Of a stretch of 64,000 nucleotides of DNA, positions 1 to 64,000 are shown piece after piece. The translations under genes were made by a program, and so were the position numbers. Below the pieces are notes generated by a model. It was given only the letters and a program-made list of their open reading frames with translations. It was not told the DNA's origin and made no database searches. The stretch is taken from the NCBI RefSeq assembly GCF_003290025.1, contig NZ_QNHG01000002.1, positions 570,941 to 634,940 on the forward strand, given 5' to 3'. Numbering within the stretch: the stretch's first letter is position 1; each line of letters starts with the position of its first letter. The stretch is from Pseudogemmobacter bohemicus (lineage in GTDB: Bacteria > Pseudomonadota > Alphaproteobacteria > Rhodobacterales > Rhodobacteraceae).

Positions 1-2
1 GC

Positions 3-314
3 ATTGCGGAACGGCCCGAGATTGCCCGCTATATCGAGGCCGAAATGCAGCCCGGCCCGGATATCAGCGATGAAGAGGCGCTGATCGAAGATATCCGCGC
101 GCGTTCGGGCAGCGTGTTCCATGCCTGCGGCACCTGCCGGATGGGGCCGGATGACGGCAGCAACGCCGTCGATGCGCAGCTGCGGCTTTACGGGGTGGAT
201 GGACTGAGAGTGGTCGATGCCTCGGCCTTTCCGAATGTGACCTCCGGCAATATCAACGCGCCGGTGATCATGCTGGCCGACCGGGCGGCCTCGCTGATCC
301 TGGCGGGGAACTGA
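3..314 (+). CDS. GMC-family oxidoreductase, C-terminal end (5' truncated by the window)
   Basis: This is the last 103 codons of a glucose-methanol-choline oxidoreductase; the reading frame is open from base 3, so the start lies upstream. The visible part holds the C-terminal active-site and FAD signatures of the family: HACGTCRMG, where the His is the conserved catalytic residue, and LRVVDASAFP followed by SGNINAPVIMLADRAA, the closing FAD-binding segment. Family members are cytoplasmic or periplasmic FAD alcohol dehydrogenases or oxidases, such as choline dehydrogenase-like enzymes. The substrate cannot be read from this fragment. The 3' end overlaps the convergent MocR gene by 47 bases, so the two messages would be antisense at their ends. 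Confidence 0.9.
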   Translation: MAERPEIARYIEAEMQPGPDISDEEALIEDIRARSGSVFHACGTCRMGPDDGSNAVDAQLRLYGVDGLRVVDASAFPNVTSGNINAPVIMLADRAASLILAGN

Positions 315-1815
315 TCTGGCCGCTGATTTGCGCCTCAAGGACTGAAGCCAGTACATCAACCCCGCGCTGGATCGCGCGGGGAGGGATGGCGGTGACGCCC
401 AGCACGAGGCCCGCAGGGCAGGGGTCGGGGCCAAAGCGAAAGCGGTCCAGCCCCGAGACCACCAGCCCCGCCGCCTCGCAGCCCGGGACCACGCCGGTCT
501 CGGTCAAAGCGGGATGGGCGAAGGTGGCGATCCGGTGGAACCCCGCCACCGGGCGCGAGGGCAGCGCCATCAACCCGGTCAGCCGGGCGGCGGCGGCATC
601 GGTAAAGGCGTTGTGGCGGGCGGCATAGATCTCGCGCATCCGGCGCAGATGGGTGGCGAAATGACCCTCTGCGATAAAGCGGGCCAGCACGGCCTGGCTG
701 TCCAGCGACACGCCTTGCAGGAAGGCGCGCGAGAGATGCGAAAAGACATCAACCAGCGGCGGCGGCGCGATGTAGAACCCCAGTCGCAGCGCAGGAAACA
801 GGTTCTTGGAAAAGGTGCCGACATAGATCACCCGATCGGCGCGGTCGGCGCTTTTCAGGGTCGGCAGCGGGCGGCCATCATAGCGGAATTCACCGTCGTA
901 ATCATCCTCGACGATCCAGCCGTCGCAGTCATAGGCGGCGCGCAAGAGCGCCGCGCGGCGGGCAAGGCTCATCTCGGCCCCGGTCGGATGCTGATGCGAG
1001 GGCGTGACAAAGGCCAGCCGGAACGCGGGCGCGCGGGCAAGGCCCTCCCCGACATCCAGCCCTTCGTGATCCACCGGCACCGGCACCAGATCGGCGCCGC
1101 AGGCGATCAGGCTGTTCCTCGCCCCGATGGCGCCGGGGTTCTCGAACCAGACCGGGTCGCCGGGGTTCAGCAGCACCCGGCCGATCAGGTCAAAGGCCTG
1201 CTGCGCGCCGGCGGTGATGAACACTTGTTCAGGGTCGCAGGAAACGCCGCGATTGGCGCGCAGGTGATCGGCAATGGCGCGGCGCAGATCCGGGTCGCCC
1301 TCGGGTTCGGTATAGCCGAGGATGCGGCCGCGGGTCGATCTCCAGTGGCTTGCCGTCAGCCTGGCCCAGATCGCCAGCGGGAAACTGTCGAAATCCGGCA
1401 GGCCGGTGACAAAGGCGCGCGGTTGATGCGGATGCGGCAGGCGCTGGCGAAAGCGCTGCGAGGCGGCGCCGATGGTGGTTGAAAGCCGGGTGGTGAGGGT
1501 CTCGGGCGGTGGCTCGACGCCGATTATCTCTTGCGGCAGATCCGTGCCGGCCTGGGCCGAGACATAAGAGCCCGAGCCGGTCCTCGCCTCGATCAGCCCT
1601 TCGGACAGCAGGCGGTCATAGACCGCGACGGCAGTGGTGCGCGAGATGTCGAGATCCAGCGCGAGGCTGCGGCTGGACGGCAGCCGCCGCCCGGCGGGCA
1701 GGTCTCCGGCAAGGATCAGCCCGCGCAGGGCGGCATAGACCTGCAACGTGACGGAGGCAGGCAGGCTGCGGTCGATGCGCAGATCGAAAAGCAGCTCTCC
1801 TGACGAGCGTTTCAC
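268..1815 (-). CDS. MocR/GabR-type transcriptional regulator (GntR HTH plus aminotransferase domain)
   Basis: This 515-residue protein has an N-terminal GntR winged helix (about residues 12-86, with LDISRTTAVAVYDRLLSEGL and the TGSGSYV wing) fused to a fold-type I aminotransferase domain (about 130-490). The PLP lysine is visible in GTFSKNLFPALRLGF (about K337), with the usual acidic VEDDYD upstream. MocR proteins use PLP or an amine-bound PLP as signal and usually control an adjacent divergent operon; here that is the enolase-superfamily gene and the polyamine-type importer. The start is taken as GTG at 1815, with TTG at 1818 as alternative; a GGGGAGG ribosome site lies about 10 bases upstream. 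A much longer reading through to 3099 only runs antisense to the enolase gene and is not real. The C-terminus overlaps the GMC gene. Confidence 0.9.
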   Translation of the reverse strand: MKRSSGELLFDLRIDRSLPASVTLQVYAALRGLILAGDLPAGRRLPSSRSLALDLDISRTTAVAVYDRLLSEGLIEARTGSGSYVSAQAGTDLPQEIIGVEPPPETLTTRLSTTIGAASQRFRQRLPHPHQPRAFVTGLPDFDSFPLAIWARLTASHWRSTRGRILGYTEPEGDPDLRRAIADHLRANRGVSCDPEQVFITAGAQQAFDLIGRVLLNPGDPVWFENPGAIGARNSLIACGADLVPVPVDHEGLDVGEGLARAPAFRLAFVTPSHQHPTGAEMSLARRAALLRAAYDCDGWIVEDDYDGEFRYDGRPLPTLKSADRADRVIYVGTFSKNLFPALRLGFYIAPPPLVDVFSHLSRAFLQGVSLDSQAVLARFIAEGHFATHLRRMREIYAARHNAFTDAAAARLTGLMALPSRPVAGFHRIATFAHPALTETGVVPGCEAAGLVVSGLDRFRFGPDPCPAGLVLGVTAIPPRAIQRGVDVLASVLEAQISGQISSPPGSARPPGRPA

Positions 1816-1870
1816 CAATCCTGTAACCCTCCCCGCGCGGCCCCAGGCTGCAACCGGTTTCCGATAATTT

Positions 1871-1891
1871 CGAAAGTGGACCTTATCCCCC
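1871..1891. promoter_or_regulatory. Candidate MocR operator, copy 1
   Basis: The segment reads CGAAA, two bases, then GGACCTTA, one base, CCCCC. The same string with only three differing bases recurs at 3104-3124 in front of the importer operon. It lies between the divergent MocR and enolase-superfamily genes. MocR family sites are often direct repeats around TGGWCCTTA-like boxes, so the assignment fits the family, but it is inferred. Confidence 0.5.
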
Positions 1892-1947
1892 CTGTCCGGG
1901 CCGGGGCAATCTCCTGCTGACAGGCAACCCGACGCGAGGAGAAAGCC

Positions 1948-3066
1948 GTGAAGATCACCCGTATCGAGACCTTTTCCTCCCGCTATATCGGATTCGTGCG
2001 GGTCACCGATGCCAGCGGCGCGCAGGGCTGGGGTCAGGTCTCGACCTATAATTCCGATATCACTGCCCAGGTGCTGCACCGCCAGGTCGCGCCCTGGGTG
2101 CTGGGGGTGGAATTCGACGATCTCGATGCGCTGACCGACAAGGTGTTCGAGCGCGAGCATAAATTCCCCGGCTCGTATCTCAAGCGTGCCATCGGCGGCT
2201 TCGATACCGCGCTCTGGGATCTGCGCGGCAAGCTGGCGGGCCTGCCGGTCTGTTCGCTGATCGGCGGCAGCCCGGGGGGATTGCGCTGCTATGCCTCTTC
2301 GATGAAGCGCGATATCACGCCCGCTCAGGAGGCCGAGCGCTTCCGCCGCCTGCAGGGCGAATTCGGGTTTGACGCCTTCAAATTCCGCATCGCCGCAGAA
2401 TATGGCCATGATATCGACGAATGGCCGGGCCGGACCGAAGAGATCATCCCGACAATCCGCCGCGCGCTCGGGCCGGATGCGAGCCTGCTGGTCGATGCCA
2501 ATTCCGGCTTTTCGCCCAAACGCGCCATACAGGTCGCGGATATCCTGATCGACAACGGGATCGAACATTTCGAGGAGCCCTGTCTTTACTGGGAGCTGGA
2601 CCAGACCGCTGAGGTCACCCGCGCGCTGGCGGATAAACCCATCGCCGTCACCGGCGGCGAGCAGGATTGCGAAATGCCGGTCTGGCGGCAGATGATCGAG
2701 GGCCGGGTGGTCGATATCGTGCAGCCGGATATCCTTTACCTTGGTGGTATCAGCCGCACGCTGCGGGTCTGCGAGATGGCCCGCCAGGCCGGTCTGCCGG
2801 TCACGCCGCATGCTGCCAATCAGGGGCTGGTGACGCTTTTCACCATGCATTTGCTCCGGGCCATTGAAGGGGCGGGGAAATATCTCGAATTCTCGATCGA
2901 AGGAGCGGATTACTATCCCTGGCAGTATGGACTTTATGCAGAAGACCCTTACCGTGTTGAGGGTGGCCATGTCACGGTCAGCGACCGGCCGGGCTGGGGG
3001 GTTGAGATAGATCCGGAATGGCTGGCGAAATCGGCCTGGGCTGTCTCGGACGCGGCGGATATCTGA
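1948..3066 (+). CDS. Mandelate racemase/muconate lactonizing enzyme family protein (enolase superfamily)
   Basis: This 372-residue enolase-superfamily enzyme has the alpha+beta capping domain (about 1-120) and a TIM barrel. Catalytic and metal residues are visible in order: KFR at about 145-147 (the KxK-type base position with Arg in the second place), D183 in LVDANSG, E209/E210 in HFEEP, E238 in TGGEQ and H288 in TPHAANQG. The His on the seventh strand points to the mandelate-racemase subgroup, which contains sugar-acid dehydratases and racemases. The enzyme probably abstracts a proton alpha to a carboxylate, but the substrate cannot be named. GTG is the start because GAGGAG lies seven bases upstream. 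It is divergent from the MocR gene and precedes the importer operon. Confidence 0.88.
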   Translation: MKITRIETFSSRYIGFVRVTDASGAQGWGQVSTYNSDITAQVLHRQVAPWVLGVEFDDLDALTDKVFEREHKFPGSYLKRAIGGFDTALWDLRGKLAGLPVCSLIGGSPGGLRCYASSMKRDITPAQEAERFRRLQGEFGFDAFKFRIAAEYGHDIDEWPGRTEEIIPTIRRALGPDASLLVDANSGFSPKRAIQVADILIDNGIEHFEEPCLYWELDQTAEVTRALADKPIAVTGGEQDCEMPVWRQMIEGRVVDIVQPDILYLGGISRTLRVCEMARQAGLPVTPHAANQGLVTLFTMHLLRAIEGAGKYLEFSIEGADYYPWQYGLYAEDPYRVEGGHVTVSDRPGWGVEIDPEWLAKSAWAVSDAADI

Positions 3067-3103
3067 GGGGAGGCTATGGCGGGAAAGCGGTCTGGTCATT
3101 CAT

Positions 3104-3124
3104 CGAAAACGGACCTTAGCCCCC
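3104..3124. promoter_or_regulatory. Candidate MocR operator, copy 2
   Basis: This is a near copy of the element at 1871-1891, again CGAAA-N2-GGACCTTA-N-CCCCC. It sits about 85 bases before the binding-protein start at 3210, in the 143-base gap after the enolase-superfamily gene. It suggests that the importer operon has its own promoter under the same regulator. A possible TATAAC -10 box lies about 30 bases downstream. Confidence 0.5.
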
Positions 3125-3209
3125 GTCAGGATGGGACACATAGTCCTTGCATATAACACGAAAGAGCCAGGCCCCGATGCCCGGCCCATACCAACAAAGG
3201 GAGCGAACC

Positions 3210-4298
3210 ATGACTGTGAGGAAAAGCCTGACCGCCAGACTGCTGGCCGCCACGATCTGCGCCACGGCCCTGTTGCCCGGCGCCGCCATGGCCGAGACGC
3301 TGCGTCTGCTGACCTGGGGCGGCTATGCCCCCGACAATGTTATCGCGCTGTTCGAGAAGGAATATCCCGATATCGACGTCGAGGTGACGCTGTCGAACAA
3401 CGAGGAAATGGTTGCCAAACTGCGCGCCACCGGCGGTGCCGGGTTCGACCTTGCCCAGCCCAGCCATGACCGCATCTTTGCTGCGCAAAGCGAGTTCGAC
3501 ATCTATAAGCCGCTTGATCTGTCGAAGATCGAGACCGGCAAGATGCAGGCCAATCTGCTGGAGGCCGTGAAGGCCAATACCACCATCGACGGCGGGGTCT
3601 ATGCCGTGCCGCATCAATGGGGCACCACCGGCCTTGTGGTCGATGTGACCAAGGCGCCGGATGTGAAAGACTGGGCCGATCTGTGCAAAGAGGAATACAA
3701 AGGCAAGACCTCGATGCGCCTGCGCCGGACCATCCTTCTGGGGATGGGCTTCTCGCTCGGCTATGATCCGTTCGCGCTTTACAACGACACCGCCGCCTAT
3801 ACCGAGATGCTCGACAAGGTGGCCGAGAAGATGATCGCCTGCAAATCGGTGATCAAGACCTACTGGAATGGCGGTGATGACCTCTCGACGCTCTTGCTGT
3901 CGGGTGAGGTTGTGGCCTCGGAATCCTGGGATTCGACCGCGTTCAAGCTGTATGGCGAGAACCAGAACCTCGTCTATGTGCCGCCGTCCTCGGGCGCGCT
4001 GACCTGGATCGACACCTTTGTGATCCCCTCCAAGGGCCGCGCCGATGATGCCGCCTATAAGTGGATCAACTTTGTGATGCGGCCGGAAATCGTGACGATG
4101 ATGTCGGATTCGACCGGCGCGATTGCTGCGGTCGAGGGCGGGATCGAGCTGCTTCCCGAGGCGAAGAAGGCTGCCGTCAAACTGGCCTTTGACGATGCCG
4201 CCATCGCGAATATGAAGTTCTTCGCGAATATCCCTCCGGGGCTGGAAGACATCGAAGGCAAGGTGCTGGAACGTATCAAGGCGGCCTCGGGCAACTGA
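3210..4298 (+). CDS. Polyamine-type ABC transporter substrate-binding protein (PotD/PotF family)
   Basis: This is a periplasmic binding protein of 362 residues. The signal peptide covers about residues 1-28, ending AAMA before ETLRLLTWGGYAPDN. The start of the mature protein (LRLLTWGGYAPDNVIALFEKEYPDI) and the segment MMSDSTGAIAAVEGG are typical of the PotD/PotF family, which binds polyamines or other small charged metabolites. ATG 3210 is chosen over an upstream in-frame ATG at 3147 because it follows AAAGGGAG and begins a proper signal peptide. It is the first gene of a four-gene importer operon and is followed directly by a strong hairpin, as is common after highly expressed binding proteins. 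The ligand is unknown. The enolase-superfamily neighbour hints at a sugar acid or amino acid derivative rather than spermidine. Confidence 0.88.
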   Translation: MTVRKSLTARLLAATICATALLPGAAMAETLRLLTWGGYAPDNVIALFEKEYPDIDVEVTLSNNEEMVAKLRATGGAGFDLAQPSHDRIFAAQSEFDIYKPLDLSKIETGKMQANLLEAVKANTTIDGGVYAVPHQWGTTGLVVDVTKAPDVKDWADLCKEEYKGKTSMRLRRTILLGMGFSLGYDPFALYNDTAAYTEMLDKVAEKMIACKSVIKTYWNGGDDLSTLLLSGEVVASESWDSTAFKLYGENQNLVYVPPSSGALTWIDTFVIPSKGRADDAAYKWINFVMRPEIVTMMSDSTGAIAAVEGGIELLPEAKKAAVKLAFDDAAIANMKFFANIPPGLEDIEGKVLERIKAASGN

Positions 4299-4319
4299 CA
4301 CCTCGGTTCCTGAGCCGGT

Positions 4320-4341
4320 GGCAGGCGGTGCGCCGCCTGCC
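4320..4341 (+). other. Intercistronic hairpin after the binding-protein gene
   Basis: GGCAGGCGG and CCGCCTGCC form a perfect 9-bp stem with a TGCG loop, followed by a pyrimidine-rich stretch. It lies between binding-protein and ATPase genes of one operon. It probably protects the upstream message or partly terminates, giving more binding protein than membrane parts. Confidence 0.6.
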
Positions 4342-4372
4342 TTCGCGTTTTCCCCTCTTTCATGGGCGCCAA

Positions 4373-5449
4373 ATGCACGATCTGGAATGTGTGAATCTGA
4401 CCAGGATTTTTGGTCGCCATATCGCGGTGAATGATGTCTCTTTCACCGTGCCGCGCGGGTCGTTCTTTTCGATCCTCGGGCCCTCGGGCTGTGGCAAGAC
4501 CACGCTGATGCGGATGATCGCGGGGTTCGAGACACCGGATTCCGGTGATATCCGCATCAAGGGAAAATCGGTGCTGGAGGTGGCGCCGAACAGGCGTTCG
4601 GTCAAGATGGTGTTCCAGCACCTGGCGCTGTTTCCGATGATGACGGTCGGCGAGAATATCGCTTACGGGCTGAAATGCCGGGGCGAGAACCGGTCGGATA
4701 TCACCCGCAAGGTTGCCGATGTTCTGGCCAGGATCGGGTTGCCCGGGGTTCAGGACAAGCAGATCTCGCAGCTTTCGGGCGGGCAGAAGCAACGCATCGC
4801 CATCGCGCGCTGCATGGTGCTGGAGCCGGATGTCCTGCTGCTGGACGAGCCGCTCGGCGCGCTGGATCTGAAGCTGCGCGAGCAGATGAAGATCGAGCTG
4901 AAGCTGCTGCAGCACCAGTTCAACACCACCTTCCTCTATATCACCCATGACCAGTCCGAGGCGCTGGTCATGTCCGACAATGTCGCGGTGATGAATGCCG
5001 GGCGCTTCGAGCAGATCGGCACTCCGAAAGAATTGTACAACCAGCCCGGCTCGGGCTTTGTTGCGGGCTTTGTCGGCGATACCAATCGCTGGCTCGGGCG
5101 GGTTACCGGCCTCAGCGGTGACGAGGCGCGGATCGCGCTGGACGCTGGCCCGGAAATCATCGCCCGCGCCGGCGGGGCTCTGGTCGCAGGCGCGCGGGCC
5201 GAGATCTTCTTTCGCCCCGAAACGGTCTCACTGACCCCGATCGAGGGCGCCAACCAGCTTTCGGGCGTGGTTGACAGTCTTTTGTTCAACGGCGCCAATT
5301 CGCGGATCCTGTTGCGCAGCTCCGACCGGCTGATCGAGATCGCCCAGGGTGTGATGGATGCGACCACGCCGGTTGCGCGCGGCGATTCTGCGATCGCCTG
5401 GTTCCGCCCTGCCCATGCGCTGGCCTTTGCCGCGCCAGAGGCGGGCTGA
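4373..5449 (+). CDS. Polyamine-type ABC transporter ATP-binding protein (PotA family)
   Basis: This is the cytoplasmic ATPase of the importer, 358 residues from ATG 4373. It shows Walker A GPSGCGKT at about 36-43, the signature LSGGQKQR at about 134-141, Walker B VLLLDEP at about 154-160, the switch His in ITHDQSEAL, and a C-terminal TOBE regulatory domain (about 260-350). The length fits PotA. An in-frame upstream start at 4328 would add a tail overlapping the hairpin and is less likely. It sits four bases before the first permease gene, so the transporter genes are translationally linked. Confidence 0.9.
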   Translation: MHDLECVNLTRIFGRHIAVNDVSFTVPRGSFFSILGPSGCGKTTLMRMIAGFETPDSGDIRIKGKSVLEVAPNRRSVKMVFQHLALFPMMTVGENIAYGLKCRGENRSDITRKVADVLARIGLPGVQDKQISQLSGGQKQRIAIARCMVLEPDVLLLDEPLGALDLKLREQMKIELKLLQHQFNTTFLYITHDQSEALVMSDNVAVMNAGRFEQIGTPKELYNQPGSGFVAGFVGDTNRWLGRVTGLSGDEARIALDAGPEIIARAGGALVAGARAEIFFRPETVSLTPIEGANQLSGVVDSLLFNGANSRILLRSSDRLIEIAQGVMDATTPVARGDSAIAWFRPAHALAFAAPEAG

Positions 5450-5453
5450 GGCG

Positions 5454-6323
5454 ATGAAAAGCTCTGACGCCAGCCGCCTGACGCTGATCCTCCTCTTCGC
5501 GCCTTTCGCGCTGTGGATCATATTGCTGATCATCCTGCCGCAGATCGGGGTCGGCTGGCTGTCCCTGCGCGAAAAGCTGGGGCCGCGGGAATATGCGTTC
5601 GGTTTCGGCAATTATCTCGATTTCTTCCGCGAGCCGATCTACTGGAACACGCTTTTGCGCACCGCCTGGATCTCGGTGCTGGTCACCATCCTCGCGCTGC
5701 TGATCGGCTTTCCGGTCGCCTGGTATATCGCGAAAATCGCGCGGCAGCGGTCGCGCGCGGCTTTGTTCCTGATGTGCCTGATTCCGCTTTGGGTGTCGGA
5801 CCTGGTGCGCGCTTTCGGCTGGATCCTTTTGCTGCGCGAGACGGGGATCGTCTCGGGCATGTTGCAATGGGCGGGGCTGAGTTCCGGCCCGGTCGAATTG
5901 CTTTACAACGACATCACCGTGGTGATCGGCATGGTCTATACGGTGGTTTTGTTTATGATCGTGCCGCTGGTCTCGACGCTGGATGGTATGGACAATGCGC
6001 TCTTAGAGGCCGGCTACAATCTCGGCGGCAGCCGGATGACCGTGTTCCGCCGCATCGTCATTCCCTATGCGATGCCGGGGATCGTGGCGGGCTGCATCAT
6101 CACCTTCATGCTGGCGGCGGGCAGCTATCTGACGCCGATCCTTCTCGGCGGCAAAAACTCCATGTGGTTCACCGAGCAGATCTACGAGCAGTTCGTCACC
6201 CGCTATAACTGGGAATCCGGCGCGACTTTCGGCGTGCTGCTTCTGGTCTTCACCTCGGCCGTGGTCTGGCTTGGGCTGCGGCTGACGGGGCAGAACCTTG
6301 CCTCCACCGTGGCGAAGGAGTGA
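5454..6323 (+). CDS. ABC transporter permease, PotB-like
   Basis: This is an inner-membrane permease of 289 residues with about six hydrophobic segments, beginning LILLFAPFALWIILLIILP. The EAA coupling loop (LLEAGYNLGGSRMTVFRRIVIPYAMPGI) lies at about 182-208. It pairs with the PotC-like permease downstream and the PotA-like ATPase upstream. ATG 5454 is chosen because it starts the first membrane segment directly and lies four bases after the ATPase stop. The start of the protein is conserved in type with PotB/PotH proteins. Confidence 0.9.
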   Translation: MKSSDASRLTLILLFAPFALWIILLIILPQIGVGWLSLREKLGPREYAFGFGNYLDFFREPIYWNTLLRTAWISVLVTILALLIGFPVAWYIAKIARQRSRAALFLMCLIPLWVSDLVRAFGWILLLRETGIVSGMLQWAGLSSGPVELLYNDITVVIGMVYTVVLFMIVPLVSTLDGMDNALLEAGYNLGGSRMTVFRRIVIPYAMPGIVAGCIITFMLAAGSYLTPILLGGKNSMWFTEQIYEQFVTRYNWESGATFGVLLLVFTSAVVWLGLRLTGQNLASTVAKE

Positions 6324-6327
6324 GCAG

Positions 6328-7194
6328 ATGAACGTCGCCGCCCCCCGCTCCGGTCTGATGCGTGGCCTTTATATCGGCTATATGCTGGCCTTTTTCTTCT
6401 ACCTCGCCGCGCCGCTGGCCGCCGCCGCGATCTTTGCCTTCAACGATTCCCAGTTCCCGGCGCTGCCCTGGAAAGGGTTCACCCTGAACTGGTTTTTCGG
6501 CAGTACCGAGCCTCAGATCGGCCTGTTCAACGACCGCCGCCTGATGGCGGGGCTGATCAATTCGCTCTGGATCGGGGTGATCGTCTCGGCACTTTCGGTG
6601 GTGATCGGCACCTGCAACGCGTTTTTGTTCGAGCGGAAGAGCTTCCCCTTCAAAAGCGCGCTTTATGTGCTGATGATCGTGCCGCTGGTGATCCCGGGTG
6701 TGATCCTCGGCATCTCGATCCTGGTGTTTTCCAGCATGATCGCCAATGGCGTCAGCGATGCCTTTTGGTGGGAATGGGATTTCCTGCGCCCGGGCGTGTT
6801 GCTGGTGATCCTGGGGCAGTTGTCATTTCTGGTGACGATCACCACGCTGGTGATCTCGGCCCGGCTGCGGAAATTCGACATCGCGCTGGAAGAGGCGGCG
6901 CTGAACCTTGGCGCGTCCAGGGTCAGGGTGCTGGCAACAGTGACGCTGCCTTACCTCGCGCCGGCGCTGTTTTCCGGCTTTGTGGTGGCGTTTCTGGTGT
7001 CGTTCGAGAATTTCAACACGACGCTGATGCTGGTCGGCTCGGATGCTCCGCTGACGATCACCATGTATGACCGCATGGTCAAGGTCGGCTCGACGCCGGT
7101 TCTGAATGCGGTTTCGGTGTTCCTGATGATCGGCTCGGGGCTGCTGGCGCTGGCCAGCGTCTTCGCACAGCGCCCGCGTCGCGGCGAGGGCTGA
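6328..7194 (+). CDS. ABC transporter permease, PotC-like
   Basis: This is the second permease of the polyamine-type importer, 288 residues with six predicted membrane spans. The EAA motif (LEEAALNLGASRVRVLATVTLPYLAPAL) lies at about 188-215, which should contact the ATPase. It is the last gene of the operon and follows the PotB-like gene by four bases (TGAGCAGATG). It converges on the fused aldolase/dehydrogenase gene, with a GC-rich hairpin in between. Confidence 0.9.
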   Translation: MNVAAPRSGLMRGLYIGYMLAFFFYLAAPLAAAAIFAFNDSQFPALPWKGFTLNWFFGSTEPQIGLFNDRRLMAGLINSLWIGVIVSALSVVIGTCNAFLFERKSFPFKSALYVLMIVPLVIPGVILGISILVFSSMIANGVSDAFWWEWDFLRPGVLLVILGQLSFLVTITTLVISARLRKFDIALEEAALNLGASRVRVLATVTLPYLAPALFSGFVVAFLVSFENFNTTLMLVGSDAPLTITMYDRMVKVGSTPVLNAVSVFLMIGSGLLALASVFAQRPRRGEG

Positions 7195-7204
7195 GCCCCG
7201 CCGC

Positions 7205-7222
7205 GCGCTGATGTGTCAGCGC
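7205..7222. terminator. Hairpin between convergent genes
   Basis: GCGCTGA-TGTG-TCAGCGC is a perfect 7-bp stem in the 21-base gap between the PotC-like gene and the convergent aldolase/dehydrogenase gene, overlapping the latter's stop codon. There is no U-tract, so termination is plausible but not certain. Confidence 0.4.
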
Positions 7223-9285
7223 AGGGCCGCTTCGATATTGCCGCCATCCACGGTCATCACATGGGCGGTGGTGCGGGCCGCGCTTGCCAGCGCAGTGAAA
7301 CCCTGCGCGACATGGCTCGCCTCGACCTCGCGGCCGAGAAGATTTCCCCCCATATAGCTGGCCTCATCAAGGCCGCGCGCGGCGGACCGCGCCGCGATCA
7401 TCTCGCCGGTCAGGAGGCCCGAGCGGATACGGTCCGCATTGATCCCGTTCACGCGGATCCCCTCGGATCCCAGTTCCAGCGCCAGCTGGCGCAACAGGAA
7501 GAAGGTTGTCGCTTTGGGCAAGCCATAGGCGCCGAAATTCCTGCCCGGGTTCACCGCCTGTTTCGAGACATTGATCAGGATCTGCCCGGCATCGCCCGCG
7601 CCGCGGGTGCCGCGTGCCGCGGTCTGGGCGCGGAACACCGCGACAGCCGCGCGGGCAAAGGCCTGATGGGCAAAGAAATTCAGCTCGAAACTCTGCCGCA
7701 GGATGTCATCCGGCAGGGTTGCGATCTCGCCATTGATCGCCGCGCCGGCATTGGAGACGAGGATATCAAGCCCGCCGAACCGCGCCACACAGGCCTGCAC
7801 CGCAACCTCTGCCGCGCCTTTCAGCGTGATGTCGCAGGCAATCCCGCCATGGTCGCGGCCAAGGGTCTTCAGCGCGGTATCAAGCAGCGCCTCGTCCCGG
7901 TCGACAAGGAACAAAGCCGCCCCTTCCGCTGCAAAGGCCCGAGCCGTGGCGAGGCCAATCGCGCCTGCGCCGCCGGTGACCAGCACCACCTTGCCCTGAA
8001 AGCGCGGCGGCTTGCCTTTGCCAAGCTTGGCCTGTTCCAGCGACCAGTACTCCATCTCGAACAGGTCGCGCTCGCCAATCGGATAAAACCCGCCAAGCCG
8101 CTCGCCATCCGCCATCACGCGGGTGGTCTGGCTGCCGATATCGCCCGCAATCCGCGCCGCCGCCGCATTGGCGCCGATACCGACCACGCCCTCACCCTCG
8201 ATCCAGGCGAGGCCGGGCATCGGCGAGAGCATGGTCTTCGGCGTTGCGGCCTGGGGCGCCTGGCGGTCAAAATAGGCGCCATATCCGGCGGCGAAATCGC
8301 TTACCGCCTTGCGCAGCGCATCGGGGCCACCGGCCAGGGTCTCGCGGGTGATCACCAACGGGTTGCCCTTGGTGCGGATCACATGATCCGGGGTTGCCAC
8401 GCCGCGTTTCGCCAGCGACGCGAGATCGCCCCGCAAGGTAAAGGCGCGGATCGCATCATCGGCGCGCAGATCGAGGACCGGCATTCCCGCAGTCTCGGGC
8501 AGACAGGATGCCAGCGCGCCGCGCAAGCCCGCCAGCACTTCGGCCAGCCGGGGCGGCGGCAAAGCCGCGCCGGGCCAGACCGGGCCGGGGCGGCGTTGGG
8601 CCAGCCAGGCCTCGACCTCATTGGTGTGGGAAATCAGCCGGTCGTAAGAGGCCTTCGCCCCGGGTCCCCAGGTGAAATGGCCGTGATTGACCAGCAAAAG
8701 GCCCTCGGCTTCGGGATTCGTGTCATAGGCATCCGCCGCCGCCTTGGCCAAAGCAAAGCCCGGCATGATATAGGGAAGCAGCGTCAGCCGGTCGCCGAAA
8801 ATCTCACGCGTGGCCGCCGCGACCTCGGGCAGGTTCGCGAGTGTCAGAAAGGCCGTCGCATGGGTGTGATCGACATATTTATGCGGGATCCAGGCATGCA
8901 GCAGCGTCTCGACCGAGGGGTTGGGGCCTGAACTGTCCATCAGATTGGCGCGCTGCACGTCGACCATCGCCTCGTCGGACAGCGCGGCCAGCCCGCGCAG
9001 CCGCGAAAGCGGCGCCATGCGCACGGCGGGCAAACCGGCGGCGGCAATCGTCTCGAGATCCCAGCCCGAGCCCTTTACATGCAGCACATCGACGGTGTCG
9101 CCGTAAACGTCGACGGCCTGCGCCTTCATCGAGGTATTGCCGCCCCCATGCATGACCATATCGGGGTCGCGCCCGATGATACGCGAGGAATAGACCCTGA
9201 GCGCCAGTTCCCGCGCCGCCGGATCGGACCCCGCCGCATCCTGCAAAGCCCGCGCCTCGGCCTCATCCCAGAGATTCACCCTCAT
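7216..9285 (-). CDS. Fused class II aldolase / short-chain dehydrogenase (RhaD-like bifunctional protein)
   Basis: This 689-residue two-domain enzyme has a class II sugar-phosphate aldolase domain at about 1-400: GGGNTSMK phosphate loop at 47-54, candidate catalytic E126, zinc ligands DHTH at 139-142 and H201 in NHGHFTWG. An SDR domain follows at about 431-689: TGGAGAIG at 437-444, SNAG at 511, S574, Y587 and K591 (YGLPK). Family members split rhamnulose 1-phosphate to DHAP and lactaldehyde and then oxidise the aldehyde. No other rhamnose gene is present, whereas MtnA and MtnK lie next door and a shared TGTCAA element lies in its promoter. Cleavage of methylthioribulose or deoxyribulose 1-phosphate, followed by reduction or oxidation of the aldehyde, is therefore a reasonable alternative. 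ATG 9285 is preferred to GTG 9291 because GGGGAGG is six bases upstream. Confidence 0.88.
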   Translation of the reverse strand: MRVNLWDEAEARALQDAAGSDPAARELALRVYSSRIIGRDPDMVMHGGGNTSMKAQAVDVYGDTVDVLHVKGSGWDLETIAAAGLPAVRMAPLSRLRGLAALSDEAMVDVQRANLMDSSGPNPSVETLLHAWIPHKYVDHTHATAFLTLANLPEVAAATREIFGDRLTLLPYIMPGFALAKAAADAYDTNPEAEGLLLVNHGHFTWGPGAKASYDRLISHTNEVEAWLAQRRPGPVWPGAALPPPRLAEVLAGLRGALASCLPETAGMPVLDLRADDAIRAFTLRGDLASLAKRGVATPDHVIRTKGNPLVITRETLAGGPDALRKAVSDFAAGYGAYFDRQAPQAATPKTMLSPMPGLAWIEGEGVVGIGANAAAARIAGDIGSQTTRVMADGERLGGFYPIGERDLFEMEYWSLEQAKLGKGKPPRFQGKVVLVTGGAGAIGLATARAFAAEGAALFLVDRDEALLDTALKTLGRDHGGIACDITLKGAAEVAVQACVARFGGLDILVSNAGAAINGEIATLPDDILRQSFELNFFAHQAFARAAVAVFRAQTAARGTRGAGDAGQILINVSKQAVNPGRNFGAYGLPKATTFFLLRQLALELGSEGIRVNGINADRIRSGLLTGEMIAARSAARGLDEASYMGGNLLGREVEASHVAQGFTALASAARTTAHVMTVDGGNIEAALR

Positions 9286-9360
9286 TTGCACCCTCCCCGG
9301 TGGATGATTAAGACTGCCTGCTCACAGGCGATTGCAGGACTGTCCGGCATTGTCTACAAA

Positions 9361-9383
9361 TGTCAATTATACCTGTCAAACGT
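9361..9383. promoter_or_regulatory. Candidate operator: tandem TGTCAA boxes
   Basis: TGTCAA at 9361-9366 is repeated 13 bases later as TGTCAAACGT at 9374-9383. The second copy matches 10 of 10 bases at 12895-12904, in front of mtnK and the importer. On the minus strand each TGTCAA reads TTGACA, a perfect -35 box; TTGACA at 9374-9379 is followed 17 bases on by TAGACA, a possible promoter for the aldolase/dehydrogenase gene. A repressor bound here would block that promoter. Confidence 0.5.
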
Positions 9384-9398
9384 AGAATGGAGTCAGCG

Positions 9399-10373
9399 GT
9401 GACCCCCACCTCCCGGCGGCGCACAATCGGCCAGGTCAGCGGCGAGAATGCCGTGATCGAGGTGGCCTGGCTTTATTACCACGAGGGGCTGAACCAGAAG
9501 GACATTGCCGAAACGCTGAGCATCTCGCGCGCGACGGTGGTGAATTATCTGCAGGAGGCGCGCGAGCGCGAGCTGATCCGGATCACCCTGGCGGCGCCGG
9601 CCTTTACCACGCATCGGCTGGCTTCGGATCTCTGCTGCCGCTTTGGTCTGAAAGCGGCCTATGTGGTCCCCGATGAGGGCGCCGGGGTCGAGGATGCCTT
9701 TCGCCGGGTGGTGAAAGGTGCTGCGCTCTGGCTGCCGGATCTGCTGGCGGCGGGCGACAATCTGGGCGTGGCCTGGGGGCGCACCGTATATGACCTCGCC
9801 GAGGCGCTGGAGATCACCCGCACCGAAGAGATGACCGTGTTGCAGCTGGTTGGCTCGATGGCGACGCCTTATGGCTTTACCGCCGAGGCCTGTTCGACCC
9901 GGCTGGCGCAGCGTCTCGGGGCGCGCTGTCTGAACCTCCACGCCCCGGCGATCCTGTCCAGCGCCGAGCTGGCCGGCGCGCTGAGGGCCGAGCCGATCAT
10001 CCGGGTGCAGCTTGATGAGATCGAAAAGCTGAACAAGCTTTTGTTCTCGGTCGGCACTGCGGCAGAGGACAGCCATATCGTGTCCAGCGGTCTCGCGACC
10101 ATGGAGGATCTGGCGCATTACAGGGCGCATGGCGCGGTGGGGGTGATCTGCGGCCGGTTCGTCGATGCCAAAGGCCGCCCGATCCCCGGCCCGATGGAGG
10201 ATCGCATGATCGGCATCCCGCTGGAGCGGTTGACGGGCCTTGATATGGGCATTCTGGTGACCCCCGGCCATGACAAGGTTCAGGCCACGATGGCGGCGAT
10301 AAGGGGCGGTTATGCCACGCATCTGGTCACCGGGTTGACCGTGGCCGAGGCGCTGCTGGCGCAGGATCTGTAA
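9399..10373 (+). CDS. SorC/DeoR-type sugar-binding transcriptional regulator
   Basis: This is a regulator of about 324 residues with an N-terminal helix-turn-helix (about 31-52: LNQKDIAETLSISRATVVNY) and a C-terminal sugar-phosphate-binding domain of the SorC/CggR type, which shares a fold with sugar isomerases (ISOCOT). Such proteins respond to a phosphorylated sugar. It lies between the aldolase/dehydrogenase gene and mtnA-mtnK, so methylthioribose phosphate, deoxyribose phosphate or a related compound is the likely signal. The start is uncertain: GTG 9399 has GGAG six bases upstream, while ATG 9387 and ATG 9360 are in frame but lack a ribosome site, and 9360 lies immediately before the operator-like repeats. 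It converges with mtnA. Confidence 0.85.
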   Translation: MTPTSRRRTIGQVSGENAVIEVAWLYYHEGLNQKDIAETLSISRATVVNYLQEARERELIRITLAAPAFTTHRLASDLCCRFGLKAAYVVPDEGAGVEDAFRRVVKGAALWLPDLLAAGDNLGVAWGRTVYDLAEALEITRTEEMTVLQLVGSMATPYGFTAEACSTRLAQRLGARCLNLHAPAILSSAELAGALRAEPIIRVQLDEIEKLNKLLFSVGTAAEDSHIVSSGLATMEDLAHYRAHGAVGVICGRFVDAKGRPIPGPMEDRMIGIPLERLTGLDMGILVTPGHDKVQATMAAIRGGYATHLVTGLTVAEALLAQDL

Positions 10374-10399
10374 CCCCGCGCCAGCCCATTCCTGTGCCA

Positions 10400-11506
10400 T
10401 CATCGTTTCAGCGCGGCGGCCTTCAGATCGCCGAACATCGCCTCCATCGCGTCCGCATCTGCGGCCACAACACCGCGCTCGGTGATCAGGCCGGTGACCA
10501 GCGCCGCCGGTGTCACGTCAAAGGCCGGGTTGCGGCCGCCTGTGCCGTCGGGGCTGATCTGCACCTGGATGATTTTCCCCGAGGCGTCTTTGCCCTGGAC
10601 ATGGGTGACCTCGGTGTCCGAGCGCTCTTCGATGGGGATTTCCTTCACCCCGTCCACCACCGTCCAGTCGATGGTGGGCGAGGGCAGCGCGACATAGAAA
10701 GGCACGCCATTGGCCTTTGCCGCCAACGCCTTCAGGTATGTCCCGATCTTGTTGCAGACATCGCCCTGGGCGGTGGTGCGGTCGGTGCCGACGATCACCA
10801 GATCGACCTCGCCATGCTGCATCAGATGGCCGCCTGCATTGTCGACGATCAGATCATGGCTGACGCCCGCCGAGTTCAGCTCCCAGGCGGTCAGCTGGGC
10901 GCCCTGGTTGCGGGGCCGCGTCTCATCGACAAAGACATGCACCGGAATGCCGGCGAGGGCGGCGTGATAGATCGGCGAGGTCGCGGTGCCCCAGTCGACC
11001 GTCGCGGGCCAGCCCGCATTGCAATGGGTCAGGATATTGACCCGTTGCCCCGGCTTTCTGGCCGCAATCTCGCGGATCAGCGCGAGGCCATGTTCCCCGA
11101 TCCGCCGGTTGATCTCGACATCTTCATCCGCGATCTCGTCGGCGCGTTTCGCCGCCGCAGCCGCGCGGGCCCCGGGCGCCAGCGGGCGCAGCAGCCGGTC
11201 CATCTCATCCAGCGCCCAGCGGAGGTTGATCGCGGTGGGGCGGGTTTCGTGCAGCACCTCCCAGGTCTCAGTGAGGGAGGCATCCGAGGGGTCGCGCGCC
11301 ATCTGATCCGCCACGCCGTAAGCCGCCGTCGCCCCGATCAGCGGCGCACCACGCACCCACATATCGCGGATCGCGACCGCATAATCGTCGCGCGTGGTCA
11401 AAGGTACGATGCGCAGCTCATGCGGCAGCCAGCGCTGGTCGATGATCATCACCTGGCCCGTCGCCTCGCGCCAGATCGAGCGGTAGGGTTTGCCATTGAT
11501 CTTCAC
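10400..11506 (-). CDS. mtnA: S-methyl-5-thioribose-1-phosphate isomerase
   Basis: This enzyme converts methylthioribose 1-phosphate to methylthioribulose 1-phosphate in methionine salvage, and in many bacteria also 5-deoxyribose 1-phosphate to 5-deoxyribulose 1-phosphate. It is 368 residues, normal for the family. Visible signatures are [13 protein letters not shown] at about 52-64, ILTHCNAG with the catalytic Cys at about 162, DNAGGHLM, and [11 protein letters not shown] with the catalytic Asp at about 242. These separate it from eIF2B subunits, which lack the Cys/Asp pair. It overlaps mtnK by four bases (ATGA), so the two are co-translated. There is no mtnB, mtnC or mtnD in the window, so the product must go elsewhere. 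Confidence 0.95.
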
Positions 11507-12768
11507 AGGTGGTTCTCCTGGGCAATGCGCCGCGCAAGGTCGAGCACGGCAGGGGTTCCGGTCAGGCCATTGCGGCCATGGATCAGCGCAGTGCCAAGCG
11601 CCAGCGCGCGTGTCTCGCAGGCGGCGCGGGTGGGCTCGTCGCTGATCCGTTCGAAATCGGCATTATGGGCGAGGCCAAGGACGCGGCGATGGATCTCGAC
11701 CCCGCAGAACCCAAGCGCATCGCGCCAGATCGCGCCGAGGCGTTCGGTGCGGGCGATCTCGCTGGCGAGGCTGTGGCCCTGATCCTCGTAAAGTGTCGCC
11801 TGGTAGAGGATGCCACTCCGCTCTTCGCGCCAGAGGCGGGTGAATTCGGCCTCGAACATGGTCCAGATGGTCTCGGTGACGGCAAGCAGCCAGTCCTGAT
11901 AGACGGCCCTTGCGCCGGGTGTCGTCTCATGCCCGGGCTGCGCCATAAAGGCCATCAGGAAGTTGGAAATCAGCATGCCCACGTCAAAGCCAATCGGGCC
12001 GTAAGTGGCGAATTCCGGGTCGATCACGCGGATATCGTCGTCTGAGACCATGATCGAGCCGGTATGGAGATCCCCGTGCAGCATCGTCTCGGCCTGCGAG
12101 GTGAAGGCCATTTTCAGATGCTGCGCCGCGACTTTCAGCGTCATATCGCCCTGGATCCGGGCGATGGCACCCTCAAGCCCCGGCGTGTGCCGGTTCAGAC
12201 TGGCATTGAAGTACGGGTCAGAAAAGACAAGGTTTTCTGTGATATCGCACAGCTCGACATTGCCCGCAAACAGCGCCAGATCGGCCTTTTTGTCGGCGGT
12301 TTTCATCGAGAGATCCGAGCCCCGGAACAGCGTCCGCGCGCAGAATTCCCCCAGTCTTTCGCCGAGGTTTTCGTAGCGTTTTCCCTGGATCAGCCCATGG
12401 CGCAGGATGATATGGGGCGTCAGGAATTCCATCACGACAATGGCCTGCGTCTCGTCGAAATACCAGATCTCGGGCACCGAGCCAGGGTCGCGCGCCTCCT
12501 GCCGGATCAGCGCGTTATACTCAAAGAAGCTGCGTTTCAGCGGCAGCGGCCAGGATTCCCCCACCAGCCGCACATAGGGAAGCGCCTGTTTCACAATCGC
12601 CGCGCCCAGCCTGCCGCGCAGGATGAAAACAAGGTTCAGGTTGCCATCGCCAACCTCCTCGACCTGCCAGCTGTCAGCCGGGCCAACACGGTCCAGCAAC
12701 ACATCCAGCCCGCCCAGACGGGTTGGCAGCGTCTCGGGCGTCAGCGCCCGGTAATCAGACGGAATCAC
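11503..12768 (-). CDS. mtnK: S-methyl-5-thioribose kinase
   Basis: This kinase phosphorylates free methylthioribose at C1; several MtnK enzymes also take 5-deoxyribose. The 421-residue protein has the protein-kinase-like fold with the family motif [10 protein letters not shown] at about 231-240 (catalytic Asp at 233) and the metal site DPEFA at about 250, plus a Gly-rich start at about 40. GTG 12768 is chosen because GGAGGAGAGACC directly precedes it; an ATG at 12900 would add 44 residues of unlike composition. It is the first gene of mtnK-mtnA and is divergent from the ribose-type importer, sharing a short promoter region with a perfect TGTCAA box. Having a kinase rather than a phosphorylase implies that free methylthioribose, perhaps imported, is the substrate. 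Confidence 0.94.
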
Positions 12769-12894
12769 GGTCTCTCCTCCCGGAATCGGGGCCTTGCGCG
12801 GAAGGTGCAGGGCCCTTGTCCTGTTCGGCCAATGGGCGGATTCCTCCTGCCGCCCACTGGCTTCGCAGCTCAGAATTTCCATTCTTCCGGCATT

Positions 12895-12912
12895 TGTCAA
12901 ACGTTATTGACT
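12895..12912. promoter_or_regulatory. Inverted-repeat operator overlapping divergent -35 boxes
   Basis: TGTCAA-ACGTTA-TTGACT is a near-perfect inverted repeat. The minus strand reads TTGACA as a -35 box facing mtnK, with a weak AATTCT -10 box 17 bases on. The plus strand reads TTGACT as a -35 box facing the importer. One bound regulator would cover both. The left ten bases repeat exactly at 9374-9383 beside the SorC-type regulator. Confidence 0.55.
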
Positions 12913-12958
12913 TTTGAATAATCACAGCGATAGCCTGGGGATGGGAGAGGAGACCACC

Positions 12959-14467
12959 GTGCCGCAGGATGCCATCGTTATTACGGGGCTGACCCGATCT
13001 TTTGCGCGCAACCATGTGCTTCGCGGGGTGAATCTGACCCTGCCGGCGGGCAAGGTCACCGTGTTGATGGGCGCGAACGGCGCGGGGAAATCCACGCTGG
13101 TCAAGATTCTTTGCGGCGTGCAGCGGCGGGATGCGGGTCAGATCACACTGGACGGTATGCCCTTTGATCCGCCAGACCCGGCCGCTGCGCTGCGGGCCGG
13201 GGTGGTGACGGTGCATCAGAATATCAATGACGGTGTGGCACCCGATCTCGACGTGGCCTCGAACCTCTTGCTGGATGAACTGGCTGCGGGCTCGTCCTTC
13301 TTTCTGAATACCCGCCGGATGCGTGAAGAGGCGCGGCGGATTGCCGGTGCCGTGGGGCTGGAGGTCGATGTTTCGCGCCCGGTGCGCGAGCTGGTGCTGG
13401 CTGACCGCCAGCTGGTTTCCATCGCGCGGGCCATGTCGCATCACCCGCGGCTGTTGATCCTGGACGAGCCGACCTCGTCGCTTTCGGCGGCAGAAACGGA
13501 ACGCCTGTTCACATTGATCGACCGGCTCAGGGCCGAGGGGGTGGCGATCCTTTATATTTCCCACCGCATGTCGGATATCCGCCGCCTTGCCGACCGGATC
13601 GTGTCGATGCGGGACGGTCAGATTTCCGGCCAGTTCGAGGGGGATACCCTTGATTACGCTGGCGCGGTGCGCGCCATGCTGGGCCATGAGATCACCGAGG
13701 TCGATATCGCCATTCCGCCCCAGGGTCGCGCCGTGATCGAGGCGCGCGCGCTGCGTCTGCGGCCCGATTCGGTGCCGTTTGACCTCAGCCTGCATGAGAA
13801 TGAGGTGGTTGCGATCACCGGCCTCGTTGGTTCGGGGAAGTCGGCCTTCGCCGAGGTGCTTTACGGCGTCTCCCGCGCGGTCGGGGGGCAGATCACCCTG
13901 GACGGAAGCGCCTATACGCCGCAGAATCCCGGCGTGGCGGTCAAAGCGGGGGTGTTCCTTTCGGCCAAGGACCGGCTTTTGAATGCGGTGATCCCGGAAT
14001 TCGACATCACCCGCAATATGACGCTGCCCTTCCTGTCGCGCCATGCCGGGCTGTTGGCGCTGCTCCGCCCCGGCTCCGAGCGCGGCACCGCGACAAGGAT
14101 GATCGGTGAGATGGGGGTCGTCTGCCAGAGCCCGAAGGACAGCATCCTGACGCTTTCCGGCGGCAATCAGCAAAAGGTCGTGGTCGCGCGCTGGCTGGCC
14201 GAAGCCTCGCGCCTTCTGATCCTCGATGAACCCTTCCAGGGCGTCGACATCCAGGCCCGCCGCGATATCGGTCGCCATATCCGCGCCAGTGCCTCGGGGC
14301 GTGCCACGCTCGTCCTTTGCGCCGAGATCGACGAGGCGCTGGAGGTCGCGGACCGCATCCTTGTGATGAGCGAGCACTCGATCATCGGCGCCCATCGCAA
14401 CCAGAATATCGACCTTGGCCTTGTCATGGCGCAGGTCACCGAATCCGCCGCAGGACATGTCGCATGA
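12959..14467 (+). CDS. Ribose-type sugar ABC transporter ATP-binding protein (RbsA-like)
   Basis: This is a duplicated ATPase of about 502 residues with two nucleotide-binding domains. The first has GANGAGKST (Walker A) and LLILDEPTSSLS (Walker B). The second has GLVGSGKSA, the canonical signature LSGGNQQKVVVARWL and LLILDEPFQGVD. This tandem form is specific to the CUT2 class, which carries pentoses and small sugars. GTG 12959 is chosen because AGAGGAG lies six bases upstream; ATG 12941 is in frame and possible. It begins a probable six-gene operon (ATPase, permease, binding protein, two transketolase subunits, RuBisCO-like protein) divergent from mtnK, so methylthioribose or another unusual pentose is the likely cargo. 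Confidence 0.9.
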   Translation: MPQDAIVITGLTRSFARNHVLRGVNLTLPAGKVTVLMGANGAGKSTLVKILCGVQRRDAGQITLDGMPFDPPDPAAALRAGVVTVHQNINDGVAPDLDVASNLLLDELAAGSSFFLNTRRMREEARRIAGAVGLEVDVSRPVRELVLADRQLVSIARAMSHHPRLLILDEPTSSLSAAETERLFTLIDRLRAEGVAILYISHRMSDIRRLADRIVSMRDGQISGQFEGDTLDYAGAVRAMLGHEITEVDIAIPPQGRAVIEARALRLRPDSVPFDLSLHENEVVAITGLVGSGKSAFAEVLYGVSRAVGGQITLDGSAYTPQNPGVAVKAGVFLSAKDRLLNAVIPEFDITRNMTLPFLSRHAGLLALLRPGSERGTATRMIGEMGVVCQSPKDSILTLSGGNQQKVVVARWLAEASRLLILDEPFQGVDIQARRDIGRHIRASASGRATLVLCAEIDEALEVADRILVMSEHSIIGAHRNQNIDLGLVMAQVTESAAGHVA

Positions 14468-15480
14468 AAAGAGACTTCAATTTTACCGATTTCGCGATCC
14501 GCTACGGGTTTCTGATCCTGATGGCAGGGCTGGTGATCGGGTTTTCCATCGCGCAGCCGGCCTTCCTGACCGCGCGGAGCGGCGTGTTCATCCTGCAATC
14601 GGTTGCGATCACCGGCATTCTGGCGCTTGGGGTGACGGCGACGCTGGTGGTCGGCGGGTTTGATCTGTCCATCGGGGCGGTGGCGACTTCGGCCCTGATG
14701 CTTTCGGCCTATACGATGGTGATCTGGGATCTGGGCGCGGTCGAGGCGGTGGTGTTCTGCCTGGCGATGGGGGCCTTTGTCGGGTTGGTGAACGGGCTGC
14801 TGATCGTCAAGATGCGGGTGCCGGATCTGCTGGCGACGCTAGGAATGATGTTCCTGCTGATGGGGCTGCAGCGCATCCCGACGGAAGGAAATTCCATCTC
14901 GACCGGTATGTCGCTGCCTGATGGCAGCACCGCGAGCGGGGTCTTCTCGCCCGGCTTCCTGATGCTGGGGCGGCATCGGCTGGATTTCATCCTGGATGAT
15001 CTGGTGCCGCTGTCGGTGGTGTTCCTGATCGTGATCGCGCTGCTGGTCTGGGGGTTTCTTGAACTGACCCGCCATGGCCGCGTGATGTATGCGATCGGGT
15101 CGAACGCCAAAGCCGCGAGCCTCGCGGGGATCAACGTGAATTTCTATCGCGTGCTGGCCTATGTGATTTCGGGCACACTGGCCTCTTTCGGCGGCATCCT
15201 CTTGTCGGCGCGGCTGGGGCGCGGCGATGTGGCCTCGGGGAACAACCTGCTGCTGGATGCGGTCGCTGCCGCGCTGATCGGCTTTGCCGTGCTGGGCGCC
15301 GCGAAACCGAACGCCTTTGGCACCGCCATCGGTGCGCTGTTTGTCGGCATCCTCTTGCAGGGTCTGACGATGCTGAACGCGCCCTATTACACCCAGGATT
15401 TCATCAAGGGCGCCGTTCTCGTCGTCGCCCTCGTTTTTACCTTCGCGCTTTCCGGTCGGGGAGGCCGGGCGCGCGGCTAG
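14464..15480 (+). CDS. Ribose-type sugar ABC transporter permease (RbsC-like)
   Basis: This is an inner-membrane permease of 338 residues with eight to ten hydrophobic segments and the CUT2 permease signature region (ATLVVGGFDLSIGAVATSAL and later GRVMYAIGSNAKAASLAGINV). It overlaps the ATPase gene by four bases (ATGA), so the two are translated together. It forms a homodimer in characterised CUT2 systems, which explains the single permease gene. The substrate is inferred from the divergent mtnK and the downstream enzymes. Confidence 0.92.
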   Translation: MKRDFNFTDFAIRYGFLILMAGLVIGFSIAQPAFLTARSGVFILQSVAITGILALGVTATLVVGGFDLSIGAVATSALMLSAYTMVIWDLGAVEAVVFCLAMGAFVGLVNGLLIVKMRVPDLLATLGMMFLLMGLQRIPTEGNSISTGMSLPDGSTASGVFSPGFLMLGRHRLDFILDDLVPLSVVFLIVIALLVWGFLELTRHGRVMYAIGSNAKAASLAGINVNFYRVLAYVISGTLASFGGILLSARLGRGDVASGNNLLLDAVAAALIGFAVLGAAKPNAFGTAIGALFVGILLQGLTMLNAPYYTQDFIKGAVLVVALVFTFALSGRGGRARG

Positions 15481-15513
15481 TCACGCCGAATAATGGAGAA
15501 GAGGGAGGAAACC

Positions 15514-16551
15514 ATGATCTCCAGACGGATGTTTGCAGGGCTTTTGGCCGGGGTCGCGCTGATCCCGGGGCTGGCGGTGGCGCAGGATGCGCCGGCGCCG
15601 TTCGACAAGCCGGGCGAGGTGAAGATCGCGCTGGTGCGCTATCTTTCCACCGGTGATTTCTTCCAGGCCTATCTTTCGGGTGTGGAAAAGCAGTCAGAGG
15701 CCCTGGGCGTCAGCCTCCAGGTGTTTGACTCGCGCCAGGATGCGGCTTTGCAGGCCGATATGGTCGATCAGGCCATCGCGCTTGGGGTTGATGGCATCAT
15801 CATCCAGCACGGTCTGACCGAATCGATGAAAGAGGCCGCGCAGCGCGCCGTCGATGCCGGAATCAAGGTCGTCGCTTTCGACGTGAATGTCGAAAACGCC
15901 GCCATCCCGCAGGTCGAACAGTCTGACCGCGACCTGGCACGTCTGGCGCTGGAACAGGCGATCAAGGATCAGGGTGAGACCTGGACCGCCGGTTACGTCT
16001 ATGTCCCCGGCATTGCGCCGCTTGACCGCCGCGACGAGACCTGGAAAGAGTTCAAGGCGAAATATCCGGGCATCACCGAGAAAGCGATGTTCGGCACCAT
16101 GGACAACCCGATCGCGAATTCGGTCGCGAACCAGGCGCGCTCGGTGCTGTCTGCCAACCCCGACATCCAGGTCGTCTTTGCCCCCTATGACGAATTCGCC
16201 AAGGGCGTGAAGATCGCCGTCGACGAGGCCGGCATGGGTCAGGATGTGGCGATCTATTCGGCGGACGTGTCGACCGCCGATATCGCGCTGATGCGCGAGG
16301 AAGGCTCCAGCTGGAAAGCCACCGCCGCGACCAACCCCGCCGTGGTGGGTGAGGTCTCGGTGCGCACGCTCGCGCAGCTGCTGGCGGGCGAAGAGGTCGG
16401 CGCACAGGTCATCGTTCCGCCGACGCTGATCACCCAGGCCGAACTGAATGAGCTGAACATCTCGAATATGGAAGAGCTGGGCGCGAAGATGCCGGCCTTT
16501 GTCCATGCCGAGGTCTCGGTCAGCCCCTGGATGAAGCTGCCCGCACGTTGA
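15514..16551 (+). CDS. Sugar-binding protein of a ribose-type ABC transporter (RbsB-like)
   Basis: This is a periplasmic binding protein of 345 residues, type I fold, with the family sequence QADMVDQAIALGVDGIIIQ and later ANPDIQVVFAPYDEFAKGV. The N-terminus is MISRRMFAGLLAGVALIPG, followed by a VAQ cleavage site. The SRRMF pair fits a Tat signal as well as a Sec signal. ATG 15514 is chosen because GGGAGGAAACC precedes it; ATG 15493 is in frame but would add residues before the signal. It ends just before a strong hairpin. As part of the operon with RuBisCO-like protein and transketolase genes, and divergent from mtnK, it probably binds a pentose or a 5-thio/5-deoxypentose. Confidence 0.9.
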   Translation: MISRRMFAGLLAGVALIPGLAVAQDAPAPFDKPGEVKIALVRYLSTGDFFQAYLSGVEKQSEALGVSLQVFDSRQDAALQADMVDQAIALGVDGIIIQHGLTESMKEAAQRAVDAGIKVVAFDVNVENAAIPQVEQSDRDLARLALEQAIKDQGETWTAGYVYVPGIAPLDRRDETWKEFKAKYPGITEKAMFGTMDNPIANSVANQARSVLSANPDIQVVFAPYDEFAKGVKIAVDEAGMGQDVAIYSADVSTADIALMREEGSSWKATAATNPAVVGEVSVRTLAQLLAGEEVGAQVIVPPTLITQAELNELNISNMEELGAKMPAFVHAEVSVSPWMKLPAR

Positions 16552-16560
16552 ACACTGACC

Positions 16561-16581
16561 GGGGCCGGCCTGTCCGGCCCC
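16561..16581 (+). other. Intercistronic hairpin after the binding-protein gene
   Basis: GGGGCCGG-CCTGT-CCGGCCCC is a perfect 8-bp stem ten bases after the binding-protein stop, followed by GCCTTTCC. It probably stabilises the upstream transporter message and lowers read-through into the transketolase genes. The spacing to the next start (16605) still allows one operon. Confidence 0.6.
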
Positions 16582-16604
16582 GCCTTTCCGCGATGAGGCC
16601 ACAG

Positions 16605-17534
16605 ATGCAAAATTCCCGAACCACCGAAGATGTGGCCCATGGCATCCGCTGCCGCGTTTTTGAGCACACGATGCGCAACAATGGCGGCTATCTGAGCCAG
16701 GCCTGTTCCGCTGCCGAACAGCTGGCGTTTCTTTACAACGAGGCGCTCAATCTCGGCCCCTCGACCATGCCGCTGGTGCCGCCGCCTTTTGGTGGCGTGC
16801 CCTCTGCCGGTAACCATGATTACCGCACCGGCGCCGGTTATAACGGGCCCTTTGACATGGTGCATGACCGGCTGTTCATCGCGCCTGCCCATTACGCGCT
16901 GGTGGCTTATGCCTGCCTGATCGAGGTGGGTCGCATGGCCCCCGAAGGGCTGGAAATGTTTAACCAGGACGGATCTTCGGTCGAGATGATCGGCGCCGAA
17001 CATTCCCCGGGGATGGAGGTGCATAACGGCACGCTCGGCATCGGGCTCTCCACCGGCGCCGGCCTCGCCTGGGGCCGCAAACGCAAAGGCGAGACCGGCG
17101 AGGTTTGCGTCTATATGTCGGATGGTGAGGTCCAGGAGGGCCAGACATGGGAGGCGGTTCAGGCCGCCGCCCATCACGGTATAGACAATCTCTGGGCGCT
17201 GATGGACGTCAACCGTCAGCAATGCGACGGCGCAATGGATTCTGTTATGACCGTCGGCGACATCGCCACCAAATTCCGCAATTTCGGCGCTGTGGTCGCC
17301 GAGGTCGATGCCCATGACCTGACCGCTCTGCGCGAGGCCAAAGCCACGCCCCATGCGGGCCAGCCGCTGATCATCCTCGCCCATTCCAGCCCCACGAAAG
17401 GCATGGACTTCCTCATGCGTCGCTTTCCGCGTCTGCATTACGTCCGGTTCAAATCCGATGAGGAACGCTGTGAGATGAACATCGCCATCGCCGCCGGGCT
17501 TGGCATCGAGCCTGTCGATCTGGGGGAGCACTGA
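16605..17534 (+). CDS. Transketolase-type subunit A (N-terminal, ThDP pyrophosphate-binding half)
   Basis: This 309-residue protein matches the N-terminal third of transketolase. The ThDP/magnesium site is visible as SDGEVQEG at about 172-179 (Ser in place of the usual first Gly of GDGE) with the paired N203 in DVNRQQ, and HSPGMEVHNGTLG is the substrate-side loop. Residues 58-83, rich in Pro, Gly and Asn, look like an insertion relative to common transketolases. Its partner is the next gene. Split transketolases are known for special sugars, for example apulose 4-phosphate. The context (mtnK, mtnA, RuBisCO-like protein) suggests a ketose phosphate from methylthio-, deoxy- or branched-sugar catabolism. 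ATG 16605 follows GAGGCCACAG; 16593 is an in-frame alternative. Confidence 0.88.
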   Translation: MQNSRTTEDVAHGIRCRVFEHTMRNNGGYLSQACSAAEQLAFLYNEALNLGPSTMPLVPPPFGGVPSAGNHDYRTGAGYNGPFDMVHDRLFIAPAHYALVAYACLIEVGRMAPEGLEMFNQDGSSVEMIGAEHSPGMEVHNGTLGIGLSTGAGLAWGRKRKGETGEVCVYMSDGEVQEGQTWEAVQAAAHHGIDNLWALMDVNRQQCDGAMDSVMTVGDIATKFRNFGAVVAEVDAHDLTALREAKATPHAGQPLIILAHSSPTKGMDFLMRRFPRLHYVRFKSDEERCEMNIAIAAGLGIEPVDLGEH

Positions 17535-17535
17535 G

Positions 17536-18537
17536 ATGGAAATGGTAAACCGCCCCTATGCCAAAGCCTTCGAGGATTACGCGGTGCAGCACCCCGAGGT
17601 GCTTTGCCTCTCTGCCGATCTGACCTCCAGCTGCGAGATCGACGGCTTTCGCGACCGGCACCCGGGCCAGTTCCTCTCGCTCGGCATGGCCGAGCAGAAC
17701 ATGCTGTCTTTCGCGGGCGGGCTGGGGCTGGCGGGCTTCCGGCCCTTCCTGCATTCGTTTGGCGTCTTCCTCTACCGTCGCCCCTATGACCAGCTGATGG
17801 CCTCCATCGCCTATCCGCGCCGCCAGGTGCGGCTGATGGGCTTCCTGCCCGGCATCACCACGCCGGGCGGCATGACGCATCAGGCGATCGAGGATATCTC
17901 GGTCATGCGCACGATCCCGAATATGACCGTGCTGGAAGCGGGCGACGCCACCGAGGTCGAGAGCATCGTTGCCGCCGCTGACAGCGTTGATGGTCCGGTC
18001 TATTGCCGCATCCTGCGCGGCGCGGTGCCGCGCCTGTTCGATACCCCGCTGGAGATCGGCAGGATCCGGGTGCTGGCCGAAGGCACGGATGTGCTGATCA
18101 TCACCGCCGGCATCACCACCGAAGAGGCGATCCGGGCGCGGGCTGCGCTGAATCGGGCGGGGGTCTCGGTTCGGCACCTGCATCTCAACACGCTGAAACC
18201 CTTCGACGCCGCGACGATCCTCGGCCATGCGGAGGCGGTGAAACACGGCGTCATCACGCTGGAAAACCACCTGGTGACCGGCGGCATCGGCTCGATGGTG
18301 GGTGAGGCGCTGGCCGAGGCGGGGCTGCCGCGCCGGTTGATCCGGCTGGGCTTGCAGGACACCTATGCGCATGGCGGTTCGCGCCATTATCTCATGCGCT
18401 ATTACGGTATGGATGCGCTGAGCCTTGTTCGCGCGGCAGAGCGTCTGACCGGTCAACAGACCGGCATTGATGAGGAGGCACTTGGTGCGGTCCGGGTCGA
18501 GGCGGTGCATTCGGTGGTCAAGGCCGAGGCGCTTTGA
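17536..18537 (+). CDS. Transketolase-type subunit B (pyrimidine-binding and C-terminal domains)
   Basis: This 333-residue partner of subunit A carries the pyrimidine-binding domain with the catalytic glutamate in SLGMAEQNMLSFAGGLG (about 51-67), which activates ThDP, then the C-terminal transketolase domain (about 200-325, ITAGITTEEAIRARAAL and TLENHLVTGGIGSMV). Together A and B make a complete transketolase or 1-deoxyxylulose-synthase-like enzyme that cleaves a ketose between C2 and C3. It starts one base after the stop of subunit A and its own stop overlaps the start of the RuBisCO-like gene (TGATG), which argues for tightly linked production of all three proteins. Confidence 0.9.
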   Translation: MEMVNRPYAKAFEDYAVQHPEVLCLSADLTSSCEIDGFRDRHPGQFLSLGMAEQNMLSFAGGLGLAGFRPFLHSFGVFLYRRPYDQLMASIAYPRRQVRLMGFLPGITTPGGMTHQAIEDISVMRTIPNMTVLEAGDATEVESIVAAADSVDGPVYCRILRGAVPRLFDTPLEIGRIRVLAEGTDVLIITAGITTEEAIRARAALNRAGVSVRHLHLNTLKPFDAATILGHAEAVKHGVITLENHLVTGGIGSMVGEALAEAGLPRRLIRLGLQDTYAHGGSRHYLMRYYGMDALSLVRAAERLTGQQTGIDEEALGAVRVEAVHSVVKAEAL

Positions 18538-19658
18538 TGCGTTTCACCGTCACCTACCGTATCCGCGCCGCAGACCTGGCCGATGCCCGCGCCCGCGCGG
18601 AGGCCGTCGCGCTGGAGCAGACGGTCGAGATCCCGCGGGCGGTGGTGCCCAAAGGCTATGTCAAGGATGAAATCCTTGGTCGGGTCGAGGAGGTCGGCAC
18701 CCTGACCGAGGGGGTCTTTCAGGCAAAAATCTCTTACTCGCCCGACAGTGCCGGGGATGAATTCAGCCAGTTCCTGAATGTGGTTTTCGGCAACAGCTCG
18801 ATCCAGCAGGGGATCCGTGTCACCGGGGTCGAGCCGGGCGAGACCATGCTGAAGCGCTTTCCGGGGCCGCGTTTCGGGATCAGAGGCATCCGCGCGCGGG
18901 TGGGTCGTGCAAAGGGCGGCATGATCGCGCCGGTGCTGAAACCGATGGGCCAGCCGCCCGGGGCTTTCGCGGCGCTGGCGGCGGGTTGTGTGCGGGGTGG
19001 TGCCGATATCATCAAGGAAGATCATGGGCTTGCTGGCCAGGCCACAGCGCCGTTCGAGGCGCGGGTCGAGGCGGTGGCGAAAGCCGTGGCCCGCGCCAAT
19101 CGTGACCATGGCCGCAGCGCGATCTATATCCCGAACCTCTCAGGCCCCGCCGATCAGATCGAGGCGCGGCTCAGGTTCGCGCGGGATGCCGGGGCGGGGG
19201 GTGCCATCGTTATGCCGGGGCTTCTTGGCTTTGGCATGGTGCATAGGATCGCGCGGGATGCGGGGCTTGACCTGCCGGTGATGACGCATCCGTCCTTCCT
19301 TGGCCCCTGGGTGCTGTCGCCCGATACCGGCATGGATCACGGGGTGATTTTCGGCACGCTTCCGAGGCTGGCAGGGGCGGATATTTCGGTTTTCCCGAAT
19401 GTGGGGGGACGTTTCGGCTTTTCAGCCGCAGAGTGTAGCCAGATTGCCGATGCCTGCCGTGATCCGGCCGGGCCGGGGGCTTTGACGCTCCCCAGCCCGG
19501 GCGGCGGCATGAGCGTTGGGCGCGCCGGCGATATGGTGCGGATGTATGGCCAGGATGTGGTCTATCTGCTGGGCGGCAGCCTGCTGGCCGATCCGCCCAA
19601 TATCCACCTGGCCGTTGCCGCGATGCGTGAGGCAGTCGACCGGGCCGAAGAGAGCTGA
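18537..19658 (+). CDS. RuBisCO-like protein (form IV)
   Basis: This 373-residue protein has the RuBisCO large-subunit fold: an N-terminal alpha/beta domain (about 1-125) and a TIM barrel. VLKPMG holds the first active-site lysine (about K135), and GGADIIKEDHG holds the carbamate-type lysine (about K160) and metal Asp (D162), but the following Glu is His (H163). The strand-6 loop reads NVGGRFGFS and lacks the catalytic lysine needed for CO2 fixation. It is therefore not a carboxylase. Known relatives enolise or isomerise methylthioribulose 1-phosphate or act on apionate-derived sugars. With mtnK and mtnA divergent and a transketolase fused by overlap upstream, isomerisation of methylthioribulose 1-phosphate is the leading idea. 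ATG 18537 is used; TTG 18534 is a weaker alternative. Confidence 0.93.
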   Translation: MRFTVTYRIRAADLADARARAEAVALEQTVEIPRAVVPKGYVKDEILGRVEEVGTLTEGVFQAKISYSPDSAGDEFSQFLNVVFGNSSIQQGIRVTGVEPGETMLKRFPGPRFGIRGIRARVGRAKGGMIAPVLKPMGQPPGAFAALAAGCVRGGADIIKEDHGLAGQATAPFEARVEAVAKAVARANRDHGRSAIYIPNLSGPADQIEARLRFARDAGAGGAIVMPGLLGFGMVHRIARDAGLDLPVMTHPSFLGPWVLSPDTGMDHGVIFGTLPRLAGADISVFPNVGGRFGFSAAECSQIADACRDPAGPGALTLPSPGGGMSVGRAGDMVRMYGQDVVYLLGGSLLADPPNIHLAVAAMREAVDRAEES

Positions 19659-19661
19659 GCC

Positions 19662-20771
19662 TCAGCCCGCCGCGCTGCCGGGGGTGAACCGCCGCTCCAG
19701 CGCCTGGCCGTTTTCGTCGAACAGATGACAATCGGCGGCGTTGAAGCCGATGGTCACCGGCCGATCCGCGACGACATGCTGATCGCCGGGCAGGACGGTG
19801 CAGAAGGGCGCGGCGCCCTCGCCCTGGCTGGCCCAGGCGATGGTTTGCTGGCCGAGATGTTCGACCACCGAAGGCGTCACGGTCAGGGTCATCTCGCCTC
19901 CGGTCAGCAGCAGATGCTCGGGGCGGATGCCCAGCGACAGGGTCTTTCCGACCGCATCAGGGGGCGCATCGACCGGGATCGTCACCGCCTTGCCCTGCCA
20001 GTCGATCGCCGCGCCGGCATCGGTGGCGGCGGTGCAGGTCACGGGCAGGAAATTCATCCGCGGATTGCCAATGAAGCCGGCGACAAAGGTGTTTTGCGGT
20101 TTGTGATACAGCTCAAGCGGCGCGCCGACCTGGGCGATATAGCCCGCATTCAGCACCACGATCCGGTCGGCCATGGTCATGGCCTCAATCTGGTCATGGG
20201 TGACATAGATCATGGTGGCACCCAGCTGTTTATGCAGCCGGGTGAGCTCGATCCGCATATCCGAGCGCAGGGCGGCATCGAGGTTCGACAGCGGCTCGTC
20301 AAAGAGGAAAATCCCGGGCTCGCGCACGATGGCGCGGCCGATGGCGACGCGCTGGCGCTGACCGCCGGACAGCTGGCCGGGCTTTTGTTGCAGCCGCTGA
20401 TCCAGATGCAGGATCCTGGCCGCCGCCGTGACTTTCTCGCGGATCACCGCCTCGGGCGCCCTCTCAACACGCAGCGGGAAGGCGATATTCTCGAAGACGC
20501 TCATATGCGGATAAAGCGCGTAAGACTGGAACACCATGGCAATGCCGCGTTTCACCGGCGGCAGATCGTTCACCCGCTTGCCGTCGATCACGATATCGCC
20601 CGAGCTTGTATGTTCCAGCCCGGCAATCATCCTGAGCAGCGTGGATTTCCCGCAGCCCGAAGGCCCGACAAAGACGACGAACTCGCCCTCGGCCACATCG
20701 AGACTGACCCCTTTCACGACCTCGAACTGGCCGAAGGTTTTCACCACGTTTTTCAGCGACAACTGGCCCAA
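19662..20771 (-). CDS. CUT1-type sugar ABC transporter ATP-binding protein (UgpC/MsmK-like)
   Basis: This is a 369-residue MalK-family ATPase: Walker A GPSGCGKST at about 36-44, signature LSGGQRQRVAIGRAI at about 134-148, Walker B IFLFDEPLSNLDA, switch VTHDQIEAM, and a C-terminal TOBE/MalK regulatory domain from about 235 with LGIRPEHLLL. It is the last gene of the importer operon that runs on the minus strand from 25038. It converges with the RuBisCO-like gene with a three-base gap. It powers the permease pair at 22121-23881 for an amino sugar or oligosaccharide, judging by the NagA and ROK kinase genes upstream. Confidence 0.92.
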   Translation of the reverse strand: MGQLSLKNVVKTFGQFEVVKGVSLDVAEGEFVVFVGPSGCGKSTLLRMIAGLEHTSSGDIVIDGKRVNDLPPVKRGIAMVFQSYALYPHMSVFENIAFPLRVERAPEAVIREKVTAAARILHLDQRLQQKPGQLSGGQRQRVAIGRAIVREPGIFLFDEPLSNLDAALRSDMRIELTRLHKQLGATMIYVTHDQIEAMTMADRIVVLNAGYIAQVGAPLELYHKPQNTFVAGFIGNPRMNFLPVTCTAATDAGAAIDWQGKAVTIPVDAPPDAVGKTLSLGIRPEHLLLTGGEMTLTVTPSVVEHLGQQTIAWASQGEGAAPFCTVLPGDQHVVADRPVTIGFNAADCHLFDENGQALERRFTPGSAAG

Positions 20772-20833
20772 AGAGCGGATCCTTTCAATGCGGGGTTCAC
20801 GGCGGCAGGGGAGAGATGCCGCCGTGACAGGGC

Positions 20834-20865
20834 CGGGACCGGCCAGAAAGAGAAAGCCGGTCCCG
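20834..20865 (-). other. Intercistronic hairpin after the binding-protein gene
   Basis: CGGGACCGGC and GCCGGTCCCG form a perfect 10-bp stem with a 12-base purine-rich loop, six bases after the stop of the binding-protein gene and before the ATPase gene. It probably stabilises the upstream message or partly terminates transcription. Confidence 0.6.
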
Positions 20866-20871
20866 CAGCTG

Positions 20872-22089
20872 TTACTTATACTCTTCCAGTGCAGCGGCGG
20901 CCTTGGTCAGCGCCGCCTGCGGTTCTGCGGTGCCGGTCACGACGGACTGGACCATCTCGATCATCACGTTCTGGAAGCCTTTGTAATCGGTGAACAAAGG
21001 CTCGGGTCCGCCGAATTCGATCCCGTCGATGAACGGTTTCCAATAGGGAGAGGCCGCCAGCATCGCATCCACCGCCGGGCTGGGGCGCAGGGGCGTCAGA
21101 CCGGCGGCGCCACCGGCCTCATATTCTTCCTGAACCCTGGACGAGGTGATGAATTTCGCGAATTCGATGGTTTTTTCCTCGACGCCCGACCCTTTGAACA
21201 CCGCAAGGCTGTCGGTGATCAGAAGCGTGCCCTTGCCCTTGGCCGAAGGCCCCAGCGGCAGGTCGGTGACACCCCATTCGACCTTGGTATCTGCAAGCAG
21301 GAAGGCCGCGCCGACCGAGGCCTGGATCATACCCACCTGGCCATCCAGGAAGATCGCGCGGATCTCGTTCTGCTCATAGGCGGTAGCGCCTTCGACCGAG
21401 TAGGGCGTGATGTCCTTATAGGCCTGGAGCGCGGCCAGAACATCCGCATTGTCGATGGTCACATTGCCTTCGGCATCAATGACCTGGCCGTTATTGGTGT
21501 AGACCCAGTGCAGGAACTGGTGAACGGTATTGTCAAAGGTCTTGGCGGGCAGGCCATAGCCGGCCTTGCCGGTTTTTTCCTTGATGGTTTTGGCGAATTC
21601 GATCTCTTCCGCCCAGGTGGTCGGGGGCTTTTCCGGATCAAGCCCGGCCTCTTTGAACAGACCCTTGTTCCAGTAAAGCGCCTTGGTCGAAAACGCGATC
21701 GGCACGCCCCATTGGGTGCCGTCAAAGGTCACGGTGTCGACGATATGCGGGTAATACCCCGCCTTTTCCTCGTCCGACATCGGCACTTCGACGATCAGAT
21801 CATTCAGCGCGAATTCCTTCAGCGTACGCGAGCCGACATAGGCCATCGAGGCGGGCGAGCCGGCGGCCGCGAGCGTGGTCGCCTTGTCCTGGCACTGGCC
21901 CCAGCCGACAACCTCGGGCTTGACGGTCCAGCCTTCATTGGCGGCTTCCCACTCCTTGATATATTTCTCATGGACCGGGTCCATCTTGTCGCCGCAATAA
22001 ATCCAGCTGATTTCCTCGGCCAAAGCGGGCAGGGCGGTGGTACAGGCCAGCACCACGCCGATCAGGCTTTTCTGAAACAGGTTCGACAC
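20872..22089 (-). CDS. CUT1-type sugar ABC transporter substrate-binding protein
   Basis: This is a family 1 extracellular solute-binding protein of 405 residues. The signal peptide is about residues 1-24 (SLIGVVLACTTALPALA, then EEISWIYCGDK). The middle has the typical segment TKALYWNKGLFKEAGLDPEKPPTTWAE. The family binds oligosaccharides, glycerol phosphate or amino sugars. In this operon it sits between the permease genes and the ATPase gene, and the promoter carries an inverted repeat also found before the NTF2-like/MlrC/NagA operon and the ridA-nagB operon. N-acetylglucosamine, a chito-oligosaccharide or a peptidoglycan-derived amino sugar is the likely cargo. This is inference, since the binding pocket cannot be read from sequence alone. 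Confidence 0.9.
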   Translation of the reverse strand: MSNLFQKSLIGVVLACTTALPALAEEISWIYCGDKMDPVHEKYIKEWEAANEGWTVKPEVVGWGQCQDKATTLAAAGSPASMAYVGSRTLKEFALNDLIVEVPMSDEEKAGYYPHIVDTVTFDGTQWGVPIAFSTKALYWNKGLFKEAGLDPEKPPTTWAEEIEFAKTIKEKTGKAGYGLPAKTFDNTVHQFLHWVYTNNGQVIDAEGNVTIDNADVLAALQAYKDITPYSVEGATAYEQNEIRAIFLDGQVGMIQASVGAAFLLADTKVEWGVTDLPLGPSAKGKGTLLITDSLAVFKGSGVEEKTIEFAKFITSSRVQEEYEAGGAAGLTPLRPSPAVDAMLAASPYWKPFIDGIEFGGPEPLFTDYKGFQNVMIEMVQSVVTGTAEPQAALTKAAAALEEYK

Positions 22090-22120
22090 GTCACATACTC
22101 CCGGTTGTGAAGGGTTTTTG

Positions 22121-22990
22121 TTATTTCACCGCACCAGCGGTCAGACCGCCGACGAGATATCTTTGCAGGAAGAAGATGATGACCATTGCCGGGGCGATGC
22201 CCACGAAGGCGGCGGCCATCAGCTCGTTCCAGACCACGTCCTGCTTGCCGAAAAAGGCATAAAGACCAATCGGCAGCGGCATATATTCGGTCTTGGAATT
22301 GAAGGTCAGCGCGAAGATGAATTGCTGCGAATAGGCGCCGATGAAGGTGACGATCGCGACCACGATGATACCGGGGCTGGCAATCGGCAGGACGACGCGG
22401 CGAAAGGTGTAGAACTGGCTGGCGCCATCGGTCCAGGCGGCCTCGTTCAGCTCATTCGGGATGCGCATCATATAGGTGCGCAAAAGCCAGATCGCCGAGG
22501 GGATCAGGAAGGCGGCGCCCGGGATGATCATCGCCCAATAGGTGTTGAGCATGCCCAGAGAGCGCATCAGCCGGAACAAGGGGATCAGCAGCACCGCGCC
22601 CGAGAACATGGAAACCGCAAGGAACCCCCCCAGCACCAGCCCCATGCCGCGGAAATCAAAGCGCGCAAAGGCATAGGCGGCGGGCACGACCAGCAAGAGC
22701 ACGATCAGGGTTGAAACCGTCGAGATCAGGAAGGAGTTGAACACATACCAGGCAAAGCCCGGCACCCTTTCCCACATGGTGACATAGGCGGTGAAAGAGC
22801 CGTTTTCCGGCCAGAAGCTGTAAGGGGTCGAAAACAGCTCTGCCAGCGGTTTCAGGCTGACCAGAAAACCCTCGATAAAGGGTGCCAGCAGGAAGAACAG
22901 GAAGACGAAGATCCCGGCATAGATCGCGATCACCTCCCACCAGCGGTAGCGGTCGATCATCGGGGTGTTTCTGTCATGGAACAGCGCCAT
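22121..22990 (-). CDS. CUT1-type sugar ABC transporter permease (MalG-like)
   Basis: This is a 289-residue inner-membrane permease with six predicted spans. The EAA loop (NELNEAAWTDGASQFYTFRRVVLPIASPGI) lies at about 180-209, typical of MalG/UgpE partners. It follows the MalF-like permease by three bases and precedes the binding-protein gene by 31 bases. It starts at an ATG preceded by GAAGGAGTG, a good ribosome site. Confidence 0.92.
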   Translation of the reverse strand: MALFHDRNTPMIDRYRWWEVIAIYAGIFVFLFFLLAPFIEGFLVSLKPLAELFSTPYSFWPENGSFTAYVTMWERVPGFAWYVFNSFLISTVSTLIVLLLVVPAAYAFARFDFRGMGLVLGGFLAVSMFSGAVLLIPLFRLMRSLGMLNTYWAMIIPGAAFLIPSAIWLLRTYMMRIPNELNEAAWTDGASQFYTFRRVVLPIASPGIIVVAIVTFIGAYSQQFIFALTFNSKTEYMPLPIGLYAFFGKQDVVWNELMAAAFVGIAPAMVIIFFLQRYLVGGLTAGAVK

Positions 22991-22993
22991 GGA

Positions 22994-23881
22994 TCACTCC
23001 TTCCCGCCCAGGTTCTGCAGCTTTCGCGTCACCCGGAAATAGGCGAGGCAGAACAGCGACAGGAAGATGCAGATCACCACAGCCCTCGCGGCGCCCTCGC
23101 CGTATTTTTTCGACCCGATTGCGGTGTGATAGGTGTCGATGATCATCGTGGTGGTCGAGCCCGAGGGCCCGCCTTGCGTCAGGATCCAGATGATGTCGAA
23201 GGAGTTGAAGGTCGCGATCAGCGACAGCATCGACATGGTGATGACGGCCGGCATCATCAAAGGCAAAGTGATGCGGCGAAAGCGGGTCCAGCGGCTGGCG
23301 CCATCGGCCCAGGCAGCCTCATAGAGGTCTTTCGGGATCGCCTGGATCGCGGCGAGGAAATAGATCGTCACCATCGGCACGCCGATCCAGACATCGGTGA
23401 CGATGGTGGCCCAATAGGCGGTCTCGCCGTAAGCCAGGAAGGCCACCGGCCCGTCGGTCAGGCCAAAGCGCTGCAACAGCCCCGAGATCATCCCGAACTG
23501 GCCGTTATACATCCAGCCCCACATGAAGATGCCAATCGCCATCGGTACGATCCAGGGTGGCATGGTCAGGATGCGGAACAGATGCCGGCCCGGCACGGCG
23601 GCGTTCAGCAGCACCGCGCCAAAGGTGCCGATGATCATCTTCAGCGCCACCGAAAAGAAGGTCCAGGTGAAGGTGCGCCAGATCACACCGAGGAAGGTCT
23701 CGTTGAAGATCTTCTCGTAATTGGCGGTGCCGACATAGTTGGTCACCTTGCGCAAGGACGCATCGGTAAAGGAAAGGCGGAAGGTCTCAACCAGGGGCCA
23801 GGCCACGATTACCAGCACATAGAGGATCGCCGGCGCCAGCAGCGTCCAGGCGAAGATCCAGGCGGCGCGTGAGCTGGTCAT
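22994..23881 (-). CDS. CUT1-type sugar ABC transporter permease (MalF/UgpA-like)
   Basis: This is a 295-residue permease with six predicted spans, starting AWIFAWTLLAPAILYVLVIVAWPLV and holding the coupling loop KDLYEAAWADGASRWTRFRRITLPLMMPAV at about 187-216. It overlaps the Gfo/Idh gene by four bases (ATGA) and is followed by the MalG-like partner, so oxidoreductase and transporter are made together. That linkage suggests the oxidoreductase acts on the imported sugar. Confidence 0.92.
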   Translation of the reverse strand: MTSSRAAWIFAWTLLAPAILYVLVIVAWPLVETFRLSFTDASLRKVTNYVGTANYEKIFNETFLGVIWRTFTWTFFSVALKMIIGTFGAVLLNAAVPGRHLFRILTMPPWIVPMAIGIFMWGWMYNGQFGMISGLLQRFGLTDGPVAFLAYGETAYWATIVTDVWIGVPMVTIYFLAAIQAIPKDLYEAAWADGASRWTRFRRITLPLMMPAVITMSMLSLIATFNSFDIIWILTQGGPSGSTTTMIIDTYHTAIGSKKYGEGAARAVVICIFLSLFCLAYFRVTRKLQNLGGKE

Positions 23882-25038
23882 GCGGCCCCCTTCCGCGTCA
23901 GGGCCTCGTCATAACGGTCCCAGACCGGGCGCAGATCGACCACCTGGCGGGAATGCCGCGCCTGATCCATCGACAGCGCCAGCACCCCCGCCTCCAGCGC
24001 GTCCAGCGTCGAGACCGGCAGCGGCGCGCCTTTGGTGACATTTGCCACGATCCCGGCGGCCATTTCCTCATCGGCACCGTAATGCTGCGACAGCGCCGTC
24101 GCCTTGTATTCGCGGTCGATCAGCCGCTTTTCCGACAGAACATCGGTCACGCGGAAGAAGCCGCGAATGAAATCGCCCTCGGCCTGGGCTTTGGTGCCAA
24201 AGGCGGCAAAGCGACGGAACTGGTCGGGCGCGTTCAGATTGGTGTGGAAATTCATGCCCACGCCATTCGCGTATTCCACAATCGCGACCTGATAGTCGAT
24301 GATATCGCCATCGGAATCGAAGACCTTGTCCGACCCGTTCCAGCCCGAGGGCTTTTTGTGGAACAGATCCATGTCATTGACGCCGTAGGTCCGGGGATCA
24401 TTCGCCGGGATAAAGGTCTTCCGGCCACCGAAAGAGGCCACCCGCTCAGGGCGCGCGCCGATCAGGCCGTTATAGAGGTCGAGATCATGGCAGCATTTCT
24501 CCAGCATGAAGCTGCCGGACCATTTCTCATAACGCCGCCAGTCGCGCATGAAAAACGCACCGTGATACGGGTAGATATGCTCGGCTGCCTCGACCGAGAC
24601 GATATTCCCCAGCGTGCCGGCATCGCGCGCCGCCAGCACGTCGCGGTACAGCGGCGCATAGCGCAGGACGAGGCCGACCGAGAGGTTTTCATGGCCGTAA
24701 CGCGCCAGCAGCCGCGCCAGGGCATAAGTGTCCTCAATCGACGAGACGATGGGCTTTTCGCTGAAAACCTTCACTCCGGCCTCAAGCCCCAGGCGGATGT
24801 GATCCAGGTGGAAATGGTTCGGCGAGCCGATCATCAGAAGGTCAAAGCCGCCGGCTTTTATCAGCGCTTCGGGGCTGGCATGGGAAATGCCCGGCGATAT
24901 GCCATGTTCGATCAGCTGCGCCATGCCGGCGGGGGCAGGATCGTAGTAGCCCACGATCTCGAATTCCGGATCCATCTCCCGGAATACATGTCCAAGATAG
25001 CCGAGGCGAAAGCCGAGGCCGATGATCGCGACTCGCAT
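23878..25038 (-). CDS. Gfo/Idh/MocA-family NAD(P)-dependent oxidoreductase
   Basis: This 386-residue protein has an N-terminal Rossmann domain, MRVAIIGLGFRLGYLG, and the EKP motif (KVFSEKPIVS at about 99-108), then the C-terminal alpha/beta domain of the family. The nucleotide loop is a little unusual (GLGFRLG rather than GxGxxG). Family members oxidise or reduce sugars, inositols or glycosides, often at C3. It is the first gene of the operon with the CUT1 importer, so it probably acts on the incoming amino sugar or glycoside. ATG 25038 is chosen because GGGAGCAAGTA precedes it; an upstream frame to 25101 would add 21 residues crossing the promoter. Confidence 0.88.
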   Translation of the reverse strand: MRVAIIGLGFRLGYLGHVFREMDPEFEIVGYYDPAPAGMAQLIEHGISPGISHASPEALIKAGGFDLLMIGSPNHFHLDHIRLGLEAGVKVFSEKPIVSSIEDTYALARLLARYGHENLSVGLVLRYAPLYRDVLAARDAGTLGNIVSVEAAEHIYPYHGAFFMRDWRRYEKWSGSFMLEKCCHDLDLYNGLIGARPERVASFGGRKTFIPANDPRTYGVNDMDLFHKKPSGWNGSDKVFDSDGDIIDYQVAIVEYANGVGMNFHTNLNAPDQFRRFAAFGTKAQAEGDFIRGFFRVTDVLSEKRLIDREYKATALSQHYGADEEMAAGIVANVTKGAPLPVSTLDALEAGVLALSMDQARHSRQVVDLRPVWDRYDEALTRKGAA

Positions 25039-25054
25039 TACTTGCTCCCTGCGG

Positions 25055-25069
25055 AGAAATTCTTTTTCT
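25055..25069. promoter_or_regulatory. Candidate operator, AGAAA-N5-TTTCT
   Basis: This inverted repeat lies directly downstream of the -10 box of the Gfo/Idh-importer promoter and so at the transcription start, the usual position of a repressor site. Similar repeats occur at 30421, 30494 and 39028 before the other amino-sugar operons. The RpiR-type regulator at 30627 is the likely binder. Confidence 0.5.
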
Positions 25070-25071
25070 GC

Positions 25072-25101
25072 ATAATGGAGGGTTGCGCGGCATTGCGTCA
25101 A
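25072..25101 (-). promoter_or_regulatory. Promoter of the Gfo/Idh-importer operon
   Basis: On the minus strand TTGACG (25096-25101) and CATTAT (25072-25077) are spaced by 18 bases, close to a sigma-70 consensus. A direct repeat TTTTCTGCAT occurs at 25064-25073 and 25106-25115, 42 bases apart, flanking the promoter on the same face of the helix. A second inverted repeat, TTTTCA-N9-TGAAAA, lies at 25138-25158. Confidence 0.6.
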
Positions 25102-25206
25102 TGAATTTTCTGCATTCGCCCTAAAATATGTAATTTGTTTTCATGTCTGCGGTGAAAAATCGGCCGAAGCCCCGAAACAGGGCCGTCAGGGCAGGGCTGC
25201 GCGGGG

Positions 25207-26115
25207 TCAGGGCTGGCGCAGGCGGTTAAGGCCAAGCACTGCTGCGCCGACAAGGCCGGGCTCGATAGGGCATTCGGCGGGAACGATCAGCGGGCGGTGC
25301 AACTTTTGCAGGACGCGCGCGCGCACGGCCTCATCCAGCGCCGCCAGCAGCGGGCGGGAATTCGAGAGGCCGCCCCCCACCGCCATAACCCCGGCACCGA
25401 GCATGTTCTGGACCATGGCCAGCGGCCCGGACAGCAGCTCAAGCCAGACCCCGATGCTGCGGGATGCCGCCGGCGCCCTCGCCTGCCAGGCGGCGATGAT
25501 CTCTTCGGCGGTGGAGGTCTCGCCGCTCAGGGTCAGATGCAGTTTCTCCATGCCGCGCGCAGAGCAGACCGCGTCGAGGCAACCGGTCAGCCCGCAGCCG
25601 CAGGGAAAGGCGGGCAGCACGGTGTTGCCGATGATCCGCTGTGCCACCGGGCCATGACCCCATTCGCCGGCGAAGCCGCCCGAGCCGTTGATCAGGTCTC
25701 CGCGCACCACGATGCCGCCGCCGACCCCGGTGCCAAGGATGATGCCGAACACCACCGCATGGCCGCGCCCGGCGCCGATGGCGGCCTCGGCCAGGGCAAA
25801 GCAATCGGCGTCATTGCCCAGCACCACCGGCAGGGAAAGCCGTGCCTCCAGCTCGGCCTGGAGGCGGCGCCCGGTCAGGCAGGGGATATTCGCCACTGTC
25901 GCCTGCCCGGTTTCGGGGTCGATCACCCCGGCAATGGAAAAGGCGAGGCATTCGGGCCGCTCAGGCGCGGCGTCGATGGCGGCCTGCAAAACGGCGGTAA
26001 AACCCGCGAAATCCTGGCCCGGGGTCGGCACACGGCCTCTGGGGCGGATATCCTCCAGGCTCCAGGCCTCGGCGATCTTGATCGCGGTGCCGCCAATGTC
26101 GAAACAAAGGATCAT
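25207..26115 (-). CDS. ROK-family sugar kinase, probable N-acetylglucosamine kinase
   Basis: This 302-residue ROK kinase has the ATP loop FDIGGTAIK at 5-13, the catalytic aspartate in GNDADCFAL (N101, D102), and the ROK zinc site with H154 and Cys at about 172, 174 and 179 (PCGCGLTGC). Members phosphorylate glucose, GlcNAc, ManNAc or related sugars. It overlaps nagA by four bases, so the pair would take GlcNAc to GlcNAc-6-phosphate and then glucosamine-6-phosphate. In the usual ROK pattern a Glu follows the last Cys; here LD follows, a small change in the substrate loop. Because the transporter is ABC and not PTS, a separate kinase is needed, which fits. Confidence 0.88.
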   Translation of the reverse strand: MILCFDIGGTAIKIAEAWSLEDIRPRGRVPTPGQDFAGFTAVLQAAIDAAPERPECLAFSIAGVIDPETGQATVANIPCLTGRRLQAELEARLSLPVVLGNDADCFALAEAAIGAGRGHAVVFGIILGTGVGGGIVVRGDLINGSGGFAGEWGHGPVAQRIIGNTVLPAFPCGCGLTGCLDAVCSARGMEKLHLTLSGETSTAEEIIAAWQARAPAASRSIGVWLELLSGPLAMVQNMLGAGVMAVGGGLSNSRPLLAALDEAVRARVLQKLHRPLIVPAECPIEPGLVGAAVLGLNRLRQP

Positions 26116-27260
26116 GGCCGCATCCCCCCGGAAGGGGTGCCGCCGGCGGGGCGGCCCGCGATCCAGCTGCCGGTCACGTTCAGCCCTTCATCAAGGCAGA
26201 TCAGATCCGCCCTGGCGCCGGGGCGCAAATGGCCGCGATCAGCCAGGCCAAGCGCCGCTGCCGGTGCCGCCGACCCCAGCCGCAAGGCCGCCGCCAGGTC
26301 AAGCCCAAGCCGCTGGTGGCAATAGCGCACCGCATCCGCCAGCGCGATATCGGCGCCGGCGAGAGTGCCATCGGCAAGCGTCAGCCGCCCCGCGCTGCGG
26401 AAAATCTGCCGCCCGTTCAGGGTGAAGCCCGTCAGATCGCTGCCCACCGTCGCCATCGCGTCCGATACCAGAAAAATCCCCTCCGGCTGTGCCCTGAGCG
26501 CGACCAGCATCGCCGCATCGGCAACATGAAAGCCGTCGGCGATCAGCCCGGCACAGAGGCCGGGCAGGCTGAGCGCGGCGCCCACGAGGCCCGGGGCGCG
26601 GTGGCCCAGCTGGCTCATCGCGTTGAAAAGATGGGTGACCATGCCGGCGCCCGCCGCGATATAGTCGCGTGCGGTGTCATGGTCGCAATCGCTGTGGCCG
26701 AGGCTGACCGTCACCCCTGCCGAGGCAAGGGCGTGAACCTGCCGCCGCGTCGCCGATTCCGGCGCCAGCGTGACGATCAGATGCGGAAGCTGCCCGGCTG
26801 CGGTCAGGATCGCGGCAAGATCCGCTGCCTCCATCGCCCGGATCAGCGCCGGGTCATGGGTGCCCTTCTTCGCCAGCGACAGATGCGGGCCTTCGAGATG
26901 CAGCCCGAGGAAACCCGGGCAGTCCGCAACCCCGGCAGCCGCGACCGCGCGGGCAGTGACATCCGGCCGGTCGGTGATCAGCGTCACCATGGTCGCGGTG
27001 GTGCCAAGGCCGGCATGGGCGGCGCAGATCGCCCGGATGCCCTCTGGCGTGGGGTCATTGTTGAAGAGCACCCCGCCGCCGCCATTGACCTGGAGGTCGA
27101 TATAACCCGGCGCGATCAGGCCGGGCAGGCGCGGGCCCTCGGGCGCCTCATGCGAGGGGAGGATGCTGGTGACCCGGCCAGCTTTGATACTGATCGCGGC
27201 ATTCTGGTGCCAGGCCTCGCCATCGAAGATCCTTGCGACGTGAAAGGTTCCGCTTCCCAT
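26112..27260 (-). CDS. nagA: N-acetylglucosamine-6-phosphate deacetylase
   Basis: This 382-residue amidohydrolase-superfamily enzyme removes acetate from GlcNAc-6-phosphate. Visible motifs are PGYIDLQVNGGGG near residue 58, HLEGPHLS with the metal Glu, GHSDC, HLFNAMSQLGHR, and SDAMATVG with the catalytic Asp, in normal order and spacing. The start is ATG 27260; GTG 27266 overlaps the stop of the upstream gene (GTGA) and is an alternative. It lies between the D-threonine-aldolase-like gene and the ROK kinase gene. The product goes to NagB, which is encoded separately at 37737-38516. Confidence 0.93.
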   Translation of the reverse strand: MGSGTFHVARIFDGEAWHQNAAISIKAGRVTSILPSHEAPEGPRLPGLIAPGYIDLQVNGGGGVLFNNDPTPEGIRAICAAHAGLGTTATMVTLITDRPDVTARAVAAAGVADCPGFLGLHLEGPHLSLAKKGTHDPALIRAMEAADLAAILTAAGQLPHLIVTLAPESATRRQVHALASAGVTVSLGHSDCDHDTARDYIAAGAGMVTHLFNAMSQLGHRAPGLVGAALSLPGLCAGLIADGFHVADAAMLVALRAQPEGIFLVSDAMATVGSDLTGFTLNGRQIFRSAGRLTLADGTLAGADIALADAVRYCHQRLGLDLAAALRLGSAAPAAALGLADRGHLRPGARADLICLDEGLNVTGSWIAGRPAGGTPSGGMRP

Positions 27261-27262
27261 GC

Positions 27263-28381
27263 TCACCAGACCGTGCCCCTGGCCGCCAGCGGCTCCACCC
27301 GGGTCACCACGCCGTTTTTGTGGAACACCATCCGGTCGAAAAGGTTCGAGACCACGCAGGTATGGTTCGGCACCACCCGCACCAGATCGCCCACCTCTGG
27401 CCGGGCGCCGGTGCAGGCGCTCAGATCGACCACGGCATGTTCCTCGGACAGCCCGGTGATGCGCGCGCCGGGAAGACCCTCGATCTCGCCGTAATCGGTA
27501 AAGCCCAGAAGGTCCGAGGTCAGCGCTTTTGATCCGCAATCAAGCACCGCCCGCGTGGGCGTAGGGCGCGAGACCACGGTGGCCAGCACATGCATCGCCA
27601 GATCCCCTGGCGCGCATGCGCCGGCCCGGACCATCGAGCGGTCATTATAGACATAGGTTCCGGCGCGGTGTTCGCTCGCCGAGGGCACCAGATGCGCCTG
27701 CCAAAGATCGGGCGAGCCGCCATTCGTCCGCATCGGGCAGGGAATGCCGACCGCCGCCAGCAGCGCCATGGTCTCTTGCAGGAAGGTCTCGACCCGGGCG
27801 GCGGCGCCTGGCGCGGGATAGGTCATCAACCCGCCGAAGGTCAGGCCGGGCGCCGCATGGATCTGCTGCGCCAGCGCGAAGGCATCCTGAGGCGTTTGCA
27901 CCCCGCAGCGCCCGCCGCCGGTATCGCATTCGATCAGCACGGTGAGGGGTTTCGCGCCCGCAAAAGCCGCGGCCAGCCCGGCCACCGTCATCGCAGAATC
28001 CGCCGTTACCGCCAGATGTGCCACCTGAGCGTTCAGCGCCACCAGCCGTGCCAGCCGCGCCGGGCCAAGGATGTTATAGGTGATCAGGATATCGTCGAAA
28101 CCGGCAGCGGCGAAGGCTTCGGCCTCGGTCAGCTTCTGGCAGTTGATGCCCACGGCTCCGGCCGCGATCTGCTGGCGGGCTATGGCGGCGATCTTATGGG
28201 TCTTGATATGGGGGCGGAAATTCAGCCCATGCGCGGCCATATACTCCTGCGCCCGCGCGATATTGGCGGCGAGACGGTCTTCGTCGATCACCGGCAGCGG
28301 TGTGGGCAGATCTGCCAGCGGGGTGCCCGGTTCGGGCCAGGGAAAACCGGATGCCGCAAAATCTGGGGGTGGAACGCTCAT
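27263..28381 (-). CDS. D-threonine aldolase/D-serine dehydratase-like PLP enzyme (fold type III)
   Basis: This 372-residue protein has the alanine-racemase-type barrel. RPHIKTHK (K60) carries PLP, and a C-terminal metal site PNHTC (about H340 and C342) is typical of metal-activated D-threonine aldolases, D-serine dehydratases and 3-hydroxy-D-aspartate enzymes. The enzyme should act on a beta-hydroxy-D-amino acid in the cytoplasm. It overlaps the M81 peptidase gene by four bases and precedes nagA. Its place in an amino-sugar operon is unusual and may mean that the imported material contains a D-amino acid, as peptidoglycan fragments do. The exact reaction cannot be told from sequence. Confidence 0.88.
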   Translation of the reverse strand: MSVPPPDFAASGFPWPEPGTPLADLPTPLPVIDEDRLAANIARAQEYMAAHGLNFRPHIKTHKIAAIARQQIAAGAVGINCQKLTEAEAFAAAGFDDILITYNILGPARLARLVALNAQVAHLAVTADSAMTVAGLAAAFAGAKPLTVLIECDTGGGRCGVQTPQDAFALAQQIHAAPGLTFGGLMTYPAPGAAARVETFLQETMALLAAVGIPCPMRTNGGSPDLWQAHLVPSASEHRAGTYVYNDRSMVRAGACAPGDLAMHVLATVVSRPTPTRAVLDCGSKALTSDLLGFTDYGEIEGLPGARITGLSEEHAVVDLSACTGARPEVGDLVRVVPNHTCVVSNLFDRMVFHKNGVVTRVEPLAARGTVW

Positions 28382-29898
28382 TGCGCCTCTCCGAAAGGGT
28401 CTTCCATGCGCGGCCAGATATCCGTCCGGACCAGCCGATAGGGATTGGTTGCCGGATTATTCGGATAGGGTTTCCCGGCGCTGCAATAAAGCACTTCCGC
28501 AGCGATGGGTGCAAATGCTGCGTAGAAATGGTTGGTCGATTTGATCACGAGGATCTTTTGCGCCAGCGGGTCGATCCCGAGCGCGGTGAAAAGCGAGGGG
28601 TCATAGCTTTGCACCCGCACGGTGTTGAGGATGACCTCGATCCCGGTTTCCTGGCCGGTATTGTCCAAAAGCGCGATCCGCGCCGCCGGGCCAAAGAGCG
28701 CGATGCTTTCGCCAAAGCGCATCTCGGCCCCGGCATTCAGCCGGACGACCCGGATCAGCGCATCACAGGGCTCGCCGGTCTCGGGCGCCGATTTGGCGCC
28801 GAAGCGCAAGGGCATTTCCGCGCCTTCGCCAGCCACGAAACACAGCTGCACCGCGACCGGATCCCAGATGGTGCCGATCGCCACGCCCCGCGCGCGCGCC
28901 GCCAGCAATTCCTTGAGGATGACCGTGGCATCCCCCGCCGTACCGCCGCCCGGATTGTCCCACATATCGGCGATCACCACCGGCCAGGCCGTTGCCGCCA
29001 TCGCGCGCGAGACGGCCTCGTGCTCGTCGATCTGCGGCATCATATGCTTGCCGCGATTGGCAAAGAGCATGCGGCCGAGTTCTTCGGCCAAAGCCGAGCC
29101 ATAAGCGGCATCGCCATCGGTTATCGCCACCATTTTCGTGCCCATTTCAGGCACGTCGCCGGCCATGAATCCATGGATCGCCGACAGCGAAAGCACCTTC
29201 GGATCGGTGGTCTCGATCCTGGTCATGCGGTCGACAAAGCTGCGCATCGGCTCGCGTGATGTTGGAAAGACGTCGATCATCCGGCAGTCAAACACCGAGA
29301 CCACCGGCGTAACCCGACCTTCGAGCGTGTCGGTCAGGATGCGCCAGAGATCCTCGGCCCGCTCGACGAAATCGGTATGGGGGAATTCCTTGAAGACGGT
29401 AAAAAAATCCAGCGCGGCGACGCGTTTGGCGGTCAGATGGCTGTGCGGGTCCATCTCGGCGCAGAGGATCACATCCGGGCCGATCATCTCGCGGATGCGG
29501 GTCAGGAAGTCGCCCTCGGGGTCCAGATGGCCCTGGGCCACCATGGCGCCATGCAGGCCCAGCACCACCGCATCCACCGGCAGCGCGCGGTGGAGTTGCG
29601 CGAGGATCTCGTCCCTGAGCCCCTCATAGGCGCCGCGCGAGATCAGCCCGGCCGGGTCGGCCCAGGCGGCGGTGCCCTCGATCAGCGCCCATCCCTTTTC
29701 CGCGCAGACCCGCCGCCCGACCGGGATCGGGGCGGTGCACAGGGTCGGTGTCACCGGATGCTGGCCCGGGGCTGCGTAAAGCGAATCCTCAAATCCTTTG
29801 CGGTCGATCACAATGGGCGAGAAGGTGTTGGTTTCGGTGGCAAGCGCCGCCACGAAGATCCGCCTGGAGGTGCCGTTGGGGCTGCTGCTGCTGGCCAT
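28378..29898 (-). CDS. M81-family metallopeptidase (MlrC-like), copy 1
   Basis: This 506-residue protein has the MlrC_N and MlrC_C domains. Expected zinc and catalytic residues are present: E22 in ATETNTFSP, His in LGLHGAM, DPH in AEMDPHSHL and the His in FPHTDF. MlrC itself cleaves linearised microcystin peptides, but most relatives act on unknown amide substrates. No mlrA, mlrB or mlrD is here, so microcystin degradation is not supported. It lies between an NTF2-like gene and the D-threonine-aldolase-like gene, and a second, diverged copy is encoded at 34317-35750. ATG 29898 is chosen; TTG 29904 would overlap the upstream stop. Confidence 0.9.
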   Translation of the reverse strand: MASSSSPNGTSRRIFVAALATETNTFSPIVIDRKGFEDSLYAAPGQHPVTPTLCTAPIPVGRRVCAEKGWALIEGTAAWADPAGLISRGAYEGLRDEILAQLHRALPVDAVVLGLHGAMVAQGHLDPEGDFLTRIREMIGPDVILCAEMDPHSHLTAKRVAALDFFTVFKEFPHTDFVERAEDLWRILTDTLEGRVTPVVSVFDCRMIDVFPTSREPMRSFVDRMTRIETTDPKVLSLSAIHGFMAGDVPEMGTKMVAITDGDAAYGSALAEELGRMLFANRGKHMMPQIDEHEAVSRAMAATAWPVVIADMWDNPGGGTAGDATVILKELLAARARGVAIGTIWDPVAVQLCFVAGEGAEMPLRFGAKSAPETGEPCDALIRVVRLNAGAEMRFGESIALFGPAARIALLDNTGQETGIEVILNTVRVQSYDPSLFTALGIDPLAQKILVIKSTNHFYAAFAPIAAEVLYCSAGKPYPNNPATNPYRLVRTDIWPRMEDPFGEAQ

Positions 29899-29900
29899 GA

Positions 29901-30407
29901 TCAATCCCTGATATGAGGCAGATAGCCCACAAAGCCCGCGATCTTCCAGTCCCCACTTTCCCGGCGGCAGATATAGAGCGTTTGCCAGTTCATCCGGTCG
30001 CGGCTGCCATCAGCGCGCGGCAGCCAGCCGTTGAACTTCTTGCGCACCAGCGCGGCATCGCCGGTGATCTCGATCTCTTCCAGCCGGGTGGCGGCGTAGA
30101 TATGCGGGCGCGGATCGCCGTCAAACCGCCCGGCGGCGCGGTCGGCCAGATGGGCCTGTGCCTGGTGCAGCCATTCCTCGCGGTAAAGCGCCAGGCTGGG
30201 AAAGGCGAGGGTAAAGCCCTGGGGGTCGGGCTGATGATTGCCCGAAAGGCCGATAAAGGGCCCCTGGCTGAAGTCACCCGCCACCCTGTCCCAGTCGGCA
30301 CTGGTCCAGGCGTCGATATCGCGGGGCACCAGCATTTCCCAAATGGCGCTGCGATCCTTGTCCGCTTTGGGAAAAGGGTTCGCGAACGGGTCGCGCTCTG
30401 CGGTCAT
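29901..30407 (-). CDS. NTF2-like (SnoaL-type) protein of unknown function
   Basis: This 168-residue protein is predicted to form the cone-shaped NTF2/SnoaL fold: WTSADWDRVAGDF near the start, a long helix LALYREEWLHQAQAHL, and strands ending DWKIAGFVGYLPH. It has no signal peptide and no clear catalytic signature. The fold is used by small isomerases, dehydratases and binding proteins. It is the first gene of the operon running into the M81 peptidase, PLP enzyme, NagA and ROK kinase. The inverted repeat TGAAA-ATTA-TTTCA lies 13 bases upstream of its start. A role on the same substrate as the M81 peptidase is possible but unproven. Confidence 0.75.
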   Translation of the reverse strand: MTAERDPFANPFPKADKDRSAIWEMLVPRDIDAWTSADWDRVAGDFSQGPFIGLSGNHQPDPQGFTLAFPSLALYREEWLHQAQAHLADRAAGRFDGDPRPHIYAATRLEEIEITGDAALVRKKFNGWLPRADGSRDRMNWQTLYICRRESGDWKIAGFVGYLPHIRD

Positions 30408-30420
30408 TTGGCTCGCTCCG

Positions 30421-30434
30421 TGAAAATTATTTCA
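30421..30434. promoter_or_regulatory. Candidate operator, TGAAA-N4-TTTCA
   Basis: TGAAA-ATTA-TTTCA is a perfect inverted repeat of five-base arms just upstream of the NTF2-like gene and downstream of its candidate -10 box. It belongs to the set at 25055, 30494 and 39028. Confidence 0.55.
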
Positions 30435-30455
30435 GCTTGTCCGCTTATTATCTGG

Positions 30456-30486
30456 AGTATTCGAAAGGATCATGGCTAAATGTCAA
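30456..30486 (-). promoter_or_regulatory. Candidate promoter of the NTF2-M81-NagA-ROK operon
   Basis: The minus strand reads TTGACA at 30481-30486 and AATACT at 30456-30461, with a 19-base spacer that is longer than ideal. It is bracketed by the two inverted repeats at 30421 and 30494, which supports it. Confidence 0.4.
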
Positions 30487-30493
30487 GAAGAAA

Positions 30494-30508
30494 CGAAAAT
30501 TAATTTCG
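30494..30508. promoter_or_regulatory. Candidate operator, CGAAA-N5-TTTCG
   Basis: CGAAA-ATTAA-TTTCG is a perfect inverted repeat between the divergent NTF2-like and RpiR genes, just upstream of the candidate -35 box. Paired sites around a promoter suggest cooperative repression and autoregulation by the RpiR protein. Confidence 0.55.
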
Positions 30509-30626
30509 GACTCCAGCACATGCTTGACCAGGCCGTTCTGACAGGTTTCCTGGGGGGTGAAACTGCCCCGCCCCGGCCTGCGACCGCATGGGCGCGGCCC
30601 GCAGCCTTATGGTCATGGAGATCCGA

Positions 30627-31526
30627 ATGAACAGCCCGAACGAGACCATCAGCCAGACCTCGCCGGAACTGATTTCGGCGCTCAGCGATGAGGAGGGGCG
30701 GCTTTCCACCATGGAAAAGCGCCTGGCCGAGGTGGTTCTGGCGGATGTGACCTATGCGACCAATGCCTCGATCACCGAGATCGCGGCGCGGGCGGGCGTG
30801 TCGCCGCCGACGGTGACGCGGTTCTGCCGGCGGCTGGGTTGCTCCAGCTTTTCGGATTTCAAGGTGCAGCTGGCGCGCTCGGCCTATGTCGGTCTGCGCT
30901 ATCTCAAGCCGGAATCGGTGACCTCGACCCCGGCCGAAGTGGCCGAGGATATCGTGACCAAGGCGCAGAACGCGCTGTTTCAGATGCATCGGGCGCTGGA
31001 TCTGACCGCAGTGGAACGCGCGGTGGCGCTGATCTCGGAGGCGCAGATGGTGCATGCTTTCGGCTCGGGCGGCAATTCGGCGATGATCGCGAATGAATTG
31101 CAGAACCGGCTGTTCCGGCTGGGGATCCGCATCTCGGCCTCGAATGATCACGGCATGCATCTGATGATCGCGGCAGCGGCCGAGCCGGGGACGGTGGTGT
31201 TCGGCTCGTCCTTCACTGGCCGCAACCACGAGCTGGTGCGCTGCTTCGGGCTTTTGCGTGAGCGCGGCATTCCCACCATCGCGATCACCCAGACCGGCAC
31301 CCCGGTGGCCGAGGCCGCCGATGTGGTGATCCCGGTCGATCTGCCCGAGGGGCGCAATATCTTCCGCGCCACATCGACCCGTTTCGCCTTCCTCGCAGTG
31401 GTCGATATCATCGCGAACCTTGTTGCCTATGCCGACAAGCCCCGCTCTGCGCGGATCCTGCGCGGCATCAAGGAACAACTGATCCGCCACCGCGACGGCG
31501 ACGACCGCCAGCTGCTGGGCGACTGA
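30627..31526 (+). CDS. RpiR-family transcriptional regulator (HTH plus SIS domain)
   Basis: This 299-residue regulator has an N-terminal HTH_6 domain (about 35-85, with NASITEIAARAGVSPPTVTRFCRRLG) and a C-terminal SIS phosphosugar-binding domain (about 125-260, including VHAFGSGGNSAMIANELQNRL and GSSFTGRNHELVRC). Relatives sense phosphosugars such as GlcNAc-6-phosphate, MurNAc-6-phosphate or glucosamine-6-phosphate. It sits between two divergent amino-sugar operons, so it is the likely controller of both through the GAAA-N4/5-TTTC repeats. ATG 30627 is chosen because GGAGATCCGA precedes it; an in-frame start at 30588 lacks a ribosome site. Confidence 0.9.
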   Translation: MNSPNETISQTSPELISALSDEEGRLSTMEKRLAEVVLADVTYATNASITEIAARAGVSPPTVTRFCRRLGCSSFSDFKVQLARSAYVGLRYLKPESVTSTPAEVAEDIVTKAQNALFQMHRALDLTAVERAVALISEAQMVHAFGSGGNSAMIANELQNRLFRLGIRISASNDHGMHLMIAAAAEPGTVVFGSSFTGRNHELVRCFGLLRERGIPTIAITQTGTPVAEAADVVIPVDLPEGRNIFRATSTRFAFLAVVDIIANLVAYADKPRSARILRGIKEQLIRHRDGDDRQLLGD

Positions 31527-31592
31527 GTCCGGGCCGGGGGCGCTGGCGGCCGCCCTCTGGTCTTTGTCATCCTGCCGCGAAGGATGTGACTT

Positions 31593-32378
31593 TTGGACCC
31601 GCGCCCCATTGCTCCGCGTCTCGCTGTCGTCACCGGCGCCGCCGGTGATATCGGCCGCGCCATTGCCCGGCGCCTGCGCCAGGACCATGACCTCGTGCTG
31701 ATGACCGATCTCGATGCCAGCGCCGCAGCCAGCGCCGCGACAGAGCTGGGCGAGGGCTTTCTGCCCTGGCAGAGCGATGTGACCGATCCGGCAAGCTGCG
31801 CCGCGCTGGCTGTCGGGGCCGCGCGCCTGGGTCAGCTGGTCACGCTGGTCAATAATGCGGGCGGCGTAAAGGCTGCGGGGCTGCATTCGACCACGGTGGC
31901 GGACTGGCAGGCGGATCGGGCGCTGAACCTTGATGCTGCCTTCCTGACCTTTCAGGCGCTCGCGGATCAGCTGATTGCAGGCCAGGGGTCGGTGGTCAAT
32001 ATCGCCTCGGTCAACGGGCTGGGCGTCTATGGCCACCCCGCCTATTCCGCCGCCAAAGCCGGGATGATCCATCTGACGCAGCTGATCGCAGTGGAATATG
32101 GCCGCCATGGCCTGCGCGCCAATGCGGTGGCGCCCGGCACCGTCCGCACCCGCGCCTGGGAGGCGCGCGCCGAACAGAATCCCAATGTCTTTGCCGAGGC
32201 GGCGCGCCATTACCCGCTGGGCCGCATCGCGCGCCCCGGGGATGTGGCCGAGGCGGTGGGATTCCTTGCCTCACCGCTGGCGGCGGCAATCACCGGCATC
32301 TGCCTGCCGGTCGATTGCGGGCTGACCGCCGGCACGCCTTCGCTGGCGCGTACCTTTACCCAGTCGCCGGACTGGTAA
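31593..32378 (+). CDS. Short-chain dehydrogenase/reductase
   Basis: This 261-residue SDR has the cofactor loop TGAAGDIG near residue 15, the NNAG motif at about 88, catalytic Ser in NIASVNG, and YSAAK (Tyr/Lys pair) at about 151-155. It ends with the usual PVDCGLTAG segment. The substrate is not known; in this operon it may oxidise or reduce an amino sugar or lactyl-type side product. The start is TTG 31593 with AAGGA about eight bases upstream; no ATG or GTG gives a better fit, since the ATG at 31584 is followed at once by a stop. It follows the RpiR gene by 66 bases and precedes the hexosaminidase gene. Confidence 0.85.
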   Translation: MDPRPIAPRLAVVTGAAGDIGRAIARRLRQDHDLVLMTDLDASAAASAATELGEGFLPWQSDVTDPASCAALAVGAARLGQLVTLVNNAGGVKAAGLHSTTVADWQADRALNLDAAFLTFQALADQLIAGQGSVVNIASVNGLGVYGHPAYSAAKAGMIHLTQLIAVEYGRHGLRANAVAPGTVRTRAWEARAEQNPNVFAEAARHYPLGRIARPGDVAEAVGFLASPLAAAITGICLPVDCGLTAGTPSLARTFTQSPDW

Positions 32379-32393
32379 GTCGGGAGAACGCAG

Positions 32394-34307
32394 ATGCTGA
32401 TTTTGGAAAACTCCTGGGCAGAGGCACCGCTGCCCGCCGGCACCTGGTCGCTGCGGCTGACCAATCTGTCCGAGGATGTGCTGGCGGGGTTCACGCTGTC
32501 ACTGACCTCGATCACCCGGGTGGTGGCGGGCTATGAGATCACCGGCGGGCGCCTCGCCGGGCGGCATGCGAATTTCCACCTTTTCGCGCCGCCTGAGGGG
32601 GTGGCCATCGCCCCGGGTGAAAGCTGGTCTTTTGCGATCACCGGGCTGAACCGCTCGCCCTTTCACCGCAATGATGCGGCAAAGACGGCCTGGGTCACGC
32701 TGGCGGATGGCAGCCATGTGGATTGTGTGACCGGCGATCTGATGTCTGGCTCTTCGATCCCCGCCCCGCCGCCGCCCCGCCTGCCCGAGGGGCGGCTGAC
32801 GTTGCCTTTCGCGCTGATCCCCTGGCCGAATGCGATCACGGCGGCGGCGGGGCCAGAGACAGAGCCGCCGCCCGTGATCCTGCACCTCGCGCCCGGCACC
32901 AGCCTGGCCGATCAGCGGCTGGCGCTTTCGGTGGCAGAGCTGCATCGCCGGCTTTTCCCGGCGGGGCGGCGGGTGTTCCAGCTCTCGCCCTGTCCGGGCG
33001 CGCGGGAGGTGGCATTCGCCTATAGCGCCGCGATCCCCGAGGAGGGTTTCCGGCTGGATTTCGGCGCAGCGATCACGCTGACCGCCAGTTCGGCGCTGGG
33101 GCGCCGTTACGGGCTGATCGCGCTGGCGCAGATGCTGCATGGCGCCTTCAGCGACCCGAAATTCCGCTTTCCGGCCAGCGGCAGTATCGAGGATGCGCCC
33201 CGCTATGGCTGGCGCGGTTGCCATCTGGATTGCTCGCGCCATTTCTGGCGGTTTGATCAGGTGAAGCGCGTGGTCGATATCATGGCCTGGAACCGCTTCA
33301 ACCGCTTTCACTGGCATCTCACCGATGATGAGGCCTGGCGGGCCGAGATCCTCGCCTATCCGGAGCTGACCAGCATCGGCACCACGCGCGCGGCCGGTCT
33401 GCCCTTGATGCCGCCGCAGCTGGGCGACGGGCCGGGCCGGGTCTCGGGCCATTACAGCCAGGATGAGATGCGCGCGCTGGTGGCTCATGCGGCCGGCCTT
33501 GGCATCGAGGTGATGCCCGAGATCGAGACGCCGGGCCATGCGGCCTCGGTTGTCGCCGCGCTGCCGCAACTCGTTGACCCGGATGAGCCGCCGGAAAGCT
33601 ATCACCCGGTCCAGGGATTCCCGAATAACGGTTTTAACCCGGGAATCCCTGAGACCTTCACGGTGCTGGAAACCATCATCGACGAGCTTTGTGCGATCTT
33701 CCCGTCGCGCTGGTTCCATATCGGCGGCGATGAGGTGGCGCGGAATGCCTGGCTCGACAGCCCGCGCGCGCGGGTGCTGATGCAGCGCGAGGGGCTGGCG
33801 GGGACGTTCGGGCTGCAAAGCTGGTTCCTGCGCCGGATCAAGGCGATGCTTGAGGCGCGCGGCAAGATCCTTGTCGGCTGGAACGAGGTCGCGCATGGCG
33901 GCGGGGTGCCGCCGGAAAACACCCTGCTGATGGCCTGGGAAAAGCCCGAAATCGGGATTGCGCTGGCGCGCGAAGGCTATGATGTGGTGATGACGCCGGG
34001 CCAGGCTTATTACCTCGACATGGTGCAGGGGCCGGACTGGCTGGAAAACGGCGCCGGCTGGGCCGGGCCGGTAAGGCCGGAACAAAGCTACCGATATGAG
34101 GCGGCGGGCGATTTCCCCGAGGGTCTCGCGCATCATATGAAGGGCGTCCAGGCCTGTATCTGGTGCGAGCATTTCACCACCGATGCCTGGTTCAACGACC
34201 TTGTTTTCCCGCGCCTGCTGGCGGTGGCCGAGGCCGGCTGGACCCTTCCCGGGAACAAGGACTGGCTGCGCTTTGCCGCCCAGGCCCGGCTGCATCCGAC
34301 ACTCTAG
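32394..34307 (+). CDS. Beta-N-acetylhexosaminidase (GH20)
   Basis: This is a 637-residue GH20 enzyme. An N-terminal accessory region (about 1-150) and GH20b domain lead into the catalytic barrel with HWHLTDDEAWR near residue 306 and the catalytic Asp-Glu pair in HIGGDE near residue 442. GH20 enzymes use the substrate acetamido group to release terminal GlcNAc or GalNAc from chito-oligosaccharides, glycans or peptidoglycan turnover products. No clear signal peptide is present, so it is probably cytoplasmic and acts on imported material. It is followed by the second M81 gene after nine bases. The long opposite-strand reading over this gene and the next is a codon-bias shadow. Confidence 0.92.
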   Translation: MLILENSWAEAPLPAGTWSLRLTNLSEDVLAGFTLSLTSITRVVAGYEITGGRLAGRHANFHLFAPPEGVAIAPGESWSFAITGLNRSPFHRNDAAKTAWVTLADGSHVDCVTGDLMSGSSIPAPPPPRLPEGRLTLPFALIPWPNAITAAAGPETEPPPVILHLAPGTSLADQRLALSVAELHRRLFPAGRRVFQLSPCPGAREVAFAYSAAIPEEGFRLDFGAAITLTASSALGRRYGLIALAQMLHGAFSDPKFRFPASGSIEDAPRYGWRGCHLDCSRHFWRFDQVKRVVDIMAWNRFNRFHWHLTDDEAWRAEILAYPELTSIGTTRAAGLPLMPPQLGDGPGRVSGHYSQDEMRALVAHAAGLGIEVMPEIETPGHAASVVAALPQLVDPDEPPESYHPVQGFPNNGFNPGIPETFTVLETIIDELCAIFPSRWFHIGGDEVARNAWLDSPRARVLMQREGLAGTFGLQSWFLRRIKAMLEARGKILVGWNEVAHGGGVPPENTLLMAWEKPEIGIALAREGYDVVMTPGQAYYLDMVQGPDWLENGAGWAGPVRPEQSYRYEAAGDFPEGLAHHMKGVQACIWCEHFTTDAWFNDLVFPRLLAVAEAGWTLPGNKDWLRFAAQARLHPTL

Positions 34308-34316
34308 GAGGCTGAC

Positions 34317-35750
34317 ATGCGTATTGCCATTGGTGGCATCCATACCGAATGTTCGACCTCTTCCCCGGTTTTGATGCGGGCTGAGGATTTCCGTGTGCTG
34401 CGGGGGGCGGCGCTGACCGAAAGCGACTATTTCGCTTTCCTGCACCGGCATCCGGTCGAAATCGCACCGCTCTTTCACGCGCGCGCGGTGCCGGGCGGCC
34501 CGGTCTCGCGCGAGACCTATGAGACGTTCCGGACGGAATTCCTCGCTGCTCTGGAGGCGGCGAAGCCTTTCGATGCGGTCTGCCTCGCCATGCATGGCGC
34601 GATGAAGGTCGAGGGCGTGTGGGATGCCGAGGGCGACTGGATCGAAGCCGTGCGCCAGGCGGTCGGGCCGGATATGCTGATCGCCACCAGCTATGACCTG
34701 CATGGCAATGTCTCGGCGCGTGTGGTCGACCAGATCGACATTTTCGCAGCCTATCGCACCGCGCCCCATATCGACACGCCCGAGACGATGGAGGCGGCGT
34801 TTTCGATGCTGGTGCGCGCGCTGCAAACCGGCGCGCGGCCGGGCGTCATGCGGGTGCCGGTGCCCTTGTTGCTGCCGGGAGAGCGGTCCTCGACCGAGGA
34901 TGAGCCGGCGCGCTCGCTTTACGCCGCGCTGCCGGGGCGGGAGGGGCCGGGTATCTGGCGGACCGATCTGATGATTGGCTATGTCTGGGCGGATGAGCCC
35001 CGCGCCACCGCCTGCGCCATGGTGACGGGCACCGACCCTGTGGCGATGGCTGCCGCCGGCACAGGGATCGCCGCTGACTTCTGGGCGGCGCGGGAGGCGT
35101 TTCGCTTCGGGCCAAAGACCGGCCCGCTGGATCGGATGCTGGATCTGGCGGCGGCAGCCGGGACGCAGCCGGTGATCCTTGCCGATAGCGGCGACAATCC
35201 GACCGGCGGCGGTGTCGGCGACCGCGCCGATGTGCTGGAGGCTCTGATCGCGCGCGACTGGCAGGGCGCGCTGGTGGCGGGGATCACCGACCGGCCTGCC
35301 GTTGCCGCCTGCTTTGCTGCGGGGCCCGGCGCGCGGCTGGACCTGCGGATCGGTGCCAGCCTTGATCCCGCCGGAGTGAGTGTCACGGCGCTGGCCGAGG
35401 TGGTCTCGCTGCATCCCGGGGCCAGCCCGGCAGAGGATCAGGCGGTGGTGCGGATTGGCGGCATCACCCTGGTGCTGGCGGCGCGGCGGCGGCCCTGGCA
35501 CGATCTGGCGGATTTCCTCCGGCTGGGGCTCGACCCGCGCGCGGTGGCACTTCTCGTGGTGAAATCGGGCTATCTCTCGCCCGAACTGGCGCCGCTGGCG
35601 CGGCCGAACCTGATGGCGCTGACTGCCGGAGTGGTCAGCCAGGACATCCCCGCGCTTGCGAACCTGCACCGGCAAAAGGGGATGCTGCCCTTTGATCCCG
35701 CGCCGGATTACCATCCCCGGCCCGAAGCCTCGCGACGCCTGCTGCGATGA
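34317..35750 (+). CDS. M81-family metallopeptidase (MlrC-like), copy 2
   Basis: This 477-residue MlrC-like protein begins MRIAIGGIHTECSTSSPV (conserved Glu at about 11). LAMHGAM, SYDLHGN (Asp and His ligands) and TAPHIDTPET (third His region) follow at the expected places. It is clearly related to copy 1 at 28378-29898 but differs throughout, so this is an old duplication or separate gain and not a recent repeat. It lies between the GH20 gene and an MFS gene, overlapping the latter by four bases. Two M81 enzymes in one amino-sugar locus suggest two different amide bonds or two stereochemical versions of one substrate. Confidence 0.9.
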   Translation: MRIAIGGIHTECSTSSPVLMRAEDFRVLRGAALTESDYFAFLHRHPVEIAPLFHARAVPGGPVSRETYETFRTEFLAALEAAKPFDAVCLAMHGAMKVEGVWDAEGDWIEAVRQAVGPDMLIATSYDLHGNVSARVVDQIDIFAAYRTAPHIDTPETMEAAFSMLVRALQTGARPGVMRVPVPLLLPGERSSTEDEPARSLYAALPGREGPGIWRTDLMIGYVWADEPRATACAMVTGTDPVAMAAAGTGIAADFWAAREAFRFGPKTGPLDRMLDLAAAAGTQPVILADSGDNPTGGGVGDRADVLEALIARDWQGALVAGITDRPAVAACFAAGPGARLDLRIGASLDPAGVSVTALAEVVSLHPGASPAEDQAVVRIGGITLVLAARRRPWHDLADFLRLGLDPRAVALLVVKSGYLSPELAPLARPNLMALTAGVVSQDIPALANLHRQKGMLPFDPAPDYHPRPEASRRLLR

Positions 35751-37024
35751 ACCCCTGGATCTCAACCCTGAAGCGGCATCGGGTCGTGCGCGCCTCGGCA
35801 GCCGCGATCTTTCTTTACGGCTTTGCCGGCGCCGCCACCGTGCCCTATCAGGCGCTGGTCGGCATCAGGGAGTTGAGGCTCTCGGACGCTGAATATGCGA
35901 TGATCGCGCTGGTGGCTTCGATCACCAATGTGGCGCTGGCGATCGGCTTCGGGCTGCTCTCCGACCGGTTCCAGAGCTACCGCCGCCCGCTGGTCTTCGT
36001 CTCCTCCTTTGGCGTGATCGGCTATGGCATGATCTGGGCCGTGCCCTCGGCGCTGACCTTCGCGATTGCGATGATCGCGCCGCTGGCGCTGTTCCACGCG
36101 ACGAATTCGATGCTGTTCGGCAATGTCCGCGCCCAGACCGCGCGGTTCGATCCGGAAGAGGCTGCCATCGTCAACGCCTTGATGCGGATGATGATTTCGC
36201 TGTCCTGGGTGCTGGTGCCCGGCGCGGTCGGGCTGATCCTTTCCGGACAAGAGACGATGATCGGGTCCTATCTGATCGCGGCGTTGCTGGCGGGCTGTTG
36301 CCTTGCCACCATCCTCTTCTGGCTGGAGCCCGATCACCGGTCCGATCACCGGCCCGCCCGCGAGGCGGCGCCCGAAGGGGGCACCGGCACCTCACTGCTG
36401 TCGCCGTCAAGCGGGCGCACCGACCGGCCGGCCCAGGTGCGCATAGTCGGGGCCAGCTTCGCGGGCATCGCACAGCTTTTGCACCCCGGCATTCTCAGCC
36501 GTGTGCTGGGCGTCGCGCTGATCAGCCAGGTGCTGCATGTCAATTCGGCGGTGCTGCCACTGATCCTGACCGGCCAGGCCCAGGGTGAGGCAGGCGAGGT
36601 CGGCGGCATTGTCGGCATGGTGGCGGCGCTTGAGGTGATCTTCATGTTCTTCTGGACCAGGGTGACGCGGTCGATGCCCCTGATCCATGCACTGGCGATC
36701 ACGGCGGCGCTGTATCTGGTCTACCTGACCGCGCTGGCCTTTGCGGCGGCGGTCTGGCAGATCTGGGCCGCGAGCCTGATCGCGGGCTTTGCCGCAGCCG
36801 GGATCATCTCGCTGCCGATCAGCTATCTGCTGGATCTGATCCGCGACCGGCCAGGGCTTTCCGCTTCGCTGATCGCGGTGAACATGTTTCTGGGGGGCGC
36901 GCTTGGCGCCGGGGTCTTTGCCTTTGGCAGCTGGATCGGCGGTTATCCCGCGGCCTCGATCCTGTCGGGCGTCGGCGGTGTGCTGGGCGCGGGGCTGTTG
37001 CTGGGGCTGGAGAGCAGGAAATGA
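35747..37024 (+). CDS. Major facilitator superfamily transporter
   Basis: This is a 425-residue inner-membrane protein with about twelve hydrophobic segments in two six-helix halves and the MFS loop GFGLLSDRFQSYRRPLVF (about 67-84), resembling sugar efflux/SetA-type transporters. It overlaps the M81 gene (ATGA) and the CutC gene (ATGA), so it is expressed with them. It may import a product too small for the ABC system or export an unwanted sugar phosphate or amine. Direction and cargo cannot be decided from sequence. Confidence 0.85.
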   Translation: MNPWISTLKRHRVVRASAAAIFLYGFAGAATVPYQALVGIRELRLSDAEYAMIALVASITNVALAIGFGLLSDRFQSYRRPLVFVSSFGVIGYGMIWAVPSALTFAIAMIAPLALFHATNSMLFGNVRAQTARFDPEEAAIVNALMRMMISLSWVLVPGAVGLILSGQETMIGSYLIAALLAGCCLATILFWLEPDHRSDHRPAREAAPEGGTGTSLLSPSSGRTDRPAQVRIVGASFAGIAQLLHPGILSRVLGVALISQVLHVNSAVLPLILTGQAQGEAGEVGGIVGMVAALEVIFMFFWTRVTRSMPLIHALAITAALYLVYLTALAFAAAVWQIWAASLIAGFAAAGIISLPISYLLDLIRDRPGLSASLIAVNMFLGGALGAGVFAFGSWIGGYPAASILSGVGGVLGAGLLLGLESRK

Positions 37025-37779
37025 CCCGGATCACGCTGGAAATCTGTGTCGATGATGCGGCGGGGATCATCGCCGCGCAGGAAGGCGGCGCCGACCGGAT
37101 CGAGCTATGCGCGGCCCTGGCCCTTGGCGGGCTGACACCTTCGGCCGGGCTGATCGCGCTGGCGGCGGGCTGTGGTCTGCCGGTGATGGCGATGATCCGG
37201 CCCCGCGCCGGGGATTTCTGCTGGTCGGCCTCTGAACTGGAGGCCTGCAGCGCCGAGATCCGAGCCTGTCATGCTGCGGGGCTGGCGGGGGTGGTGATCG
37301 GTGCCTCGCTGCCGGATGGCAGGCTTGACGAGCCCGCCTTGCGCCGGCTGATCCATGAGGCGCAGGGGCTTGATATCACGCTGCACCGCGCCATCGACCT
37401 GACCCCGGATCCCGCAGTGGCGATGCGGCTGGCGGCGGGCCTTGGCATCCGCCGGGTGCTGTCATCGGGAGGCGCCAGGGCGGCGCTGGCCGGGATGGCA
37501 CGGCTGCGCGCGATGGAGAGGGCCACGCCAGGGGTGACGGTGATGCCGGGCGGCGGGGTCTCGGCGGAGAATGCGGCCGAATTCGCGGCTGTGCTGAGCC
37601 TGCGCGAGATCCATGCCTCGGGATCAGCGCCGCTTCCGGCGCCGGCGCTGCCAGCGGTCACGGAATTCGGCTTTCAGCCCGCAGGCGCGCGGGGCACGGA
37701 ACGCACGAAAGTGGCGGCTCTCAGGGCGCGGCTGGATCAGATTTCGGCCTCGCGCCCGTCGGGATGCACCAGCTCGTAA
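37021..37779 (+). CDS. cutC: CutC-family TIM-barrel protein
   Basis: This 252-residue protein shows the CutC start LEICVDDAAGIIAAQEGGADRIELC, the core MIRPRAGDFCWS, and the later GVSAENAAEF. The family was named for copper tolerance, but the evidence for copper binding is weak and the fold is that of an enzyme barrel. Here it is the last gene of an operon with hexosaminidase, M81 peptidase and MFS genes. That location argues for a role in sugar or glycan catabolism. Its last 43 bases overlap the convergent nagB, so the 3' ends of the two messages are antisense. Confidence 0.88.
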   Translation: MTRITLEICVDDAAGIIAAQEGGADRIELCAALALGGLTPSAGLIALAAGCGLPVMAMIRPRAGDFCWSASELEACSAEIRACHAAGLAGVVIGASLPDGRLDEPALRRLIHEAQGLDITLHRAIDLTPDPAVAMRLAAGLGIRRVLSSGGARAALAGMARLRAMERATPGVTVMPGGGVSAENAAEFAAVLSLREIHASGSAPLPAPALPAVTEFGFQPAGARGTERTKVAALRARLDQISASRPSGCTSS

Positions 37780-38516
37780 TAATCGCGCAGCCGCAGATCC
37801 GCCGCCGCCTCGCGGTCGATCACCACCGTCACCTTGCGGTGCATCTGCAGCGCGGATGCCGGGCAGGAGGCGCAGAGCGGCCCCTCGATCATTGCCGCCA
37901 CCACCCTGGCCTTTGCCGCGCCATGGGCCAGCAAAAGCACATCTGACGCGCGGGTGATGGTGCCGATCCCCATGGTGATCGCCAGGCGCGGCACATCCTC
38001 GGGCCGGTCAAAGAAACGCGCATTGGCGTTGCGGGTCGATTGCGTCAGCGTCTTGATCCGGGTGACCGAGCTGAGGCTGGAAATCGGCTCGTTGAAACCG
38101 ATATGCCCGTTCAGCCCCAGCCCAAGGAGTTGCAGCCCGATATCGCCGGCGGTCTCTATCGCCGCCTCATAGCGCGCGGCCTCGGCCTTGGGGTCAGGCG
38201 CATCGCCGCGCGGCAGATGGGCGCGAGCCTGGTCGATATCGACATGATCGAAGAGCTGGCGCCGCATGTAATGCCAGTAGGAACAGGGATGATCGGGCGC
38301 GAGGCCGACATATTCGTCCAGATTGAAACTGGTGACCCCCGCAAAGCTGAGCCCGGTCTCGCGGTGATCCCGGATCAGCCGTGCGTAAACCGCCTCCATC
38401 GTGCCGCCGGTGGCAAGGCCAAGCACGGTTTCCGGCCTGGCGCGCAGCCGCGCGGCGATCAGCCCGGCCGCGCGTTCGGTCGCTGCGGCGGCGTCGGGCA
38501 GGATCAGAACCTTCAT
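37737..38516 (-). CDS. nagB: Glucosamine-6-phosphate deaminase
   Basis: This 259-residue enzyme turns glucosamine-6-phosphate into fructose-6-phosphate and ammonia. Family motifs are in place: ATGGTMEAVY phosphate loop at about 35-44, FNLDEYVGL with the catalytic base D67, and LGLNGHIGFNEP with H138 and the relay Glu at about 143. The C-terminal half includes the region of the allosteric lid in E. coli NagB, but shorter. It completes the pathway begun by the ROK kinase and NagA. It follows ridA by 30 bases in a separate operon with its own GAAA-N5-TTTC repeat upstream. Its end overlaps cutC by 43 bases. Confidence 0.93.
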   Translation of the reverse strand: MKVLILPDAAAATERAAGLIAARLRARPETVLGLATGGTMEAVYARLIRDHRETGLSFAGVTSFNLDEYVGLAPDHPCSYWHYMRRQLFDHVDIDQARAHLPRGDAPDPKAEAARYEAAIETAGDIGLQLLGLGLNGHIGFNEPISSLSSVTRIKTLTQSTRNANARFFDRPEDVPRLAITMGIGTITRASDVLLLAHGAAKARVVAAMIEGPLCASCPASALQMHRKVTVVIDREAAADLRLRDYYELVHPDGREAEI

Positions 38517-38546
38517 CTCCCTCTCCTCAGCCTGTCACAGAGCAGG

Positions 38547-38939
38547 TCACAACGGCTTCCAGGCGATGGCGTCGATTTCGATCTTCGCATCCACCATCAG
38601 CCGCGCTTCCACGGTCGAGCGCGCCGGGGGGTGATCCATGAAATGCTTCTCGAACACGGCGTTGAAGCTGGTGAAATCGCGCGGATCATCCAGCCAGCAG
38701 GTGACCTTGATCACATCCTCCAGCCCGCAGCCGGCCAGCTTCAGCACTGCCTTCAGGTTTTCGATCACTGCCTCGGTCTGGGCGATGATGCCGCCCTGGA
38801 CGACCTCACCATTGATGGTGGGCACCTGGCCCGAGACATGCACATAATCGCCGGCGCGCACCGCGCGGGCAAAGGGGCGGCGGGTGCCGCCGGCCTGCGG
38901 ATCGGCAATGTCGTAGCGGATGAGTCGTTTATCGGCCAT
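38547..38939 (-). CDS. RidA-family reactive imine/enamine deaminase
   Basis: This protein of about 130 residues has the RidA/YjgF/UK114 fold. Typical pieces are GDYVHVSGQVPTINGEVVQGGI, QTEAVIENLKAVLKLAGCGLEDVIKVTCWLDDP and the closing ARSTVEARLMVDAKIEIDAIA, with the conserved Arg of the active site. RidA proteins hydrolyse enamines and imines released by PLP enzymes. It precedes nagB in a two-gene operon. It may protect against reactive amine intermediates, including those from the D-threonine-aldolase-like enzyme. ATG 38939 is chosen because GGGGCTGAT precedes it; upstream ATG codons at about 38969 and 38987 are in frame. Confidence 0.88.
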   Translation of the reverse strand: MADKRLIRYDIADPQAGGTRRPFARAVRAGDYVHVSGQVPTINGEVVQGGIIAQTEAVIENLKAVLKLAGCGLEDVIKVTCWLDDPRDFTSFNAVFEKHFMDHPPARSTVEARLMVDAKIEIDAIAWKPL

Positions 38940-39027
38940 ATCAGCCCCGGATGTGGAAATGCTTTTCATCATATTCGGCAATATCATGGAATCATCAAGC
39001 CGGAATTCCAGAATTCCCGCAAGATGA

Positions 39028-39042
39028 TGAAACTGGATTTCA
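39028..39042. promoter_or_regulatory. Candidate operator, TGAAA-N5-TTTCA
   Basis: TGAAA-CTGGA-TTTCA is a perfect inverted repeat of five-base arms about 90 bases upstream of ridA-nagB. It matches the repeats before the NTF2-M81-NagA operon and the Gfo/Idh-importer operon, linking nagB to the same regulon. Confidence 0.5.
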
Positions 39043-39346
39043 TTGACGGCAGGATGACTGGATGACGATTGGCCTGCTCGGCCAGAGTTTCGTTTTCACA
39101 GGCGAAATGAGCTTCGCAGGGGCAGCCCACAGGCCGGGTGTGGCGGAGTCAGCCACGAGGGCAGAGCGCATAAGCTGCGGGCATCCCCCGAACCGGGGGC
39201 AGGGATCTTCCCGATTTTTTTGAAAGGACGCTGCTGCCATTCCGGACTGCCAGGCTCTGCCCGCTGATGCAGGACGCGGTGAGGATCGTCAGTGGCTTCA
39301 CCCATCCGGTGCCGCAACCCGGCCACCAATCTGACAATGCGGTGGA

Positions 39347-39375
39347 TTGCCTTAGTAAATTACACAGGATAATTG
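39347..39375 (+). promoter_or_regulatory. Candidate promoter of the iron importer operon
   Basis: TTGCCT (39347-39352) and TAATTG (39370-39375) are separated by exactly 17 bases within a locally AT-rich stretch (TAGTAAATTACACAGGA). This would give a leader of about 50 bases before ATG 39430. No classical Fur, Irr or RirA box is evident. Confidence 0.45.
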
Positions 39376-39429
39376 GAACGCGTTTGCGGGCCATGCCTGA
39401 CGCCGGCCTGCCCAGCCGAAAGGGATATA

Positions 39430-40371
39430 ATGATCCTCTCGTCCCGTGCCCCGCTTGCTGCGGTTTTTCTGATGGCCGGGCTGGCTTTGCCGGCGCTGAC
39501 CGTGCCAGCGCTGGCCGAGCCCGTCACCATCCTCCATTCCCAGGGGGAAACCACCATTGATGCGCCCGTCGAGAAGGTGCTGATCCTCGATGTCAATGCC
39601 CTCGATATCGCGGCGGCACTCGGGGCAGAGCCGGCGGGGGTTCTGGGCAGCAATATCCCGGCCTATATGGAGAAATTCGCCTCGGACAGCTATCCGAAGG
39701 TCGGCACGATTTTCGAGCCGGATTACGAGGCCATCGCAGCCTCCGGCGCCGGTCTGATGATCCTCGGCACCCGCACCGCGCCGGCTTACGCACAGATGTC
39801 GCAACTGCTGCCGACCGTGGATCTGAGCCTTGGCGAAAAGCATTTCGAGTCCGTCAAAGCGAATATCCTCAGCGTCGGGCAGATCTTCGGGCTGAATGAC
39901 AAGGCGGCGGCGCTGGTTGCCGATCTTGACGCAAGGATCGCGTATCTGCAGCAGGTGGCGCCACATTCCGGCACCGCGCTGATCCTTGTCACCAATGGCG
40001 GCAAGCTGGGGGCTTACGGGCCGGCTTCGCGGCTGGGCTGGATCCATAGCGAGCTGGGTTTCGCGCCCATCGAAGAGGGGATCGACGACCGTTTCCATGG
40101 CGGCGATGTGATCTCGTTCGAATATATTCTTGAACGGGACCCGGACTGGATCTTCGTTGTCGACCGTGATGCCGGGGTCGGCGATGTCGGGTCCAGCGCT
40201 GCGGCCATGCTGGACAATGCGCTGATGGCGGAAACCAGCGCCGTGAAAAACGGCCGACTGGTCTATCTCGACCCGCAGGCGGCCTATATTTCCTTTGGCG
40301 GCTATACGGCGATGACGATCCTTCTGGGCCAGATCACCGATGCGCTTTCGGGCGCGGCAAAGGCCGAGTGA
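39430..40371 (+). CDS. Iron-siderophore ABC transporter substrate-binding protein (FatB/YclQ/CeuE-like)
   Basis: This is a type III (helical backbone) periplasmic binding protein of 313 residues. The signal peptide runs to about residue 25 (AAVFLMAGLALPALTVPALA, then EPVTILHSQGETTIDAPVEKV). Family traits are LDVNALDIAAALG, VGTIFEPDYEAIAASGAGLMI and the C-terminal YISFGGYTAMTILLGQI. ATG 39430 is chosen because GAAAGGG precedes it and the signal starts there. It heads a four-gene importer operon and is matched by the TonB-dependent receptor at 43649-45643. The ligand is probably a ferric siderophore of the catecholate or citrate type, but the class is not certain. Confidence 0.88.
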   Translation: MILSSRAPLAAVFLMAGLALPALTVPALAEPVTILHSQGETTIDAPVEKVLILDVNALDIAAALGAEPAGVLGSNIPAYMEKFASDSYPKVGTIFEPDYEAIAASGAGLMILGTRTAPAYAQMSQLLPTVDLSLGEKHFESVKANILSVGQIFGLNDKAAALVADLDARIAYLQQVAPHSGTALILVTNGGKLGAYGPASRLGWIHSELGFAPIEEGIDDRFHGGDVISFEYILERDPDWIFVVDRDAGVGDVGSSAAAMLDNALMAETSAVKNGRLVYLDPQAAYISFGGYTAMTILLGQITDALSGAAKAE

Positions 40372-40374
40372 CGC

Positions 40375-41328
40375 TTGCGGCTGGGCCTCGCCTTTCTGCT
40401 GGTTGTGGTGCTTGCCGGGATCAGCCTTTGGGTGGGCGTCTCCGGCATCAGCCTTGCGCGGCTGGCCGGGGGCGACCCGCGTGACTGGCTGATCCTGTGG
40501 GAAAGCCGGGTGCCGCGGATGCTGGCGCTGGTGCTGTCGGGGGCTGCGATGGCGATTGCCGGGCTGCTGATGCAGATCGTGATCCGCAACCGCTTTGTCG
40601 AGCCATCGACCACCGGCACGGTCGAGGCGGCGGGGCTGGGGCTCCTCGTGATGACGCTGATGGCGCCCGGCGCGCCGGTGATCGTGAAAATGGCGGTGGG
40701 GGCGGTGTTTGCGCTTGGCGGCACCGGGCTGTTTCTTATGGTGCTGCGGCGGGTGCCCTTGCGGGATCAGATGATGGTGCCGCTGATCGGCATCATCCTG
40801 ACCGGGGTTTTACACGCGGTCACCACCTTCATCGCCTATCGCGCCGACCTGATGCAGACGGTGCTGGCCTGGACGCAGGGCGATCTCTCGGGCGTGTTGC
40901 GCGGGCGGTATGAGCTGTTGTGGCTGGGCGCCGCGATGGCGGTTATCGCCTGGATCGCCGCTGACCGCTTTACGCTGGCGGGGCTGGGCAAGGATATGGC
41001 GACCTCGCTTGGCCTTGCGCATGGGCGGGTGCTGGCGCTGGCGCTGGTGATCGTTTCGGGCGTGACGGCAGTGGTGGTGGTGACGGTGGGGACCATCCCC
41101 TTTCTGGGGCTGATCGTCCCGAACCTCGTCAGCCTCGCGATGGGGGACAATATGCGCCGCGCGGTGCCCTGGGTTGCCGTATCGGGCGCGGGGCTGGTGC
41201 TGGTCTGCGACATTCTGGGCCGGATCTTGCGCGCGCCTTATGAGATCCCGGTCGGCACCATTCTGGGGGTGATCGGCAGCTTTACCTTCCTGATCCTGAT
41301 CCTCCGGAGGCGCCGCGATGTCGCCTGA
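40375..41328 (+). CDS. Iron-siderophore ABC transporter permease 1 (FecCD family)
   Basis: This is a 317-residue inner-membrane protein with nine to ten hydrophobic segments and the FecCD features WESRVPRMLALVLSGAAMAIAGLLMQIVIRN near the start and VGTIPFLGLIVPNLVSLAMGDNMR later. The start is TTG 40375, three bases after the binding-protein stop; no ATG or GTG fits the N-terminal membrane helix better. It overlaps the second permease gene by 11 bases. The two form a heterodimeric channel. Confidence 0.9.
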   Translation: MRLGLAFLLVVVLAGISLWVGVSGISLARLAGGDPRDWLILWESRVPRMLALVLSGAAMAIAGLLMQIVIRNRFVEPSTTGTVEAAGLGLLVMTLMAPGAPVIVKMAVGAVFALGGTGLFLMVLRRVPLRDQMMVPLIGIILTGVLHAVTTFIAYRADLMQTVLAWTQGDLSGVLRGRYELLWLGAAMAVIAWIAADRFTLAGLGKDMATSLGLAHGRVLALALVIVSGVTAVVVVTVGTIPFLGLIVPNLVSLAMGDNMRRAVPWVAVSGAGLVLVCDILGRILRAPYEIPVGTILGVIGSFTFLILILRRRRDVA

Positions 41329-42277
41329 GCGTCGTGCAACCCTGGCCCTTGCGCTCCTGGCCGCCGGGGTGGCTTTGGCGATGCTGGCCTTTATGACGCT
41401 GGGGGTCAAAGGCAGCTGGGCCTTTGTGCTGCAGTTTCGCGGCATGAAGCTTTTGGGCCTGATCCTCGTTGCCCATGCTGTCGCGGTCTCGACCGTGCTG
41501 TTCCAGACCGTCACGGCGAACCGCATCCTGACGCCCTCGATCATGGGGTTTGATGCGCTGTTCGTGCTGTCCTCGACGCTGCTGGTGGCGGTGCTGGGCT
41601 CGACCGCGCTGGCCTCGGTCGATGCAAGGGCATTGTTTGCCGCCAAGCTGGCGCTGATGACCTGCTGTTCCATGGCGCTGTATCGCTGGCTGTTCCTCGG
41701 CGAGGAGCAGAGCCTTCACCGTCTGCTTCTGACCGGAGTGGTGTTCGGTATCTTTCTGAGAACGCTGGCAGAATTCGTACAACGCCTGCTGGATCCGAAT
41801 GAATTCATGGTGCTTTCCGATATGCTGTTTGCCAGCTTTACCGGCATCAACCCGGTGCTGATGGTCTTCGGCTGGGCGCTGGTGGGCGCGGTGACGCTCT
41901 GGCTGGGGATGAACCTCGCGCGGCTGGATGTGATCGGGCTGGGGCGGCCGGTGGCGGTCAATCTGGGCATTCGCTGGCGGCGCGATGTGCTGGCGGTGCT
42001 GGGGATCGTCTCGGTGCTGGTCTCGGTCTCGACAGCCCTGGTCGGGCCGGTCACATTCTTCGGCCTGCTGGCGGCAAGTCTTGCGCGGCTGGCGGTCGGC
42101 ACCTCACGCCATGCGGTGCTGTTGCCGGCGGCCAGTCTGACCGCGATGCTGCTGCTGATCTCGGGCCAGACCATTCTCGAACGATTGTTCGCCTTCAACA
42201 CCGCGCTTGGCATCGTGATCGAATTCTTCGGCGGCGTGGTTTTCCTGCTCCTTTTGCTGAAAGGCGGTCGCAAATGA
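41318..42277 (+). CDS. Iron-siderophore ABC transporter permease 2 (FecCD family)
   Basis: This is a 319-residue partner permease with nine to ten hydrophobic segments and the family segment FQTVTANRILTPSIMGFDALFVL near residue 62, then LVGPVTFFGLLAASLARLAVG in the second half. It overlaps the first permease by 11 bases and the ATPase by four. The arrangement binding protein, permease, permease, ATPase is the same as in YclNOPQ and FatBCD-type systems. Confidence 0.9.
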   Translation: MSPERRATLALALLAAGVALAMLAFMTLGVKGSWAFVLQFRGMKLLGLILVAHAVAVSTVLFQTVTANRILTPSIMGFDALFVLSSTLLVAVLGSTALASVDARALFAAKLALMTCCSMALYRWLFLGEEQSLHRLLLTGVVFGIFLRTLAEFVQRLLDPNEFMVLSDMLFASFTGINPVLMVFGWALVGAVTLWLGMNLARLDVIGLGRPVAVNLGIRWRRDVLAVLGIVSVLVSVSTALVGPVTFFGLLAASLARLAVGTSRHAVLLPAASLTAMLLLISGQTILERLFAFNTALGIVIEFFGGVVFLLLLLKGGRK

Positions 42278-43032
42278 TCGAAACCAGGGATCTGCGCAAA
42301 AGCTATGGCACCAGCCTTGTGCTGGACGGGGTCAGCGTCACCCTGCCGCGCGGCGGCATCACCACCATCATCGGGGCCAATGGGGCCGGGAAATCGACCC
42401 TGCTTTCAGTGATTTCCCGGCTGTTGAGCCCCGATTCCGGCACGGCCCTGATGGATGGCGAGGATATTTTTCGCATCAATGGGCCGGAGCTTGCGAAAAA
42501 GCTCGCGGTGCTGCGGCAAGAGAACCACCTGACGGCAAGGCTGACTGTCAGAGAGCTGGTCAGCTTTGGCCGCTATCCGCACAGCAAGGGCCGGCTCAGC
42601 GATGCCGATCGCGCCGCCGTCGCCCATGCGCTGCTCTGGCTGGATCTGAACGATCTCCAGGACCGCTTTCTCGACCAGCTTTCCGGCGGCCAGCGCCAGC
42701 GGGCCTTTGTCGCGATGGTGCTGGCGCAAGAGACCGATTACATCCTGCTTGATGAGCCGCTGAACAATCTCGATATGAAAAACGCCCGCGCCATGATGCT
42801 GATCCTGCGCGAGGCGGTGCGGGAATTGCAGAAAACCGTGGTCATGGTGCTGCATGACATCAATTTCGCCTCGGTTCATTCCGACCGGATTATCGCGATG
42901 AAGGCGGGAAAAGTGATCCACAGCGGCGGGCCGGACGAGATCGTCGCCCCGGCGATATTACGCGAAATCTACGATATGGACATCGAGGTGCGCGAGATCG
43001 AAAATCGCCGATTTGCCTTCTATTACGGATAG
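42274..43032 (+). CDS. Iron-siderophore ABC transporter ATP-binding protein (FecE/FepC family)
   Basis: This is a 252-residue ATPase with Walker A GANGAGKST at about 34-42, signature LSGGQRQRAFVAMVLAQ at about 136-152, Walker B YILLDEPLNNLD and switch His in LHDINFAS. It is a single-domain ATPase that works as a homodimer with the two permeases. Its ATG overlaps the permease stop (ATGA). A MarR regulator gene follows after 68 bases. Confidence 0.92.
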   Translation: MIETRDLRKSYGTSLVLDGVSVTLPRGGITTIIGANGAGKSTLLSVISRLLSPDSGTALMDGEDIFRINGPELAKKLAVLRQENHLTARLTVRELVSFGRYPHSKGRLSDADRAAVAHALLWLDLNDLQDRFLDQLSGGQRQRAFVAMVLAQETDYILLDEPLNNLDMKNARAMMLILREAVRELQKTVVMVLHDINFASVHSDRIIAMKAGKVIHSGGPDEIVAPAILREIYDMDIEVREIENRRFAFYYG

Positions 43033-43100
43033 TTGCTCTCGCTTTGCCGGGCGGGCTGGCCTATAGTCGGGCATCCCGTATCCGCCCAGCAGGAGCGCCC

Positions 43101-43604
43101 GTGACAGATACCCCGGATCCGACCCCCGAGGGGGTCCTGACCGAAGAACAGGGCGCCGCGTTTTACGGTGATGACGACAGTTCCATCGCCTATAACCGCG
43201 TCTATTTCGCGTTGCAGCGGATCCAGCGAACCCTGATGCCCGAGATCGAGAAAAGCCTGCGCGCGCTCGGGATCCAGGACCCGATCTGGTATGAGATCCT
43301 TGAGGCGGCCGAACTGGCGGGCGAGGAAGGCGTACGGATGCTGGCGCTGCAAAAGCGGCTTTTCGTGCCGCAATATGCGCTTTCGCGCCATGTCTCGCGC
43401 ATGGTCAAGGCCGGGCTGATCGAGCGCGAGGCCTCGGGCGATGCGGGGCGGGCGCAGATCGTGCGGCTGGCTCCGGCGGGGACGGGCATCACCGATGGCA
43501 TCTGGGATGTCTATGTCGAGAAGATCCAGCGCGCCTTTGGTCCGCGTATCGGCCGGGGCGAGGCCTATACGCTTTTGCGGATGCTGAACCGGCTTTATGA
43601 CTGA
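43101..43604 (+). CDS. MarR-family transcriptional regulator
   Basis: This 167-residue protein has the MarR winged helix (about 75-140): GVRMLALQKRLFVPQYALSRHVSRMVKAGLIEREAS and the following wing DAGRAQIVRLAPAGTG. The first 30 residues are an acidic extension. It lies between the iron importer and the receptor, and may control either or both; the inverted repeat at 45714-45731 over the receptor promoter has a size suitable for a MarR dimer. GTG 43101 is chosen because CAGGAG precedes it. The signal is unknown. Confidence 0.85.
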   Translation: MTDTPDPTPEGVLTEEQGAAFYGDDDSSIAYNRVYFALQRIQRTLMPEIEKSLRALGIQDPIWYEILEAAELAGEEGVRMLALQKRLFVPQYALSRHVSRMVKAGLIEREASGDAGRAQIVRLAPAGTGITDGIWDVYVEKIQRAFGPRIGRGEAYTLLRMLNRLYD

Positions 43605-43606
43605 AA

Positions 43607-43629
43607 AAGGGGCGGAAGATCCGCCCCTT
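43607..43629. terminator. Bidirectional terminator between MarR gene and receptor gene
   Basis: AAGGGGCGGA-AGA-TCCGCCCCTT is a perfect 10-bp stem with a three-base loop, preceded by AAAAA on the plus strand and ending in TT, placed between two convergent genes. It should stop transcription from both sides. Confidence 0.8.
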
Positions 43630-43648
43630 CCCGTAACTGCCTCGCCGG

Positions 43649-45643
43649 TCAGAACTTCATCGAGGCCACGATCTGGACCGAGCGGCCCGGCTCGTAAAGC
43701 GGTGTGATCGAATTGAAATCCTGGCCATAGGTGGCGCGGTCGGCATAGGTCTTGTCGAAAAGGTTGTTGATCTCGGCCCGGATCACCAGACCCTCAACCG
43801 AAGGGGGCTGATATTCGGTAAAGAGGTTCAGCACCGCATAGCCCGCGATGGTCTTGTCGGCCCAGGCGTCTTTATGGCTATAGGCGCGCGCCGCCTCGAC
43901 CGAGCCGCCGAAGGTGAAGGCGCTGTCCAGCGGCGTATGTTGCGCCTCGATGGCCAGCACGCCGCCCAGCGGAATGCCAAGATCGACCGCGCTCCAGCTG
44001 TCGGTTCCGGCGCCGTTCACCTCGATCTTGCTGTCTGAATAGCTGGCGCGCAGATAGCCGCCATCCCAGCCATAGCCCAGGCCCAGATTGAAGCCGCGGC
44101 TTTCCATATCGTTCAGGATCACCCGGTCGCGGGCATCGTCGATCCTGGTCAGGAAGATCTCGCCATCAAGGCTGAGATTGCCGGTCTCATAGTCAAAGCC
44201 CAGCGTGTAATTCGTCGAGCGCGAGGCGCTGAGCCCGCTGTAATCCCAGCGGTCGTCATAAACGAAATTGTCCTCAAGGATCAGCCCGCCAAAGACCGAG
44301 GAAACCCCGCCGCGCAGCGTCAGCGTATCGGTCACATCATAGGCAATCGAGGCATTGCCGCTGAGCCCCGAGAAATCGCCCTTCCAGCCCGAGATGCCGG
44401 TGAAACTCTGATCATCCCAGCGAAGCCCGAAGGAGGTGGAGAGCCGCTCGACCGGCTCAAGCCGGGCCTGGACATAGAGGCCAAGATTGCGGGCTTTCTC
44501 GGCCACCGGGCCGTAGCTGGCGTCGCGATAGGTGCTTTCCTTGTCGTAGTAGTCGACGCCGGCGGTGATGGTGTTCACCTCCGAGAGGTGGAAACGGTTC
44601 TCGAACCGGGCCGAGAAGGTCTCGTTCAGGCCATGGCTGACCCCAAGGCCAACGATGCGGGGCGGGATATCGGGCTGATCTACCGCGATATCGACCTTTG
44701 ACCAGCCCAGCACCAGGCGCGGATCCCAGAGCCCGCTGGCCTGGGTATTCTCATATGACAGCGAGATGGTCTGGCGCTGCGTGTCATAGCGGCGCAGGGG
44801 CTGCGGCGTGCGCACATCGGAATCAGACGCGAAATTCGAGCGGTAGGGGCGCAGCGAGTCGTCATCCATGCGCTGGCCCGACAGCTCGACACGGTGACCT
44901 TCGGGGGTCTCATAGGCCAGTTTCAACAACGCCGACGTCATATCGGCGCCACTGCCCTCGACCACATTGCCGGCGCCGGTCTTGTAATCCTCGCCATCGG
45001 CGCGTTTGGCGTAAAACAGCCATTCAAAGCCGGAATAGCGGCCGGCCAGGGTGGTGGAACCCGCCATGGTCTTGCCATTGCTGGCATAGGAAAGCCGGGC
45101 ATTGCCGCCGATATCGCGGCCATCCTCCAGGATGTCGCCTGCATCGACCGTCTCCATCACCACGGCGCCCGCCATGGCATGCGGTCCGGCATCGGCCGGC
45201 GCCGCACCGGCATCGACGCGGACGAATTTCATCAGGCCGGGGTCGAAAGCATTTGCGGAAACATGGTGGAAGACGCGGTTGTTCTGCGTCACCCCATCGA
45301 CCGAGACCGCGAGGTTCAGCATATCGACGCCATTGACGAAGATCTTCTGCGCCACCGGGATCGCGCCGCCCACCGAGACCGAGGCGATGCCGGCGAACAG
45401 ATCCTTCAGATCGCCCATCCGGGCGCGGTCCAGCTCGGCTTCGGCGACATATTGGCTGTTGGCGCGGTCGGCGGCATTGCCATCGGGATCGCTGGCACGG
45501 CTATGGGCCGGGTCGAGCAGGATTGTGCCCAGAAAAACCGGGTCTTCCTCGCCGCTCTGGGCGAAGGCCGGGTTGCAAAGGATCAGCGCACTGCCGGTCA
45601 GGAGTGCGGTGAGAACGGGTCTGTCGATACGGGGTGCGGCCAT
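43649..45643 (-). CDS. TonB-dependent outer-membrane receptor
   Basis: This 664-residue outer-membrane protein has a signal peptide (about 1-28, ending PAFA before QSGEED). The plug domain (about 40-165) includes DLFAGIASVSVGGAIPVAQKIFVNGVDML, and a 22-strand barrel follows, with a typical terminal strand ending VQIVASMKF (C-terminal Phe). A TonB box may be at VFLGTILL near residue 37. The receptor should take up a ferric siderophore or heme; the neighbouring type III binding protein favours a siderophore. The length is short for siderophore receptors but fits heme and some catecholate receptors. A promoter and operator precede it at 45694-45731. Confidence 0.9.
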   Translation of the reverse strand: MAAPRIDRPVLTALLTGSALILCNPAFAQSGEEDPVFLGTILLDPAHSRASDPDGNAADRANSQYVAEAELDRARMGDLKDLFAGIASVSVGGAIPVAQKIFVNGVDMLNLAVSVDGVTQNNRVFHHVSANAFDPGLMKFVRVDAGAAPADAGPHAMAGAVVMETVDAGDILEDGRDIGGNARLSYASNGKTMAGSTTLAGRYSGFEWLFYAKRADGEDYKTGAGNVVEGSGADMTSALLKLAYETPEGHRVELSGQRMDDDSLRPYRSNFASDSDVRTPQPLRRYDTQRQTISLSYENTQASGLWDPRLVLGWSKVDIAVDQPDIPPRIVGLGVSHGLNETFSARFENRFHLSEVNTITAGVDYYDKESTYRDASYGPVAEKARNLGLYVQARLEPVERLSTSFGLRWDDQSFTGISGWKGDFSGLSGNASIAYDVTDTLTLRGGVSSVFGGLILEDNFVYDDRWDYSGLSASRSTNYTLGFDYETGNLSLDGEIFLTRIDDARDRVILNDMESRGFNLGLGYGWDGGYLRASYSDSKIEVNGAGTDSWSAVDLGIPLGGVLAIEAQHTPLDSAFTFGGSVEAARAYSHKDAWADKTIAGYAVLNLFTEYQPPSVEGLVIRAEINNLFDKTYADRATYGQDFNSITPLYEPGRSVQIVASMKF

Positions 45644-45693
45644 GTGGATCTCCTGTCGGCAATGCGGCTGAGACAGGGTCCTGGCTGAAGAAG

Positions 45694-45731
45694 ATCATAG
45701 CATCATCGGGATGAACATGCAATCGCATGTT
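45694..45731 (-). promoter_or_regulatory. Promoter and overlapping inverted repeat before the receptor gene
   Basis: On the minus strand TTGCAT (45717-45722) and TATGAT (45694-45699) are separated by exactly 17 bases, a near-consensus sigma-70 promoter. The perfect inverted repeat AACATGC-AATC-GCATGTT (45714-45731) covers the -35 box, the position of a repressor site. Distance to the receptor start is about 50 bases. Confidence 0.65.
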
Positions 45732-45804
45732 TAGATCTTTTGCCAGGCGATGCACAGGCTGGAGGCCCCCCCGCCGGCGATGCTGCTGCGGGGCGGGCGC
45801 CGGT

Positions 45805-46830
45805 TCAGCCGGCGGATTTACGGGCCTCGCGCGCGGCGATTTTTTCCTTGCGCTTGCGATAGCGGGCCTGCATCCGCGCTTCGCCTTCGGGGGAGCCGTC
45901 ATGCCAGGTGCCGAACCAGCGGTCCAGCGGCAGCAGGGCATCGCCGTAATTCACCTCGAAATATTTGTGATGCAGGTAATGGGCATAGGAATGGCTGTCG
46001 ACGGCATGGTTTTCCCCTATCTCGACCTTGTCGAAGCCGACATGGCCGGGAATGGCGCCGAACCCTGCGACATGCAGTTGATATAGCATCAGAACCGGGC
46101 ACGACGGCAGGATCAGGTGATAAAAGGCGGTTCCGAAATACAGCAGATGTTCAACCGGATGCATCGCGAGCGAGGACCAGGGCGAGGGGTTGACCGAGTT
46201 GTGATGCACAGAATGCACCCATTTATAGAGGAAAGGCGTGTGGATCAGCCGGTGGATGCAGAAGAAATGCAGCTCATGGATCACCGGGATCAGCAGGAAG
46301 ACGATCAGCAGGATCCAGGGATGTTCGGCAATGCCCAGCCAGGGCGCATAGCCATTGGCATAGGCCCAGAGCATGAAGACCTCGATCGCGGTCCAGATCG
46401 TCACGCCCGAGGCAAAGGTGCGGATGATGCAATCGATATCCTGCCTTTTGAACATAAAGGCCTCGGACCGCTGTTCGGCCGGGAATGTACCGTTATATTT
46501 GAACCGGTTCTTCTGGTGTCTCAGCACATAGAGACGCAGCTCGAAGGCTCCGTAGAACAGGAAAACCGCCACGGCATTCACCAGGAAAAGCCAGCCGGCC
46601 CAGTGCCAGTCCAGCGTTTTCATCACCTCGGTATCGGGGATGATCCAGGCCCAATACGCAAGGGCAAGCGCCAGATACATCACATTCCAGGGCAGAAAGT
46701 AATGCGGCAGCCATTTCACGATGGCCAGCAGGCGCGGCGGGAACCTGTCCAGCAGCGGTGCCACCTGTATCGGCGTATCAGGAGCCCAGTCGCCGCGTTT
46801 GTTGCGGCGGCCGAATTTCAGGTCGTCCAT
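45805..46830 (-). CDS. Sterol desaturase/fatty acid hydroxylase family membrane protein
   Basis: This is a 341-residue membrane protein with four or so hydrophobic segments and the eight-histidine di-iron pattern of the family: HELHFFCIHRLIH, then KWVHSVHHNSVNPSPWSSLAMHPVEH, and HSYAHYLHHKYFEVNYG. Such enzymes hydroxylate or desaturate lipids, sterols, carotenoids or sphingolipid-like molecules at the membrane using oxygen. ATG 46830 is chosen because GGAGGGAGGAAG precedes it; the frame extends to 46950 without a better start. The C-terminus is rich in Arg and Lys. The nearest upstream gene is a LacI regulator in the same direction, which may control it. The lipid substrate is unknown. Confidence 0.88.
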   Translation of the reverse strand: MDDLKFGRRNKRGDWAPDTPIQVAPLLDRFPPRLLAIVKWLPHYFLPWNVMYLALALAYWAWIIPDTEVMKTLDWHWAGWLFLVNAVAVFLFYGAFELRLYVLRHQKNRFKYNGTFPAEQRSEAFMFKRQDIDCIIRTFASGVTIWTAIEVFMLWAYANGYAPWLGIAEHPWILLIVFLLIPVIHELHFFCIHRLIHTPFLYKWVHSVHHNSVNPSPWSSLAMHPVEHLLYFGTAFYHLILPSCPVLMLYQLHVAGFGAIPGHVGFDKVEIGENHAVDSHSYAHYLHHKYFEVNYGDALLPLDRWFGTWHDGSPEGEARMQARYRKRKEKIAAREARKSAG

Positions 46831-46956
46831 GTCTTCCTCCCTCCGCGCCGCCTTGCTCCCGGGCCATGGGCGCCCGGGCAAGGTGGCATCCATCCTCTGT
46901 TGCCATAAATACGCCCGGGGGCGGGGGCTTTCCTCAGTTTCGCTGATCAAATCAGA

Positions 46957-47961
46957 TCAGATGCACTGGTCGGTATAGGTGATAAAGCGGATCGGCGAGG
47001 GGTCGGGTTCTTGCCCGGAAAGGCCCAGACGGAACAGCATCCAGTCCACCGCGCGGCGGGCCTGGGCCTCGGGCGACTGGTCCAGCACGATATGCATATG
47101 GCCACGTTTCAGCGCAGCCATGCTGTCAGAGCACAGCTCATGCCCCACGAAGAAGACATCACCGGCACGACCGGTCTGGGTCAGGGCCGACAAAACGGCG
47201 GAATTGGCGGCGCCGACATTGTAGATGCCGGCAAGATCCGGAAAGACCTCCAGCGCCTTACACACCACCGCATGGATGCGCGGTGCCTTATCAAGGCCGA
47301 AACCGATCCAGGTGAAGGGCATTTCCGGATGCGGATGGTTCTGGAAATACCCGGAAATCCCCCGCAGCCGGTCACGATGCACCTGGTAGATCGGATCGCC
47401 GATGGCGATGACGGGGCCGGGCCGCCGCTGCATCCGGGTGATGAAATGGCCGGCGCTGCGGCCTGCGGCGATATTGTCGATGCCGACCAGCGGCAGAGTA
47501 TCGCCGCCGGCGCGGGTCACGACATGCACCATGGGAAGGCCCGAAGCCTCGACCTTGCGCAGGGCCTCGCACAGCGGGGGCTGATCGGCAAGTGCCAGGA
47601 TCAGCCCCGAGCGCCGGGTCTTTGGGTCAAGGATGCGCCGCGCGATTTCCTGCGGCTGATCGGGATCGACAAAGCTGCGCTGGATCTGCACGGTCGCATC
47701 CAGTGTCGCCGCCACCCGCTCGAAGGCGCGCGAGAGCCGCCGGAAGAAGTCGCTCTCTGCCTTCAGCAGCAAGACCTCGATCCGAAAAATGCCGTGATGC
47801 GCTTCGGGCATATGGCGCGGCGTGTTCAGCGCCCTTGCCGCGAGGATCACCTTTGCCGCCGTTCCGGGCCGCACGAGGCCGCGCCCGTTCAGCACCCGCT
47901 CGACCGTGGCGGTGCCCACACCGGCCCGGGTGGCTATCTCGCGGAAGGTGGGTTTGCGCAT
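46957..47961 (-). CDS. LacI-family transcriptional regulator
   Basis: This 334-residue regulator has an N-terminal LacI helix-turn-helix (PTFREIATRAGVGTATVERVLNGRG, about 4-28, with Glu-Arg where most members have Ser-Arg) and a hinge region. A periplasmic-binding-like effector domain (about 60-320) follows, with GRSAGHFITRMQRRPGPVIAIGD and the later FVGHELCSDSMAALKRG. It should respond to a sugar or related small molecule. ATG 47961 is chosen as the start of the HTH. It is upstream of the hydroxylase gene with a 126-base gap, in the same direction. Target genes are unknown. Confidence 0.9.
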   Translation of the reverse strand: MRKPTFREIATRAGVGTATVERVLNGRGLVRPGTAAKVILAARALNTPRHMPEAHHGIFRIEVLLLKAESDFFRRLSRAFERVAATLDATVQIQRSFVDPDQPQEIARRILDPKTRRSGLILALADQPPLCEALRKVEASGLPMVHVVTRAGGDTLPLVGIDNIAAGRSAGHFITRMQRRPGPVIAIGDPIYQVHRDRLRGISGYFQNHPHPEMPFTWIGFGLDKAPRIHAVVCKALEVFPDLAGIYNVGAANSAVLSALTQTGRAGDVFFVGHELCSDSMAALKRGHMHIVLDQSPEAQARRAVDWMLFRLGLSGQEPDPSPIRFITYTDQCI

Positions 47962-48058
47962 GGTTGCGGCCTTTGCTGGCATGCCGGGCAAGGCGAGAAG
48001 GCCATGTTCCCCGCCGCCGCGCAAGCATCCGGGTCCGGCCGGGCTGATGGCATTCGCA

Positions 48059-48790
48059 TCAGGCTGCCAGCGCCACCGCATCCGGGCCGGCCGGGAAATG
48101 CAGCCGGTCAGAGCTGTCATTGATGGCCAGCCACACGGCTTCGGCCACATCACGCTCGGTCGTGGTCAGGGGCGGATTGGCGAAGGCCTCAAAGATCGGG
48201 CGGGCGAAATCGCCATAGGCAGGTGGCACCATCCGCTCGGGCGCCAGCGAAATCCCCCGGACGAAACCGGTGGTCGGCGCATAGCCCGGCTCGATCAGCT
48301 TTACCCGCAGGCCAAAGGGGCGCAGCTCATGCGCGAGCGAGCCGGTAAAGCCCTGGATCGCCTGTTTGCTGGCGGTATAGGCGGCGACCAGCGGCATCGG
48401 CGCCAGCGTCGCGCTGGAGGTGACATTCACGATCACCCCCGACCGGCGCGCCCGCATCTGCGGGATCATGGCCTGAACCATCGCCATGGTGCCGAAGGTG
48501 TTGGTTTCAAAAACCTGGCGGATATGATCCATCGGCGCAGACTCGAAGACGCCGGCAAGGCCGATCCCGGCATTGTTGATCAGCACATCGACAGGCCCCG
48601 CCGCCGCCACCGCTGCCGCAATGCTGGCCGGGGCAGTGACATCCAGCGGCAGGATCCGCATATTCGCGGGCAAAAGCCCGGGCTGCGGCCTGCGCATGGT
48701 GGCGATCACGTCGCAGCCAAGGCTGTGCAGATGGCGGGCGGTTTCCAGCCCATAGCCCGACGAGGCGCCGGTAATCAGAACGGTCGTCAT
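48059..48790 (-). CDS. Short-chain dehydrogenase/reductase
   Basis: This 243-residue classical SDR has TGASSGYG at about 7-14, NNAG at about 72, NVTSSA with the catalytic Ser and YTASK at about 137-141. It is divergent from an AraC-type regulator gene 95 bases away, a common pattern in which the regulator controls the SDR. The C-terminal region (PAYGDFARPIFEAFANPP) resembles SDRs annotated as oxidoreductases of unknown substrate. No clear partner enzyme is adjacent. Confidence 0.9.
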   Translation of the reverse strand: MTTVLITGASSGYGLETARHLHSLGCDVIATMRRPQPGLLPANMRILPLDVTAPASIAAAVAAAGPVDVLINNAGIGLAGVFESAPMDHIRQVFETNTFGTMAMVQAMIPQMRARRSGVIVNVTSSATLAPMPLVAAYTASKQAIQGFTGSLAHELRPFGLRVKLIEPGYAPTTGFVRGISLAPERMVPPAYGDFARPIFEAFANPPLTTTERDVAEAVWLAINDSSDRLHFPAGPDAVALAA

Positions 48791-48885
48791 GGAAGCTCCT
48801 GTATCTGTTGACAGGATGGATTTAACGCGGATGATCCGTACTTACATCAATCAGAAGTCCTGATTGAATTGCCGAAAGTCCTGGA

Positions 48886-49782
48886 ATGTCGGATCCATTG
48901 GAACAGGTGATCGGGCTGTTGCGCCCCGAGGCGGTCGGCGCGAAAGAGATCAGCGCCGCCGGGTCCTGGGCGGTGCAATATGTCGATTTCGGCAAGCCCG
49001 CCTTTGGCGCGATGACCCAGGGGCGCTGTCTGCTGCAGCTGGAGGGGGAGGCGCCGCTTTTGCTGGAGGAAGGCGATTTCCTGCTTTTGCCCGCGACGCC
49101 GACTTTCACCTTTTCCTCGCTGCAGCCGGCGCCGGTGCAGCGGATCGACGAGGCCTCTTCGCTGCCGCGCAATCAGGTGCGCTATGGCCGCCAGGACGGC
49201 CCGCCCGAGATGCGGCAATTCGGCGGCTGGTTCCGCTTTGGCTCGCCCGATGCAGATCTGCTGGTCTCGCTTTTGCCGCGTATGGTGCTGCTGCGCGGTG
49301 TGCCGCGGCTGGCGCAGCTGGTGCGGATGCTGGGCGAGGAAGCGGCGCGGGGCGATATCGGGCGCGATCTGATCCTCGGGCGGCTGGTCGAGATCCTGCT
49401 GATCGAGGCCCTGCGCGCCGCGCCCTCAGACCAGACGCAGCCCGGGCTTTTGCAGGGCCTTGCCGATCCGCGCATTGGCGCCGCGTTGCGGGCGCTGCAT
49501 GGTGATATCGCGCGGGCCTGGACGGTGCCGGATCTGGCGCGCGAGGCCGGTATGTCGCGCTCGGTCTTTTTCGGGCGCTTTGCGGCACTGGTTGGCAGTC
49601 GGCCGATGGCATATCTGGCGACCTGGCGGATGGCGGTGGCGAAAGACCTGCTCCGGCGCGGCGGGACCACGCTGGAGCAGGTGGCAGAGCGGGTGGGTTA
49701 TGGCTCGGCCAGCACCTTCAGCACCGCCTTCAGCCGGCATATGGGCCAGCCACCCGGGCGCTTTATGAAGGCCACCGGCTGA
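48886..49782 (+). CDS. AraC-family transcriptional regulator with cupin-type sensor
   Basis: This 298-residue regulator has an N-terminal AraC-type cupin sensor (about 10-180, YVDFGKPAFGAMTQGRCLLQLEG and later MVLLRGVPRLAQLVRMLGEEA) and a C-terminal double helix-turn-helix (about 200-295): TVPDLAREAGMSRSVFFGRFAALVG and then TLEQVAERVGYGSASTFSTAFSRH. It is divergent from the SDR gene at 48059-48790 and is its likely regulator. It converges on the decayed binding-protein gene. Confidence 0.9.
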   Translation: MSDPLEQVIGLLRPEAVGAKEISAAGSWAVQYVDFGKPAFGAMTQGRCLLQLEGEAPLLLEEGDFLLLPATPTFTFSSLQPAPVQRIDEASSLPRNQVRYGRQDGPPEMRQFGGWFRFGSPDADLLVSLLPRMVLLRGVPRLAQLVRMLGEEAARGDIGRDLILGRLVEILLIEALRAAPSDQTQPGLLQGLADPRIGAALRALHGDIARAWTVPDLAREAGMSRSVFFGRFAALVGSRPMAYLATWRMAVAKDLLRRGGTTLEQVAERVGYGSASTFSTAFSRHMGQPPGRFMKATG

Positions 49783-49794
49783 GGACCGATGCGG

Positions 49795-51084
49795 TCAGGC
49801 CGCTTTGTCGGGCGAGGGGCCTTCTAACTTGATTCTGTGGTGATCGGCATAGTCTGCCCGCACCCTCTCCCATTCGCCACCATCGCGCGCCGCAAGACAG
49901 TCCGCCGGATATTCCCAGCCCGCCGGGCGCCCGACCCCGGCCTGGGGATCCCGGTCGCTCGGATGCAGCACTTTCGGGATCTTGCGCCAGTCGAAAGGAT
50001 CAACGCCGTCATTGCCGACATAGCGGTCGATATGGCCCTCGACATTTCTGACTGTGACGGTCAGCGAAGGCCAGTTCAGCAGCCGTTCCGAGGCCTGCGC
50101 CACCCAGTCATGGCTGACATCATAGAAGATCCGCCCGGTCAGGATTGCCGCCGCACAGGCCGGGCTGTTCCCCGAGGTCGCCAGCTGCCTGCCGTCGCCG
50201 ATCGGCCGGGCGCCGACCACCAGGATATCCTCGCCCGGGCGCAGGCCGGCGGCCTGGATCTCGGCAATCGCGCCCGGGGCCACATCGTCATTCTGTGCCA
50301 AGATGCCTTTCAGCCCGGGATGGCGGGTCAGCAGATCCTCCGTCGCCTTCAGCTAATCTTCGCGGTTCCATTTGCCCGGCAGCGTATCGACCAGCCTGGT
50401 CTGCGGGAAATCGCGGAAAGCATAATCGCGCCTGCGCGAGTGTAGCAGATCGGTGAGATTGCCATTGGTGCCGGTGACGCCGCCACTATCGCCGCCACCG
50501 AAACGCTTGGTCACGGCCACCAGCAGATGCGCGGTCACGGCGCGATGGGCCTCGAATTCCTCGGGCAGGGTATACAGCGTCCAGTAATCCGAGGCCTCGA
50601 ACGGGGTGAACCAGGGCAGGCTGTCCCGGACATTGGCAACACAGACCCTGTTCTGATCGGCCGGCCGGCTGGCGCCCCGGCTGGTGCCGCCATGGGCGAG
50701 GCTGAAGATCCCGGCCTGCCCGCCCGAGGTCACCTGTTGCCCGAACTGGTCGAACTGGCGCTCGCCGTCGAACTGGCTGTCGAGCCCGGTATAAGAAAAT
50801 CCAGCGCTTTGGTGGTGGATCCAAAGGTGCCATTCAGGATCTGGTTATCTTCATTCGACATGAAGGCCGGGATGAAGGCGGGTTTGCCATTCCCCGAGGC
50901 CAGCGCCACATTGGGCAACCCCGCTGTCACCGCAAAGGCCAAGGCCGCCGCCCCGGCCGAGGCCTTGGCGAGAAAATTGCGGCGTAAAACGCCCCGGAGT
51001 ATCAAGGCGCTCCACATAGCGCCCGACCACTTCCGGATCATCGGGATCGCGCATCCAGCGCGGGAGGGTGGGGTCGCCCAGTGC
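49795..51084 (-). pseudogene. Decayed Tat-exported sugar-type ABC binding protein
   Basis: Segments in several minus-strand frames add up to a full relative of the binding proteins at 51149, 52598 and 58578. The N-terminus (DPEVVGRYVERLDTPG) is in one frame and the signal region (VLRRNFLAKASAGAAALAF) in another. The frame shifts again near 50800, and then an in-frame TAG (50353-50355) cuts WNRED from LKATEDLLTR. The C-terminus KLEGPSPDKAA is intact. Two frameshifts and an amber codon make a functional product very unlikely. It is the last member of a binding-protein array behind the ATPase-permease-monooxygenase operon, so selection on this copy has been lost. Sequencing error is a less likely explanation because there are three separate lesions. 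Confidence 0.88.
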
Positions 51085-51107
51085 TGTCTCCGGATAATGG
51101 GAATTGC

Positions 51108-51135
51108 GGGGGGAGGCGGCGAATTCCGTCCCCCC
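51108..51135 (-). other. Hairpin after binding-protein gene
   Basis: GGGGGGA and TCCCCCC form a 7-bp stem with a 14-base loop, 13 bases after the stop of the binding-protein gene at 51149, between it and the decayed copy. It may end or attenuate the operon transcript. Confidence 0.45.
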
Positions 51136-51148
51136 TGATCACGACTGC

Positions 51149-52492
51149 TCAGGCCGGCTTGTTGGGGGACGGGCCGTCGAATTTGATCTTGTTGCGGGCT
51201 GCATACTCCTCCCGGACCTGGTCGAATTCGCCGCGCGCCTTCGCCTCGGCGAGGGGCGCGGGCAGTGACCAGCCATCGGGGCGCGGATAGCCTTTCCAGA
51301 TTTCCTCGGTTTCGGCCGGGTAGATATAGGCCTGCGGATCCCAGTCATCGGGGTTCAGCACCCGCGAGAACCTGCGGAAATCAAAGGGATCAACGCCGCT
51401 ATTGTCGACATAGCGTTCGACATAGGCATCGACATTTTCCCTTGTCACCACAGTGGGTTTCCAGAACAGCTGACGTTCCGCCGCGCGCGGCTTCCAGCCA
51501 TTCGCCACGTCGTAGAGCCAGCTTGTGAGGAAGGCGCCGGTAAAGACCGGACTATTGCCGCTGGTCGAGGTCTGCAGCCCCTCCTGGATCGCCTTTGCTC
51601 CCAGCGAGGTGCCATCCGCGCCGCCGACAAAGAAATCTTCGCCCGGCCGGAGCCCGGCATTCCTGAGCGCCGTCAGCGCGCCCTGGGCCTCGTCGTCATT
51701 CTGCGCGACGATGCCTTTCAGATTGCCGTTGCGGGTCAGCAGATCCTCGGTCGCGCGCAGGCTCTCTTCGCGCAGCCATTTGCCAGGCAGCTCATCAGTC
51801 TGGCGGATATTCGGGAATTCCTCCAGCGCGAGATTACGGCCGGCATTGCGGGAAATCTCGCACCAGTTGCCGGGGGTGCCGGTCAGCGCCGCGACCTCAC
51901 CCTCGCCGAATTTGTCGGTCACCGCCTGATAGACCGCGCGGGCGACGCCGCGATGGGCCTCATCCTCATGCGGGTTCAGATAGACGGTGAAATAATCGCC
52001 GACATCAAAAGGGGTGAACCAGGGCACGCTGTCCCAGATCGCGGCAAAGAAGGTCTGGTTCTCTTCGGCAAACTGCCCGGCACGGCGCAAAGCCGATCCG
52101 TCAAGGATGTTGAAAAAACCGCCGATCGCCTGTTCGGTGCCCAGCTGTTCGAACTGCGACAATTGCCGCCCGGAATCGATCTGGCCGTCGAAAAAGCTGT
52201 AATTCAGCCCAAGCGCTGCTGCCGCCTTTTCGGCGCCAAGGCTGACAAGCTGATTATACTCGGTGCTGGCGCTCCAGGCGAGATAGGCCACCTTGTTCGA
52301 CCCGGATGCCACCGCGACATTGGGCATGCCAAGCGCTGCCGCCGCCGCACTGGCCGCCACCCCGGCCGAGGCCAGCGACAGGAAATCGCGCCGCGACACG
52401 CCGGTTGTGTCCAGCCGCTCCATATGGCGGTCGATGATCTTTTTCTGCGTGAAGTCTGGCAGATGCCGGGGGTTGAAGCGTTTGCGGACCAT
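51149..52492 (-). CDS. Tat-exported sugar-type ABC transporter binding protein, paralogue 2
   Basis: This is a type I periplasmic binding protein of 447 residues. A leader of about 35 residues precedes the twin-arginine motif SRRDFLSLASAG, followed by a hydrophobic stretch and AVASGSNKVAYLAW. The leader contains DRHMERLDTTGVSRRDFL, a sequence shared by the paralogues. Core similarity includes NQTFFAAIWDSVPWFTPFDVGDYF, DDLL-type segments and the end DGPSPNKPA. Tat export suggests the protein folds before export. ATG 52492 is chosen because GGAGGCCATC precedes it. It lies behind another binding-protein gene, and the only ATPase and permease for it are at 55384-58067. The ligand is unknown. Confidence 0.9.
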   Translation of the reverse strand: MVRKRFNPRHLPDFTQKKIIDRHMERLDTTGVSRRDFLSLASAGVAASAAAAALGMPNVAVASGSNKVAYLAWSASTEYNQLVSLGAEKAAAALGLNYSFFDGQIDSGRQLSQFEQLGTEQAIGGFFNILDGSALRRAGQFAEENQTFFAAIWDSVPWFTPFDVGDYFTVYLNPHEDEAHRGVARAVYQAVTDKFGEGEVAALTGTPGNWCEISRNAGRNLALEEFPNIRQTDELPGKWLREESLRATEDLLTRNGNLKGIVAQNDDEAQGALTALRNAGLRPGEDFFVGGADGTSLGAKAIQEGLQTSTSGNSPVFTGAFLTSWLYDVANGWKPRAAERQLFWKPTVVTRENVDAYVERYVDNSGVDPFDFRRFSRVLNPDDWDPQAYIYPAETEEIWKGYPRPDGWSLPAPLAEAKARGEFDQVREEYAARNKIKFDGPSPNKPA

Positions 52493-52568
52493 GATGGCCT
52501 CCATGAGGGTACAAGAGCCTGCATCGCGCCGCAGCAAGCGGGCGAAGGGCTTCGGGGACAAGGGGGAA

Positions 52569-52590
52569 CCCGGCCCTTTCAGGGGCCGGG
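52569..52590 (-). other. Hairpin after binding-protein gene
   Basis: CCCGGCCC-TTTCAG-GGGCCGGG is a perfect 8-bp stem seven bases after the stop of the gene at 52598, followed by TTCCCCC on the coding strand. It repeats the pattern of a hairpin behind every binding-protein gene in the window except the iron one and that at 58578. Confidence 0.55.
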
Positions 52591-52597
52591 AAAAGGG

Positions 52598-53938
52598 TCA
52601 GGCCGCTTTGTTCGGCGAGGGACCGTCATATTTGATCTTGTAATGATCGGCATATTCGGCGGCGACCGCCTCACGCTCGCCATTCGCGCGCGCCTCGGTA
52701 TAGGCGGCGGGGTATTCATAGCCCTGGGGTTTGTCGATGCCGGCGAAATTGTTGTCGATATCCAGCGGATAGACCTGGTTCTGCGGATCCCAGTCCCCGG
52801 GAGACAGCACTTTAGACATGCGTTTGTAATCAAAGGGTTCGACATCGCCATTGTCGACATAACGCTCGATCCAGCCGTCGATATTCGACTGGTCCAGCGT
52901 CACCGTGTTCCAGTTCAGCAGCCGCTCGGACGCGCGCGGCACCCAGCCGTTCAGCACGTCATAAATCCGCGTGGTGAAAAGCGCTGCGGCGAAGGCACCG
53001 GTATTCCCTTTGGTCGCGAGGATCTCGCCATTTTTCACCGCTTTCGACCCCAGCCCGGTGCCCGAAGTGCCGACGACCAGCACATCCTCGCCCGGGCGCA
53101 GACCGGCGGCTTTCAGCGCCGCAATGGCACCAAGCGCAATGTCGTCGTCCTGGGTCACGATGCCGACCACATTGGGGTTGCGGGTCAACAGATCCTCGGT
53201 CGCCTTCAGCGCGTCTTCGCGGTTCCACAGACCCGGCAGTTCATCGACCAGCTTCGTCTTCGGGAATTTCTCAAAGGCCTGATCGCGGCCACGGTTCCTT
53301 TGCAGCTCCAGCAGGCTGCCTTTCGATCCGGTCACCCCGATGATGTCACCGCCGCCGAATTTTTCGGTGACTTCGGCCAGCAGCACCTCGGTGATCTCGC
53401 GATGGGCGGTGACCTCCTCCGAGACGGCGAAGAGGGTGTAATATTCATCGGCATCGAACGGGGTGAACCAGGGCAGGCTGTCCCAGACATTGGCGACATA
53501 GATCTTGTTTTCCGAGGCAACCCGCGAAATTCCCCTGATCGCGCTGCCATCGGCCAGGTTGAAGATCACGCCATTGGTGCTGGCCGCGACCTGGCTCTCA
53601 AACTGGTTATATTGCTTTTCCCCGTCCAGAGAGCTGTCGAACGAGCTGTAATTCAGCCCCAGAACCTCACCCGCCTTTTTCGCGGTGCGGTCAAAGGTGA
53701 AATTCCATTCATTGATCAGAAAACCGGTGAGATAGGCGAATTTCCCGTTTTCCGAGGCAATGGCCGTGGCGGGAAGGCCAAGATACGCCGCGCCAGCCGC
53801 CGCTGCCGCGCTGGCCGAGGCGAAGGAGAGGAAATCGCGCCGCGACACGCCGCTGGTGTCAAGCCGTTCCATATGGGCGTCGATCACCTTGAGGTTCGTG
53901 AAATCGGGCATCCGATGGGTGAAGTCTTTGATATTCAT
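52598..53938 (-). CDS. Tat-exported sugar-type ABC transporter binding protein, paralogue 1
   Basis: This is a 446-residue type I periplasmic binding protein. It starts MNIKDFTHRMPDF, continues DAHMERLDTSGVSRRDFLSF (Tat motif at about 37-42) and then an Ala-rich hydrophobic segment to AIASENGKFAYLTGF. Core segments GVIFNLADGSAIRGISR, VANVWDSLPWFTPFDADEYYTLF and the end DGPSPNKAA match the other copies. Seen family: ribose/TorT-like periplasmic binding proteins. It follows the flavin monooxygenase gene, after 29 bases, so the ligand may be the monooxygenase substrate or a relative. ATG 53938 is chosen because AAGG lies about nine bases upstream. Confidence 0.9.
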   Translation of the reverse strand: MNIKDFTHRMPDFTNLKVIDAHMERLDTSGVSRRDFLSFASASAAAAAGAAYLGLPATAIASENGKFAYLTGFLINEWNFTFDRTAKKAGEVLGLNYSSFDSSLDGEKQYNQFESQVAASTNGVIFNLADGSAIRGISRVASENKIYVANVWDSLPWFTPFDADEYYTLFAVSEEVTAHREITEVLLAEVTEKFGGGDIIGVTGSKGSLLELQRNRGRDQAFEKFPKTKLVDELPGLWNREDALKATEDLLTRNPNVVGIVTQDDDIALGAIAALKAAGLRPGEDVLVVGTSGTGLGSKAVKNGEILATKGNTGAFAAALFTTRIYDVLNGWVPRASERLLNWNTVTLDQSNIDGWIERYVDNGDVEPFDYKRMSKVLSPGDWDPQNQVYPLDIDNNFAGIDKPQGYEYPAAYTEARANGEREAVAAEYADHYKIKYDGPSPNKAA

Positions 53939-53967
53939 AGTGTAGTGCCTTGGTTTCTTGTGTTGGT

Positions 53968-55371
53968 TCATTTGGCGGGGACGGTGGCGGCTTTCGCGAC
54001 GGACGCGGCCGCTTTTGCGAAAGCGCCGCGATAACGGGCGGCGGGGTGGCGGGTGTTGACGCGCGCACCCTCGCCGAACAGCTTTTCGCGGTAGGTGCCG
54101 GGGGCGTAGTCGCGCTGTGCGAGGCCGCGTTTTTGCAGCTCCGGCACCACATGTCCGGTGAATTCGAGGAAGGAGGCCGGCAGGCGGTGATAGCTGACAT
54201 TGACGCCGTCGATCCCGGCCTGCTGCCAGACCTCAAGCGCGTCGGCGATGCTCTCCGGCGTGCCGGTGATATTGCCCGCTTTTGCATAGACCTGGCCCAG
54301 ATCGCGCACTTTCGGGGTGACGCCAGGATTGGAATCCTCAAACGCGCGGACCACGCCCTGGACGCCCTCGATCTCCAGCTCTTTCACCGGGCGCTCGGGA
54401 TCAAGGACACCCAGGTCGATGCCCAGATCGCGGCTGAGATGGGCGAGATAGCCGTCGAGGCTGACATCCTCGGCGATGTCGCGGGCCTTGCGTGCTGCTT
54501 CTTCCTCGGTCGAGCCGATGATGAAGCTCATGCCCTGGATATATTTCAGATCGCCAACCTTGCGCCCGGCCTCAATGAGGTAGCGGTTGGTTTCCTCGAT
54601 CTGGCGCCGCGCCCCTTCGGGCTTTTGCGCCACGATATAAGTGCCCTCGGCATTGCGGGCGGCGAAGGCGCGACCGGCGGTCGAAGACCCGGCCTGGAAC
54701 AAAAGCGGCACCCGCTGCGGCGAAGGCTGCGACAGATGCGGGCCCAGAACCTTGTAGCGTTTGCCCTCATGGTGGATACGGTGGATTTTCGCCGGATCGG
54801 CGTAGCGGTTGCCTTTCTTGTCGGCCAGCACCGCGCCCTCATCCCAGGAGCCTTCCCAGAGCTTATAGACCACGTCGGCATATTCATCGGCCCAGGAATA
54901 GCGCTCGTCATGTTTGACGATACGGTCAAAGCCGAAATTCTGCGCGGCGTTATGACTGACCGAGGTAACCAGGTTCCAGCCGATCCGCCCTTTCGACAGG
55001 TGATCCAGCGTCGAGATCTTGCGGGCGAAATTGAACGGATGTTCCTGCAGGATCGAAGAGGTCAGCGTCAGGCCCAGCTGATCCGTCGCGCCGATCAGCG
55101 CGGCAATCAGCGCGCCGGAATCATTGATCGGGATCTGCACCGCTTCTTCGATATAGGTCTCCCAGCCGCCTTTATAGGCCGGGTCGACGCCGATGATATC
55201 GGCTGAAAACAGAGCGTCGAATTTGGCGGCCTCAAGGGCTTTGGCCAGCGTGGTCCAGGTGTTCAGGTCGTTGAATTCGGTTTGCAGCGTATCGTCGCGG
55301 CGCCAGAGGCCGTGATGGATATGCGAGACGGAATTCATCACGAACCCGTTGAGGATAAGGCGTTTTGCCAT
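53968..55371 (-). CDS. Flavin-dependent monooxygenase, NtaA/SnaA/DszA family (LLM class)
   Basis: This 467-residue luciferase-like monooxygenase begins KRLILNGFVMNSVSHIHHGLWRR and has the family landmarks FFSAD-type strand FDALFSADIIGVD, RKISTLDHLSKGRIGWNLVTS and GPHLSQPSPQRVPLLFQAGSS. Members use FMNH2 from a separate reductase and oxygen to attack C-S, C-N or related bonds in compounds such as dimethyl sulfide, alkylsulfones, nitrilotriacetate and dibenzothiophene sulfone. No flavin reductase is visible in the window. The gene sits between the permease and binding-protein genes, so the imported compound is the likely substrate. The Ala/Lys-rich tail (AFAKAAASVAKAATVPAK) is unusual. Confidence 0.9.
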   Translation of the reverse strand: MAKRLILNGFVMNSVSHIHHGLWRRDDTLQTEFNDLNTWTTLAKALEAAKFDALFSADIIGVDPAYKGGWETYIEEAVQIPINDSGALIAALIGATDQLGLTLTSSILQEHPFNFARKISTLDHLSKGRIGWNLVTSVSHNAAQNFGFDRIVKHDERYSWADEYADVVYKLWEGSWDEGAVLADKKGNRYADPAKIHRIHHEGKRYKVLGPHLSQPSPQRVPLLFQAGSSTAGRAFAARNAEGTYIVAQKPEGARRQIEETNRYLIEAGRKVGDLKYIQGMSFIIGSTEEEAARKARDIAEDVSLDGYLAHLSRDLGIDLGVLDPERPVKELEIEGVQGVVRAFEDSNPGVTPKVRDLGQVYAKAGNITGTPESIADALEVWQQAGIDGVNVSYHRLPASFLEFTGHVVPELQKRGLAQRDYAPGTYREKLFGEGARVNTRHPAARYRGAFAKAAASVAKAATVPAK

Positions 55372-55383
55372 GGGACCCGTTCC

Positions 55384-56382
55384 TTATTTGATGACCTGGT
55401 CGGCGCCGGATTTGCGGCTGACCAGCACGGCGGCAATCACGACGAGGCCCTTGATGATCATCTGGAGGAATTGCGAAACCCCCATCAGATTGAGGCCATT
55501 GTCGAGGATCGCGATGATGAGAACGCCGATCAGTGTGCGGTGAACGCCGCCGACACCGCCGGCCAGCGAGGTGCCGCCGACCACGATGGCGGCAAGGCTG
55601 TTCAAAAGCAGATCAGAGCCCAGCGAAGGGCCGGCGGCGCCAAGCCGGGCGACCGCGAGGATCGCACCAAAGCCGGCCAGCAGGCCCGAAAGCGCAAAGG
55701 CGTAGAGCTTGTAACGCGCGACGGGCACACCGGCGGTGCGCGCAACCTGCTCGCCGCCGCCGATCAGATACATGTAGCGGCCAAATCGGGTGCGCTGCCC
55801 GATAAAGACCAGCACCACCCAGGCGAGGATCGCCCAGAGTGCGATATTCGGCAGGCGCGGGATCCATTGACCGATCGAGATGTTTTCCAGCCCCGGCGCG
55901 TTGAACTGGATGGCACGGCCATCCAGCAGCGTCAGCGCGATACCCGAAAAAACAGAGAGAGTTCCTAGTGTTACGATGAAAGAGGGGATCTTGCCTTTGG
56001 TATAGATCAGCCCGTTCACCAGCCCGAGGCCCGCGCCGACAAGCGCGGCAAAAGGGATCACAAGCCAGCCGATGTTCAGCGCGTTCAGCACCGTGACCGA
56101 GACCGCGCCAACCAGCAGCACGATGGCACCGACAGAAAGGTCGATCGACCCCATCAGCACGATGAAGGTGGCGCCAAGGCAGACGATCAGCAGCGTCGCC
56201 GCCTGGCCGCTGACGGCCGAGAAATTGCGTAAAGTGGCGAAACTGTCGGTCATCAGGCTGAAAAAGACGAACAGCGCCAATACGACCCCGATGGGGAACC
56301 AGAGCGAGGTCTCGACCCGTGAAAAAAGGCTGGTGAGGGGGGAAAGGAACGTGCGGCCCTGGGGATGCGGGGTGGTGGTCAT
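55384..56382 (-). CDS. Ribose-type ABC transporter permease (RbsC-like)
   Basis: This is a 332-residue inner-membrane permease with eight to ten hydrophobic segments and CUT2 signature regions LIVCLGATFIVLMGSIDLSVGAIVLL and GRYMYLIGGGEQVARTAGVPVARY. It overlaps the ATPase by four bases (ATGA) and is 12 bases from the monooxygenase gene. It is the only permease for the binding-protein family in the window, so several binding proteins may share it. Confidence 0.92.
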   Translation of the reverse strand: MTTTPHPQGRTFLSPLTSLFSRVETSLWFPIGVVLALFVFFSLMTDSFATLRNFSAVSGQAATLLIVCLGATFIVLMGSIDLSVGAIVLLVGAVSVTVLNALNIGWLVIPFAALVGAGLGLVNGLIYTKGKIPSFIVTLGTLSVFSGIALTLLDGRAIQFNAPGLENISIGQWIPRLPNIALWAILAWVVLVFIGQRTRFGRYMYLIGGGEQVARTAGVPVARYKLYAFALSGLLAGFGAILAVARLGAAGPSLGSDLLLNSLAAIVVGGTSLAGGVGGVHRTLIGVLIIAILDNGLNLMGVSQFLQMIIKGLVVIAAVLVSRKSGADQVIK

Positions 56383-58067
56383 TCTGCGGCTTCCAGATGG
56401 GTTTCGGGTGCAGCCGGAGCCGGGATCTTGTCCCGTGCTGCGGGCTGTGGATGAGAGGGCGCCTGGCCCGGATCGCTGAGCATCAGGCCAACAAGGGTCT
56501 GTTCCGAGGGTTTGTCCTCGGCGGGCGCGGGAACTTCGGCCACCACGCCGCCATGTTGCAGGATCAGGATGCGGTTCGAGAGGCCGATCAGCTCCAGCAG
56601 TTCATCGGTGATCAGGATGATCGCGACACCCTGATCGGTCAGGTCGCGCAACACGCGGTAGATTTCCTGTTTCGCCCCGGCATCGACGCCCCGCGTCGGG
56701 TTGTCGAGGATCAGCACATCGGGTTTGCGTTCAAGCCAGCGGGCCAGCACCACCTTTTGCTGATTGCCGCCCGAGAGCCGCGACATGGCAAGATCCGGCG
56801 TGGCCGAGCGGATCGCCAGAGCGCCGATATGGGCGCGGACGGCGCGGCGCTCCTTGCGGCCGCGCCAGAATCCGAAGCGGTTCGAGAACAGGTCGCCGCC
56901 GCTGCCGGTCGAGAAATTCCAGGCGGTGGGGAAAGAGGGGATGATGCCCTCGGCCAGGCGCTCGGCCGGGATATAGCCAAGGCCCTCGCGGGTGGCGCGG
57001 CCGATCTCGGGGCGCCGGAGCGGGCCGGTGCCAATCGCGACCTGACCGCCAATCGGGCGGATCACGCCGGCAATGGCCTTCCCGAGCCGCGACTTGCCGG
57101 AATCGAGCAGCCCGCCAATGCCGACAATCTCGCCGGGGCGGATTTCCAGATTGATCTCGGGCCCGTCGGCCAGCACCCGCACCCCCTCGGCCCGCAGGGC
57201 GGGGGTGGTGGGCAGCGCGGTCTGCTGGCGGTTCTCGTAATAATAGTCGGTGGCGCGCTCACGCCCGACCATGAAGCCATGCAGCTGATGTTCATCGGTT
57301 TTTTCGGGCGTGACCCGGGTAACCATCTCGCCGTCTTTCAGGACGTAAATCACATCCGAGATATCCAGCACCTCGGTCAGCCGGTGCGAGACGAACAAGA
57401 GCGAGCCGTATTGCCGGATCTTACGCACCAGGTCGAAAAAGCCCTCCTCATCGCGCCGGTCCAGCGCCGAGGTCGGCTCATCCAGCAGCACCAGCGGCTC
57501 TTTGATGCCGCGCAGCAGCGCAGGCGTCAGGCAGGCGCGGGCGATCTCGATGGATTGCCGGGTCGAGAAATCGTAGTCACCGGTGCGGCGGCGCACATCG
57601 ACATCCAGTCGCGCCTCTTCGATGATACGGCGCGCGGCGCGGATCATCGCGTCGCGGTCAACCCATTGGCCAAAGCGGCTGAACCGCGCCTCTTCGCCCA
57701 GCAGCAGGTTCTCATAGACCGGCACATTCTGGACCAGCGACTGTTCCTGAAACACCCGGGTGATGCCATGCGCCACCGCCGCACGGTGGCTGGCCGGCGC
57801 GAAAGCCTTGCCGTCAAGCCGCACTGTGCCGCGATCCGGGCCAGTCAGACCGGAGAGAATGTTGAAAATCGTCGATTTTCCGGCGCCATTCTCGCCCACC
57901 AGCGTCACGACCGAGCGGCGCGGCACATCGAAGGAGACATCCGAGATCACCTGCACCGGGCCATAGGATTTCGAGAGGTTGCGTACCTCAAGCAGATTGC
58001 CGCTGGCCCTGGCAGCGTCTTCCGGCCGGGTTGCCGGGTAGGAATTTCCTGTTGATCTGGATGACAT
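56379..58067 (-). CDS. Ribose-type ABC transporter ATP-binding protein (RbsA-like)
   Basis: This is a duplicated ATPase of 562 residues, longer than the usual 500 because of extra N- and C-terminal stretches rich in Ala, Pro and Glu. The first half has GENGAGKST and LVLLDEPTSALDR, the second half LLDSGKSRLG, LSGGNQQKVVLARWLERKP and VLILDNPTRGVD, where Asn replaces the Walker B Glu, as is common in the weaker site of this class. ATG 58067 is chosen because CAGGCGAA precedes it. It heads the minus-strand operon with permease, monooxygenase and binding-protein genes, and a perfect hairpin lies in its leader. Confidence 0.9.
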   Translation of the reverse strand: MSSRSTGNSYPATRPEDAARASGNLLEVRNLSKSYGPVQVISDVSFDVPRRSVVTLVGENGAGKSTIFNILSGLTGPDRGTVRLDGKAFAPASHRAAVAHGITRVFQEQSLVQNVPVYENLLLGEEARFSRFGQWVDRDAMIRAARRIIEEARLDVDVRRRTGDYDFSTRQSIEIARACLTPALLRGIKEPLVLLDEPTSALDRRDEEGFFDLVRKIRQYGSLLFVSHRLTEVLDISDVIYVLKDGEMVTRVTPEKTDEHQLHGFMVGRERATDYYYENRQQTALPTTPALRAEGVRVLADGPEINLEIRPGEIVGIGGLLDSGKSRLGKAIAGVIRPIGGQVAIGTGPLRRPEIGRATREGLGYIPAERLAEGIIPSFPTAWNFSTGSGGDLFSNRFGFWRGRKERRAVRAHIGALAIRSATPDLAMSRLSGGNQQKVVLARWLERKPDVLILDNPTRGVDAGAKQEIYRVLRDLTDQGVAIILITDELLELIGLSNRILILQHGGVVAEVPAPAEDKPSEQTLVGLMLSDPGQAPSHPQPAARDKIPAPAAPETHLEAAE

Positions 58068-58099
58068 TTCGCCTGTTCCGGATTGGATGCGGCCAAACG

Positions 58100-58126
58100 C
58101 CTCTTTGCCTGGAGGGGGCAAAGAGG
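58100..58126 (-). promoter_or_regulatory. Leader hairpin before the ATPase gene
   Basis: CCTCTTTGCC and GGCAAAGAGG form a perfect 10-bp stem with a seven-base loop, 33 bases before ATG 58067. It may be a repressor site or an RNA hairpin in the leader. There is no U-tract on the minus strand, which argues against a simple terminator. Confidence 0.5.
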
Positions 58127-58393
58127 TCAGGAGCGCCGCCGGCCACGGACCTCCGCAGCCTTATTCCGGGAACTATAGTTGTGTCAGGAAGTATGTGTTT
58201 CCAAACAGAGCCCCTTTGCCGCAATGCAGAATTCTGAAATCACGATTCTTGCAGGCGATATTTTCTCTGACCCCACCACCGAGAAGATTTTGCCGAAGTT
58301 TCGGGCGATTCTGTTGCGATTTTGCGCGAAAATCAGCGCGGGCATGCAAAGAAACCGCCGATGCGCGTAGAATTATTTTTGTCATATGATGGG

Positions 58394-58437
58394 CCGGACA
58401 GGTGAATTGATCTTTTGCACGGAATTCTTCTGTCCGG
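58394..58437. promoter_or_regulatory. Spaced inverted repeat CCGGACAG / CTGTCCGG
   Basis: Perfect eight-base arms are separated by 28 bases, with a nested GAATT / AATTC pair. The arms lie about three helical turns apart, consistent with a dimeric or tetrameric regulator of the binding-protein operon starting at 58578. No regulator gene is adjacent, so it is presumably encoded elsewhere. Confidence 0.4.
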
Positions 58438-58577
58438 AGCGGTATATTCAGAAAAATTCGTCTGCAACCTTGCGTTGAATGAAAGAGATCCGCCTGAGGT
58501 CCCTGTGTCATCTGTTCTGGCATCAGGCCTCGATTCGCAAGAATCAGCTGTGGCCGATCCAGATTCGGAGACATTCC

Positions 58578-59918
58578 ATGAAATTCCTGAAACAGGCCGG
58601 CGGCTGGTTCTCGCCGGACAATACGGGTGCCGTTGATCGCCATCTTGACCGGCTCGACACCCGAGATGTGTCGCGGCGCGATCTGCTGGCGCTCGGCTCG
58701 GCGGGGATCGCGGCGACGGCCTTTGCCGGGCTCAGCGGGATCCCGAATGTGGCTATGGCCTCGGCGGATGGAAAACTGGCCTATCTGGCCTGGACCAGCA
58801 GGGTCGAATTTATGATCCAGGCCAGCCGCGCGACCGAGGCGGCAACGCGCGAGCTGGGCTTTTCCTATACCTATCTCGACGGCCAGATGAACAGTCAGAC
58901 GCAGCTGGACCAGGCTGAACAGCAGCTGGGTAAGGGCGTGAACGCGATCATCCTTCATGCGCCCGATGGCAGCGCGGTCCGGCGGATCGCGGAATACTCG
59001 GCGCAGAACAAAGCCTATTTTTCCAATGTCTGGGCGACTTTACCCTGGCTGACCCCGTTCGACGTCAGCGATTACTACACGCTTTATGCCGTTCCCGAAG
59101 AGTTCGGCGCCCATGGTGCGGTGACCCGGATCCTGCTGGATGAGGTGACAAAGCGCTTTGGTGGCGGCAAGATCGTGGGGGTGACGGGGGTTCCCGGCTT
59201 CTCGACTGATACGGTGCGCAGCCGGGGCCGCGATGCCGCCTTTTCCGATTTCCCGAAAACCACTCTGGTCGATCAGCTGCCGGGCCTTTTCAACCGCGAG
59301 GATTCGCTTAACGCGGCCCAGGATCTGCTGACGCGGCATTCCGATATCCGCGGCGTCGTGGCGCAGAATGACGATGTGGCGATGGGGGTTATTGCGGCTT
59401 TGCGCGCCGCCGGTCTGGTGCCCGGAGAGGATGTTCTGGTGGTCGCCGCCGATGGCACGGCCGAGGGGCTGCTGGCGGTGAAAAGCGGGCAATTGCTGGC
59501 CACTTCGGCCAATTCTCCGGCCTATCAGGCGGGGCTTTTCTCATCGCGGCTTTACGATGTTCTGAATGGCTGGAAACCGCGCGCATCCGAACGGATGCAA
59601 TACTGGAAATCGCTGATCGTCACGGCTGAAAATGTTGATGGCTATATCGCGCGCCATGTCGAGAATGGTGATGTTTTGCCCTTTGATTACCGCCGTATGT
59701 CCAAAGTTCTGTATCCCGATGACTGGGATCCCCAGGCCGATGTCACACCGCTGGATATTGACCATGAATGGAATGGATTTGAAAAACCGCCGGGATGGGA
59801 TTACCCGGCGGAATACAAGGCGGCCAAAGAGAATGGAGAATGGCAGGCGGTGACGCAGGAATATGCGGATCACTACCGGATTGCCTTTGAAGGTCCGTCT
59901 CCATTCGCGAAATCCTGA
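58578..59918 (+). CDS. Tat-exported sugar-type ABC transporter binding protein, paralogue 3
   Basis: This 446-residue member of the array is on the opposite strand. The leader DRHLDRLDTRDVSRRDLLAL carries the twin-arginine motif, then an Ala/Gly-rich stretch to AMASADGKLAYLAWTSR. Core segments NAIILHAPDGSAVRRIA, FSNVWATLPWLTPFDVSDYYTLYA and FEGPSPFAKS match the other three. ATG 58578 is chosen because GGAG lies seven bases upstream. It heads an operon with an FAD/NAD(P) protein, a DszC-like enzyme, an SDR and a flavin monooxygenase, none of which encodes a transporter channel, so it should use the ATPase and permease at 55384-58067. Its ligand is probably the substrate of those enzymes. Confidence 0.9.
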   Translation: MKFLKQAGGWFSPDNTGAVDRHLDRLDTRDVSRRDLLALGSAGIAATAFAGLSGIPNVAMASADGKLAYLAWTSRVEFMIQASRATEAATRELGFSYTYLDGQMNSQTQLDQAEQQLGKGVNAIILHAPDGSAVRRIAEYSAQNKAYFSNVWATLPWLTPFDVSDYYTLYAVPEEFGAHGAVTRILLDEVTKRFGGGKIVGVTGVPGFSTDTVRSRGRDAAFSDFPKTTLVDQLPGLFNREDSLNAAQDLLTRHSDIRGVVAQNDDVAMGVIAALRAAGLVPGEDVLVVAADGTAEGLLAVKSGQLLATSANSPAYQAGLFSSRLYDVLNGWKPRASERMQYWKSLIVTAENVDGYIARHVENGDVLPFDYRRMSKVLYPDDWDPQADVTPLDIDHEWNGFEKPPGWDYPAEYKAAKENGEWQAVTQEYADHYRIAFEGPSPFAKS

Positions 59919-59927
59919 TCCTCAAAG

Positions 59928-61391
59928 ATGGATGGGGCCGCGCATAAAACGCCGGGAACGGCGGTCATCGTGATCGGTGACGGGCTTTCGGGGGCGCTGG
60001 CGGCGGCTGCGCTGCTGAACAGGGGGTATGGGGTCACGCTGATCGGCGTCAATGGCCGGCCGGGGCAGGGGACGGCCTATGCCGATGGGGCGGATATCCA
60101 TCAGGCCAATGGGCCCGCCTCGGCGCTGAGTGCGGATCCGACCGATCCAGACCATTTCAGCAACTGGCTTGAGGCGCGCTATGGAAGGGGCGGCATTCCG
60201 GGCGCCGGGGCGGATATCCCGGCGGCGGATGCCTTTGTGCCGCGCTGGCTCTATGGCCGCTATGCCGCAGAGATTTTGCAAGCGGCGGCCCGGGGCGGCG
60301 GGCTGACCTGCCTCGGCGCAGAGGTCACCGATCTGGAGGCCGGTCAAAGCGGGGTGCGGGTCACGCTTGCCGATGGGCGGCAGGTCGCGGGCAGCCATGC
60401 GGTGCTTGCGACGGGGCTGCATTTCACAAGGCCGGGCCGCGATCCGGCTGCGGGCGCGGCGTTTGCGCCCTGGGATATCGCCCGGATGCGGGCGCTGCCG
60501 GTGCTGGCCGACGTGGCGATCATCGGCTCGGGGTTGAGCATGGTCGATGCGGTCTCCTCGCTTGCCGAGGCGGGGCATCAGGGCAGGATCACCGTCTTTT
60601 CGCGCCATGGAAGGCGACCGGAGCCGCGCCGCCTGGCTCCGGAATGGCCGGATTATCTGACCGGGCTGCCGGACCGCATCACCATCCGCGCCCTTTTCGC
60701 GCTGGTGGTCAGGCAATGCCGGCTGGCCATCGTTTCGGGCGGGGACTGGCAGTCGCCGCTGGATCTGGTGCGCGCCCATATCGGGCGTTGGTGGTGGGCC
60801 TCGGATGATGTAGAGCGCCGGCGTTTTCTGCGTCATGTCCGCAGCCTCTGGGAGGTGCATCATCACCGCGCGCCGCCTTTGGGCCATGCCAGAGTGGCGG
60901 CTGCGGCGAGCCGGCTGACCCATATCGCCGCGACGGTGCAGCGGGTGGAGGCCGACCCCGGACAAACGGGCCCCGGACATGCGGACTCCAGACAGGCGGT
61001 CACCATTCACCACAGGCCGCGCGGCGGGGAGGCGGTGCTTGCCTTGGGCTTCGACGCGGTGATCCTCTCGGCGGGGGTGGAGTATGACTGGCGGCGGATC
61101 GACCGCCCGCTTGTCCGCGCCCTCTTGCGGCGCGGCCTGGTGCGACCCGGCCCGCTTGCGCTTGGCATCGACGCCACGCGGGAGGGCAGGGTGATCGATC
61201 GCGATGGTGAGGCCGCCTTGCGGCTTTTCGCGCTTGGCCCGCTTTTGCGGGGCCTGTGGTGGGAAAGCACGGCCATCCCCGATATCGCCAGGCAATCTTT
61301 TGAAATCGCTGAAATTATCAACCCGGAACCCGCCCTTGTATCTGATCCGGGCGCCGGGCCATGGAAGGAGAAAGTCAATGAGCCAGATTGA
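59928..61391 (+). CDS. FAD/NAD(P)-binding protein (NAD_binding_9 type)
   Basis: This 487-residue flavoprotein-like protein has an N-terminal dinucleotide loop VIVIGDGLSGALAAAALLNRGYGVTLIG (about 13-40), a segment GTAYADGADIHQANGPASALSA, a second nucleotide-binding loop VAIIGSGLSMVDAVSSLAEAG (about 198-218), and the closing LFALGPLLRGLWWESTAIPDI. The family is annotated as FAD-dependent pyridine nucleotide oxidoreductases or monooxygenases, often next to organosulfur or siderophore genes. It could supply reduced flavin or act as an N- or S-monooxygenase. It overlaps the next gene by 14 bases. The real reaction is unknown. Confidence 0.82.
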   Translation: MDGAAHKTPGTAVIVIGDGLSGALAAAALLNRGYGVTLIGVNGRPGQGTAYADGADIHQANGPASALSADPTDPDHFSNWLEARYGRGGIPGAGADIPAADAFVPRWLYGRYAAEILQAAARGGGLTCLGAEVTDLEAGQSGVRVTLADGRQVAGSHAVLATGLHFTRPGRDPAAGAAFAPWDIARMRALPVLADVAIIGSGLSMVDAVSSLAEAGHQGRITVFSRHGRRPEPRRLAPEWPDYLTGLPDRITIRALFALVVRQCRLAIVSGGDWQSPLDLVRAHIGRWWWASDDVERRRFLRHVRSLWEVHHHRAPPLGHARVAAAASRLTHIAATVQRVEADPGQTGPGHADSRQAVTIHHRPRGGEAVLALGFDAVILSAGVEYDWRRIDRPLVRALLRRGLVRPGPLALGIDATREGRVIDRDGEAALRLFALGPLLRGLWWESTAIPDIARQSFEIAEIINPEPALVSDPGAGPWKEKVNEPD

Positions 61392-62643
61392 GCAGCTTTG
61401 GGGTTCGGCCCCGGCGGCGCAGACGGATCCGGGCAGCCGTTATGAAGAGATCGCGGCCGGTTTCCGCCCGCTTCTGACCGCCATCACCGATGCTTTCGGC
61501 AGGCGCGAGCGCGAGCATTCCCTGCCGCTGGAACAGATCGCCGCGCTGAAGCAAAGCGGCTTTACCGCGATCCGGTTGCCGGTGTCTGAGGGGGGCAAGG
61601 GGCTCAGCTTTCCGGAGTTCCTGAACCTGATCATCGAGCTGGCCGAGGCGGATTCCAATATCGCCCAGGCGCTGCGGGTGCATTTCGGTTTTGTCGAGGA
61701 TGTGCTGAACCAGCGCGATCCGGCACGTCGCGCGCTCTGGGCGCCGCGGCTGGCGGCGGGGGATCTGGTCGGCGTCGGCTTTACCGAGACTGGCGAGGCA
61801 AAGGCAGACCGTTTCTCGACGCGGCTCAGCCAGACTGTCGGGGGGCTGCGGCTGACGGGGCAGAAATTCTACACCACCGGCACACTTTACGCCGACTGGA
61901 TCGACGTTTCAGCCAGCGACGATCAGGGCGAGACGGTTTTTGCCTTTATCCGCCGCGATGCCCCGGGTGTGACGGTGCTGGACGACTGGGACGGCTTTGG
62001 CCAGCGGCTCTCGGCCTCGGGCACCAGCCTTTACGAGACCGTCGCAGTCGCGCCGGAAAACCTCTGGCAGGGGGGCGAGCGGCTGCGCTATTCGACTGCC
62101 TATTATCAGCTTTACCATCTGGCCACGCTGGTGGGGATCGGGCGGGCGCTGGTGCGCGACACCGTGGCGGAACTGGGGCTGCGGCGGCGCACCTTCAGCC
62201 ATGCCAATGCCGCGCTGCCGCGCCATGACCCGCAGGTTCTGGCGGTGCTGGGCAAGCTGCGCGCGCAGGTCTATGCGGCCCAGGCGATCACGCTCAAGGC
62301 TGCCGAGGCGGTGGGACGCGCCTGTGCCACCCGTTTCGCCGGTGATGAGGCGGCCGAGGAGGCCGCCAATATCGTGGCCGAACTGGAATCGGCCCAGGCG
62401 CAATCGGTGGTGATTGATCTGATCCTGGCGGCGACGACCGCGCTGTTCGATGCGCTGTCGGCCTCGGCCACCCGCAGCGGGCTGGGGCTGGACCGGCACT
62501 GGCGCAATGCCCGCACGCTCGCCTCGCATAATCCGCGCATCTACAAGGACCGGATCATTGGTGACTGGGCGGTGAACGGCACCGCGCCGCCGCCGCAATG
62601 GATCGCGGCGATCCGGCCGGATGCCGCGCCGGCGGTGGCATGA
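61378..62643 (+). CDS. Acyl-CoA-dehydrogenase-fold monooxygenase, DszC/SfnC-like
   Basis: This 421-residue protein of the acyl-CoA dehydrogenase superfamily has the N-terminal helical domain (about 20-125), the beta domain with VGVGFTETGEAKADRFSTRL and GQKFYTTGTLYADW, and a C-terminal helical domain. It lacks the usual catalytic Glu context of true dehydrogenases and resembles flavin-dependent enzymes that oxidise sulfur, such as DszC and SfnC. It should use reduced flavin from a reductase. ATG 61378 follows AAGGAGAAAGTCA. Its closest partners are the SDR and the NtaA/DszA-type monooxygenase downstream, a grouping typical of organosulfur use. Confidence 0.86.
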   Translation: MSQIEQLWGSAPAAQTDPGSRYEEIAAGFRPLLTAITDAFGRREREHSLPLEQIAALKQSGFTAIRLPVSEGGKGLSFPEFLNLIIELAEADSNIAQALRVHFGFVEDVLNQRDPARRALWAPRLAAGDLVGVGFTETGEAKADRFSTRLSQTVGGLRLTGQKFYTTGTLYADWIDVSASDDQGETVFAFIRRDAPGVTVLDDWDGFGQRLSASGTSLYETVAVAPENLWQGGERLRYSTAYYQLYHLATLVGIGRALVRDTVAELGLRRRTFSHANAALPRHDPQVLAVLGKLRAQVYAAQAITLKAAEAVGRACATRFAGDEAAEEAANIVAELESAQAQSVVIDLILAATTALFDALSASATRSGLGLDRHWRNARTLASHNPRIYKDRIIGDWAVNGTAPPPQWIAAIRPDAAPAVA

Positions 62644-62653
62644 GGGGGCGGCG

Positions 62654-63511
62654 ATGACAGTGCGGGATAATTCTGTCTGGTTCATCACCGGCGCCTCCAC
62701 CGGTTTCGGCGCGATTTTCGCCCGTCAGGCGCTGGAGGCCGGGCATCGCGTGGTCGCCACCGCGCGCGACCCGGGGGCGCTGGCCGCCCTCGCGGAACGT
62801 GGGGGGGAGCGGGTGCTGACCCTCGCGCTGGATGTCACCGATGACGCGGCGCGCCGGGCGGCGGTCGCGGCGGCTGAGGCACGGTTCGGGGCGATTGACG
62901 TCCTGGTCAACAATGCCGGTTTTGGCTATCTGGCCGCGCAGGAAGAGGGCCAGGACGCTGAAATCCGTCAGGTTTTTGAGGTCAATGTCTTCGCCCTCGC
63001 TGCCCTGACGCGGCTGGTTTTGCCGGGGCAGCGGGCGCGCGGCTATGGTCATATCGTCAATATCAGCTCGGTCGCCGGTCTCGCGGCAAAGCCTGGCGTC
63101 GGCTATTATGCGGCGACGAAATTCGCGGTCGAGGCGCTCTCGGAAGCGCTGGCAGAAGAAGTGGCCGAGTTCGGGATCCGGGTTCTGCTGGTCGAGCCGG
63201 GGCCGTTCCGCACCGATTTCGCCGGGCGCTCCATCCTGGCGGCGCCGCAGATCGCGGATTATCACGGCCGTGTCGCGCATCAGCGCCCTGCCTCGATCCG
63301 GGCCGGTTCGGGCCAGGAGGATGGTGATCCGGAGCTGGCGGTGCGGCTGGTGCTGGCGCAGCTGGCGCGGGACGAGGCGCCGCTCAGGCTGGCGCTTGGC
63401 GCCATCGCGGTTGACCGTGCGCTGGAAAAGCTGGAACCGCTGGTGGCAGAGCTGAAGGCGCAGCGTGCGCTCTCTGTCGCCGCCGACCGCAAAGCGGAGG
63501 GGGTTGCATGA
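62654..63511 (+). CDS. Short-chain dehydrogenase/reductase
   Basis: This 285-residue SDR has TGASTGFG at about 14-21, NNAGFG at about 90, NISSVAG with the catalytic Ser and YYAATK at about 154-159. The sequence LVEPGPFRTDFAGRSI is common in SDRs of unknown substrate near flavin monooxygenases. It follows the DszC/SfnC-like gene by 10 bases with a GAGGGGG ribosome site and overlaps the next gene by four bases (ATGA), so it belongs to the same pathway, perhaps reducing an aldehyde released by the monooxygenases. Confidence 0.9.
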   Translation: MTVRDNSVWFITGASTGFGAIFARQALEAGHRVVATARDPGALAALAERGGERVLTLALDVTDDAARRAAVAAAEARFGAIDVLVNNAGFGYLAAQEEGQDAEIRQVFEVNVFALAALTRLVLPGQRARGYGHIVNISSVAGLAAKPGVGYYAATKFAVEALSEALAEEVAEFGIRVLLVEPGPFRTDFAGRSILAAPQIADYHGRVAHQRPASIRAGSGQEDGDPELAVRLVLAQLARDEAPLRLALGAIAVDRALEKLEPLVAELKAQRALSVAADRKAEGVA

Positions 63512-64000
63512 GCCGCAAACTGCGCCTTGGCGCCTTTTTGCCCGGCGGCGGCCAGCATGTCGCCGCCTGGCGCCACCCGGATCAGCCGCTTGACGGGGCG
63601 GTCAGTCTCGCCTTTCACCAACAGCTTGCGGCCCTGGCCGAACGTGGACTGTTCGACGCCTATTTCCTTGCCGATACGCTTTCGGCCGAGATCGGCGGGC
63701 GGGAGGGTGGCAGCGCAAAGGCCGCCGGGTTCGAGCCGCTGACCCTGTTCGCCGCGCTGTCGGTGACCACGAAACATATCGGCTTCATCGCCACCGCCTC
63801 GACCAGCTATGAGGAACCCTATCACGTCGCGCGCCGTTTCGCCTCGCTCGACATGATTTCGGGCGGGCGCGCGGCCTGGAATGTGGTGACCTCGCATGGC
63901 GACGGGCCGGCGCGGAATTTCGGCCTTGCCGCGCAATATGGCCATGAGGCGCGATACGCGCGCGCGGCCGAGCATCTGGATGTGGTCAGGCAGCTCTGGG
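63508..64000 (+). CDS. Flavin-dependent monooxygenase, NtaA/SnaA/DszA family, 3' truncated by the window
   Basis: The first 164 codons of a second luciferase-like monooxygenase are visible: MSRKLRLGAFLPGGGQHVAAWRH, the strand LFDAYFLADTLSAE, TSTSYEEPYHVARRFASLD and the FMN-side segment ISGGRAAWNVVTSHGDGPARNFG. This is the NtaA/SnaA/DszA branch, as for the gene at 53968-55371, but the two are clearly different copies. The gene overlaps the SDR gene (ATGA). Together with the DszC/SfnC-like enzyme it resembles two-step flavin-dependent C-S cleavage systems. The end of the gene is outside the window. Confidence 0.9.
   Translation, partial: MSRKLRLGAFLPGGGQHVAAWRHPDQPLDGAVSLAFHQQLAALAERGLFDAYFLADTLSAEIGGREGGSAKAAGFEPLTLFAALSVTTKHIGFIATASTSYEEPYHVARRFASLDMISGGRAAWNVVTSHGDGPARNFGLAAQYGHEARYARAAEHLDVVRQLW

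What the first reader, a model, noticed from the sequence alone, without database searches (positions are those of the whole stretch)
9399..19658. A methylthioribose locus with a transketolase and a RuBisCO-like protein instead of known downstream enzymes
Seen: mtnK and mtnA are divergent from a ribose-type importer, a split transketolase and a form IV RuBisCO-like protein. The last three genes overlap or nearly overlap. Known: MtnK and MtnA make methylthioribulose 1-phosphate; in Rhodospirillum a RuBisCO-like protein isomerises it to methylthioxylulose 5-phosphate and a cupin releases methanethiol. Here no cupin and no mtnB, mtnC or mtnD is found. Inference: the transketolase could cleave methylthioxylulose 5-phosphate (or deoxyxylulose 5-phosphate from 5-deoxyribose) between C2 and C3, giving glyceraldehyde 3-phosphate and a two-carbon methylthio or methyl fragment on ThDP. 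That would be a new exit from methionine salvage. The competing idea is a branched-sugar route, since split transketolases and RuBisCO-like proteins are both known from apiose and apionate catabolism.
Basis: partly seen in the sequence, partly recalled or inferred. Interest (0 to 1): 0.88.

Follow-up and report, generated by a model that had tools for sequence, protein, structure and literature searches.

The report
Methylthioribose locus with RuBisCO-like protein, transketolase
A cluster of bacterial genes for taking up and breaking down methylthio- or deoxy-sugars left over from methionine use pairs a RuBisCO-like protein with a remodelled two-part transketolase, which suggests an untested way of ending this recycling route.

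Summary
The genes are real: mtnK and mtnA, a SorC-type regulator, a ribose-type importer, a split transketolase (TKN, TKC) and a form IV RuBisCO-like protein (RLP). The RLP-transketolase link is not an accident: of 47 genomes whose RLP falls in the window's clade, 45 have both transketolase halves beside it and 39 have mtnA in the same stretch (34 with mtnK, 4 with a purine nucleoside phosphorylase instead, none with both). Sister RLPs sit beside a cupin (15 of 16; one at a contig end) and not beside this transketolase. One genome fuses mtnA to TKN. The transketolase has lost several sugar-contact residues. Best reading: the RLP makes methylthioxylulose 5-phosphate and the transketolase, in the cupin's place, cleaves it to glyceraldehyde 3-phosphate plus a two-carbon fragment. 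Whether the sugar is methylthioribose or 5-deoxyribose, and what becomes of the fragment (methanethiol plus acetyl, or an aldehyde), is open. The apiose idea is not supported. No activity is shown; all rests on sequence and context.

The parts
7216..9291 (-). bifunctional class II aldolase / short-chain dehydrogenase (PRK08324 type); candidate aldol exit from ribulose 1-phosphates (DHAP-shunt type)
   Evidence: NF006192 820.6 bits, cut-off 639; PF00596 + PF00106; in the same stretch in 26 of 47 genomes
9360..10373 (+). SorC/DeoR-type sugar-binding regulator
   Evidence: PF04198 190.4 bits; 36% identical to E. coli YjhU = MtnR, repressor of the DHAP shunt, against 27% to the regulator in the apiose cluster of E. 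coli SE15 (PMC12632272 passages)
10400..11506 (-). mtnA, methylthioribose-1-phosphate isomerase (only copy found in the genome)
   Evidence: TIGR00512 417.5 bits, cut-off 279; one match in the own genome
11503..12882 (-). mtnK, methylthioribose kinase (from the ATG; an in-frame TTG lies at 12900)
   Evidence: TIGR01767 466.2 bits, cut-off 275
12941..14467 (+). ribose-type ABC importer, ATPase
   Evidence: PF00005; named sugar ATPase models all below cut-off
14464..15480 (+). ribose-type ABC importer, permease
   Evidence: PF02653
15493..16551 (+). ribose-type ABC importer, substrate-binding protein
   Evidence: PF13407
16593..17534 (+). TKN: N-terminal (ThDP-binding) half of a split transketolase
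   Evidence: PF00456; best solved relative 6yak, N-terminal part of a split transketolase
17536..18537 (+). TKC: C-terminal half (pyrimidine-binding and C-terminal domains) of the split transketolase
   Evidence: PF02779, PF02780; best solved relative 6yaj
18537..19658 (+). form IV RuBisCO-like protein, sister clade of the cupin-linked RLPs
   Evidence: best solved relative 3qfw, 248.2 bits; tree; K-E-D-H motif

Best explanation
A catabolic and salvage locus for 5-modified riboses, most likely 5-methylthioribose, with a new RLP-transketolase branch. (1) The importer brings in the free sugar (inferred). (2) MtnK and MtnA make 5-methylthioribulose 1-phosphate (family membership). (3) The RLP moves the carbonyl to give 1-methylthioxylulose 5-phosphate (inferred from its sister clade). 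(4) The split transketolase, in the place of the cupin of the MTA-isoprenoid shunt, cleaves this between C2 and C3, giving glyceraldehyde 3-phosphate and a ThDP-bound two-carbon fragment (inferred). (5) The fragment most likely loses methanethiol by beta-elimination, as phosphoketolases lose water (recalled chemistry), leaving an acetyl group released as acetate or acetyl phosphate; or it is simply protonated to 2-(methylthio)acetaldehyde (speculation). The aldolase/SDR next door is a parallel DHAP-shunt-type exit. 5-Deoxyribose could run through the same steps. The confidence is for steps 2-4, whichever of the two sugars is the main one, and so overlaps with the first rival.
For: TKN and TKC beside the RLP in 45 of 47 genomes, mtnA in the same stretch in 39 of 47, cupin in 0 of 47; sister RLPs: cupin in 15 of 16 (L054 lies at a contig end), and in those 15 no TKN, TKC, mtnA or mtnK. 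One change between the two states on the larger RLP tree (window side 94/84, 47 rows, two of them without TK). mtnA-TKN fusion of 656 aa followed by TKC and RLP, with a NupC-type transporter and a PNP divergent. A co-directional run mtnK-mtnA-TKN-TKC-RLP (L131). Entry swap: mtnK in 34, PNP in 4, both in 0. bisC-family S/N-oxide reductase in 4 of 47, between mtnA and TKN in L016 and L148, which points to a sulfide substrate. Pocket: H26 to Y and D469 to G, no His at 100 and 461, in 45 of 45; ThDP and catalytic residues kept. RLP has His for E204. Known partner chemistry: R. palustris RLP1 and cupin (PMC5893883 passages).
Against: No activity data. The RLP group differs from the cupin side at 14 well-kept positions, so its reaction may differ. 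The cupin was not compared with the characterised methylsulfurylases, and matches only general cupin models far below cut-off; that it is the same enzyme is inference. D469, which in canonical transketolase contacts a sugar hydroxyl (recalled), is lost although methylthioxylulose 5-phosphate still has that hydroxyl. The register at position 100 is uncertain (M, I) and a His lies a few residues on. In the smaller tree the TK label needed two changes. The PNPs score as purine nucleoside phosphorylase, not as MTA phosphorylase (two of the four scanned). Two of 47 genomes have the RLP without a transketolase beside it (L037, L149). The bisC link rests on 4 genomes, two of one genus (G014, G1087), and one (L027) has no mtnA found at all. 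The aldolase could be the main exit.
Confidence: 0.62

Rival explanations
1. The true substrate is 5-deoxyribose (from 5'-deoxyadenosine), not methylthioribose: the RLP gives 1-deoxyxylulose 5-phosphate and the transketolase cleaves it to glyceraldehyde 3-phosphate and an acetaldehyde-level fragment.
For: Known 5-deoxyribose clusters have kinase, isomerase, aldolase, transporters and in one case a fucose-mutarotase homologue (PMC6079011 passages), much as here (FucU-like gene in 15 of 47 loci). The regulator is 36% identical to MtnR, which represses the DHAP shunt unless 5-deoxyribose is present.
Against: bisC-family S/N-oxide reductase in 4 of 47 loci. 1-Deoxyxylulose 5-phosphate is already useful for isoprenoids, so a dedicated lyase is less expected (inference). 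The own genome has an MTA phosphorylase above cut-off, so MTA does feed MtnA there.
Confidence: 0.3
2. Only the aldolase/SDR is the exit; RLP and transketolase serve another sugar brought in by the same importer and merely share the regulator.
For: The aldolase/SDR is in the same stretch in 26 of 47 genomes; a class II aldolase is known to take methylthioribulose 1-phosphate in R. palustris (PMC5893883 passages).
Against: mtnA-TKN fusion; co-directional run with mtnK-mtnA (L131); RLP-TK with mtnA but no aldolase/SDR in the stretch in the four PNP genomes; the sister RLP clade holds the MTA-shunt type.
Confidence: 0.13
3. A branched-sugar (apiose/apionate) route, with the RLP as OiaX-like decarboxylase and the transketolase as apulose 4-phosphate transketolase.
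For: A split transketolase (AptA/AptB) is known from apiose use (PMC13001218 passages), and RLPs from apionate use (PMC6302742 passage).
Against: RLP scores 79.3 of 700 bits on OiaX and falls outside the OiaX-like group (100/99); OiaK-like kinase in 0 of 53 TK-type stretches against 5 of 6 OiaX-like ones (the query's own among the five), AplK-like one hit at 24%; AptAB is 29% identical and keeps H26 and H100.
Confidence: 0.03
4. Plain ribose/nucleoside use: ribose 1-phosphate to ribulose 1-phosphate (MtnA) to xylulose 5-phosphate (RLP), then ordinary transketolase chemistry.
For: PNP and NupC-type transporter in place of mtnK in L078.
Against: Kinase and isomerase pass the curated methylthioribose cut-offs; loss of the His expected to hold the C1 hydroxyl (role recalled); cells normally do this with phosphopentomutase (general knowledge).
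Confidence: 0.08

Closest known systems
MTA-isoprenoid shunt of Rhodospirillum rubrum / Rhodopseudomonas palustris (RLP1 + cupin)
   Same: MtnA product passed to an RLP; the window RLP is in the sister clade of the cupin-linked RLPs and has the His-for-Glu204 motif
   Different: split transketolase in place of the cupin; mtnA and mtnK linked to the RLP here and in 0 of 15 cupin loci
DHAP shunt / 5-deoxyribose disposal (MtnK, MtnA, class II aldolase, MtnR)
   Same: mtnK, mtnA, class II aldolase domain, YjhU-like regulator, sugar importer
   Different: aldolase is fused to an SDR; additional RLP and transketolase
Sulfo-TK pathway (transketolase SqwGH on sulfoquinovose-derived ketoses)
   Same: a transketolase adapted to a sulfur-bearing ketose (PMC9594981 passages; that it is a split enzyme is recalled)
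   Different: there the sulfur stays on the aldehyde product and the two-carbon unit is an ordinary ketol; here the sulfur group would be on the two-carbon unit
Apulose 4-phosphate transketolase AptAB (E. coli SE15)
   Same: split transketolase in a sugar locus with a ribose-type importer
   Different: 29% identical; keeps H26, H100, H473; other residues changed, R520 is G
MtnW enolase (Bacillus)
   Same: RLP in methionine salvage
   Different: 123.2 of 513.6 bits on TIGR03332; no MtnD in the genome

Membership tests
MTRu-1P 1,3-isomerase RLP (IV-DeepYkr, R. rubrum/R. palustris RLP1 type) | falls in the clade of characterised members | tested here: inconclusive
   sister group of the cupin-linked clade that holds 3qfw (that 3qfw is from R. 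palustris is recalled; no characterised sequence was at hand by name); joint clade 99/97
MTRu-1P 1,3-isomerase RLP (IV-DeepYkr, R. rubrum/R. palustris RLP1 type) | short RLP with His replacing Glu204 in the catalytic motif | tested here: met
   K161-E-D163-H164 (numbered from the TTG at 18534); K, D and H invariant in 29 window-side and 15 cupin-side rows; feature stated for these RLPs in a passage of PMC5468372
MTRu-1P 1,3-isomerase RLP (IV-DeepYkr, R. rubrum/R. palustris RLP1 type) | isomerase activity on 5-methylthioribulose 1-phosphate | not testable with these tools
   needs an assay
MTA-isoprenoid shunt | cupin-type methylsulfurylase with the RLP | tested here: not met
   no match in the window or genome (no positive control in that search); 0 of 47 TK-type loci
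OiaX (3-oxo-isoapionate 4-phosphate decarboxylase) | curated model NF042437 | tested here: not met
   79.3 bits, cut-off 700
MtnW | curated model TIGR03332 | tested here: not met
   123.2 bits, cut-off 513.6
transketolase superfamily (split) | ThDP motif (DG...N) and catalytic Glu411 | tested here: met
   D155, N185, E411 in 45 of 45; G154 is Ser in 45 of 45
canonical transketolase (E. coli TktA type) | sugar-contact residues H26, H100, R358, H461, D469 (roles recalled) | tested here: not met
   Y at 26 and G at 469 in 45 of 45; no His at 100 or 461 in any; R358 not kept
apulose 4-phosphate transketolase AptAB | sequence close to AptA/AptB and apiose genes nearby | tested here: not met
   29.1% identity; no OiaK-like and one weak AplK-like hit in 53 stretches
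DHAP shunt | MtnK (or phosphorylase) and MtnA | tested here: met
   curated cut-offs passed
DHAP shunt | class II aldolase acting on the ribulose 1-phosphate | tested here: inconclusive
   class II aldolase domain present; substrate not testable here; not compared with Ald2
canonical methionine salvage | acireductone dioxygenase MtnD | tested here: not met
   0 matches in the genome; 5 of 14 control genomes rang
canonical methionine salvage | MtnC enolase/phosphatase | not tested
   not searched for

The most novel reading that the evidence does not exclude
The split transketolase is a methanethiol-releasing ketolase: after cleaving 1-methylthioxylulose 5-phosphate it eliminates CH3SH from the ThDP-bound fragment, leaving acetyl-ThDP that ends as acetyl phosphate or acetate. 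It would do the cupin's C-S cleavage by ThDP chemistry and turn methylthioribose into glyceraldehyde 3-phosphate, an acetyl unit and methanethiol for methionine, without oxygen and without isoprenoid precursors.
Probability: 0.28. Interest if true: 0.88.

Novelty: new variant of a known kind. Interest (0 to 1): 0.74.

Why it matters
Methionine salvage has several exits from methylthioribulose 1-phosphate; a RuBisCO-like protein feeding a transketolase would be a further one and a new job for both enzyme families. If methanethiol is released, it adds a bacterial source of a volatile sulfur compound in Rhodobacteraceae and relatives. The claim can be tested at once with purified enzymes and with cultured carriers.

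Tried and rejected
Apiose/apionate reading: rejected. Canonical salvage elsewhere in the genome: no MtnD. A recurrent further enzyme for the two-carbon fragment: an all-against-all comparison of unlabelled open frames in 27 stretches gave ten families present in three or more; by eye they are transporter parts (ABC and TRAP types), an SDR, an enolase-superfamily protein, a GAF-type protein, an aldo-keto-reductase-like frame and missed aldolase or regulator pieces, nothing that would clearly process acetyl or methylthio units. Cupin within TK loci: 0 of 47. Literature: 0 papers with RuBisCO-like protein, methylthioribose and transketolase; one search gave 9 papers, one search gave 43 (20 listed), one search gave 23 (15 listed), one search gave 34 (8 listed), one search gave 169 (25 listed), one search gave 1, one search gave 33 (10 listed); one search listed 5 of 5,787, none holding both methylthioxylulose and transketolase. 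I read passages, not whole papers, of PMC5893883, PMC6302742, PMC6079011, PMC13001218, PMC9594981, PMC12632272, PMC7895386 and PMC5468372. None of these listings or passages describes RLP plus transketolase with mtnA. Subscription papers are not held, so this does not show that it is unpublished. Structure prediction and fold search were not used. MtnC, promoters and regulator sites were not examined. The register of transketolase position 100 differs between two alignments, so I claim only that no His aligns there.
Full report
What is there. The window carries, in order: aldolase/SDR (7216-9291, minus), SorC-type regulator (9360-10373, plus), mtnA (10400-11506, minus), mtnK (11503-12882, minus), then on the plus strand a ribose-type ABC importer (12941-16551), TKN (16593-17534), TKC (17536-18537) and RLP (18537-19658) (family). 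MtnK and MtnA pass curated cut-offs; the RLP passes none of the six NCBIfam models it matches (MtnW 123.2 of 513.6 bits, OiaX 79.3 of 700), and its best solved relative is 3qfw (248.2 bits), then 4nas (139.4 bits). The transketolase halves are closest to the split transketolase 6yak/6yaj.

The rest of the genome (one search places the window in a 5.6-Mb genome). One MtnA, no MtnD, no match to the RLP-linked cupin (no positive control), an MTA phosphorylase above cut-off (L075, 289.2 of 274.85 bits), a purine nucleoside phosphorylase (L074) and an AMP nucleosidase (L076), all scored on the matched stretch, and three class II aldolases. Transketolase-like C halves: eight matches, the window's own, three other split ones (L062-L064), a DXS-like one (L065), a full-length one (L066) and two weak ones (L067, L068) (the names DXS-like and full-length from similarity and frame length). 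The candidate exits from MTRu-1P that I found in this genome are both in this locus; MtnC was not searched.

How common. RLP matches: 9 of 60 relatives at E 1e-20, 26 of 395 genomes of the family at 1e-30, 23 of 387 of the class at 1e-15, 8 of 397 of the phylum at 1e-30, and 21 loci in named genome contigs (a peptide-pattern search that finds close relatives). The four tallies include the window's genome and other kinds of RLP.

Neighbourhood count. I merged stretches of the same genome (by handle or equal contig length) to 47 genomes whose RLP falls on the window's side of the final tree (47 rows, 94/84). Within the fetched stretch: TKN 45, TKC 45, mtnA 39, mtnK 34, PNP-type phosphorylase 4, mtnK and PNP together 0, importer 34, regulator 36, aldolase/SDR 26, FucU/RbsD-like mutarotase 15, bisC-family reductase 4, cupin 0. 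The window's row was filled in by hand and then confirmed by search. Thresholds were mine (identity 30-60% by gene, at least 30% of the query covered; aldolase/SDR 45% identity), and contig ends make absences lower bounds. Without TK beside the RLP: G430 (L037) and G946 (L149). Of the 8 genomes without mtnA in the stretch, 7 have one elsewhere (in G1128 in two open frames) and one, G1129 (L027, 2.3 Mb), has none; the call also held two genomes with mtnA, so 9 of 10 rang. mtnK was sought genome-wide in five: found in G022 and G429, not in G014, G428 and G430. The comparison set, 13 loci and 2, has the cupin in 15 of 15 and every other gene of the list in 0 of 15. That set was chosen by the cupin; a sixteenth sister, L054, ends at a contig edge. 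The independent part is the tree: with 72 rows the two states need one change (cupin rows as one group 73/9; 14 of the 15 with 3qfw and L054 100/100). With 50 rows the TK label needed two changes, because L077 and L078 stood apart. Two weaker RLPs, L134 and L150, have neither cupin nor TK in their stretches and fall with the OiaX-like outgroup.

Rearrangements that keep the link. TKN, TKC and RLP run in one direction in 49 of 49 stretches with all three (stretches, some genomes twice). mtnK, mtnA, TKN, TKC, RLP in one direction in L131; PNP, mtnA, bisC, TKN, TKC, RLP in one direction in L016 and L148; in L025 the PNP leads into TKN and mtnA is divergent. In G211 (L078) mtnA and TKN form one 656-aa frame with no stop and no ATG, GTG or TTG codon in the linker, followed by TKC and RLP; a NupC-type nucleoside transporter (301.1 bits, cut-off 442) and a PNP are divergent. 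It is one fragmented assembly (about 320 contigs; kinship group and quality) and could hold an error, but the fused protein scores as MtnA (425.5 bits, cut-off 279) over 3-333 and as transketolase over 436-629.

Entry swap. 34 genomes have mtnK, 33 of them with the sugar importer; 4 have a PNP in place of mtnK, one with a binding protein that weakly matches a BMP-type model (L016, 59.5 of 400 bits) and one with NupC (L078). Both ways yield a sugar 1-phosphate for MtnA. The four PNP genomes have no aldolase/SDR in the stretch, so the RLP-TK branch occurs without it. The bisC-family S/N-oxide reductase (908.7 bits in L025, 885.8 in a part from L016; family cut-off 1017.55, so below it; L027 and L148 by similarity only) in 4 genomes suggests a sulfoxide of a methylthio compound; two of the four are one genus.

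Transketolase pocket (E. coli TktA numbering; the roles of the residues are recalled). In 45 of 45 members: H26 is Y, G154 is S, D469 is G, no His at 100 (M in 27 and L in 1 of 28; I in 45 of 45, a shift of register) or at 461 (L, F), R358 not kept; H66, D155, N185, S385, E411, H473 and R520 kept. H261 could not be aligned. AptAB of E. coli SE15 keeps H26, H100 and H473 and differs elsewhere (D469 is L, R520 is G). A His lies a few residues after position 100 (GAEH in the rows printed), so a replacement contact cannot be excluded. Loss of the C1-side His fits a substrate without the C1 hydroxyl, such as 1-methylthio- or 1-deoxyxylulose 5-phosphate.

RLP. 40 positions are invariant and equal in 29 window-side rows (L037 among them) and 15 cupin-side rows (13 cupin-linked, L054 and 3qfw), including K161, D163 and H164; 14 positions are kept in each but differ. 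A passage of PMC5468372 states that the R. palustris and R. rubrum form IV proteins are like one about 100 residues shorter than forms I-III with His for Glu204; the window RLP fits. L077 lacks 14 residues that hold a His in the other rows printed.

Known biology (passages only). PMC5893883: R. palustris RLP1 (RPA2169) is an MTRu-1P 1,3-isomerase, the cupin RPA2170 a methylsulfurylase, and Ald2 a parallel branch, so two exits in one cell have a precedent. The cupins of the comparison set were not compared with RPA2170; they match general cupin models weakly, and the same function is inference from the pairing. PMC6079011: 5-deoxyribose clusters with kinase, isomerase, aldolase, transporters and a fucose-mutarotase homologue. 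PMC12632272: MtnR = YjhU represses the DHAP shunt; the window regulator is 36% identical to YjhU. PMC9594981: SqwGH, a transketolase for a sulfur sugar. PMC13001218: AptA/AptB.

Verdict. The link of RLP, split transketolase and MtnA is firm as genomics. That the transketolase acts on the RLP product is the best reading (0.62). Which sugar, and what becomes of the two-carbon fragment, are open.

Noticed in passing
window 3177-7194 (+): Polyamine-type ABC importer (binding protein near PotD/PotF, below cut-off; ATPase and permeases by eye) directly upstream; its last gene or genes also lie next to the cluster in three same-genus relatives. Polyamine synthesis is a source of MTA.
   Followed up: partly
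window 51149-53971 (-) and 58479-59918 (+): Three binding-protein-like proteins with a shared (M)ERLDTSGVSRRDFLS-like twin-arginine start (two of them scanned) around an RbsA/RbsC-type transporter and an NtaA/DmoA-family monooxygenase (455.9 bits, cut-off 279.7).
   Followed up: partly
L078 7149-9119 (-): mtnA-transketolase N-half gene fusion in one alphaproteobacterial genome.
   Followed up: yes
L037 9971-12539: Window-clade RLP between a different ribose-type importer and an enolase-superfamily gene (by eye), with no transketolase near and no mtnK found in the genome; a possible change of function.
   Followed up: partly
L077 RLP: RLP lacking 14 residues that hold a His in other rows, next to a full-length transketolase pair.
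   Followed up: no
own genome C4:646297 (L092): Another split transketolase (34% identical over both halves) that also has Y for H26 but lies outside this cluster; its pathway is unknown.
   Followed up: no
window 28378-29898 and 27263-28381 (-): MlrC-like metallopeptidase and BhcC-like aldolase, both well below cut-offs, beside what look like amino-sugar genes (last label by eye).
   Followed up: no
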